Source: a virus
Length of the DNA stretch: 31,705 nt
IMG/VR virus record: IMGVR_UViG_3300004448_000131
Coordinates: 1 to 31,705 of that record
Direction: 5' to 3' (one strand)
Position 1 is the stretch's first letter; each line of letters begins with the position of its first letter. Made by a program: the position numbers and the translations under genes. The notes beneath the pieces are model-generated. The model saw only the letters and a list, made by a program, of their open reading frames with translations. It did not search any database and had not been told where the DNA came from. This document shows positions 1-31,705 of the stretch, piece by piece.

Positions 1-159
1 GCGTCCGTAGATTGCTTGGTATGTACCTGCGGTGGTGGACATCAAAGGCGCGTCTGCCTTGAGAATGTCACCTGCTCCGTAGGTATATCCGGTCTGAGAA
101 GCACCACCGTAGTAGTAACGCTCCATGTCTTGTACAGTTCTTACATAATTTCTTGCCAT
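1..159 (-). CDS. Probable major capsid protein, N-terminal 53 residues (runs off left edge)
   Basis: An open frame without stops runs from an ATG at 159 to the window edge. It begins MARNYVRTVQDMERYYYGG and continues with Tyr/Gly/Thr-rich sequence. The start overlaps the protease stop codon by one base (TGATG) and is preceded by an ideal ribosome site, GGAGGTGA (166-173 on the complement), the strongest in the window and fitting for a highly expressed protein. The identification rests on position: in HK97-type head modules the capsid gene follows portal and protease. The visible part is too short to show the HK97 fold itself. An alternative is a small decoration or scaffold protein, but the very strong ribosome site favours the capsid. 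Confidence 0.6.
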   Translation of the reverse strand, partial: MARNYVRTVQDMERYYYGGASQTGYTYGAGDILKADAPLMSTTAGTYQAIYGR

Positions 160-1589
160 CAGTATTCACCTCCGTTCAACGCTTTGTTAGCAAGTCGGTG
201 GACAGAGTCCCACGACATATTGCCGATTTCAGCGGTGTCAGGAATTGTAACATTAGCAGTTGATGCAGACTTTGAAATCATTGAGCCGCCTGTTGAAGAG
301 ACGTTGTCAATGCGTTCGTTGAGTGCAAGGACAGCCTTTTGGAGTTCAACCATTGGAGCGCGAGCATCAAAGTCTTGCTTTGCGATTGCATTCTGTTCTG
401 CTTTCTGCTCTTTGATAAAGCGTTGAGTAAAGTGGCCGTTCAAGTCAGACTTGAATTGTTGCTCAGTTGCAGCAGCCTTGAAAACTTCATACGCGGCTTC
501 TACTTCACTTTGTGAAACATTGTTCGCGTTGAGGTATTCTCCCTTAATCACGTTCTTGTTTCCACTTGGAGCAGAACCGAAGTTTGCTTGTGGTCGCTTT
601 GAGGATTCCCCTTCACCTGCGCCTTCAAGAGAACCTTGTCCGCGATGGTCGTAGCCGGATTGGCCGGGTCCATATCCTTTACCGAAATGGTCGCGAGCCG
701 CAAGAGGGTCGAAACCTGCACTCTTGACTGTGGACTCTAACCATGTCAGATAATCTGTTGTTATCATATCGTCTGCTTTGTTTGTTGTCATGTCTTCACC
801 ATACATCATATCTTCATCCTCGTCGTCTTCGGGTTCATCTTCGTCGTCGTCACGAGGTGGAGTCTTTTTCTTTGGTTTGTCGTCGCCGCCACCGAATGGG
901 CCGGGGTCGCCATCACCATCAGGGTCGAGTTGAGGCGGCATTCCCGCGTCTTTCTCTTCCTTGTCTTTCTTCTTATCGTCGTCTTCTTCCTTGTCCAATT
1001 TCTTAGACAAGCGTTCAAGGACGCTTTGCAATTCATTCATTGTATTGTTGGTCATATTATCACCTGTTGTGTCCTCCTTGAGGATACGAAATTGCGCTTC
1101 AGGGTTAATCCCTTTCTCGCAAATCGTAACTTCGTGGAGTTCCATACGACGAATTTCGCGGTAATCTCCGCGTGTTTGGTCGCTTTTGTTGACACGCTCA
1201 AAGGCTTGACCGCCAATTGAGAATGACCGAAGGCTTCCCTTTCGGATTTCTGACGCAACTTCTCGCGCTTTTTCAATGTCTCCTCGTAGTTTGATAACCA
1301 CAAACATACCAGTATCATCAACTTCGGACTTCCATACTCGTCCGTTAGAGTCGGTGTAGTTGTTAATGACTTCACCAACTTGAATGTTAGAATGCGCAAG
1401 TTGTACGTTGCGGAATGCTTCGGCTTTCATAAAGTTACCAAAGGCATCCTTCAAAGCACCACGAGTGATTAAATCACCCTGCTTGTCAACCATTTCAACA
1501 GACGCGTATCCTGCGACAATGAGGTCATCACCAAAGCCCTTCAAAACGAGGGGATTGGATGAGACAGATGGAGCCGCAAGAATTGCCAT
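159..1589 (-). CDS. HK97-type prohead protease fused to a scaffold-like C-terminal region
   Basis: A 476-aa protein whose first ~175 residues match the prohead serine protease family (S78/U35 type), which trims capsid and scaffold proteins inside the immature head. The likely catalytic residues are His66 (QLAHSN), Ser124 (RSFSIGG) and an acidic residue near Glu153 (ELHEVTICEKG), in the order and spacing usual for the family. Residues ~175-270 are very acidic and lysine-rich with Pro/Gly runs, probably disordered. The last ~130 residues are helical and end in NMSWDSVHRLANKA, a motif shared with the 116-aa protein at 7861-8211. The long C-terminal extension probably acts as scaffold. The ATG start has GAGG just upstream. 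The stop overlaps the next start (TGATG), so protease and capsid are likely translationally coupled. Confidence 0.9.
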   Translation of the reverse strand: MAILAAPSVSSNPLVLKGFGDDLIVAGYASVEMVDKQGDLITRGALKDAFGNFMKAEAFRNVQLAHSNIQVGEVINNYTDSNGRVWKSEVDDTGMFVVIKLRGDIEKAREVASEIRKGSLRSFSIGGQAFERVNKSDQTRGDYREIRRMELHEVTICEKGINPEAQFRILKEDTTGDNMTNNTMNELQSVLERLSKKLDKEEDDDKKKDKEEKDAGMPPQLDPDGDGDPGPFGGGDDKPKKKTPPRDDDEDEPEDDEDEDMMYGEDMTTNKADDMITTDYLTWLESTVKSAGFDPLAARDHFGKGYGPGQSGYDHRGQGSLEGAGEGESSKRPQANFGSAPSGNKNVIKGEYLNANNVSQSEVEAAYEVFKAAATEQQFKSDLNGHFTQRFIKEQKAEQNAIAKQDFDARAPMVELQKAVLALNERIDNVSSTGGSMISKSASTANVTIPDTAEIGNMSWDSVHRLANKALNGGEY

Positions 1590-1607
1590 TGCCTCACGGA
1601 TTTCTTT

Positions 1608-4600
1608 TCATGCTATATCAAAGGAACTGTTTTCAATCGCGATAACTCCATCATCTTCAAGACGCGCGACTTCACCTTCTTTTGTTCGCAGTCGTTTGGT
1701 TTTCTTGGATGTGGCGGGTTTCTCTTCGTCATCTTTTCGCGCCGCCGGGTCGAAGTCGGGCATGGTGTCATCGTTGATGTTTTCAGTTGGTCCTCGCGGA
1801 GATACGTCAGGAGTGGCATACCCTATACCTAATCCCTGTACACCTGTACTCGTAATCTTCTCTTTACTAAGATGTTCTAATCCGCGCTCCATCAATTCAA
1901 GACCGCGCTTGATAACCTCTTCTTCGTCTTCCAGCACCTTCTTTGGCTTCTTGCTATGACCTGCGGGTGGTTCAGGGTCAACCTCATCATACTCAGGCTC
2001 ATCTTCCGCATCCTCTCTGTTTTTCAAAAGCAATGCGGCCTTGAGTTCCCAATATGGTTCTTGGTCTTCCGCTAACCGAATAAGATACTCATTGCCCCAA
2101 ACCGTAGAGTTAGGTTCAATATACCAAACACCTTCTTCTTCGCGCGTTTTACAAATAACATCGTCTTCAAAGGCGGGGAAGTTGATGATGATGTTGTTCT
2201 TTTTCAAAGATACTCTCTGTGCAACATGATGTTCACCTGACATGACAGCGAGTGTTTCAACGCTGTCAGCCGCTAATGGTTCGTTATCAGTTATCTTTGC
2301 AGAGCGAATGCGATACACAGGGTGTTCGTTGTTTGATGTACTTACTCCTGTACAACGTACTGTTGCGAAATCACCTTCGTTTAATCCTCGCGGACCTTTC
2401 GCGTTACCAACCATCATGTAGTGTTCTCCATCAACTTCTTGTGCGCGCTTACCATAATTCTCAGGGTGCATCAAGGGTCCGACACCTATTGTGTAGTTCT
2501 TACCTTTACGCGATAAAATGACCACATCAACCATCTTCTCTTTACTTAGTAGAACCCACTTTGGATGACGTGGCTCTCCTTTCATGTACGTTGCATTAGC
2601 GTCGCGTAACAATATGTCTATGTTACTTTCTTTACGCAATCCTTCAATGGCAACCTGCAATCCTTCATCGTCGCTACGTTTTGTGTTGATAGGCTCAGGC
2701 ATCTTGATGTGTTCACTCGATTCGTACTGAGCGCGAAGATGACGGATGCGGTCTTTCGTAGGCATATTGTGAGTATCTTCGTCTCCCGTCTTTAACAAAT
2801 CAATGACCGTCATTACTCCATCATGAAGAATCGCGTGGACTGTGAAATCTTTCTCATACACTTTATCCACCTCTTCTGTGATGCTCTTATCCAATTTAAT
2901 TTTACCATTAACACCGTATGCAGTCAAGCCTTTCTTCGTTTTTGAAGCGATGATTTGTTCGCCTTGAGGATACAAACTGATAACCCAATCTCCTGTAAAG
3001 CCGCGCAGATGTTGCATATCATCTAAATCGAAAATACGATGCATGAATTTGACAGGTTGCGGTTTACCATCTTCTTTTGTTATGATAGAATCGTCAATCA
3101 ATCTATCGAATGATGTCAATATGTTTGGGTCATTCAAACCTGTTGAGTTTTGCGCTCTCGTGTCGAAATGCGTAGGGTCTTGAGAGATGTGATTTGATAC
3201 GCTGTAATCGTATGGTTGTAGGACAGGGTTCACATCTCTCATACCTTCGCGAGATACAACTAATCTCATATCGCCGTTGTTTGGTAATCCGTTTTGCGAA
3301 CTATTCGGTGAATCAATAATGAAGTTTCCATGTCTCTTCAACGCATTCTTGTTGAAGTTGATGGGAGACTTGACTGTTCTACCGTAGTCGAATTGATTCT
3401 GACGGCTGTTGTATACAGGAAGAAGTGGAGCGTTTCTTAAACTCCCTCCACCAGTAGGATAATCACCTGTCGTAAGTGATTTATTGGCATTGTATGAAGT
3501 TGTTTGGTCATTCAATGCATAAGCAAGAGCGCGCAGTTTTGAATATTTTGAACTACGGTCTTTCTTTGACCCTGTCGGGAAGATAGATGATTGATTGTTG
3601 ATACGACCGCCGTTTGGATTCCGCACTCCTTTACCTAACGCAGCAACATCACTTCCTCCTTTCGTCTTCTCAAACATCTGTTCCATAACAGCGTGTATCG
3701 CGTCGAATTCGTTTTGCATCGAAAGCGGCTTCCCTTTATCGAAAATGCCATCACCACCATGCAGTATGTCGTGTTTCTCTGAACCAACCTTGAATATGTC
3801 AGCGCGATTATGAACGTGCGATACATTCTCAAATATGTTCCCATGCAGTTCAGTAGGGTCTTTTATCAAATTAGCATCACTATTCTCATGGCGAGTGTCA
3901 AGTCGTCTTGTATCTTGCGTCTTTGAAGGTGCAGGTACTTTGATTGTTTTTTCATGTCGTTGGTGTGCTAAGTAACGCGAAACAAATGCATCCTCAAACG
4001 ATATGCCTTGTTCATCCGCCGCTTCTTGAACTTTCTCAATAACCTTATTGAAAATTAGTCGCGTCCTCTTATCACCATCAAACATACGGTTTGCTAACTC
4101 ATGCCCCTTTGGTAAACCATCAGGATACTCATGAGCCATCTCCAATCGTTCTTCTCCTGTATCATGATGGCTTCGATTGACTGTCAATTCTCTCATTCGT
4201 TTAGCATCACTTGGAGACAAAAGTTCGTGCATCGGTTTATGCGTTTTGTTATCAACACCGCCTACACTAAACCCGGTGTTTCCACCTTTTGAGTACAACC
4301 TTTCTTGTTCTTCAGGTGTCAGATGTGTTGCTATATATTCAGAGACGTGCAATGCGTATGCTGTAAGTGCGCTCGCTTCGTTATTTTGAAGAGGCGACAT
4401 ACCTTCAAATCCAAACGCTTTCTCACCTAATTGTGCTTCAACCGCAGGTCGAACCAATGTGTTGAAGATTTCTTTACTAACGTCATGTGTCTGCCGCGCT
4501 AAACTTGTTTTATCATGTAAAGGGGTTTCATCATCTCCTTCATAGTAATGAGAATTCGCGCCTATCTCATTTATTCTTTGCAGAATAAAGTCGCGTTGAA

Positions 4601-7523
4601 CATCATCTTTTTCAGTTCTTAGTTGCTCAATGTAGTGTTCTGAATCGTATTGAGCAAGTGAATCTTGGTCAGGGGCTATCACATATTCAGTACCGTCTAT
4701 CGTACCAAACTTCTTCGCTTCTTCAAACGTCGTCCTCTTCCCATCTTCGTTTACGCGTTCACCTAATTTCATTGGGTCTCCATCGTAGTCATCATCAAGA
4801 CCGACGAGTTCTTGCTTCAAACTCCGTTCAGTTAAACCGCCATGAGAAAGAGCGTCAGGTAAAACATAACTCTTACCTGTATAGCGCGTATCAAGATACT
4901 TTTGATAATCTTCTAAAGAATATATGCTATATTTCAGCGGTTTGTATCCGATGTTAGAATCAAACAATTCAGAATTTATCTTGTCAGCGTCGCGAACTCT
5001 ACCAGTTGGGTCAGACCTTTTACTTGATTTGTATTGCCCTTGTTGCCATTGAGCCAACGCTTCGTCATCATGAACGTCGAGAGGTTCGTGCGCTCCTAAC
5101 AAACCTATACCCACAGCCAAACGATGTTGAGGGTTGTTCTTGTCATGCTCTATTTGAGATGCACCGACTTTTCCTCCCCGTAATTGTTCAGCGAAGAACA
5201 ACTTCTCATGCCCTTTATTATCAGCATTGTCGCGAAGCAACTGTAATCTTGACATAGGGTGAGTTGAAACAATATCGCGGTCTGTATGCAACCCGTCGAG
5301 ACCCATCATTGAAGTTTCATCATCAGGGTCAGATAAGAAATCGGCTTCCGCGCCAACGAAGGGTGTTAGTGTATCACTTGTCACACGCTTCAACTTCGGC
5401 ATATCACGAGTGTATTCTTGCATGGATTGCCCCGCAACCTCTTCTGTATCCCCCATAGGGTCTTTTCGTTCTAATAATCTCAGTCTGACATCTTCACCAC
5501 TATCAAACCGTTCTAACATCTCATCGACTTCTTCCTCAGAATAACCGTTGTTGAGCGCACGCGACTGCAATCTCGCTTTTTGTTGCGCGTTCAACTCATC
5601 ATTCTTTTTGTTTGGCGAGAACGTATCAATCGAGGCTTCGCGCTTTCTTCCTTTCTTCTCACCGTATTCTGTTCCGAGTTTTCTCCCCTTCACATCTTGT
5701 CGAAATGCGGGGAGTACGTTGCGCACAGGTAAATCTTCAAACCAAACACCCGGCATCGCTCCCTCTCTTAGTTGTTGAAAGTCATTGAAATCAAAGTCGA
5801 GATTACCTCCGCCTCCACCCATCATATCCATAAGTAAACCGTAGACAGTCAACTCTTCATTAGCATCTTTAGGGTGAAGCCAGTCTTCAGGGAATTTGTG
5901 TGTGTAATGTAAATCGCTCATGCTATGCATCAACGTATCCATTTTGGCTTCACTTATTTTTGTAGTCGCGGCTTGGTGTGAGAATGAAGTCATCAATTTT
6001 TGACCGCTTGATGTCTTAAAGAAATCTTCATCCCATAACGCCTGTAAATCAGATTTCGACATTTCATCCACCATGTCAATTCCATCTTCACCAAAGAAAT
6101 CGTTTTTTACAATTTTAGGGAAGCGTCCAAAACCACTAACTTCCAATCCAGTTTTATCAGAATATTCTTGTATTGCTTCGCTAAGTTCAGTATCCATTGA
6201 AGATAGCGCATTGCTAACCATTTCATCATCCAATGAATAAAATTGACCTTTAGCGTACTTCTCTGCAATTTCATCGCGTCTTGCTTCCGGCGCACTATCA
6301 AGTCGTTGTTTCTCTTTACTGTCGTTAAGATAACGGTTTGGTGCAGTCTGAGTGAACGCACGACGTAAAGAACCACCGCTATACATATCGCGTAGCGCAG
6401 TTTTCATCAAACGATTGTGTAATGCCATGTAGCCTAATACGTCATCGAAATTGCTTCCAACAATGTTTTTCAAATCGGATGGATTTTGTGCGCCATTCAA
6501 TTTCCAATAAGTAATGTCGCGTTGCATATCAGCGGGGAGCATATACATACCGTCAACGTAAGAGTCCACACCCGTTCGCTCAAGTGAGGGTACAACCCAT
6601 CGACCGTCATCAGTCTGAATACGCGCATTATCTTTGATTGCTTCGTGAAGAGAATTCCCTGCACTTTCTTTAGGCATCATTGTGTTTCTATCCATACCTT
6701 CACGGAAAATATAACTGCGCGGAAGTCCTTCATTCTCCCAATGTTTAGACCAAATGAACAATTGCTTCATGTGAGGTGATTCTTCGCCGTACTCTTCGAT
6801 GAAATCTTTCTTGAAGTCTTGATAACCAATGTCGAACATTCTTTCGATAGTGAAATTGTTACCACTCCAATTGCCGAGCATGGTGTCTTTTTTCAATTTT
6901 GGATGAAGTTTCTTTGAGGCTTCAATCATTTTTTTATTGAATACAGGAGCGATACGTTCTTCACCTGAAAACATTGCTTTCATCAACTGTTGAAAGACAG
7001 GTCTGCTGTGATACGATGGGGTGTTATCCTCGTATGATGGGAACAAATTGAGTGCGTGTATAGGATGGTGAGGATGAGTAATGTCTTCCTCCTCATAATC
7101 ACCGCCTGTTGATTTAGTGTTTGGTCGAGTCTGCATACGCCATCCGTGTGCTTTTCGCGTCATCCCATCAATAGCCTTCTGATTATCTTCATCGTGTGCT
7201 TTCTTCCAATCATCAACGTGGAAGAGAGGGATTGCGCGGTGCTGATTCTTCTTTGACGGTTCGTGTTTAGTCGAACGCGAAGTAATTACCTTTGAAGCCT
7301 GAAATGAATCCGCAGGTATTTTGTCAATCGGATTCTCTTCTTCTAATCGTTCAAGATACTCTTTCGCGTCTTTCAGAACTGGTACGAACTGGACACCTTC
7401 ATTTCTTAGGTTCTGTCCACTCATTAGAACATTGACCGCTTCATCACTTGCATCGCCTTTTACGAGAGCGTCGTAAAAATCACTTACCATTCTTGCGTGG
7501 TACTGAGATGCATTTTCGCGCAC
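1608..7523 (-). CDS. Giant late protein (1971 aa) with a degenerate DNA-ligase-like module
   Basis: A very long protein between small head genes and the protease. Most of it resembles nothing I recognise: it is hydrophilic, His- and Asp-rich and mixed with low-complexity stretches. Residues ~1490-1765 look like an ATP-dependent DNA ligase nucleotidyltransferase domain followed by an OB fold. Motif III-like HAILHDGVMTVIDLL is followed by a DRIRHLRAQ helix; motif IV/V-like IEGLRKES and YMKGEPRHPKWVLLSKEK follow; then LNEGDFATVRC and PVYRIRSAKI fit the OB fold. The adenylation motif KxDG is missing: the matching place reads VISLYPQGEQ, so ligase activity is unlikely. The start was set at GTG 7523, because GAGGTGA lies six bases before it; a TTG at 7529 is possible but too close. 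It is probably a virion or injected protein; function unknown. Confidence 0.75.
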   Translation of the reverse strand: MRENASQYHARMVSDFYDALVKGDASDEAVNVLMSGQNLRNEGVQFVPVLKDAKEYLERLEEENPIDKIPADSFQASKVITSRSTKHEPSKKNQHRAIPLFHVDDWKKAHDEDNQKAIDGMTRKAHGWRMQTRPNTKSTGGDYEEEDITHPHHPIHALNLFPSYEDNTPSYHSRPVFQQLMKAMFSGEERIAPVFNKKMIEASKKLHPKLKKDTMLGNWSGNNFTIERMFDIGYQDFKKDFIEEYGEESPHMKQLFIWSKHWENEGLPRSYIFREGMDRNTMMPKESAGNSLHEAIKDNARIQTDDGRWVVPSLERTGVDSYVDGMYMLPADMQRDITYWKLNGAQNPSDLKNIVGSNFDDVLGYMALHNRLMKTALRDMYSGGSLRRAFTQTAPNRYLNDSKEKQRLDSAPEARRDEIAEKYAKGQFYSLDDEMVSNALSSMDTELSEAIQEYSDKTGLEVSGFGRFPKIVKNDFFGEDGIDMVDEMSKSDLQALWDEDFFKTSSGQKLMTSFSHQAATTKISEAKMDTLMHSMSDLHYTHKFPEDWLHPKDANEELTVYGLLMDMMGGGGGNLDFDFNDFQQLREGAMPGVWFEDLPVRNVLPAFRQDVKGRKLGTEYGEKKGRKREASIDTFSPNKKNDELNAQQKARLQSRALNNGYSEEEVDEMLERFDSGEDVRLRLLERKDPMGDTEEVAGQSMQEYTRDMPKLKRVTSDTLTPFVGAEADFLSDPDDETSMMGLDGLHTDRDIVSTHPMSRLQLLRDNADNKGHEKLFFAEQLRGGKVGASQIEHDKNNPQHRLAVGIGLLGAHEPLDVHDDEALAQWQQGQYKSSKRSDPTGRVRDADKINSELFDSNIGYKPLKYSIYSLEDYQKYLDTRYTGKSYVLPDALSHGGLTERSLKQELVGLDDDYDGDPMKLGERVNEDGKRTTFEEAKKFGTIDGTEYVIAPDQDSLAQYDSEHYIEQLRTEKDDVQRDFILQRINEIGANSHYYEGDDETPLHDKTSLARQTHDVSKEIFNTLVRPAVEAQLGEKAFGFEGMSPLQNNEASALTAYALHVSEYIATHLTPEEQERLYSKGGNTGFSVGGVDNKTHKPMHELLSPSDAKRMRELTVNRSHHDTGEERLEMAHEYPDGLPKGHELANRMFDGDKRTRLIFNKVIEKVQEAADEQGISFEDAFVSRYLAHQRHEKTIKVPAPSKTQDTRRLDTRHENSDANLIKDPTELHGNIFENVSHVHNRADIFKVGSEKHDILHGGDGIFDKGKPLSMQNEFDAIHAVMEQMFEKTKGGSDVAALGKGVRNPNGGRINNQSSIFPTGSKKDRSSKYSKLRALAYALNDQTTSYNANKSLTTGDYPTGGGSLRNAPLLPVYNSRQNQFDYGRTVKSPINFNKNALKRHGNFIIDSPNSSQNGLPNNGDMRLVVSREGMRDVNPVLQPYDYSVSNHISQDPTHFDTRAQNSTGLNDPNILTSFDRLIDDSIITKEDGKPQPVKFMHRIFDLDDMQHLRGFTGDWVISLYPQGEQIIASKTKKGLTAYGVNGKIKLDKSITEEVDKVYEKDFTVHAILHDGVMTVIDLLKTGDEDTHNMPTKDRIRHLRAQYESSEHIKMPEPINTKRSDDEGLQVAIEGLRKESNIDILLRDANATYMKGEPRHPKWVLLSKEKMVDVVILSRKGKNYTIGVGPLMHPENYGKRAQEVDGEHYMMVGNAKGPRGLNEGDFATVRCTGVSTSNNEHPVYRIRSAKITDNEPLAADSVETLAVMSGEHHVAQRVSLKKNNIIINFPAFEDDVICKTREEEGVWYIEPNSTVWGNEYLIRLAEDQEPYWELKAALLLKNREDAEDEPEYDEVDPEPPAGHSKKPKKVLEDEEEVIKRGLELMERGLEHLSKEKITSTGVQGLGIGYATPDVSPRGPTENINDDTMPDFDPAARKDDEEKPATSKKTKRLRTKEGEVARLEDDGVIAIENSSFDIA

Positions 7524-7534
7524 ACTCAATCACC

Positions 7535-7864
7535 TCAAGAATAATCGGTGAGGTTGTATGCGCCTATTGGGTTCTTATCAGATGGGTCGCCTTTCTTATT
7601 TTCGTGTGCTTCAAGTGCATTCGGATGGTCGATAGGAGTAAACTTTACTTCTTCTTTCTTAGGTTGAGTTCGCTTTACGTCCTCAACTTCAATCATTTGT
7701 TGATTGGTATGATAATATCCCGGTTTGACTTTTTCAACACCGTTAACGCGTTCAAATCCATCAGCGTGTTCAAAGCCGAATTTACCTTCAACCTTCTTCG
7801 CTTCTTTGATGAGTTCTTCTAAATCGGGTGCGTGTTCACCTGCTTCTACTCTCATTGGCTTCAT
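7535..7864 (-). CDS. Small hypothetical protein of the head module (109 aa)
   Basis: Not recognised. It is a hydrophilic 109-aa protein with an acidic/lysine-rich helical N-terminus (EAGEHAPDLEELIKEAKK) and a C-terminus ending in GAYNLTDYS. There are no cysteines, membrane segments or signal peptide. It starts with ATG at 7864, overlapping the stop of the gene before it by four bases (ATGA), which suggests translational coupling. A second ATG three codons in (7855) is possible. Its stop is 11 bases upstream of the giant 1971-aa gene. A place between portal and protease suggests a head-completion, connector or scaffold role, but this is inference from position only. Confidence 0.8.
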   Translation of the reverse strand: MKPMRVEAGEHAPDLEELIKEAKKVEGKFGFEHADGFERVNGVEKVKPGYYHTNQQMIEVEDVKRTQPKKEEVKFTPIDHPNALEAHENKKGDPSDKNPIGAYNLTDYS

Positions 7865-8211
7865 TGGTCAACTCTCCTTCCTTCTGCTTCTGCGGCGGTG
7901 TTCGCCATCGCGTGAATTTCATCCCAGTTCATATCATGCCACTCTTCGTTTGAAGATGGCATACTCATACCTGCATCGTCAATAGCATTCGCGGCTTTAG
8001 AGATGACACTATCTCGGTCTCCTCGTAATGGGTCTCCCCAAACATCTTCATTAGCAGGTGTCTTTGCACGAACAAATCCCGCGCGTTTAAGGAGTCTTTC
8101 AGGTGAGTCCATACTTTTACGCATATTGGTAATTTCAGCATCCATAGATTCCATTTTGGTGATGAGCGTTTTCATCAACACCATAGCATCTGTGTCCTCA
8201 GACACGTTCAC
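7861..8211 (-). CDS. Small coiled-coil protein with capsid-tag-like C-terminus (116 aa)
   Basis: Residues ~1-40 form a Met-rich predicted coiled coil (MVLMKTLITKMESMDAEI). The middle is hydrophilic, and residues 94-104 read MNWDEIHAMAN. The same pattern, M-[SN]-W-D-x-[IV]-H-x-[LM]-A-N-x-A, occurs at the C-terminus of the prohead protease. A protein with a coiled coil and a short conserved C-terminal helix, encoded between portal and protease, could be a scaffold or internal core protein brought into the prohead by this tail; that is inference. The start is GTG at 8211, overlapping the previous stop by four bases (GTGA), with AGGTCAGGT upstream. The end overlaps the next gene by four bases. 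Confidence 0.8.
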   Translation of the reverse strand: MNVSEDTDAMVLMKTLITKMESMDAEITNMRKSMDSPERLLKRAGFVRAKTPANEDVWGDPLRGDRDSVISKAANAIDDAGMSMPSSNEEWHDMNWDEIHAMANTAAEAEGRRVDQ

Positions 8212-8543
8212 ACCTGACCTTGCTTCTTGAAGTGTGAACCAATACGGTCAGGACCAATATATCCCATAGGTCGTTCGCTCTTCGCGATAACCCCTTGAGT
8301 GCTGTTGAACTGCATAACTGGGACTCCACCTGCGAAACGGTCGTTAACACCTTCAATTCTTACTTCATTCTGTGATTTGTATATCTGTCCAACATCGTCT
8401 GCGAGGAAATCACTCGTTTGTTGAATACTACGCAAGAATTGTTCGGCTGAAACAAGGTCATTATTTGCTAACGCGACTTTGAATTCACTCAATGAAGTTT
8501 CAAGTTTACGCACCATAGGGTCCATCTTTGTCAAAAGGCTCAT
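8208..8543 (-). CDS. Small hypothetical protein downstream of portal (111 aa)
   Basis: Not recognised. The first ~55 residues are probably helical (MVRKLETSLSEFKVALANND). The second half is richer in glycine and beta-type residues and ends with a basic GSHFKKQGQV. No cysteines, membrane segments or repeats. The ATG at 8543 has AGGT seven bases upstream. A 40-bp gap to the portal stop is the largest spacing in this part of the operon, and no hairpin with a T-run is evident in it. Its stop overlaps the next start (GTGA). Size and place are compatible with a head-tail connector or head-completion protein, but nothing in the sequence proves it. Confidence 0.78.
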   Translation of the reverse strand: MSLLTKMDPMVRKLETSLSEFKVALANNDLVSAEQFLRSIQQTSDFLADDVGQIYKSQNEVRIEGVNDRFAGGVPVMQFNSTQGVIAKSERPMGYIGPDRIGSHFKKQGQV

Positions 8544-8583
8544 GCGACCTACGACGAAAGCCTACGCCTTTAACTTATCGCTA

Positions 8584-10419
8584 CTAAAATCCACTCTCTT
8601 TGTTCTTTGAGGTTGGGTCTTGTGCGGCTTGAACACTATCGAGTGCTTGCTCAATAGGAGTCTTTTCACTCCCGCGTTGATTCTTTTTTGATGTAGGTGC
8701 GCCTGATTGTTGTGTTTCTGAACTGATTGGTGCGGGACCACGGTCGCGTTGTCCTGTCCCTTCACCGAGTCCCATCGCTCCACCTTTCTCCATCATCATA
8801 ATCTGACCCCCGCCGGGTGGAGTCGCTCCGCCGCCGGGTGGAAGCCCACCTCCCGGTGGCATCATCGCGCCCCCACCTTGGGGAGGTATTCCGCCGCCCC
8901 CCGGCGGCATCGGTGGAGGCATCCCGCCACCCGGTGGCATACCGCCACCCGGAGGCATTCCACCTGCTCCACCTTGTTGCATAGCAGCATCTTGTGGGTC
9001 AGGTTTTGTGTAAGTAAATCGTATATCACTTCCTCCATCTTCTGTTAGTTCAGGTTGGAAACCAAGTTGTTGCATTCGTTGAGCAATGTTGACTTCTTGC
9101 TCATCGCGTCGTAATCGAGTGATTTCATCTTCTTCTTCGTTTGGATACAACGTGAGTGCCCAATCCTCTACACCCATTTGGTCGAGCATTCTTGGAAACA
9201 ATTCGCGTGAATACAACTTTTGTCCTGATTCAACAGCGCGGTTAGTAACAAGGATTTGCATACCTTCGTTGTTAAGACCACCTGATTTACCTGAATCCAT
9301 CATGAATACATTTGAAACGCCATAGAATGCGGCTATACGCATTCGTATTTCATCGCGAACCTGAGCATACTGCATCTCATCGAGGCTATCCATGAATCGA
9401 ACAAACTCAACTTTACCGCGCCCTGATGCTGACTCAACGCCAACTTTAGGAATGTAATGAGGGTCGCGTTCCATCTTTTCTTCTGCTCCTTTCCAAAAAG
9501 CCGCAGTCGATTGAATATTATCTGTTGTAATAGCGAGAACACCACGAGGTATGCGTCGCTTTTGATATGCAAGATAGATGTAATTATCCATCGCTGTAAG
9601 TGATTGCGCTTGCCTCCACATACTGGCGACAGGAGAGCGACCGTAGAGTTTAGACGGATTAAATTTAGAGATGTGTAATACTTCTCCGTCAATGTAGTAT
9701 TGTGTTTTACCACTCCCTGCTGTATTGATGTAGTGGACATCTTGAAGAGGGAGTGAGCAAGTTTCACACTTCTTGTAATCACCATTCGATGGATATGTTT
9801 TGTCTCTGTGTACAGGACATAGAAGATACCTTCCTCCGCGCTTACCTGCTTTGTCAGCGACGATGCGTACAAACGTCGGGTCGCCGCGCACTAACTCTTT
9901 CACGCGGAAGAATTCAATCTCTCCACCGTCAGGGTTAATGAAATACTCTTTGATAAGAATAAGAAATGCATCATCAACAATATCTAAATCCCACTCAATC
10001 TCTTTCATCACTTCAATGAATGATTGGTCCATACTGTTGCGTTGTTTCATAAGCCATCGCGGATACAGAATTTGGTCAGCGTTAGGGCTTTCAAACTCTT
10101 TATTACCGCAGATGCGACATTCACTTACAGTATCATGTTGGTATTCTTCTTCGCAATTTGTACACTTCTTATGAAACTTCTTTTCCCAGTAGTAACCGCG
10201 ACGAAAGATTTCTTGACACAGCGTGTTGATGGTTGTTCGCAAGATAATAGATTCTTGAACTGTCGCGTAAAGAGCAGGGATTGACACACCTTGTACGAGA
10301 ACAGGTTCTTGTATGCCTGTCTTCCACAACGGCATAATAGGTTCAGGTGTACTTCGACGATTGAATGGCTTAGTTAAAGCCGATAAAAATCGACCGACTA
10401 AACCTTTTTCTTCTGCCAT
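8584..10419 (-). CDS. Portal protein with two zinc-binding inserts and a Pro/Gly-rich tail
   Basis: A 611-aa portal, the dodecameric ring through which DNA is packaged and to which the tail attaches. The middle shows a typical portal core: EVLHISKFNPSKLYGRSP, then a helical stretch with MDNYIYLAYQKRR, then IAAFYGVSNVFM and GGLNNEGMQILVTNRAVE. Two cysteine clusters are inserted: CTNC/CRIC at ~86-104 and CPVH/CETC at ~201-221, both probably structural zinc ribbons. Residues ~483-538 are MPPGGG-type repeats and the end is polar and disordered. The ATG at 10419 overlaps the previous stop (TGATG); a TTG one codon earlier is less likely. Its place after terminase and before protease fits the usual head order. 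Confidence 0.88.
   Translation of the reverse strand: MAEEKGLVGRFLSALTKPFNRRSTPEPIMPLWKTGIQEPVLVQGVSIPALYATVQESIILRTTINTLCQEIFRRGYYWEKKFHKKCTNCEEEYQHDTVSECRICGNKEFESPNADQILYPRWLMKQRNSMDQSFIEVMKEIEWDLDIVDDAFLILIKEYFINPDGGEIEFFRVKELVRGDPTFVRIVADKAGKRGGRYLLCPVHRDKTYPSNGDYKKCETCSLPLQDVHYINTAGSGKTQYYIDGEVLHISKFNPSKLYGRSPVASMWRQAQSLTAMDNYIYLAYQKRRIPRGVLAITTDNIQSTAAFWKGAEEKMERDPHYIPKVGVESASGRGKVEFVRFMDSLDEMQYAQVRDEIRMRIAAFYGVSNVFMMDSGKSGGLNNEGMQILVTNRAVESGQKLYSRELFPRMLDQMGVEDWALTLYPNEEEDEITRLRRDEQEVNIAQRMQQLGFQPELTEDGGSDIRFTYTKPDPQDAAMQQGGAGGMPPGGGMPPGGGMPPPMPPGGGGIPPQGGGAMMPPGGGLPPGGGATPPGGGQIMMMEKGGAMGLGEGTGQRDRGPAPISSETQQSGAPTSKKNQRGSEKTPIEQALDSVQAAQDPTSKNKESGF
8806..8970 (-). repeat. Pro/Gly-coding imperfect tandem repeat in the portal gene
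   Basis: Within the portal coding region, GC-rich units encoding PPGGG occur seven or more times with variable linkers (M, MPPP, IPPQ, AMM, L, AT). On the plus strand these read as CCGCCxGGTGG-like blocks. The repeat probably makes a flexible, polyproline-like C-terminal arm. Such repeats change length easily, so copy number may differ between relatives. Confidence 0.85.
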
Positions 10420-11819
10420 CAAATCATCTCCACAAGTCGGTTTGCATCATCAAGAAGGAGAAGTGTTTCACCGTCTCCTTCAAACATCCCACGCACTCCC
10501 GCTTCATCAAGGTTCCACTCTTTCAAAAGTTCAGCGCGCTTATCAGGGACATCACGCCAGTTTAACCACTTCACCATTTTGTACAGGTCGCCTCTCCTTG
10601 ATTTAATGATGTCGGTTTTTCTGCCACGCAAATCAAGAAGTTCTATGACTGCACCTGCTTGACCTTTCTTCATTCGTAAATGAGGTGTAATACCTTTGAG
10701 TAGTTTTCGTAAATCTTTTTCGCTATAAAATTGAAGGCGATGTTGCGTTCGTCTGCTATTCTTATGTATCTTTAAATCAGTCTGTAATACACCACAATCA
10801 AGTGCTTTATGTAGTCTCTCGCAATGTAGTTTACCTCGCTCACCTGTCGCGATTAACCCTGCTCTCGGCTCCATTCTCTTTGTGATTGTGATGTATCCAT
10901 CAGCGTCAAGAAACCCTGCGGCATAAGCCCATACGTCTTTGAAAATAACATCGTTATTACGGATGATTCCCCAATTATTACCAATCTTTTCAATATCGTA
11001 CTCTGAACCATGCATTTTGAAAAGTGAACCTAATTTCTGAGAAGAAGTGTGTTTAGTTCCAACCATACTCGCGAAGATTTCGTTGGACGGTAATGGTCCG
11101 CGCACTTCAAGAATTTCAACTGCCTTGCTGAGAAAGACGGCATCAGTTTTTTTGATGTTATCTATCGAATGCAGACTCTCTCTCCATTCTTTTTTCGCGT
11201 TCTTTTTAATTTGTTGAGCGTTAACCCACATTTGTCGTTGCTCATCGCTGAAATCTCCGTCGATAAGAAGTAACTTACTGATTGTATCGTTAGCCTTCTC
11301 CCATTGAACGCACGCTCTTCTTAGTGCATATTCGCGTGATACACCGTGTTTGCGTAATGCTTGCAAATCACGTTCACTCACTCCTAAGTTACGCACCGTT
11401 GATTCGTGTTTACCAATCCATTCAATCGAAGTAAGTGTTGCTTCCACTTCTTGCTTCTTCGCAATACGAATTGCATCTATGGCTTCATCAATAGCACTAC
11501 GCATACCTTTGTTGACGCGACGAGCCATTCTCAAATCTTTAACAAGTTCTTCGGCTCCTCGACCAAACATTGATTGAAACCACCCGCCATCAGGCATAGA
11601 GCGAAGAAGTTGTTGTTTGACTTTATTCGTCATTTCTTCTTCTTCTTCGCGTTTTTTATTTTCATCAACAAGCGGAGGAGTTGGGTTAGCATTCACTTCT
11701 CCTTCACCCTGACTTATTGGTTGAGGTGCATCACCAAAAGAAGCACCTTTGATTTGATTTTTCAACAAAGGATGAAAATTGATAATATCTGATAAGTCAT
11801 TCAAATTGATTTGTGACAT
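10419..11819 (-). CDS. LAGLIDADG-domain protein with winged-helix-like region, between terminase and portal
   Basis: A 466-aa protein. The N-terminus (1-70) is acidic and low-complexity, residues ~85-215 are helical, and ~225-287 (KAVEILEVRGPLPSNEIFA onward) resemble a winged-helix DNA-binding unit. Residues 299-312, YAAGFLDADGYITI, are a clear LAGLIDADG motif with catalytic-type Asp residues, followed by RLQFYSEKDLRKLLKGITPH and LLDLRGR as in the homing endonuclease fold. Only one motif is present, so activity would need a dimer. The C-terminus (415-466) adds a separate acidic segment. It lies in an operonic string (19-bp overlap with the gene before it, one-base overlap with portal), so it is not a simple free-standing invader. 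It may have been adopted for DNA packaging or virion function; intein splicing motifs were not seen. Confidence 0.78.
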   Translation of the reverse strand: MSQINLNDLSDIINFHPLLKNQIKGASFGDAPQPISQGEGEVNANPTPPLVDENKKREEEEEMTNKVKQQLLRSMPDGGWFQSMFGRGAEELVKDLRMARRVNKGMRSAIDEAIDAIRIAKKQEVEATLTSIEWIGKHESTVRNLGVSERDLQALRKHGVSREYALRRACVQWEKANDTISKLLLIDGDFSDEQRQMWVNAQQIKKNAKKEWRESLHSIDNIKKTDAVFLSKAVEILEVRGPLPSNEIFASMVGTKHTSSQKLGSLFKMHGSEYDIEKIGNNWGIIRNNDVIFKDVWAYAAGFLDADGYITITKRMEPRAGLIATGERGKLHCERLHKALDCGVLQTDLKIHKNSRRTQHRLQFYSEKDLRKLLKGITPHLRMKKGQAGAVIELLDLRGRKTDIIKSRRGDLYKMVKWLNWRDVPDKRAELLKEWNLDEAGVRGMFEGDGETLLLLDDANRLVEMI

Positions 11820-11944
11820 TCATTCTCCATCCCTTTTGGTCTACCGTGTGCTTCCCAACATTTATTGCAGAAACCAAACGGTTTCGTTTTTTCCCAGTTA
11901 TCATAACAAGATGAGCAATAGGTAAAATTATGATTGTCAACCAT
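11801..11944 (-). CDS. 47-aa zinc-ribbon miniprotein
   Basis: A short gene: ATG at 11944, stop at 11801-11803. The product has CSSC at residues 10-13 and CNKC at 26-29, spaced like a zinc ribbon, and a further Cys43-His44 near the end. Aromatic residues near the cysteines (Y9, W17, F25, W30) are usual for such folds. The start overlaps the preceding stop by one base (TGATG), and the 3' end overlaps the LAGLIDADG gene start by 19 bases. This operonic fit, the C-x2-C pairs and the absence of an alternative gene in this 124-bp gap support a real protein. Function unknown; it may bind nucleic acid or protein in packaging. Confidence 0.75.
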   Translation of the reverse strand: MVDNHNFTYCSSCYDNWEKTKPFGFCNKCWEAHGRPKGMENECHKSI

Positions 11945-12357
11945 CAGCAATTCCACCTATCCAATGCTGCGCCTTTTGGTGTTCTTTTGCCACCTTTACT
12001 TGTGGGGCCTTTAACACCACTCATCCGCGCGCAAAATGACTTACGACGACCTGCTGCTTTACCACCCGGTTTGAGTGAACTTGGTTTCTTTGTTACAGGT
12101 CGCTTCAAGTTAGCACCTGTCTCACGCTTGGCTTTTGCACGACCTTTAGCGTTCAATCCACCTGTCTTAGCGTGTTTGTTTGGGTTGTAACCGTGAAACG
12201 GTTTACTCTTCTTCTTCGCTTTAAGGACAGATGTTGCTATTTCAAACGGTGAACAGCAATCACAAAATGACACGCTTTTCGCGATGTCTTCATCATTCAT
12301 CATTGCTAATTCTTCTGCTGTTATTGGCTCATGCATTATGTATTCGTATTCTGTCAT
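11944..12357 (-). CDS. Basic viral protein with NPNKHAKTGGLNAKGRAK motif (DUF6321-like)
   Basis: A 137-aa protein. The first ~48 residues are acidic and contain CDCC (32-35). From residue ~58 it is strongly basic with the stretch NPNKHAKTGGLNAKGRAK, then KRETGANLK, RRKSFCARM and a C-terminal DRWNC. I recognise this Gly/Lys pattern from small proteins carried by many phages and by giant viruses of algae and amoebae. I believe it is the family called DUF6321, although I cannot check the number. Molecular function is unknown; the charge suggests nucleic-acid binding. The ATG at 12357 is preceded by AGGTGATATA, whose TGA is the previous gene's stop. Its own stop overlaps the next start by one base. 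Confidence 0.82.
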   Translation of the reverse strand: MTEYEYIMHEPITAEELAMMNDEDIAKSVSFCDCCSPFEIATSVLKAKKKSKPFHGYNPNKHAKTGGLNAKGRAKAKRETGANLKRPVTKKPSSLKPGGKAAGRRKSFCARMSGVKGPTSKGGKRTPKGAALDRWNC

Positions 12358-12361
12358 TATA

Positions 12362-12811
12362 TCACCTGCTCGTTAAATGAAAATATCCGCATTGGCATCG
12401 GTATGGTTGGATAGGTCGACCTGCTTGCCGCGATTGATACTCAGCGTCATGTTGCGCTTGACCCAATGATTGGTATTTACCTTTATTGGGTGTAGGGCAA
12501 GGTGGCATATCGTTTTTTAAAACACTCCATGCGTCCTGCATTGCTTTGACGATGGTTGGTTTTCCACCCACTCCTTGCTTTTTACTACGCTTACGTTTTG
12601 TTGCCGCGCGCTTTTGACCTGACGACATAGAACCACTCGTCTTTGGAGTTTTACTTGAAACTTTGACAGAAGGGCGACACTTTGGATAACCCTTAGAAGA
12701 CTTCTTGGCTTTACTACGCCCACATGGAGGATGCTTACCATCCTTACCTGTGCGCGAAACATCCACCCACTTCTCCTTGAACCATCGGTTCAAATTCTTC
12801 TCAACAGTCAT
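12362..12811 (-). CDS. Basic viral protein with KEKWVDVSR / YPKCRP motifs
   Basis: A 149-aa, very basic protein. Residues 12-20 read KEKWVDVSR, followed by HPPCGR (27-32), YPKCRP (42-47), a Lys/Ser-rich linker with KRKRSKKQGVGGKP, and a C-terminal half-ribbon CQCGYFHLT. This combination is familiar from short conserved hypothetical proteins in phages, especially marine ones, and in giant viruses. The paired cysteines probably bind zinc. Function is unknown; DNA or RNA binding is a reasonable guess. ATG 12811 was preferred over GTG 12823 because it forms the ATGA overlap with the preceding stop. It is one of three neighbouring small proteins with this unusual cross-viral distribution. Confidence 0.8.
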   Translation of the reverse strand: MTVEKNLNRWFKEKWVDVSRTGKDGKHPPCGRSKAKKSSKGYPKCRPSVKVSSKTPKTSGSMSSGQKRAATKRKRSKKQGVGGKPTIVKAMQDAWSVLKNDMPPCPTPNKGKYQSLGQAQHDAEYQSRQAGRPIQPYRCQCGYFHLTSR

Positions 12812-13011
12812 TCTTTTGCCCACGCATCACAAGTATAGTCTTTATTGCAAGTGAAATCATACCACTTGCAGTAGCCCGTTTGAGGGTCTTCTGTTGCTGA
12901 ATCGTCCCACGCCTTGCAGTTACCACAACACTTGCTGCTTTCGCAAGGGCGATAATTTGGCGCGTCTTTCTTGGCTTTCATCAAAGCCCATGCTTCTTCA
13001 AGTGGAATCAT
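12808..13011 (-). CDS. Small Cys-rich protein (67 aa)
   Basis: The protein has seven cysteines in 67 residues: C23, C28, C29, C32 (ESSKCCGNCKAW), then GYCKW, FTC and TCDAW. The order C-x2-C ... C ... C ... CDAW resembles small metal- or Fe-S-binding phage proteins, but no exact family can be named. It is short, soluble and lacks a signal peptide. ATG 13011 overlaps the previous stop by four bases (ATGA), and its stop overlaps the next gene start by four bases. The role is unknown; it may be a zinc-stabilised accessory protein of packaging or host takeover. Confidence 0.78.
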   Translation of the reverse strand: MIPLEEAWALMKAKKDAPNYRPCESSKCCGNCKAWDDSATEDPQTGYCKWYDFTCNKDYTCDAWAKE

Positions 13012-13208
13012 TTCTTTTTGCCTCCTTTCTTCTTCTTACCTTTGAATTTACCTTGACAGTATTGAACTGCCCACCCATTTGCATACGCGCTTGGGTATAC
13101 ATCGAACTTTTTCTTAGCCGCTGCTTTACCTGCGGGGCATAGTTTCTTCTCAAGATAGTCAAAGGCTGCTTCTCCGCCTACGCAAAATTCACAATTACAA
13201 TTACTCAT
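13008..13208 (-). CDS. Small viral protein with FDVYPSAYANGWA motif (66 aa)
   Basis: A 66-aa protein. The N-terminus has CNCEFC (4-9) and a further cysteine at 24. Residues 33-48 read KKFDVYPSAYANGWAV, a pattern that recurs in small basic proteins of many phages and giant viruses. The C-terminal tail is almost all Lys and Gly (KGKKKKGGKKK), like a DNA-binding tail. ATG 13208 was chosen because it begins at MSNCNCEF and has a GGGGG stretch upstream; a longer reading from 13265 would overlap the previous gene and has no clear ribosome site. Function unknown. The stop overlaps the next gene by four bases. Confidence 0.78.
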   Translation of the reverse strand: MSNCNCEFCVGGEAAFDYLEKKLCPAGKAAAKKKFDVYPSAYANGWAVQYCQGKFKGKKKKGGKKK

Positions 13209-13240
13209 TTTAAAACCCCCATTCCTCAAACGGATACACT

Positions 13241-13534
13241 TTAACCACCTCGACAAATAGGGCAAGGGTCGCCTTCAATTTGACCTTTCCCTTGACAAGC
13301 AGGGCAACTATCATCACCCTTTGGTTGAGGTTGGTTTCCGAATAAAAACTGATACAAATCTCGGTTATCATCAGGTGTCATTGGTGCATTGAAGTTGATA
13401 GGTTTACGGCAATCATGGTTCTGTAATCCTTCATCGCCATAGAAGTAGCGTTCGCATTTAGGACATTGAACTTTACGTCCACCGCGTCCTTCATCACCGA
13501 TAGGATTATTTTTCAAAACGCGCCACCAACTCAA
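13241..13534 (-). CDS. Two-zinc-site protein just after the large terminase (97 aa)
   Basis: A 97-aa protein with two metal sites: CPKC-x12-H-x-C (C24, C27, H40, C42), a C2H2/C2HC-finger-like unit, and CPACQGKG...CPICRGG (C77, C80, C91, C94), which is the CxxCxGxG pattern of the DnaJ cysteine-rich region. A Pro/Gln linker lies between. It starts with TTG at 13534 inside the terminase stop (TTGA overlap); no other start exists before residue 52. Coupling to the terminase suggests a role in packaging or protein folding of head parts, but this is inferred. The DnaJ-like half could bind unfolded protein or simply be structural. Confidence 0.8.
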   Translation of the reverse strand: MSWWRVLKNNPIGDEGRGGRKVQCPKCERYFYGDEGLQNHDCRKPINFNAPMTPDDNRDLYQFLFGNQPQPKGDDSCPACQGKGQIEGDPCPICRGG

Positions 13535-14937
13535 TCTAACAACCCATCCATTATTTCATCTAAGTCCACGATTCGTTCGCGAAACTCCGTAGTCGCCCAA
13601 TGAGCCAATGCGAGAGCAATAGCAAAGTCATCGTGTCTACCTATGCTATCAAGTCTCCCTTTTTTACTCATTCCAAACATCATCAGTTCGCGTTCTAATT
13701 CACTTACCATTGTTCGTGAACGGTCATCGCCCCACGGTAATCGCATCTGTTCGTTCTCAAAACGCAACACCAAACCCATGAGGAGTGATTCACGTCGTTG
13801 ACGTGTAGAGATGAATGTCTTGATTGGAAGGTCAGTATCCGCGCGTAGTTCAGTAGCGAACACACGTTGGAAGTTGTTTGCTTCAAGTTCGATAACGTCA
13901 GGATTGAATTTTGCATTCAAACGCTGTATCTCCATGATTTGTGTGCGGAAGTCCATATTCTTACGACGAACCGCATGAACTAACTCAAGCAGTTCAGGGT
14001 TCGTTGATGGGCGACGAAGTACAACCATGACAGTATAGTCAGCGGCTCGGTCGCTTGAAATAGCGGGGTCCCAACCGACGAAGTATTGGTCATCGGGGTC
14101 GCCTGTTTCGCGGTCTATGAGTTTGAGTGTGTTATCTTTAGCGGTTTGAAGTACAGTCGATGGGAACAAACTGCTTACGTCATCCATCGGTTCACACAGA
14201 TATTCACGAGCGAATGCAATCGCTGGCATATCAGCCCTGCGCGCATCCAATGATTCTAAGTCCCATCGTTCAGGCCAAAGTGCTTCTCCTTTCCCATTGA
14301 TAGCGGGGTATGTTTCAACAAGATACCCATCGCGACTCTCAAGTTCTGTGTAAAGGTCAGTCGGTGTAAATGGTGTACCGACAATCATTAGTTTAGATGT
14401 GTGGTGGAGTGTAGGTACAAGAACTTCGTAAAACCAAGATGCGACGCGAGCAAGTTCTGTATCAGTTGTACCCCACAGAATGTCATCGCATAGAATGAGG
14501 TCAGGGTGTATACCACGAATAGCACCACCGACTGACTTCGCGCTGATGTTAGAACCATTATCGAATCCAAAGAAGGTTTTTGACCAAGAGTCAGCCTTCT
14601 TCATTTTAGCGAGAAAAGGCACACCGTCAATCAAATCGTTGAGTGTTCTCATGTGGTGTATAGATTGGTGTAGACTGTGCGAAATCAACACGGCTTTCGT
14701 CTTTGGATTGAACGCTGTCTTCCACAACATATAGCCAAGAAACAATGTCGACTTACCGTGGTCTCTCGCCGCTTTTACGCAATATCGTTTGCGCGCTTCA
14801 AGATTATCATACCATCGCTCATGATGATGCGAAAGTTGGAATCCGAGAATCTCTTCAAAGAAGAATTTAAAATCGCGCTTTGCTACTTCAAAATCAATCT
14901 CTTCAATTGCTTCAAGAGATAACGATTCTGACTGCAA
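13531..14937 (-). CDS. terL: Terminase large subunit (packaging ATPase and nuclease)
   Basis: A 468-aa motor protein that pumps DNA into the prohead and cuts the concatemer. The ATPase shows a Walker A variant AARDHGKST (56-64, Lys62) and Walker B LILCDD (147-152). The RNase H-like nuclease follows: GWDPAIS near 285 carries the first Asp, IELEANN near 350 the second acidic site, and GRHDDFAIALALAH near 440 the third. Length is normal to slightly short for the family. The only start before Walker A is TTG 14937, preceded by GGTGATAACC, in which the TGA is the stop of the gene before. No intein was seen. The stop overlaps the next start by four bases. Confidence 0.95.
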   Translation of the reverse strand: MQSESLSLEAIEEIDFEVAKRDFKFFFEEILGFQLSHHHERWYDNLEARKRYCVKAARDHGKSTLFLGYMLWKTAFNPKTKAVLISHSLHQSIHHMRTLNDLIDGVPFLAKMKKADSWSKTFFGFDNGSNISAKSVGGAIRGIHPDLILCDDILWGTTDTELARVASWFYEVLVPTLHHTSKLMIVGTPFTPTDLYTELESRDGYLVETYPAINGKGEALWPERWDLESLDARRADMPAIAFAREYLCEPMDDVSSLFPSTVLQTAKDNTLKLIDRETGDPDDQYFVGWDPAISSDRAADYTVMVVLRRPSTNPELLELVHAVRRKNMDFRTQIMEIQRLNAKFNPDVIELEANNFQRVFATELRADTDLPIKTFISTRQRRESLLMGLVLRFENEQMRLPWGDDRSRTMVSELERELMMFGMSKKGRLDSIGRHDDFAIALALAHWATTEFRERIVDLDEIMDGLLD

Positions 14938-14943
14938 AGGTTA

Positions 14944-16680
14944 TCACCGTATGTTCAATCCTTTCATGAGTGAATCCCATGACGCCGTGTGTTTATCACT
15001 TGAGAAAGTCATGATAGGTGCAGGGGCAGCATCATCATCACCACTTCCTGCGGTATCAGGCAACTGAACTTTCGATTGGTCTCCACTCATTGCTTCTTCA
15101 ACCTTTTCTTGAGCATCGGGGTTGCCTTGTTGTGCAGATTGAACGGTTGCGTCAGCCTGTGCAGGAGTCAAACCATGATATTCGGCTACTGCCGCCGCCA
15201 TTTGCCTTGAATAACCCCGGTTTCCAAAATTCTTAACATTCGCTTCATAAGAATCGGGCTTGCTCCGCGCGCCTTCAAGGAGTCTTTCATAGCCGCTCAT
15301 TCGCGAACCGCCCGGTTTGAAAATTTTCTCGGATTGCGTTCTTGCGAATTCTTCATGCGCGTCGCGTTTAGGTGTGCCACCGCTTCCGTTATCTGATAAG
15401 TCAAGAGGGGTCTCGCCACCGCTTCCGTCGTTTGTGAAATCAAAGTTCTCCGGTTCAACAGGTTCAGGATTGATTGCCGGCGCAGGAGGAGTTCCTGTCT
15501 GCGCTTCTCCGTCGGGAACAATGAATGCGTGATTAACATCCCCACCTGCGGGGTTTAATAATCCGGCATCTGTGTTCGCGGTGACTTGCGCTTGAGGAGA
15601 TGCTCCATCAATCTCTGCGTTGAGGGCTTCAATAGTTCCTTCTTTAGCCTTCGCTTCCTCTTTTTGCTTCGCTTGCAGTTGTTCAGGAGTCATCTGTGTT
15701 CCGCGACGTTGATTACCTAAGTCTCGGATTCTATCTCTAAGACCTGCTTGATTCTCATTCAATCGCCCTGCTACTTCTTCGCCTGTTTCAGGGTTTGTAC
15801 CGCCTGTAATTTGACGCATTTCTTCATCTCTTGCGGCTTGCCCTTGAGCCAAATCCGTTTGGTCAAGCATTTGGTTTTGTCTGTCAAATTCAAATCCACT
15901 TCCGCCTGTTTCACGCGCTGCGCGCTGTCGTTGGTCTTGTAATCGAGTATTTTCACCTTCAAGGACCTTACGTCTTTGTCTGTCTCCATAATTCTGTTTT
16001 GCTTGACCTGCGTATTCTTTGAGTCCTTGATAGCCATGTTGAGCAACGTCGCGCGCACCTTGCATGAAGTTACCCATACGTTGTCTCGCGCCCGGAAATT
16101 TATCAGCCAAGAATCGCCCTGCACCTTTCATGCCACGACCTATGCCTTTCGCACCTGCGGCTAAACCACCTGCTGCTGCACCAAGAGCAGGAGCAACTTT
16201 CTCTGTCGCGATATTCTTTGTACCTTGAGCCAGTCCACGCATTCGTTGACCTGTTGCGGCCATATCACGACCTCGATTTCCACCTGCTTCAAGACGGCCT
16301 TGTGCTTGATTGATTCTGTTTACAGCAAGCAATTGACGCGCCTGTTTAGGAGTTGTAGCGGCGGTTCCGACGCCACCTGCTTGCAAAGGCATAGCAGATT
16401 GAAATTGTTGAGGGTTAACACCATACGGTGCTTGCTGTTGTTGACCCTGCATTTGTTGAGTTGAAAACGGAACATTCTTCCGAATGATGTCAGGATGAGA
16501 GTTGTCGCGTTCTGCAACAGCCTTGATGAGAGGTTCCCAACTGTTGTCTTGTTGGTCAAGCATGACGTAGTTAATATCAGAGAGGTTGCCGCCTTTTGCG
16601 ATAATAAACTCCATTGTTCCTAAGTCAACACCATGTTGAATCATACTGCTATTCCATTCTATTTCCCAATCGTTAACCAT
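14944..16680 (-). CDS. Low-complexity Ala/Gly/Gln-rich protein, role unknown (578 aa)
   Basis: Not recognised. The first ~80 residues are compact (WEIEWNSSMIQHGVDLG), followed by a Gln-rich stretch. Next comes an Ala/Gly/Lys-rich region of repeated short amphipathic pieces (APALGAAAGGLAAGAKGIG), a highly charged Arg/Gln/Glu segment, and Pro/Gly/Asp-rich disordered sequence. The C-terminus contains HTASWDSLMKGLN, a weak match to the WD tail of the protease. ATG 16680 has GTGGAGG nine bases upstream and is clearly better than the ATG at 16749. It overlaps the gene before by eight bases. Located just upstream of terminase, it might be an internal virion, scaffold or ejected protein. A tape measure seems less likely, since long heptads are missing. 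Confidence 0.8.
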   Translation of the reverse strand: MVNDWEIEWNSSMIQHGVDLGTMEFIIAKGGNLSDINYVMLDQQDNSWEPLIKAVAERDNSHPDIIRKNVPFSTQQMQGQQQQAPYGVNPQQFQSAMPLQAGGVGTAATTPKQARQLLAVNRINQAQGRLEAGGNRGRDMAATGQRMRGLAQGTKNIATEKVAPALGAAAGGLAAGAKGIGRGMKGAGRFLADKFPGARQRMGNFMQGARDVAQHGYQGLKEYAGQAKQNYGDRQRRKVLEGENTRLQDQRQRAARETGGSGFEFDRQNQMLDQTDLAQGQAARDEEMRQITGGTNPETGEEVAGRLNENQAGLRDRIRDLGNQRRGTQMTPEQLQAKQKEEAKAKEGTIEALNAEIDGASPQAQVTANTDAGLLNPAGGDVNHAFIVPDGEAQTGTPPAPAINPEPVEPENFDFTNDGSGGETPLDLSDNGSGGTPKRDAHEEFARTQSEKIFKPGGSRMSGYERLLEGARSKPDSYEANVKNFGNRGYSRQMAAAVAEYHGLTPAQADATVQSAQQGNPDAQEKVEEAMSGDQSKVQLPDTAGSGDDDAAPAPIMTFSSDKHTASWDSLMKGLNIR

Positions 16681-18466
16681 GTAATGCGCCTCCACAAGAC
16701 CTCTTAATAGCGCGAACCACGTCATGTGTAGTGTTAAAAGATTTCGCAATCATTTCCCAATCACCAAGCGACATGGCTATCGCGCGAACATCAATACTCG
16801 ATACACCAAGATTATCACTCAGTTGCCGCATATCGTGGGAATCCATCGGGTCATATTTCGTGATTAAAGAACCACCTGCATCATGTAATTGGACTCGCTC
16901 CATAATATTTGCAATGACACCCATAGGGTCGTCATCGGAGTATTGAAAATCTTTTGGGGTATAGCCGCCAAACGGTGCAGTCGCTCCTGTGAACCCACTA
17001 AACGATGGTGCTTTGAAACCTTGAAACCCTTGTGCCGAACCACCTTCATCGGCTAACGGGTCAGCCGCGAGAGGTTTTTGCGTTTCATTGTCAGCCGCAA
17101 GTGTGGATAGTGCTTCTTGAGGAGGTAACAGAGGTTCAGCAGGTTGCTGTTGCGCGCCTATCGTACTTCCGCTTAAGTGGCGCGGGAATGAATCATGAAG
17201 ATGCTCGTAGTTCGTATTCATTTTACCTCTCATGTCGTGTTGCTCATCAGCAACCCCAAGTGAATCCATATCAACTTGATTGGCTCTATCAGAAGCATAT
17301 CCAACGTAGTTCTCACGAACAGATGGTGTAGTCAGAGGTGAAGAGTTTACTTCAATGCCCAACTCTTCTGCTGTTTTCAACATAGACATAATTTCAATCG
17401 CGGCACTTTTCTGCCCTCTGTCATCTCCACCAATACGGCGACCAAAATGCCCTTCGTGTTTGGTGTAAAGTTGTCGAATATCACGGTTATCGTCTATCCC
17501 TATTTGCGCGCGCATCTCTCTCATTACATTACGCAGACCAGTAGATGAACCATCTTTACCACGTCCACCACTATACAGCAGTTGATTGACAGGGGCGCGA
17601 GCCATTTCTCTCGCTGTGTTTTGGTCATACCCTTCTTCCATCAATCGTTGCATAAAACCAGTTGACATACCGCCTCTTGTCGATGGATTGAAGAATTGAT
17701 TAGGCAATACTGAAACGATAGAAGCAGGTGATATTTCACCATACGCGGCAGTTTGAGAGTGCAAATCCTTGTAGTGTGTAGGGAATGTTGTGTTCTTTTT
17801 ACTCGTAGGGTCATCTTCATTTGATGAATAGCGTCGTGTAACTCCACCTGTTATTTGTTGAGGTTCGATGACGTTTTGTCGAGAAGCCAATTGAGAATCT
17901 ATACCGCGCGATTCGACCTCATCTCTGAATTCTTTTGAAAAATGAAAAGCGGCAGACTCAAGGTGTACACCAAGTGTTGGGTGCGCTTTGTTATTCGCGT
18001 GGTTGTTGATGAGTTTACCATCTTCTGTCCTTGTCCTTCTTTCTGAGGTTGGGACTTTTTTATGTTCATGTGAACCGTAGTGGTTATTCATGTATTCAGG
18101 GTTTAGTTGACCATCTTCAAAGGGTATAGGAACGGTGTGAAAATCATCACCGTTATCACGTTTAATTTTATTGAAGCGCATAGCAGAATTATTGAATATC
18201 TCTTTCGCCATTTTAAAAGCATTTTCTTCTGATTTAGCATGACCACCTTTCATGATTTCTTTCGCTAAAATCATCATGGCTTTTTCCATAGGGAATTGTC
18301 TCATATGTCGTGGTATCTCTTTGAAGGGTTTACCTGTAATCGAGTTGATGTAAAAGTGAGACTCCTTCTCGTGGTCAGAGTGTTCAGGAGGGAACGACAT
18401 AGGGTGCATAACACCATCTTCGTCCATGTAATAGACGCCCTTTCCTTTGAGGATGATGTCGCTCAA
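16673..18466 (-). CDS. Hypothetical protein with C-terminal HTH-like segment (597 aa)
   Basis: Not recognised as a whole. The N-terminal ~350 residues are mixed alpha/beta and rich in His, Met and charged residues (YYMDEDGVMHPMSFPPEHSD). Residues ~420-510 are Pro/Ala/Phe-rich and probably disordered (GFKAPSFSGFTGATAPFGG). The last ~60 residues look like one or two helix-turn-helix units: MRQLSDNLGVSSIDVRAIAM and then WEMIAKSFNTTHDVVRAIK. DNA binding through the tail is therefore plausible. The start is TTG at 18466, supported by GAGGTGGAATAGG upstream and by the TTGA overlap with the preceding stop. The next ATG, codon 14, has no ribosome site. It may help terminase choose DNA ends, but that is speculation from position. 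Confidence 0.78.
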   Translation of the reverse strand: MSDIILKGKGVYYMDEDGVMHPMSFPPEHSDHEKESHFYINSITGKPFKEIPRHMRQFPMEKAMMILAKEIMKGGHAKSEENAFKMAKEIFNNSAMRFNKIKRDNGDDFHTVPIPFEDGQLNPEYMNNHYGSHEHKKVPTSERRTRTEDGKLINNHANNKAHPTLGVHLESAAFHFSKEFRDEVESRGIDSQLASRQNVIEPQQITGGVTRRYSSNEDDPTSKKNTTFPTHYKDLHSQTAAYGEISPASIVSVLPNQFFNPSTRGGMSTGFMQRLMEEGYDQNTAREMARAPVNQLLYSGGRGKDGSSTGLRNVMREMRAQIGIDDNRDIRQLYTKHEGHFGRRIGGDDRGQKSAAIEIMSMLKTAEELGIEVNSSPLTTPSVRENYVGYASDRANQVDMDSLGVADEQHDMRGKMNTNYEHLHDSFPRHLSGSTIGAQQQPAEPLLPPQEALSTLAADNETQKPLAADPLADEGGSAQGFQGFKAPSFSGFTGATAPFGGYTPKDFQYSDDDPMGVIANIMERVQLHDAGGSLITKYDPMDSHDMRQLSDNLGVSSIDVRAIAMSLGDWEMIAKSFNTTHDVVRAIKRSCGGALHG

Positions 18467-19725
18467 CCTATTCCACCTCTTCTAACATACAAATCGTATG
18501 CGTGTGCGCCCCAACGAGTTGCGTCATCATCAGGGTCGGTTTCAGTTGCACCTGTTGGGTTTGATGTTTCTCCACCTGATGAATTCGGAGTAGACGTTTT
18601 ATCTTCTTTACGCATCAAACGACGCATAAGAACATTGAGATTATCCATAAGACGTCTATATTCCATTCTATCGCGAGGTGAGATACCTACCTTCAATTTC
18701 TGTGCGCGCCCCTTAAGGAATTCTTCTGATGCGAGGATAGAATCAGTAGAGCCGATACCACCTGCGGCCATAGCAGAAGCACCACCGCCGAGCATATTCA
18801 ATTTAGTTTCTTCTTGACCACCCGGTGTTGCTGTTGTGCGCGGTTGACGAGTTGCTTTAGCGTGTAATTTTTTACGACCTCTACCGCGAGGTGGTTTTGA
18901 TAGTCGAGATTGAAGTGTCATTGTAGGAGTAGGAGGGGTCAAGTCTTGCGTAGGTTGTGTTTGTCGAATCTGTTGACGCTCTGCTTCCGCTTCACGCTGT
19001 CTTGGGTCAGGGTACGATTGTTTTGCTCGCGAACGACCTGATGAACCACTAAGCCTGATGAACCGTGTCGGCTGACGATAAGTATATCCTCCACCAAACG
19101 AAGCGTATGGCGCACGCGCTCCTGCAAGAGAAGCCATGCTTCCGGGTTGGCGGACGTTACCTGCCTTAAGAGGGATACCGCTTCCTTTTCTTCGCCTTCT
19201 TCTTTTCAAAGATTCAACGGTTACATTTTTTCTTGACTTACGCTTTTTACCTGTTTTCGCTCTCGCTCTCGCTCGTACTGTTGAAAGAGTTGTTGTCTTT
19301 TCAGGTTTATCAGTATCATAGGCAGGTTTATCGCGCTTTTTACGAATGACTTCAAACGCTTCATCAATGTAAGCAGACGATGAAAGCATGATGTTTGTAC
19401 CTAATCCACTTGCGTTTGGGTTCGCACCGTCAATTGCTTCACTTTGACCGACTTGACCCGTCATTTGACCGAGTTCAGCCTGTTGCTTCATATCGCTATC
19501 TTCTTCATCTTCTTCATTCTTCTGAGGAATTTTAATTTTCATATGTTGCAAACCTTGCATCATTTTAGCGCGCTTATCTTGCTTTTCACGCTTCTTCGCG
19601 TCATGCAATGCACGCTCTTCTGAATCTTCGCGACCTACACTTGAATCTTCTTCAAGGTTCTCCGCACTTTGTCGAGGGTTGAATCGAAATCCTGCTGTAC
19701 TTCCAGTCCCTGCTGTACCAACCAT
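18463..19725 (-). CDS. Long basic, disordered protein, role unknown (420 aa)
   Basis: Not recognised. Nearly all of it is low complexity: an acidic N-terminal third with coiled-coil-like charged runs, a strongly basic middle (ARARAKTGKKRKSRKN, SLKRRRRRKGSG, RGRGRKKLHAKATRQP) and a Ser/Thr/Gly/Asp-rich end. A short helical unit near residues 330-370 (SPRDRMEYRRLMDNLNVLMR) is the only part that looks folded. The Lys/Arg clusters suggest binding to DNA, as in phage internal or core proteins. ATG 19725 overlaps the previous stop by one base (TGATG). It lies between the putative small terminase and the 597-aa protein, so a packaging or genome-condensing role is plausible. Confidence 0.78.
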   Translation of the reverse strand: MVGTAGTGSTAGFRFNPRQSAENLEEDSSVGREDSEERALHDAKKREKQDKRAKMMQGLQHMKIKIPQKNEEDEEDSDMKQQAELGQMTGQVGQSEAIDGANPNASGLGTNIMLSSSAYIDEAFEVIRKKRDKPAYDTDKPEKTTTLSTVRARARAKTGKKRKSRKNVTVESLKRRRRRKGSGIPLKAGNVRQPGSMASLAGARAPYASFGGGYTYRQPTRFIRLSGSSGRSRAKQSYPDPRQREAEAERQQIRQTQPTQDLTPPTPTMTLQSRLSKPPRGRGRKKLHAKATRQPRTTATPGGQEETKLNMLGGGASAMAAGGIGSTDSILASEEFLKGRAQKLKVGISPRDRMEYRRLMDNLNVLMRRLMRKEDKTSTPNSSGGETSNPTGATETDPDDDATRWGAHAYDLYVRRGGIG

Positions 19726-20393
19726 CAATCTTCACCGCCCATTAGTTTATTGCGAAGTCTCGCCCATACTTCAGGACTTTCTTTCGCTAACTCAACTTTG
19801 AGGATGTTGATGGTTTGCGCATTCATAGTTTCATTTGTAGTTCCTGCCGCGCGTTCTTGCACTCTTACAATGTCTTTAACAGTCTCACGCACCTCTTTGT
19901 GGAGCGCAACAATGTTGCGGACATATTGAGGGTCATTGCGGTCAGCGTCGTCAAGAAAATGTCCTAACTCACCGTTGATACGCGAAAGGTTTGTTCGTAA
20001 AGACTGCATCTCTTGTCCTGCCTCAACGATAATTAAATCAGCCGCACCTTTCTGTACAACAGGCTTGAGATGATGTTTGAGATGATGATATACATTAGAT
20101 TCAGGAATTTGAATGTCGTCAGCGATTTGTTGGGTTGTCATTGTAGCGTTGAAATAAGCCATTTCAAGACTTTCGCGTTTTGGTGAGGTACAGAAGAAGC
20201 AATCGCTGTTACTCGCCATGTGATATTCTCCCATGTGATTACGAAAATGACGGTCGGCTGTACCTTCGCGCCAATCCATATCTTTATCTAAATCTTTAGC
20301 GATGATAATTCCACTCTTCATCATTTCTTCTAAAGAATCGCGCCCTTCGTCTTGACAGAACTTGCAAGAAGCACGAATTATACGCTCCGCCAT
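19725..20393 (-). CDS. DNA-binding protein with duplicated 55-residue zinc/HTH modules; candidate small terminase
   Basis: A 222-aa protein. Two tandem modules have the same metal ligands at an exact 55-residue offset: C10, C13, H49, H53 and C65, C68, H104, H108. Conserved positions between them include R18/R73, LE 21-22/76-77 and an HTH-like helix before the histidines (TTQQIADDIQIPESNVYHH). A long helix follows (~115-190), and a C-terminal MNAQTINILKVELAKESPEVW segment resembles small terminase ends. The small terminase recognises viral DNA and feeds it to the large subunit, so the family assignment is plausible but not proven. The ATG at 20393 was chosen over a TTG at 20405; neither has a ribosome site. 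It is divergent from the plus-strand gene at 20419, with only 25 bp between. Confidence 0.7.
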   Translation of the reverse strand: MAERIIRASCKFCQDEGRDSLEEMMKSGIIIAKDLDKDMDWREGTADRHFRNHMGEYHMASNSDCFFCTSPKRESLEMAYFNATMTTQQIADDIQIPESNVYHHLKHHLKPVVQKGAADLIIVEAGQEMQSLRTNLSRINGELGHFLDDADRNDPQYVRNIVALHKEVRETVKDIVRVQERAAGTTNETMNAQTINILKVELAKESPEVWARLRNKLMGGED

Positions 20394-20418
20394 AGCAAAG
20401 ACCAAGTAGCCGTATCAA

Positions 20419-20739
20419 ATGAGTGTTTCTATGCGAGAAAGACTCAACAGAGTAAAAAAGGTGGCAGGTGTTCCTATAACAAAAGACACTCTGCATAGCC
20501 TTTCGCGAGCCGCTAAAGATGTTATTACGAACAAAAGAGCGACATTAGAAGAGAGAGAGCGACGGTTCAATATATGTAGAACTTGTGAACACAAAAATCA
20601 CGACCGTTGCGGTTTATGCGGTTGCTTCATTAAAACAAAGACAATACTGTTGAACAGCGAATGTCCTATCAAAAAATGGTCAACCTTGTTGAGCGAGTCG
20701 TCTGTAAACGATTCCAGTAGCACTAAAACAAACGAATAG
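20419..20739 (+). CDS. Lone plus-strand Cys-rich zinc protein (106 aa)
   Basis: This is the only convincing plus-strand gene inside the minus-strand operon. Residues 1-50 are basic and helical. The core has C53, C56, C64, C67, C69 and C82 in the pattern CRTC ... CGLCGCF ... CPIKKW, a known type of small phage protein whose function is unknown; zinc binding is likely. The tail (90-106) is Ser/Thr/Asn-rich. No ribosome site precedes ATG 20419; a second ATG at 20431 also has only GAGTG. It may be leaderless, as is common in archaea. Its last 60 bp overlap the 3' end of the membrane gene at 20680-20913 on the other strand, so transcripts would be complementary there. Confidence 0.75.
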   Translation: MSVSMRERLNRVKKVAGVPITKDTLHSLSRAAKDVITNKRATLEERERRFNICRTCEHKNHDRCGLCGCFIKTKTILLNSECPIKKWSTLLSESSVNDSSSTKTNE

Positions 20740-20913
20740 CGCGCCAATCAACCAACTTAGTTGTGAAGAAGACATATCCGCCCCTGAAAAAATTAAAATG
20801 ATGAAACATCCAAGTGTTAACGCGATAAGTTGCACCATAATCATATCAACAACAACTGATTTGCGCAAGTTTGTCATGTCGCTCATAGCGTTGTAAAGAC
20901 TGCCTATGTCCAT
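20680..20913 (-). CDS. Small two-helix membrane protein (77 aa)
   Basis: Two membrane helices are evident: residues ~20-43 (VDMIMVQLIALTLGCFIILIF) and ~52-70 (LSWLIGALFVCFSATGIVY), joined by a short polar loop and ending in RRLAQQG. By positive-inside reasoning both ends probably face the cytoplasm. It fits the size of holins or small membrane anchors, but no family can be named. The ATG at 20913 has an excellent CAGGAGGACG upstream. It is one base from the previous stop, so it belongs to the membrane/GTPase block. Its 3' end is antisense to the plus-strand Cys-rich gene. Confidence 0.8.
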   Translation of the reverse strand: MDIGSLYNAMSDMTNLRKSVVVDMIMVQLIALTLGCFIILIFSGADMSSSQLSWLIGALFVCFSATGIVYRRLAQQG

Positions 20914-20914
20914 A

Positions 20915-21505
20915 TCATCGTCCTCCTGTTGCTAATCCACGCACTAAAGAACCGAGTCCGCCACCGACATTTTGCATCATTCCGGGGTCGGTTAATGCAT
21001 TATCTAACATACCTTGTAATGAACTTTGGTTCGCGATTTGCACCATTTGTTGGAATTGCATATTTATTTGTTGAACATTGTTAGATGCTTGGTTGAGGAT
21101 TTGTGTTTGTGTCATAGTGACGCTGTCAGCAGTCGGTAAACCTTGTACACCGCTGAAATCAAACGTATATGCATTGTCCTTTTCAACCAATTTCGTGTTT
21201 GATAGGATTGTTTGAACAGAAACAGCAACAACACTACTTAGAAGTGAGATAAGCATATTCATATTCGCGCCGTTGTTGTCAGAAAGCCATTTGTCAATTG
21301 AAGGGTTAGATGTAATCATAGCCGACAAAATGTCCATCTCTGAAGGTGGTGGAGGGGGTGCATATGGGTTGTAACCACCGTTTTGTGCTGCTGTCGAACC
21401 TGTATACTGATGCGGAACTTGCTGTTGCGCACCCGGTAATCCAAGATTTAACGCTCCGTTCTGCTGTTGCGCGGGTTGTTGATTGTTGGTAAACGGCCAC
21501 ACCAT
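20915..21505 (-). CDS. Pro/Gln-rich protein with a hydrophobic helix (196 aa)
   Basis: Not recognised. The first ~55 residues are Gln/Pro/Gly-rich and disordered, ending in NPYAPPPPPSEMD. A hydrophobic helix lies at ~82-101 (MNMLISLLSSVVAVSVQTIL), possibly membrane-inserted or packed in an oligomer. After that comes a Gln/Asn-rich amphipathic region (NQASNNVQQINMQFQQMVQ) and a Gly-rich end. ATG 21505 has GAGGTGG six bases upstream. It lies between the zinc protein and the small membrane protein. A minor virion or membrane-associated protein is possible; the sequence does not decide. Confidence 0.75.
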   Translation of the reverse strand: MVWPFTNNQQPAQQQNGALNLGLPGAQQQVPHQYTGSTAAQNGGYNPYAPPPPPSEMDILSAMITSNPSIDKWLSDNNGANMNMLISLLSSVVAVSVQTILSNTKLVEKDNAYTFDFSGVQGLPTADSVTMTQTQILNQASNNVQQINMQFQQMVQIANQSSLQGMLDNALTDPGMMQNVGGGLGSLVRGLATGGR

Positions 21506-21514
21506 GTTACCACC

Positions 21515-22405
21515 TCACGCGCTCCCTTCATTTGATTCTGTCGGTAAAGGAAGAGGGTTCATCTTTTGTTGCATTTGATGCATCGCGAGAGCGTCGAAAA
21601 GTAGTCTTGTGTTGTTACCGCCTTGAAATTGACGCATATCGAAGACAACCATAACTAAATCGTTCGTTCCCGTAGCACTATTAGCCATATGAGTTACAGG
21701 GATGTTGTCTTTCTTGAGCATTTCAAAGAACGGTTGGTACTTATCAAGAGAAGGAGGTGTGTTATCTCTCTTCCTTAACGATGTTACTGGAACCGCGACA
21801 GTAGAAACACCCTTTTTGAGTTTCGCTCTAAGCGTTCCTGTATTGGCTTCTTCTTCTGCCTCATCCTCTTTCTCCCATTTTGTTAAAAGATGGTATAAAT
21901 GAAGGTGTTCAGGGCAATATGTTGCCCTCATACGCTTACCACTTGTTACTTTATCGCGTGCAACGAAGGCTTCTACTTCACCAGTTACAGGGTTTTTGAA
22001 GTAAATGTCCCACAAAGATTGCCCTGTCTCATCATCAGCGACCTGTTCATAGATGTTACCTGCCATCCGCAAGAGGTATTCAACATCACATCCGTCTACA
22101 CAACAACGCATTGTGTTGGTATTATAGCGATATTTACCACCCCAAACGCGTTTAGGTGAAAAAATAGACCTTTTTGTTGGTGTTAACAGGTTATATGCTT
22201 GTTTTATGTCCTTTCTTCGCGCTTTTTTAGGGTTTGAGTGCCTTGAAGGGTAAAAATTAACCTGTGGAACCTCTATATGTGTGTCTACATTACTCATCGC
22301 AGCCTGTGCTGTTGCCTGTTGTTGCATCTGTGCAAGGCTCATTTGTGTCTGTGCGGCAAGCCGCAGTAGGTCATTTTGGGGTGTATTACCAAGTATTTTG
22401 CTCAT
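21515..22405 (-). CDS. Hypothetical protein with a Cys/His metal site, next to the GTPase (296 aa)
   Basis: Not recognised. The N-terminal 40 residues are Gln/Ala-rich and helical (LAQMQQQATAQAAM). A basic segment follows (NPKKARRKDIKQAY). A probable zinc site is formed by RCCVDGCDVEY near residue 100 and YCPEHLHLYH near 167, about 60 residues apart, bracketing a compact domain (SLWDIYFKNPVTGEVEAF). A glutamate-rich linker leads to a C-terminal domain with VVFDMRQFQGG and LLFDALAMHQMQQ. ATG 22405 is preceded by GGTGATAAA, where TGA is the GTPase stop, so the two are tightly coupled and probably work together, perhaps as regulator or effector (inference). Confidence 0.75.
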   Translation of the reverse strand: MSKILGNTPQNDLLRLAAQTQMSLAQMQQQATAQAAMSNVDTHIEVPQVNFYPSRHSNPKKARRKDIKQAYNLLTPTKRSIFSPKRVWGGKYRYNTNTMRCCVDGCDVEYLLRMAGNIYEQVADDETGQSLWDIYFKNPVTGEVEAFVARDKVTSGKRMRATYCPEHLHLYHLLTKWEKEDEAEEEANTGTLRAKLKKGVSTVAVPVTSLRKRDNTPPSLDKYQPFFEMLKKDNIPVTHMANSATGTNDLVMVVFDMRQFQGGNNTRLLFDALAMHQMQQKMNPLPLPTESNEGSA

Positions 22406-22409
22406 TTTA

Positions 22410-23102
22410 TCACCAATTTAGCATTTTCATCATTGTTTTTTCGACATTCCAACCAATTTTAGTCGCCATCATGCTAACACGACACGGAATACCTGCTTTT
22501 TGTAACCTTCGCATAGCAGGACGGTGTGAATTGAACACATTATGCTCGCGTAGACGGTTAGATTGCCACAAAACATTCGCAGTATCGTCCCACCACTCGT
22601 CTGCTTTGTTCGCTATAAGCCATATTTGCTTAGGAGCATAGCGTTTTCCGCGTAATCTTGAGCGTAAAGAGCGATATTTCCACCGTTTTTCAATCAAAGC
22701 GTCGACGAGAAACTCAAAACCCCCCACCGCATCAATAACGTCAGCACCTTGCCCTTTCAAAACGCGCGTATCTGTCATAAATATGACTATTTCGACCTGT
22801 CTGTCAACCATATCGTCAATCCAAAGGTTCCAAAAGCGTTGTTGACCACCTATATCGGCTGAATGAACGACTCTTTTCTCCCCTTCCCACCGAAGTCTCT
22901 TACGCGATGCTTTAGGAAGAACATATCCGCCCCCAATAAGTCGTTTCGCGTGCATAGTTCTATGTTCTATGTCATCCATTTCGCCCGGAGTACGCATAAA
23001 TTGGTCAAGTGTTGTCTTACCAACTTGTGTTGGACCATAAACTCCAATTCTGCGCGGTTTAACGTAGTTGTATAGTTCTTTACCGTATACAACTGCACCC
23101 AT
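22410..23102 (-). CDS. Arf/Ras-like small GTPase
   Basis: A 230-aa protein with a complete set of small-GTPase motifs in order and usual spacing: G1 P-loop GPTQVGKT (23-30), a candidate switch I Thr near 49, G3 DIGGQ (83-87) followed by a switch II like that of Arf proteins (QRFWNLWIDD), a VEIVIFMTD strand (103-111), G4 NKAD (165-168) and G5 MATKIGWNV (212-220). DxGGQ and a Trp a few residues later are typical of the Arf/Sar branch rather than translation GTPases. An N-terminal Gly2 follows Met, but lipidation cannot be inferred. An extra basic stretch (~139-158, SLRSRLRGKRY) lies before G4. It probably acts as a GTP switch at membranes, as neighbours on both sides are membrane proteins. The start is ATG 23102, with a weak GGGAAG upstream. 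Confidence 0.85.
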   Translation of the reverse strand: MGAVVYGKELYNYVKPRRIGVYGPTQVGKTTLDQFMRTPGEMDDIEHRTMHAKRLIGGGYVLPKASRKRLRWEGEKRVVHSADIGGQQRFWNLWIDDMVDRQVEIVIFMTDTRVLKGQGADVIDAVGGFEFLVDALIEKRWKYRSLRSRLRGKRYAPKQIWLIANKADEWWDDTANVLWQSNRLREHNVFNSHRPAMRRLQKAGIPCRVSMMATKIGWNVEKTMMKMLNW

Positions 23103-23132
23103 AAGTGCGCTTCCCGCGAGTGTTGTAACGAT

Positions 23133-23369
23133 TCAACTCACCCAACCACGCACTTTGTTGTAAAACCACTCAACAGTATTAGCCCATATGCTTACATCTG
23201 TTGCCTGTTCAAACCAAGATACACCTAAAGCCGTTGAAAGACCGACTATGATACAGAATATCAACGCTTTACCGCGCTCATAGTAAGTATCAAGTGTGTT
23301 CTGAGTGTGTAATGCGCGTAGCGTTGCTTCTGTCGCATCATCTGATGGTGTTCTGAATAACCAACCCAC
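23133..23369 (-). CDS. Small single-helix membrane protein (78 aa)
   Basis: One membrane helix at about residues 34-53 (ALIFCIIVGLSTALGVSWF), preceded by a basic/polar N-terminal part and followed by an aromatic amphipathic tail (IWANTVEWFYNKVRGW). The start was set at GTG 23369 because AAGGAGTGA, containing the previous gene's stop, lies just upstream. An ATG at 23402 would give 89 residues but has no clear ribosome site and overlaps the previous gene by 29 bases. It directly precedes the GTPase gene by 30 bp, so it could recruit the GTPase to the membrane. No family can be named; a holin or virion membrane protein is also possible. Confidence 0.72.
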   Translation of the reverse strand: MGWLFRTPSDDATEATLRALHTQNTLDTYYERGKALIFCIIVGLSTALGVSWFEQATDVSIWANTVEWFYNKVRGWVS

Positions 23370-23373
23370 CGAA

Positions 23374-23898
23374 TCACTCCTTAATCTTCTTATATGTTCC
23401 ATCAGAGTTTCTTAATCGCTTATCAGAGCCGCTTAAATTCAGAGGTTTGTCAGATTTAGCCTTATGCATAGGTGTTTCTGATTCTTCATTCAGACCCATC
23501 AAACCGAGATATTGTTGAACTTCAGGGTCTTCTTCCAACGCTTCCATTTGCTTCGCGAAAGAGACTTCTTGTTTCTTGATTTCCATCTCCATCTGTGCTT
23601 GTGCGAAACGCATTTGTTGGTTTTGCATCTGACGCGACATATTTCTCTGCATATTTGATATTACTGCGCGTTGGTCCATACCATCTTGCGCTAACATTTT
23701 GTAAATAAAGTACGCCATACCTTGTAGCGTGAATGCTCCCATAGTATACGTTATTGAATTTGTGTAAGTTGTGTCATCTTTGAGCCATAGCCCTGCATCA
23801 AAGACTGCAATCGCGCATCCGACAAGAATACTTACGAAAGAAATCAGTCCTAATACGCGTAATTCATCGGTATTGTTTTGTGTTCTATTTGGTTGCAT
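23374..23898 (-). CDS. Two-helix membrane protein with Gln/Met-rich coiled coil (174 aa)
   Basis: Two hydrophobic helices at about 15-38 (VLGLISFVSILVGCAIAVF) and 49-69 (ITYTMGAFTLQGMAYFIYKM). After them comes a long Met/Gln/Arg-rich helix (MSRQMQNQQMRFAQAQMEME) likely to form a coiled coil, and a polar tail ending in YKKIKE. ATG 23898 was preferred, because GAGGAAGTGA is well placed for it; a GTG at 23907 would sit too close to the site. This is the first gene after the AT-rich gap and so probably the first of a sub-operon with the GTPase. It might be a membrane scaffold or anchor for the GTPase block; that is inferred from order only. Confidence 0.77.
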   Translation of the reverse strand: MQPNRTQNNTDELRVLGLISFVSILVGCAIAVFDAGLWLKDDTTYTNSITYTMGAFTLQGMAYFIYKMLAQDGMDQRAVISNMQRNMSRQMQNQQMRFAQAQMEMEIKKQEVSFAKQMEALEEDPEVQQYLGLMGLNEESETPMHKAKSDKPLNLSGSDKRLRNSDGTYKKIKE

Positions 23899-24028
23899 AA
23901 CACTCACTTCCTCTGTGTGTTGCGTGTCGCATCGACCACTTAAGCATATTCATTCACCCTATTATCACTATTGTAGTATTATTATGATAACAATATAGTA
24001 ATATTATTATTATTAGAATAAGTTAAGA
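23899..24028 (-). promoter_or_regulatory. AT-rich gap with probable internal promoter
   Basis: The only clearly non-coding stretch within the operon, 130 bp and about 75% A+T in its right part. On the minus strand a TATA-like TACTATATTG (23991-24000) lies about 95 bp before the start at 23898. Inverted repeats include TTATCA/TGATAA (23962-23967 and 23985-23990), and AAT/ATT triplet runs fill 24000-24015. The end near the gene has the ribosome site GAGGAAGTGA. It could combine read-through termination of the giant gene with a new start for the membrane/GTPase block. No simple hairpin plus T-run terminator is visible. Confidence 0.4.
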
Positions 24029-27000
24029 TTATTGAGAATTCTCTTCTTGCGGTTGCTGTTGCAATTGTGGAACACTCGGTTGAGGACTCAACTGGAACTC
24101 AGGTAAATTCTGCGGTACATCCATCTGACTCATTGGCTGTTTTTGCTGATGAGAACTCGCGGCTAACGAATCATAAATATTCAAATCGTCGTATCGCGGT
24201 GCAATCCATGTTGGATGGAACTTCTTGATGGCTTTTTGAGCGTTCTCTATTTCGTCGAGCGTCTCTTTAGGTAATGTACCTTCATGGTGCGCGTCTTGCA
24301 TTTCTTTTGCACTACCATACCCCGATTCAGCGATTAAATTTGTCATCTTCTGCTCGTATCTATGGTTTGGTGTGAACTCCATTTGTGCAACACCCCACAT
24401 TTGGTCATAAATTGCTTTATCTCTCGCTTTCGCTTCCGAATCTACGCTGAAATTATGAGCGACGCTTGCGTTGAACACTTCTTCTGAATTTTCTAACGGC
24501 ATGGATTTGACATTGATAGGAGTCGCGCTATTCATGATTTCATCTTTGAATTGCTTACCACTCATACCATCTCTATTTTTGCTATCGAATCTCGCCTTAG
24601 TTTCCATATCGTTCTCATCATCAAAACCCATCAACCTCGCGGCTTCGTTGTACGCTTGAGTCATAAGTGGTGCATTTCCTTGCGCTAACTGCATAAAGTT
24701 ACCCTCATCCAGTTTTGTATCGGCACTCATACCTGCTGCCTTCATCGCTGATACAACTTTTTGATGGAAACCGGGGTGAGATATACCGTCATATCTCGCG
24801 AATAATTTTTTGAGTCCTGTAAGTTTGAGATACTCTGTCCACATTGGTTTAATGGATGCTTTTACAACATCGTTGTACGTTTTGTCCATACCCACTCTTT
24901 GTTGACCTCTCGCGAATTCACCTTCTTCTAATTCACGACTGAAATATTTGTTGCGCTTGCTTTGGTTCAACTTACTTTTTATATCATCTTTCCAAGTCAG
25001 TTCAGGTGAATCTGTTTGAACATTTTCTAACCCTTCTCTTTGTTGGTCTGTGTATTTGAAATCATCCATCAACTCATTCAATTTACTATGACCCATTTTA
25101 CTCAGTTGTTGCTCAACCAATGGCTGATACCCGTTATCGAAATCTCCCTTCTTTGGATTCTCCATACCAGTCATCGCGAGATTTTTCATCTTCTGCGCTT
25201 CTTCTTCGTTAAAATTGTTTTCTCCGGTATGTCTATCCCAAGCAGATAAAAGTTCAGGAGAATGTCTGAATAAATGAAGGATGTCATCAACATCTAACGT
25301 GTGAGGGATTCCCGCATTTTCAGGCGCGTGTATACCCATAGCCTCTTCATGATGCGTCAAGAATCGCCCATCGTTGTAATGAAGGTCATCATAATCCGAT
25401 GGATTTCTCAAACGATGTGCATAACCACTTTCGGTGAAACCGAATTCTTGTGTGTCCTTCATAGGTTTATCTTTCTCATTTTTACCTGTTACTATGAGAT
25501 GCTTTGTCGCGTATTCGTGTAATTGAGACATTGCTCGCGACACTTCATGCTCATGGTCTCCGTGTGCAGATGCGTTATCAGGGTGGTTAACAATAGTGCG
25601 AAGCAGTTCCATAACCGCCTCTTCATCCTGTCCATTGTTAATCGCCATGTTCGCCATTTCTTTTGCTCGCGACTCAATCATGTTGTTGTGGTAAGCCCTC
25701 GTTAGCGCGTCGCTCATTGCTTTATTTTCAGGCAACTCTTTCTCAGCCTCTCGCATAGCGAATTCTGTGGATGTAGCCTCTTCGACTGACGTTGGTTGCC
25801 GTCGCTCACCTTCGCTAACGTCTCCTTTGCCTTTCTGAGCGAGAATATCTTTCCATGTTTTTGCTTTGTTTCTACTCTCTTCGTCTGCAAGTTCATATTT
25901 TTGACGATTCATTCTTTGTATGTACTTAATCTTCGTCAGAGGAGCGAACGCTCCACTCGCGACATTGTCTTTGAAAACTTCAAGTGCTAATGATTTTGTT
26001 GGGATTCTTCCTTTGATTCCTGATATGCGACCAATTTTATCCATCAATCTGTTAACATCGTATTGCTTACCGTGAGATTTGTTATCCTTCGTTCCTTCGT
26101 AAGTATGCGTGTTGCCGTCTTCATCTGTATACTCGTATCCATTCAAAGGCGCGTCGTCTTCAGGGTCGACTATACCGCTTCCGTGGCAATGAGCGCAGAC
26201 ACCGTCAGCGCACTTTCCTGTATGTGAGTCAGGATGTTCTTGGTCGCAGTCAGGGCAAGTAACATGGTGATGGTTATGAGGTTCTTTCTCAGAATCATCA
26301 AAGTTTTTCTTGTTTGGTGGACGTAATACTTTCTTGATTTCAGCCTTCATAGCCTTACTTTCAGGATGCGCGTGTCTCAACTGTTTGTTATGCGCTCGTA
26401 TGTATGAAACTGCATCATCCATAGTTATTGCACGCGCACCGCCACAGGTTCCACAAGCGGTCGGGCCACCGCGAATGTGTGGTTCATCGAATGTTTCTCC
26501 CCTCGCTATTTTGTCAAGAGTAGCATCATCATAATGGCTGTTTTGAATTGCTCTTGCAACATCTCTTTCGTGCAGACCTTCTTTGGTATCTTCGGAAGGT
26601 TGCTCAGAGAGGGAGTATTCTTCTTTTTCTTCGTCTGTCATGTAATCTTGGATACTATCCATACTCACATCAGTTTCATGGTGAACTGCATCAAAGTAAG
26701 CATTGAGTTCTTTGTTACTCAACATACGCTTGTTATGTTTTTTACTTAACAATTGTAATCGCGCTGCATCAGGTATGTTTGGTAAATGCATATTGTTGTC
26801 CATGAAGGTTAAGCCTGTTCCACCCGTAGAACCTTGTTGACCAACAAGATATTCATCAGGTGCGTATAGATTTGAAGCGCGCTCGCCTCCACTATCATCA
26901 CCCATGAACACCTGTTGTAGAGGTAATCCATCACTATCGGTGTACATCTTCTCTCGCAAAGAAAGCATCTTTTCCACCATCCCCTTCTCACTCTCTTCTT

Positions 27001-30000
27001 TGAGAATAGGCATGAGTGTGTTCTCATATTTTTTCGTCTTCTCATTGAAAGTAATAGTCTTCAACAAAGCACCTAATGCTTGCGCGCTCTTTCTTTTGTT
27101 GTAATCTTCATTTTTCGACAAGTTGTCAGTATTTTTCTGAATCCTATTGACTTTACCTTTCATCCGTTTGAAATAATCTTCAACGTCTGTAACACCATCT
27201 TCCATCGCTTTACGTTCAAATATCATTTGTTCACGAGGTTGTGTAAGTTTGTTCTTCGCAAGGTTTGATGTGTCCAAACCGATAGCATCTCTCCCCTTTG
27301 GTACAGAATCGGACAGAGGTCTGTCAATTATCAGACGAGTGCTTTGACCTGCCTTTCGCGGAGGGCGAATGTCAACGATTCTGTAATCTTCTCCACCGAC
27401 TGTGATGTTTCCATCCGATGGAATTCCATGAAGTTGCATAGCGTGCGAAGGAATCTGTAATTCTCTATCACCTTGTACTGCATCTTCTGATAACTCGACG
27501 CGCCCATCTCTTATTGCGTGCAATCTGTCAGTTAGGTGTCCCGCGAACTCGTCAGATATATCTTGTTTTCTTTGCATAACTCGTTCATAACCTTCAGGAT
27601 TAACCTTTTCAGACAAATTGCCATTTTTGACTCTCTGTCCGTACTCCTGCTCCCACATTTCCAACTCTAAATCATGCTGTTGTTTGACATCTTCAATGTC
27701 TCTCATCAAATTGTTGTATCGTTTAAGCCTAACTTGTTGTTTACTCGCTGAATTCATTTTATTGGAGAACGATTTGATGAATGCCCTCATTCCCTTTTTA
27801 TCTTTCAAAGAGTTGATAGATACTTTCTTCCCTTTATCGTCAGCGAACTCACCATTCTTAACATCGCGTAGTATATCAAACGCTTCAACAATACCACTCA
27901 TTTGCGCGTTAAACAGGTTCTTGACTCTCAGGTCTTCAATGGATTTATCATCCATAAATGTCGAAGGTGCAAGCATACCTAATGCTACGCGCGTAGACGC
28001 AGGTGTTCTTGCTGCACCCATAGGTTGAATTTTCATATCTTTGAAGTGTAAACCGGGAAACTTAACATCCAAGTTTTCAATTTTTTCATCATAGTTCATC
28101 GCGGCTTTTTTCATCTCTCGCTTTATCTCTTTACGAACAGAGTCTTTACCGCCTTGATAATACTTGGCTTTATTTTCCAATTCACTAACGTAATCCTCAA
28201 ACGATTTTTTACCGCCTAAAACATAATGCGCCATTTCAGCCAACGATTGTTGCCCTTCTGTGGGCAGTAAGGGTATGAAATCGGATTTCATTGTAACAGG
28301 GTTAAACCTGAAATCCAACTGTGGAACCATGACGCGACGATGTTTAAATGCTGAAATTCGCGAATCGTCATGTGCTGTCCTTGCTTCTTCTGCCGTTGAT
28401 GCGGAGAAATGTTTAGGATGACAAGCGACGCATTCTTCTGCTTCACTCAGCAACTTTGATTTTCGCTCATCAGATAAATCATCGAATGATTCATCGTCTT
28501 TAGGTTTAGAATGGTGGTGGTCAATGTGTTTTTTTCGTTGTTCGATGGATTCTTCCATACGCGATAAATTTTCAGCCTGAGTTTCATTCGCTCTTTTAAT
28601 AGTGTAAAGTGTTCGTAGTAACGCTCCTTGACTCACATCACCAGTTAACTTACCAAACATATTAGCGAAGGCTTCATCGAACCCTTCTTTTGAAAACCCA
28701 CTCTCAGAATAACGCGCACCCATTTCGGCTAAATCAATAGGGTCGATACCAAACTCTTCGGCTTTATCTCGCAGTTCCGCAGTATCTCTTGCGACTTTGT
28801 TTACGAACGATTGTGTGATACCTGCATCGAAGCATTTTTGGAATCGCGCTATGTTCTTTTTCCCGTATGAATTCAACTTCTTTTCAGGGTCGTCGCTGTT
28901 CATGATTGTACTCATTCTGCGAATATCTTCGGTGTTCAGTTTGAGTTTAGCGATGTCTTTTTTACTCATACCTTCTTCTCTCAACTTCACCTTAAATTGA
29001 AGAAGATGTCTTCCTGCACCGACTAAATTATCCATGAACTGCGATGATGCTTTGATGATTTGTTGAGTGGTTTTACCGTGATACGGATGACCTTCAGGGA
29101 AGTCAGTACCGTCAGGTATTTCACTAAAGTAAGTTGGTCGATAATCACCAGTAACGTCATTCAATACTTGGTCGCGAAGGGCGTTGTATTCATCTTTACC
29201 ACCCACAAACATATTGTTTTCTAACATCATTTCTAAGTCGACTAAACGACTGTCCTTCGCGTCTTTCGCTTGACCGCCTCGTTTCGTTGAAGCGGCATAT
29301 CGACCCAATTTAGTTGCCTTCACACCGCCTCTCGTTCCTTTCACTTCGCGTTGCATTTCTTCAACAGAAGGGAGATTTGATGTTTCACCGCGCGCACTTC
29401 TATCACTTCCACGTTCAGTTCTCGCTTCCATGTTTAAATCTTGTATGTCAGTTGATGCAGTCTGCGAACCACTTAGTTCGCTTAACACTCCTTCGTCCAT
29501 CGCTGACCTGAGAGCAGGGTGAGTTTCTGCACCATCTAATGTTGGTAAATTCATAGCAACCTTTTCTCGGTTTTTTTGGTCGTTTGGTTTGTTACCTCGT
29601 AAGAAGTATTGCGCGATGTCATCATGAGCATTCGGCTCATCTTGTAAGATGACACCCATTTCCTTCGCTGCTGTGTAAAACGATGGGGTAACGAAGTCAG
29701 GTGCTTTGTGTGTACTCGCGGCTTGACCAAAGCGACCTCCACGTCCCGAAGTGCCTACTGCTCGGTCTTGTAGAAAGACGCGCATATGTCTGTTCAAGTC
29801 TTCTTGCACCAACGGAATAGCATCTTTCATATCTGCTAATCCTTCTTTGTCAGCCTTGTTACGGATGATTTTAGCCCACTTTGACATTGTCTTAGGGTTG
29901 CCTCTAACTCCTTCGTTAGGGCGTAATACAGGGCTTGAGAACACGTCTTTGTCATAGAACTGTTTTATTTTCTTAGCATCGCGTGTATCTTCGCCTGTAT

Positions 30001-30811
30001 CGTAGTATCTCTTCTGTTCTTCAGGGGTTTTATACTGAGCAGATGCTAATTGCTTAGGTTCGGCTGCTGATAACGCTTCACGCATTCCTTCAGGAATATC
30101 AGCAAACCCGCGACGACCTGTTACTCTTCGTAATGTCTTATCTTCTTCGCGAACCCTGACAGGGACATTGAGTCTTTCGATGTCTTCCATTGTAGTGTAG
30201 CGTATAGGGTGTTTTGTTTTCTCTTGAAAATAATTTAGAAGCGCGTTTTTACTACGAGGGTTGTTTGCCTGAGCAATCCATGCAGTAATGTCATCAGGTA
30301 CGCGGTTCGTCTTTCTTGACTGGTCAAGACTGCCGTTGTCTTCCTCGTCTATTTGTCTTCTGAACCCCAACTCTTCACCAAAATGTTCAACCATTTTGTC
30401 AAGCGCGGTTAAAAGCGGTTCAGTAAGTACAGGTTCTTCCATGATGCTTGGAATATCAACTTCACCTGTCTCTTCGTTAGTCTTTTCTGCGTAGCGTTGT
30501 GCTTCATCTAAACCAAATGTATCTGCTATCATGTGGTTATGCGCGAAGATAATATCATCGTAAAGCGCGTCATAGTTTATTTCACCTACACTATCGAAGC
30601 CATCTTCGTCTTCTTCACCTTTTTCCCATAACGGGGGGTTATCCATGAGTTGCTTCATGTATTTACCTAAAGCGCGTCTTGCAGACTTCAGGCTCAATTC
30701 TTTTTTAGTGGAATCCTTGTTAGCCTTCATCCTTTCGACTTGAGCCTCTGTCCTATTCGGATTCAACTTATCCTTATCCTCCGCCTTGACGATACGAATG
30801 AAGCGACCCAT
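24029..30811 (-). CDS. Giant late protein of unknown function (2260 aa) with split DnaJ-like zinc site
   Basis: The first gene of the late operon and the largest. The sequence is hydrophilic, helical and rich in Lys, Asp, Met and His, without membrane segments. A small Cys pair with histidines, ECVACHPKHF, lies near residue 789. Residues ~1452-1545 hold a split DnaJ-type zinc region: CGTCGG, then ~70 residues including EPHNHHHVTCPDCDQEHPD, then GVCAHCHGSG. The last ~45 residues are Gln/Pro-rich. Its C-terminal part (1800-2200) has many NxMxxAR-type helical pieces but no enzyme motif I can name. ATG 30811 (MGRFIRIVK) was chosen; reading further up to 30925 enters the non-coding hairpin region. 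Likely a virion or injected protein, by size and operon; unproven. Confidence 0.75.
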   Translation of the reverse strand: MGRFIRIVKAEDKDKLNPNRTEAQVERMKANKDSTKKELSLKSARRALGKYMKQLMDNPPLWEKGEEDEDGFDSVGEINYDALYDDIIFAHNHMIADTFGLDEAQRYAEKTNEETGEVDIPSIMEEPVLTEPLLTALDKMVEHFGEELGFRRQIDEEDNGSLDQSRKTNRVPDDITAWIAQANNPRSKNALLNYFQEKTKHPIRYTTMEDIERLNVPVRVREEDKTLRRVTGRRGFADIPEGMREALSAAEPKQLASAQYKTPEEQKRYYDTGEDTRDAKKIKQFYDKDVFSSPVLRPNEGVRGNPKTMSKWAKIIRNKADKEGLADMKDAIPLVQEDLNRHMRVFLQDRAVGTSGRGGRFGQAASTHKAPDFVTPSFYTAAKEMGVILQDEPNAHDDIAQYFLRGNKPNDQKNREKVAMNLPTLDGAETHPALRSAMDEGVLSELSGSQTASTDIQDLNMEARTERGSDRSARGETSNLPSVEEMQREVKGTRGGVKATKLGRYAASTKRGGQAKDAKDSRLVDLEMMLENNMFVGGKDEYNALRDQVLNDVTGDYRPTYFSEIPDGTDFPEGHPYHGKTTQQIIKASSQFMDNLVGAGRHLLQFKVKLREEGMSKKDIAKLKLNTEDIRRMSTIMNSDDPEKKLNSYGKKNIARFQKCFDAGITQSFVNKVARDTAELRDKAEEFGIDPIDLAEMGARYSESGFSKEGFDEAFANMFGKLTGDVSQGALLRTLYTIKRANETQAENLSRMEESIEQRKKHIDHHHSKPKDDESFDDLSDERKSKLLSEAEECVACHPKHFSASTAEEARTAHDDSRISAFKHRRVMVPQLDFRFNPVTMKSDFIPLLPTEGQQSLAEMAHYVLGGKKSFEDYVSELENKAKYYQGGKDSVRKEIKREMKKAAMNYDEKIENLDVKFPGLHFKDMKIQPMGAARTPASTRVALGMLAPSTFMDDKSIEDLRVKNLFNAQMSGIVEAFDILRDVKNGEFADDKGKKVSINSLKDKKGMRAFIKSFSNKMNSASKQQVRLKRYNNLMRDIEDVKQQHDLELEMWEQEYGQRVKNGNLSEKVNPEGYERVMQRKQDISDEFAGHLTDRLHAIRDGRVELSEDAVQGDRELQIPSHAMQLHGIPSDGNITVGGEDYRIVDIRPPRKAGQSTRLIIDRPLSDSVPKGRDAIGLDTSNLAKNKLTQPREQMIFERKAMEDGVTDVEDYFKRMKGKVNRIQKNTDNLSKNEDYNKRKSAQALGALLKTITFNEKTKKYENTLMPILKEESEKGMVEKMLSLREKMYTDSDGLPLQQVFMGDDSGGERASNLYAPDEYLVGQQGSTGGTGLTFMDNNMHLPNIPDAARLQLLSKKHNKRMLSNKELNAYFDAVHHETDVSMDSIQDYMTDEEKEEYSLSEQPSEDTKEGLHERDVARAIQNSHYDDATLDKIARGETFDEPHIRGGPTACGTCGGARAITMDDAVSYIRAHNKQLRHAHPESKAMKAEIKKVLRPPNKKNFDDSEKEPHNHHHVTCPDCDQEHPDSHTGKCADGVCAHCHGSGIVDPEDDAPLNGYEYTDEDGNTHTYEGTKDNKSHGKQYDVNRLMDKIGRISGIKGRIPTKSLALEVFKDNVASGAFAPLTKIKYIQRMNRQKYELADEESRNKAKTWKDILAQKGKGDVSEGERRQPTSVEEATSTEFAMREAEKELPENKAMSDALTRAYHNNMIESRAKEMANMAINNGQDEEAVMELLRTIVNHPDNASAHGDHEHEVSRAMSQLHEYATKHLIVTGKNEKDKPMKDTQEFGFTESGYAHRLRNPSDYDDLHYNDGRFLTHHEEAMGIHAPENAGIPHTLDVDDILHLFRHSPELLSAWDRHTGENNFNEEEAQKMKNLAMTGMENPKKGDFDNGYQPLVEQQLSKMGHSKLNELMDDFKYTDQQREGLENVQTDSPELTWKDDIKSKLNQSKRNKYFSRELEEGEFARGQQRVGMDKTYNDVVKASIKPMWTEYLKLTGLKKLFARYDGISHPGFHQKVVSAMKAAGMSADTKLDEGNFMQLAQGNAPLMTQAYNEAARLMGFDDENDMETKARFDSKNRDGMSGKQFKDEIMNSATPINVKSMPLENSEEVFNASVAHNFSVDSEAKARDKAIYDQMWGVAQMEFTPNHRYEQKMTNLIAESGYGSAKEMQDAHHEGTLPKETLDEIENAQKAIKKFHPTWIAPRYDDLNIYDSLAASSHQQKQPMSQMDVPQNLPEFQLSPQPSVPQLQQQPQEENSQ

Positions 30812-30928
30812 TAGTGTTGGGGAGAACGACCATGCCCTTGAAGATAACGGTTCGATTTTTTCTGCGATTTTTTTTTGACCCCACAAAAAAAATGTCTGTA
30901 TTTCGCATGGGGTTAAGCAGGGCAAATT

Positions 30929-30947
30929 GTCGCGCCGCGAGCGCGAC
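30929..30947. repeat. Perfect hairpin, 7-bp stem GTCGCGC/GCGCGAC, 5-nt loop
   Basis: GTCGCGC at 30929-30935 and GCGCGAC at 30941-30947 are exact reverse complements around the loop CGCGA. The same stem sequence is used again 62 bp away with a different loop, so it is a repeated element rather than a chance fold. It sits inside the larger GGCAAATT/AATTTGCC pairing. Confidence 0.75.
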
Positions 30948-30987
30948 TCCGCCTAAGCGCGAGGGGGAATTTGCCGCGAGGGGGTAT

Positions 30988-31019
30988 GCTGTCGCGCGAA
31001 GCGCGACCTCCGCGACAGC
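30988..31019. repeat. Nested hairpins: second GTCGCGC/GCGCGAC stem and an alternative 9-bp stem
   Basis: GTCGCGC (30991-30997) and GCGCGAC (31001-31007) form a perfect stem with loop GAA. Alternatively GCTGTCGCG (30988-30996) pairs with CGCGACAGC (31011-31019), nine perfect base pairs. The two folds exclude each other, as in switching RNA or DNA cruciforms, though chance in CGCG-rich sequence is possible. Confidence 0.7.
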
Positions 31020-31025
31020 GTCAGG

Positions 31026-31040
31026 CATCGCGAGGCGATG
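31026..31040. repeat. Perfect hairpin CATCGC/GCGATG, 3-nt loop
   Basis: CATCGC (31026-31031) and GCGATG (31035-31040) pair perfectly around GAG. It lies directly after the nested hairpins, making three compact stem-loops within about 110 bp. Confidence 0.6.
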
Positions 31041-31226
31041 TACCGAAGCGCAGCGAGCGAGGTTCTCTATGTATCGCGAAGACAATTATCGCGCTGCTTG
31101 TCGCGCGACTCCAACGCGATACTCTGTATTACGTCGCGCTCCAACCATACGGTTGCATCGCGCAGTTGCCATGCTTCTTCGCAACTTAGCGCGATACCGA
31201 GCAACCCGCGATTTAGGCAGGGGGGG

Positions 31227-31234
31227 TATATATA
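31227..31234 (+). promoter_or_regulatory. TATA-box-like element for the plus-strand gene
   Basis: TATATATA follows a run of seven G residues and lies 48 bp before the start codon at 31275. With the usual archaeal spacing of about 25 bp the transcript would begin near 31255, leaving a leader of ~20 nt that contains the ribosome site. No bacterial -35/-10 pair with good spacing was seen nearby. This is one of the better hints for an archaeal host. Confidence 0.5.
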
Positions 31235-31262
31235 CTGACGCGGAATATGTAAGAACCATCAC

Positions 31263-31267
31263 GGAGG
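31263..31267 (+). promoter_or_regulatory. Ribosome binding site GGAGG deciding the start at 31275
   Basis: GGAGG ends seven bases before ATG 31275 and supports that start over others in the region. Confidence 0.75.
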
Positions 31268-31274
31268 AAATCCT

Positions 31275-31705
31275 ATGAGTATACAACAAGATACGAACAA
31301 CGTAGAACAAGCATTGTTTGGCTGTCTAATAGCCAGTCATCAATGTGTTAACATGAACAAAACGTCAGGTAAGGCTGACATTTCCAAGAGGCATGAACAT
31401 TGCCTCAAGGCATCAACAGCCTTGAAGGACACCAAGATTTCGGGGGTTACGGATAATGCCATGACCCTCATCAAGAACTTGGGTCTTGAACTTGGCATCG
31501 ACAGCACAGGGATTGATGGTAAAACAACCAACGTCTTTGCTAAGACAGTAGGCGGTAGTGGTCTTAACGCCAAGACTTCTGCTTACTACATCTGCCAAGC
31601 AGTACAGAACATGGTTCTGTCATACCTTGATGGTAAGACACAGGCTACTAACGCAGAAGTCAAAGAAGCAATAGCGAGACTCGCTCAAGACATGGTTCCA
31701 TCAGT
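31275..31705 (+). CDS. Unrecognised plus-strand gene, N-terminal 143 residues (runs off right edge)
   Basis: An open frame from ATG 31275 to the window edge without a stop. It begins MSIQQDTNNVEQALFGCLIA. It is a soluble, mixed protein with three Cys in the first half (C17, C25, C43), a region LIKNLGLELGIDSTGIDGK, then a helical KEAIARLAQDM stretch. I do not recognise the family. It has an excellent ribosome site and a TATA-like box, and mostly AAG for Lys, unlike the AAA/AAG mix of the minus-strand genes. This could mean high expression or a different origin. Being divergent from the late operon, it is likely the first gene of another, perhaps early, transcription unit. Confidence 0.75.
   Translation, partial: MSIQQDTNNVEQALFGCLIASHQCVNMNKTSGKADISKRHEHCLKASTALKDTKISGVTDNAMTLIKNLGLELGIDSTGIDGKTTNVFAKTVGGSGLNAKTSAYYICQAVQNMVLSYLDGKTQATNAEVKEAIARLAQDMVPS

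Follow-up and report, generated by a model that had tools for sequence, protein, structure and literature searches.

A conserved late-gene cassette around a predicted Arf-like small GTPase in probable tailed viruses of marine archaea

Can the late module of a tailed virus of prokaryotes encode a small GTPase of the kind that organizes membranes in cells and, if so, what would it do there? The question is raised by a virus record of 31.7 kb, the whole of which (31,705 nucleotides) is the window analysed here and the minus strand of which carries the late module. An earlier note, made from the sequence alone, had read one late gene as an Arf-like small GTPase with all five G motifs, unusual in tailed viruses and possibly controlling membrane events such as egress, or host cell polarity.

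The gene itself held up. An ORF of 230 amino acids begins with an ATG at 23102 and runs to 22410 on the minus strand, as the note had it, and carries the motifs listed there; one correction concerns its start. In relatives, the conserved stretch reaches ~10 codons further 5', with an AGSAL[VM]G extension whose first codon is usually ATG, GTG or TTG. The corresponding codon in the window is ATC, directly after the stop of the upstream gene p89, leaving the start unsettled in the window. The true start is probably the family start at 23132, ~10 codons 5' of the first ATG, and, on the evidence of the ORF, relatives, fold and dN/dS, we annotate a small Arf/Ras-like GTPase at 22410–23132 (minus strand). 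Translation in the window could begin at the inner ATG at 23102 or at an unusual start codon at 23132, or the contig could carry a base difference at that position.

The upstream extension contributes hydrophobic residues to an N-terminal helix segment ahead of the G domain (IVTTLAGSALMGAVVYGKELYNYVKPRR; 23049–23132, minus strand), and a helix is predicted at residues 2–12 of the AF2 model, before the G domain. We found two viral lineages carrying the gene, A and B (see below), and the helix is more hydrophobic in B, where it is TM-like, than in A, where hydrophobicity is only moderate (median of the maximum 19-residue hydropathy, 1.66 and 1.05, respectively). A membrane helix directly before the G domain is also a feature of SR-beta, and one lineage-B protein weakly matches SRPRB (E = 0.049). 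The protein might then be a targeting factor of the SR-beta type, anchored in the membrane and assisting the insertion of viral membrane or tail proteins. We consider this very unlikely, as the cassette has no SR-alpha-like partner, G3 is DxGG rather than the SR-beta type, and other GTPase families score equally or better.

Four G motifs can be read directly on the minus strand, numbering residues from the first ATG: G1/P-loop GPTQVGKTT (G23 to 31; 23010–23036), G3 DIGGQ (D83–Q87) with the following Trp, W94 (DIGGQQRFWNLW; 22821–22856), G4 NKAD (N165–168; 22599–22610) and G5 MATK (M212–215; 22458–22469). The earlier note had claimed all five motifs and listed these four; the fifth, the switch-I Thr of G2, is only inferred here. 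The candidate is an invariant RT pair, R48–T49, with 20 residues from K29 to T49. Its role is a possibility inferred from this spacing, which is close to that of Ras and Arf, and model confidence there is low. W94 lies 11 residues past the G3 Asp, and a Trp at that distance is the Arf spacing.

The motif residues are invariant in 20 diverse relatives, GKTT of the P-loop among them. Across lineages A and B, the Walker A motif GxxxxGK[ST] is invariant, as is the G3 Asp within its DxGG or DxAG forms; G4 is NKAD or NK[YF]D, hence NKxD in both lineages, and G5 is MAT[KRNQ] in lineage A and SAK in all 65 distinct lineage-B proteins. The canonical SAK, together with NKxD, makes the GTPase assignment firm. 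An insertion before G4 contains many basic and aromatic residues. The Arf-type DxGGQ plus Trp described earlier therefore holds for the window protein, but its Gln varies across the family. In the 118 distinct proteins of lineage A whose motif is readable, the catalytic Gln position holds Q in 82, E in 30, D in 5 and H in 1; in lineage B, it holds E in 64 of 65 distinct proteins. Hydrolysis, which is untested, may be slow or differently assisted where Glu replaces the catalytic Gln.

An AF2 model built from 20 sequences reached a pLDDT of 72.5 and a pTM of 0.74 and was poor around switch I. The best 50 Foldseek matches in the PDB were all small GTPases, either by themselves or as part of a complex (probability 1.00), and included Rab, Ral, Ras and Rag, with modest TM-scores of ~0.4–0.5 by query length. 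The window protein alone matched no Pfam family and had no significant PDB sequence match. Across the family, NCBIfam TIGR00231 (small_GTP) matched 34 of 43 members (best E = 1.4e-4) and Pfam Roc matched 23 of 43. The invariant motifs, the model, the PDB fold matches and the small_GTP matches together indicate that the product is very likely a small P-loop GTPase of the Ras superfamily, with GTP binding and hydrolysis themselves inferred. Several other matches were discarded: those to RecA were weak matches to the P-loop that recurred in fused RecA chains, those to acyl-CoA dehydrogenase covered only the stretch after G3 and were treated as chance, and phrog_29250 (E = 8e-4, no function) covered G4–G5 only and gave no lead. 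A defence role was rejected as well, with no PADLOC match to the GTPase.

The earlier note had named as one refutation a structure search placing the protein with non-GTPase P-loop ATPases. The search placed it with Ras-superfamily GTPases instead, and the fold search and profile comparison to TerL rule out a P-loop ATPase. One could still propose that the protein is not a working GTPase, being degenerate or an ATP-using P-loop protein, given that the catalytic Gln is unconserved, that the window protein alone lacks a Pfam match and that AF2 confidence is low near switch I. This is very unlikely: GKTT and NKxD are invariant in two lineages, lineage B has SAK, dN/dS is 0.054 and no ATPase appeared near the top of the fold search.

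Membership in the Arf family is a narrower matter. Pfam Arf (PF00025) did not match the window protein, and no record scored above the curated cut-off, the best family member reaching E = 0.018. The protein fails strict membership, because the window protein lacks a Pfam Arf match and the catalytic Gln is unconserved; 'Arf-like' is nonetheless fair because of GKTT, DxGGQ with a Trp at +11, the helix at the N terminus and the profile similarity to Arf-like proteins of Asgard archaea, and the earlier label stands in that looser sense. In the viral structure library BFVD, all 27 matches with E ≤ 0.001 came from giant eukaryotic viruses, mostly Ras/Rab-type, and none from a tailed virus of prokaryotes. 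No annotated phage record matched the GTPase either, in keeping with the earlier remark that such a gene is unusual in tailed viruses. The giant-virus proteins are likewise virus-encoded small GTPases of the same fold, but they belong to unrelated viruses of eukaryotes, share only 8–17% identity over the structural alignment and, to our knowledge, do not lie in a conserved cassette.

The late module runs, in order, through a 2298-aa protein, p177, p89, the GTPase, p296, p196, p77, p226, three long proteins and TerL, followed by small proteins, the portal, a 1973-aa protein and the head protease. All of the following lie on the minus strand. Upstream of the GTPase are p177 (23374–23907), with an N-terminal TM helix, possibly two, and a charged C-terminal part, and, directly adjacent, p89 (23133–23402), a small protein with one predicted TM helix. 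Directly downstream is p296 (21515–22405), which is conserved, has a zinc-like site of Cys and His residues (C101, C106, C164, H167) and gave no PDB fold match. Beyond it lie p196 (20915–21505), a Gln-rich helical protein; p77 (20680–20913), small and with two predicted TM helices; and p226 (19725–20405), a candidate small terminase with Cys/His motifs, an HTH and a helical tail, this assignment being inferred. The large terminase subunit, TerL, is at 13531–14937 and the portal protein at 8584–10422.

Other genes of the window are recorded here as separate observations. A small Cys-rich, zinc-ribbon-like gene (20419–20739, plus strand; phrog_13558, E = 1e-13) lies on the opposite strand within the late module, overlaps the end of p77 tail-to-tail by 60 bases and was detected in 78 of 85 sequences searched. 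At 11944–13265 (minus strand), p137, p153 (DUF5872) and p85 are mostly 64–97% identical between viruses whose other genes are ~50–60% identical, and their positions vary between genomes, either past TerL or ahead of the cassette; these three may be mobile or recently exchanged. Ahead of the portal, p466 (10419–11819, minus strand) has a LAGLIDADG/HNH-endonuclease-like C-terminal part (phrog_5046, E = 1.6e-10) and was found at 38–78% identity in the long relatives examined. The very long proteins of 2298 and 1973 aa (24029–30925 and 1608–7529, minus strand) have no PHROG match. In the latter, the C-terminal 500 residues are the part conserved among distant relatives, and lineage B has a shorter homologue.

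Two scans for relatives of the GTPase returned 125 and 192 matching stretches (overlapping sets), and the median dN/dS among close relatives was 0.054 (58 pairs), showing purifying selection. These counts and this ratio, with the motifs invariant in 20 relatives, exclude a chance origin. To avoid ascertainment by the GTPase itself, we fetched loci via divergent TerL. The gene was present in 43 of 43 TerL-anchored loci with at least 9.5 kb of upstream sequence. Among 48 GTPase-bearing loci, 42 kept the full order p177-p89-GTPase-p296-p196-p77-p226-TerL, and the remaining six had shorter versions of it. In this lineage, lineage A, the candidate small terminase comes right after the cassette, and TerL lies ~7–10 kb downstream of the cassette. 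Against distant relatives, the GTPase is 56–62% identical, as conserved as TerL (52–54%), and it is likely a core late gene, conserved like a hallmark gene.

Some relatives selected by MCP appeared to lack the GTPase; those with the family TerL end before the gene's expected position. Among the MCP-selected records, it is clearly absent only from haloarchaeal Druskaviridae and one outlier with a different TerL (G052). A host gene or contamination is ruled out by viral flanks in every locus, and close matches in cellular genomes were virus contigs binned into unrelated MAGs. Absence from every relative together with host-like flanks, the other outcome that would have refuted the earlier note, was thus not observed; the gene is present in the late module of every close relative where that position is visible.

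Lineage B was first seen as two virus contigs with distant GTPases (E = 1e-34 to 1e-32) in a control search whose targets took in a contaminated MAG, and 188 further matching stretches were found in virus contigs. Its long contigs are ~92–97 kb, with a GC content of 35–36% in the two MAG contigs, and its GTPase is ~33% identical to that of lineage A. Here, the gene sits downstream of the MCP and not upstream of the terminases. Before it are proteins of ~129 aa and 72 aa, both with TM helices; next to it on the other side is a p296 homologue (hhalign 94%, E = 1e-7), and there is also a weak positional homologue of p196 (30%, E = 6e-4). This order was kept in 50 of 50 complete neighbourhoods. 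No homology was detected between the TM proteins of lineages A and B, which match by position and topology only. The core of the block is thus the GTPase and the zinc-site protein, always with small membrane proteins upstream, and it occurs at two genome positions. As the order is the same at different positions, the cassette behaves as a unit.

These positions also bear on a less likely alternative, a role in head assembly or DNA packaging, in which the GTPase acts not on membranes but as a timer or chaperone of head maturation or genome packaging. The cassette lies near the candidate small terminase and TerL in lineage A and after the MCP in lineage B, conservation equals that of TerL, and basic and aromatic residues abound in the insertion before G4. 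Against this reading are the three predicted membrane-protein neighbours in lineage A and two in lineage B, the hydrophobic N-terminal helix, and the fact that related Druskaviridae build heads without this GTPase.

Which viruses carry the cassette? The closest counterparts of the portal, and of the MCP in relatives, belong to haloarchaeal Druskaviridae (30% and 36% identity, respectively). Relatives of 91–118 kb carry genes for PolB, for a clamp loader and for a chaperonin (Cpn60/TCP-1). The chaperonin is present in all 23 long records tested, with strong matches in lineage A (E = 1e-106 and better) and much more diverged ones in lineage B (best E = 1e-22 to 1e-48). The group fits the features of magrovirus-like viruses of Poseidoniales (PMC10768690, PMC12999244): the long relatives have the Magrovirales combination of Druskaviridae-related MCP and portal, PolB replisome, 90–110 kb genome and chaperonin. 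These are very probably magrovirus-like tailed viruses of marine archaea, with host and order inferred and no reference magrovirus genome compared. Separately, five of the virus contigs had been binned into MAGs labelled Cytophagaceae, Asgard group archaeon or Maricaulis, and such mis-binning in public MAGs calls for caution in MAG-based host inference.

Among cells, the viral profile picked up small GTPases of Asgard archaea, with E values of 1e-7 to 1e-5 per genome. In two bacterial orders, one alphaproteobacterial and one of the Bacteroidota (labels of the MAG centres), it found nothing besides virus contigs in MAGs. Profile-profile comparison gave 99.3% (E = 3.6e-20) for extended Arf-like Asgard proteins, whose best Pfam family is Arf, 95.7% for Arf and 92.1% for Ras-like proteins, with the TerL and MCP controls at ~0.2%. 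The Asgard Arf-like GTPases, among them forms of ~290 aa that are extended at the N terminus, share the GxxxxGK[TS] and DxGGQxxFWxLW signature. They differ in being cellular, in identity (~30%, over the aligned part only) and in an N-terminal domain of ~100 residues. The phylogeny with archaeal GTPases that the earlier note had proposed was run: the two viral lineages group together (99/98) on a long branch, with Asgard groups adjacent. We discounted this placement as proof of origin, given the long branches. Asgard Arf-like GTPases are the nearest cellular relatives found, in a sampling of Asgard and two bacterial orders only, and the donor is not established.

An archaeal link could suggest a host take-over switch that builds nothing itself but mimics and sequesters a host system of small GTPases, vesiculation or cell division, such as an ArvA-like pathway. 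The Arf-like motifs and the archaeal nearest relatives favour this reading, and the place of the catalytic Gln is frequently taken by Glu or Asp, so that cycle control may differ from that of cellular switches. Take-over genes are usually early and variable, however, and this gene lies in the late structural module, has hallmark-level conservation and showed no loss in close relatives. We regard take-over as unlikely.

The best explanation, though one we hold as no surer than its negation, is a membrane-anchored GTP switch acting late on assembly or egress, in the manner of ArvA; no experiment supports it, and the function is inferred. ArvA, from Haloferax volcanii, is an Arf-like GTPase that carries an amphipathic helix at its N terminus; its deletion lowers vesicle production ~threefold and its overexpression raises it, and a Zn-ribbon protein encoded in the same operon has been suggested to serve as the GAP of ArvA (PMC10927574). 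By analogy, the N-terminal hydrophobic or amphipathic helix would place the viral GTPase on the host membrane, where it would act with the two small membrane proteins encoded just upstream, and the zinc-site protein encoded just downstream may regulate the GTP cycle. In its GTP state, the switch would probably recruit these membrane proteins or organize them so that, late in infection, the host membrane is deformed or opened or assembling heads are docked there, comparably to ArvA-driven vesicle budding. The predicted TM helices of p177, p89 and p77 favour a membrane role; on the other side, late-module membership would fit a virion or packaging function just as well. The GTPase sequence, predicted fold, fixed cassette at two positions and N-terminal hydrophobicity are shown, whereas membrane localization, partner binding, late timing and direction of effect are inferred. 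The membrane or egress role suggested earlier is thus plausible but remains an inference.

The likeness to ArvA (OapA; with ArvB and ArvC) comprises a small Arf-like GTPase, an N-terminal helix, a neighbouring Zn-site protein and an archaeal setting; the viral gene differs in lying in a structural module flanked by small TM proteins. Neither p296 and its relatives nor p196 nor the lineage-B neighbours matched the Pfam domains of ArvB (DUF2073) and ArvC (DUF2072). We therefore say that the viral system works like ArvA in this model, not that it is ArvA; no direct sequence comparison was made. Eukaryotic Arf shares GKTT, DxGGQ with a Trp 11 residues after the Asp, an xAT-type G5 and an N-terminal helix, but the viral protein falls below the Pfam Arf cut-off and has a variable catalytic Gln and an insertion before G4; we saw no evidence of N-myristoylation in it. 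The bacterial polarity switch MglA is also a prokaryotic small GTPase, but it lacks the G3 Asp (PMC4316618) that is invariant in the viral proteins. No roadblock/MglB family matched among the neighbours scanned, and no evidence was found for the cell polarity role suggested in the earlier note. The C-terminal roadblock domain of Rag/Gtr is absent too, the viral protein ending right after the last G-domain helix.

In the literature searched, we found no such GTPase described in a prokaryotic tailed virus and no paper pairing magroviruses with a GTPase; the main magrovirus genome papers were incompletely covered, and some supplement could already list the protein as GTP-binding. The phrase 'vesiculating GTPase' occurred only in the ArvA paper (PMC10927574). 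A bolder possibility is that these viruses encode a vesiculation-type machine of their own, in which the Arf-like GTPase, its membrane partners and a zinc-site regulator remodel or bud the archaeal membrane for assembly or release. If true, it would be the first dedicated small-GTPase membrane system in viruses of prokaryotes, and Arf-like membrane switches, known from eukaryotic trafficking and haloarchaeal vesicles, would extend into prokaryotic tailed viruses. How tailed viruses exit archaea without a peptidoglycan wall is largely open, and the GTPase cassette, conserved in two abundant ocean lineages of probable archaeal viruses, offers a concrete and testable candidate.
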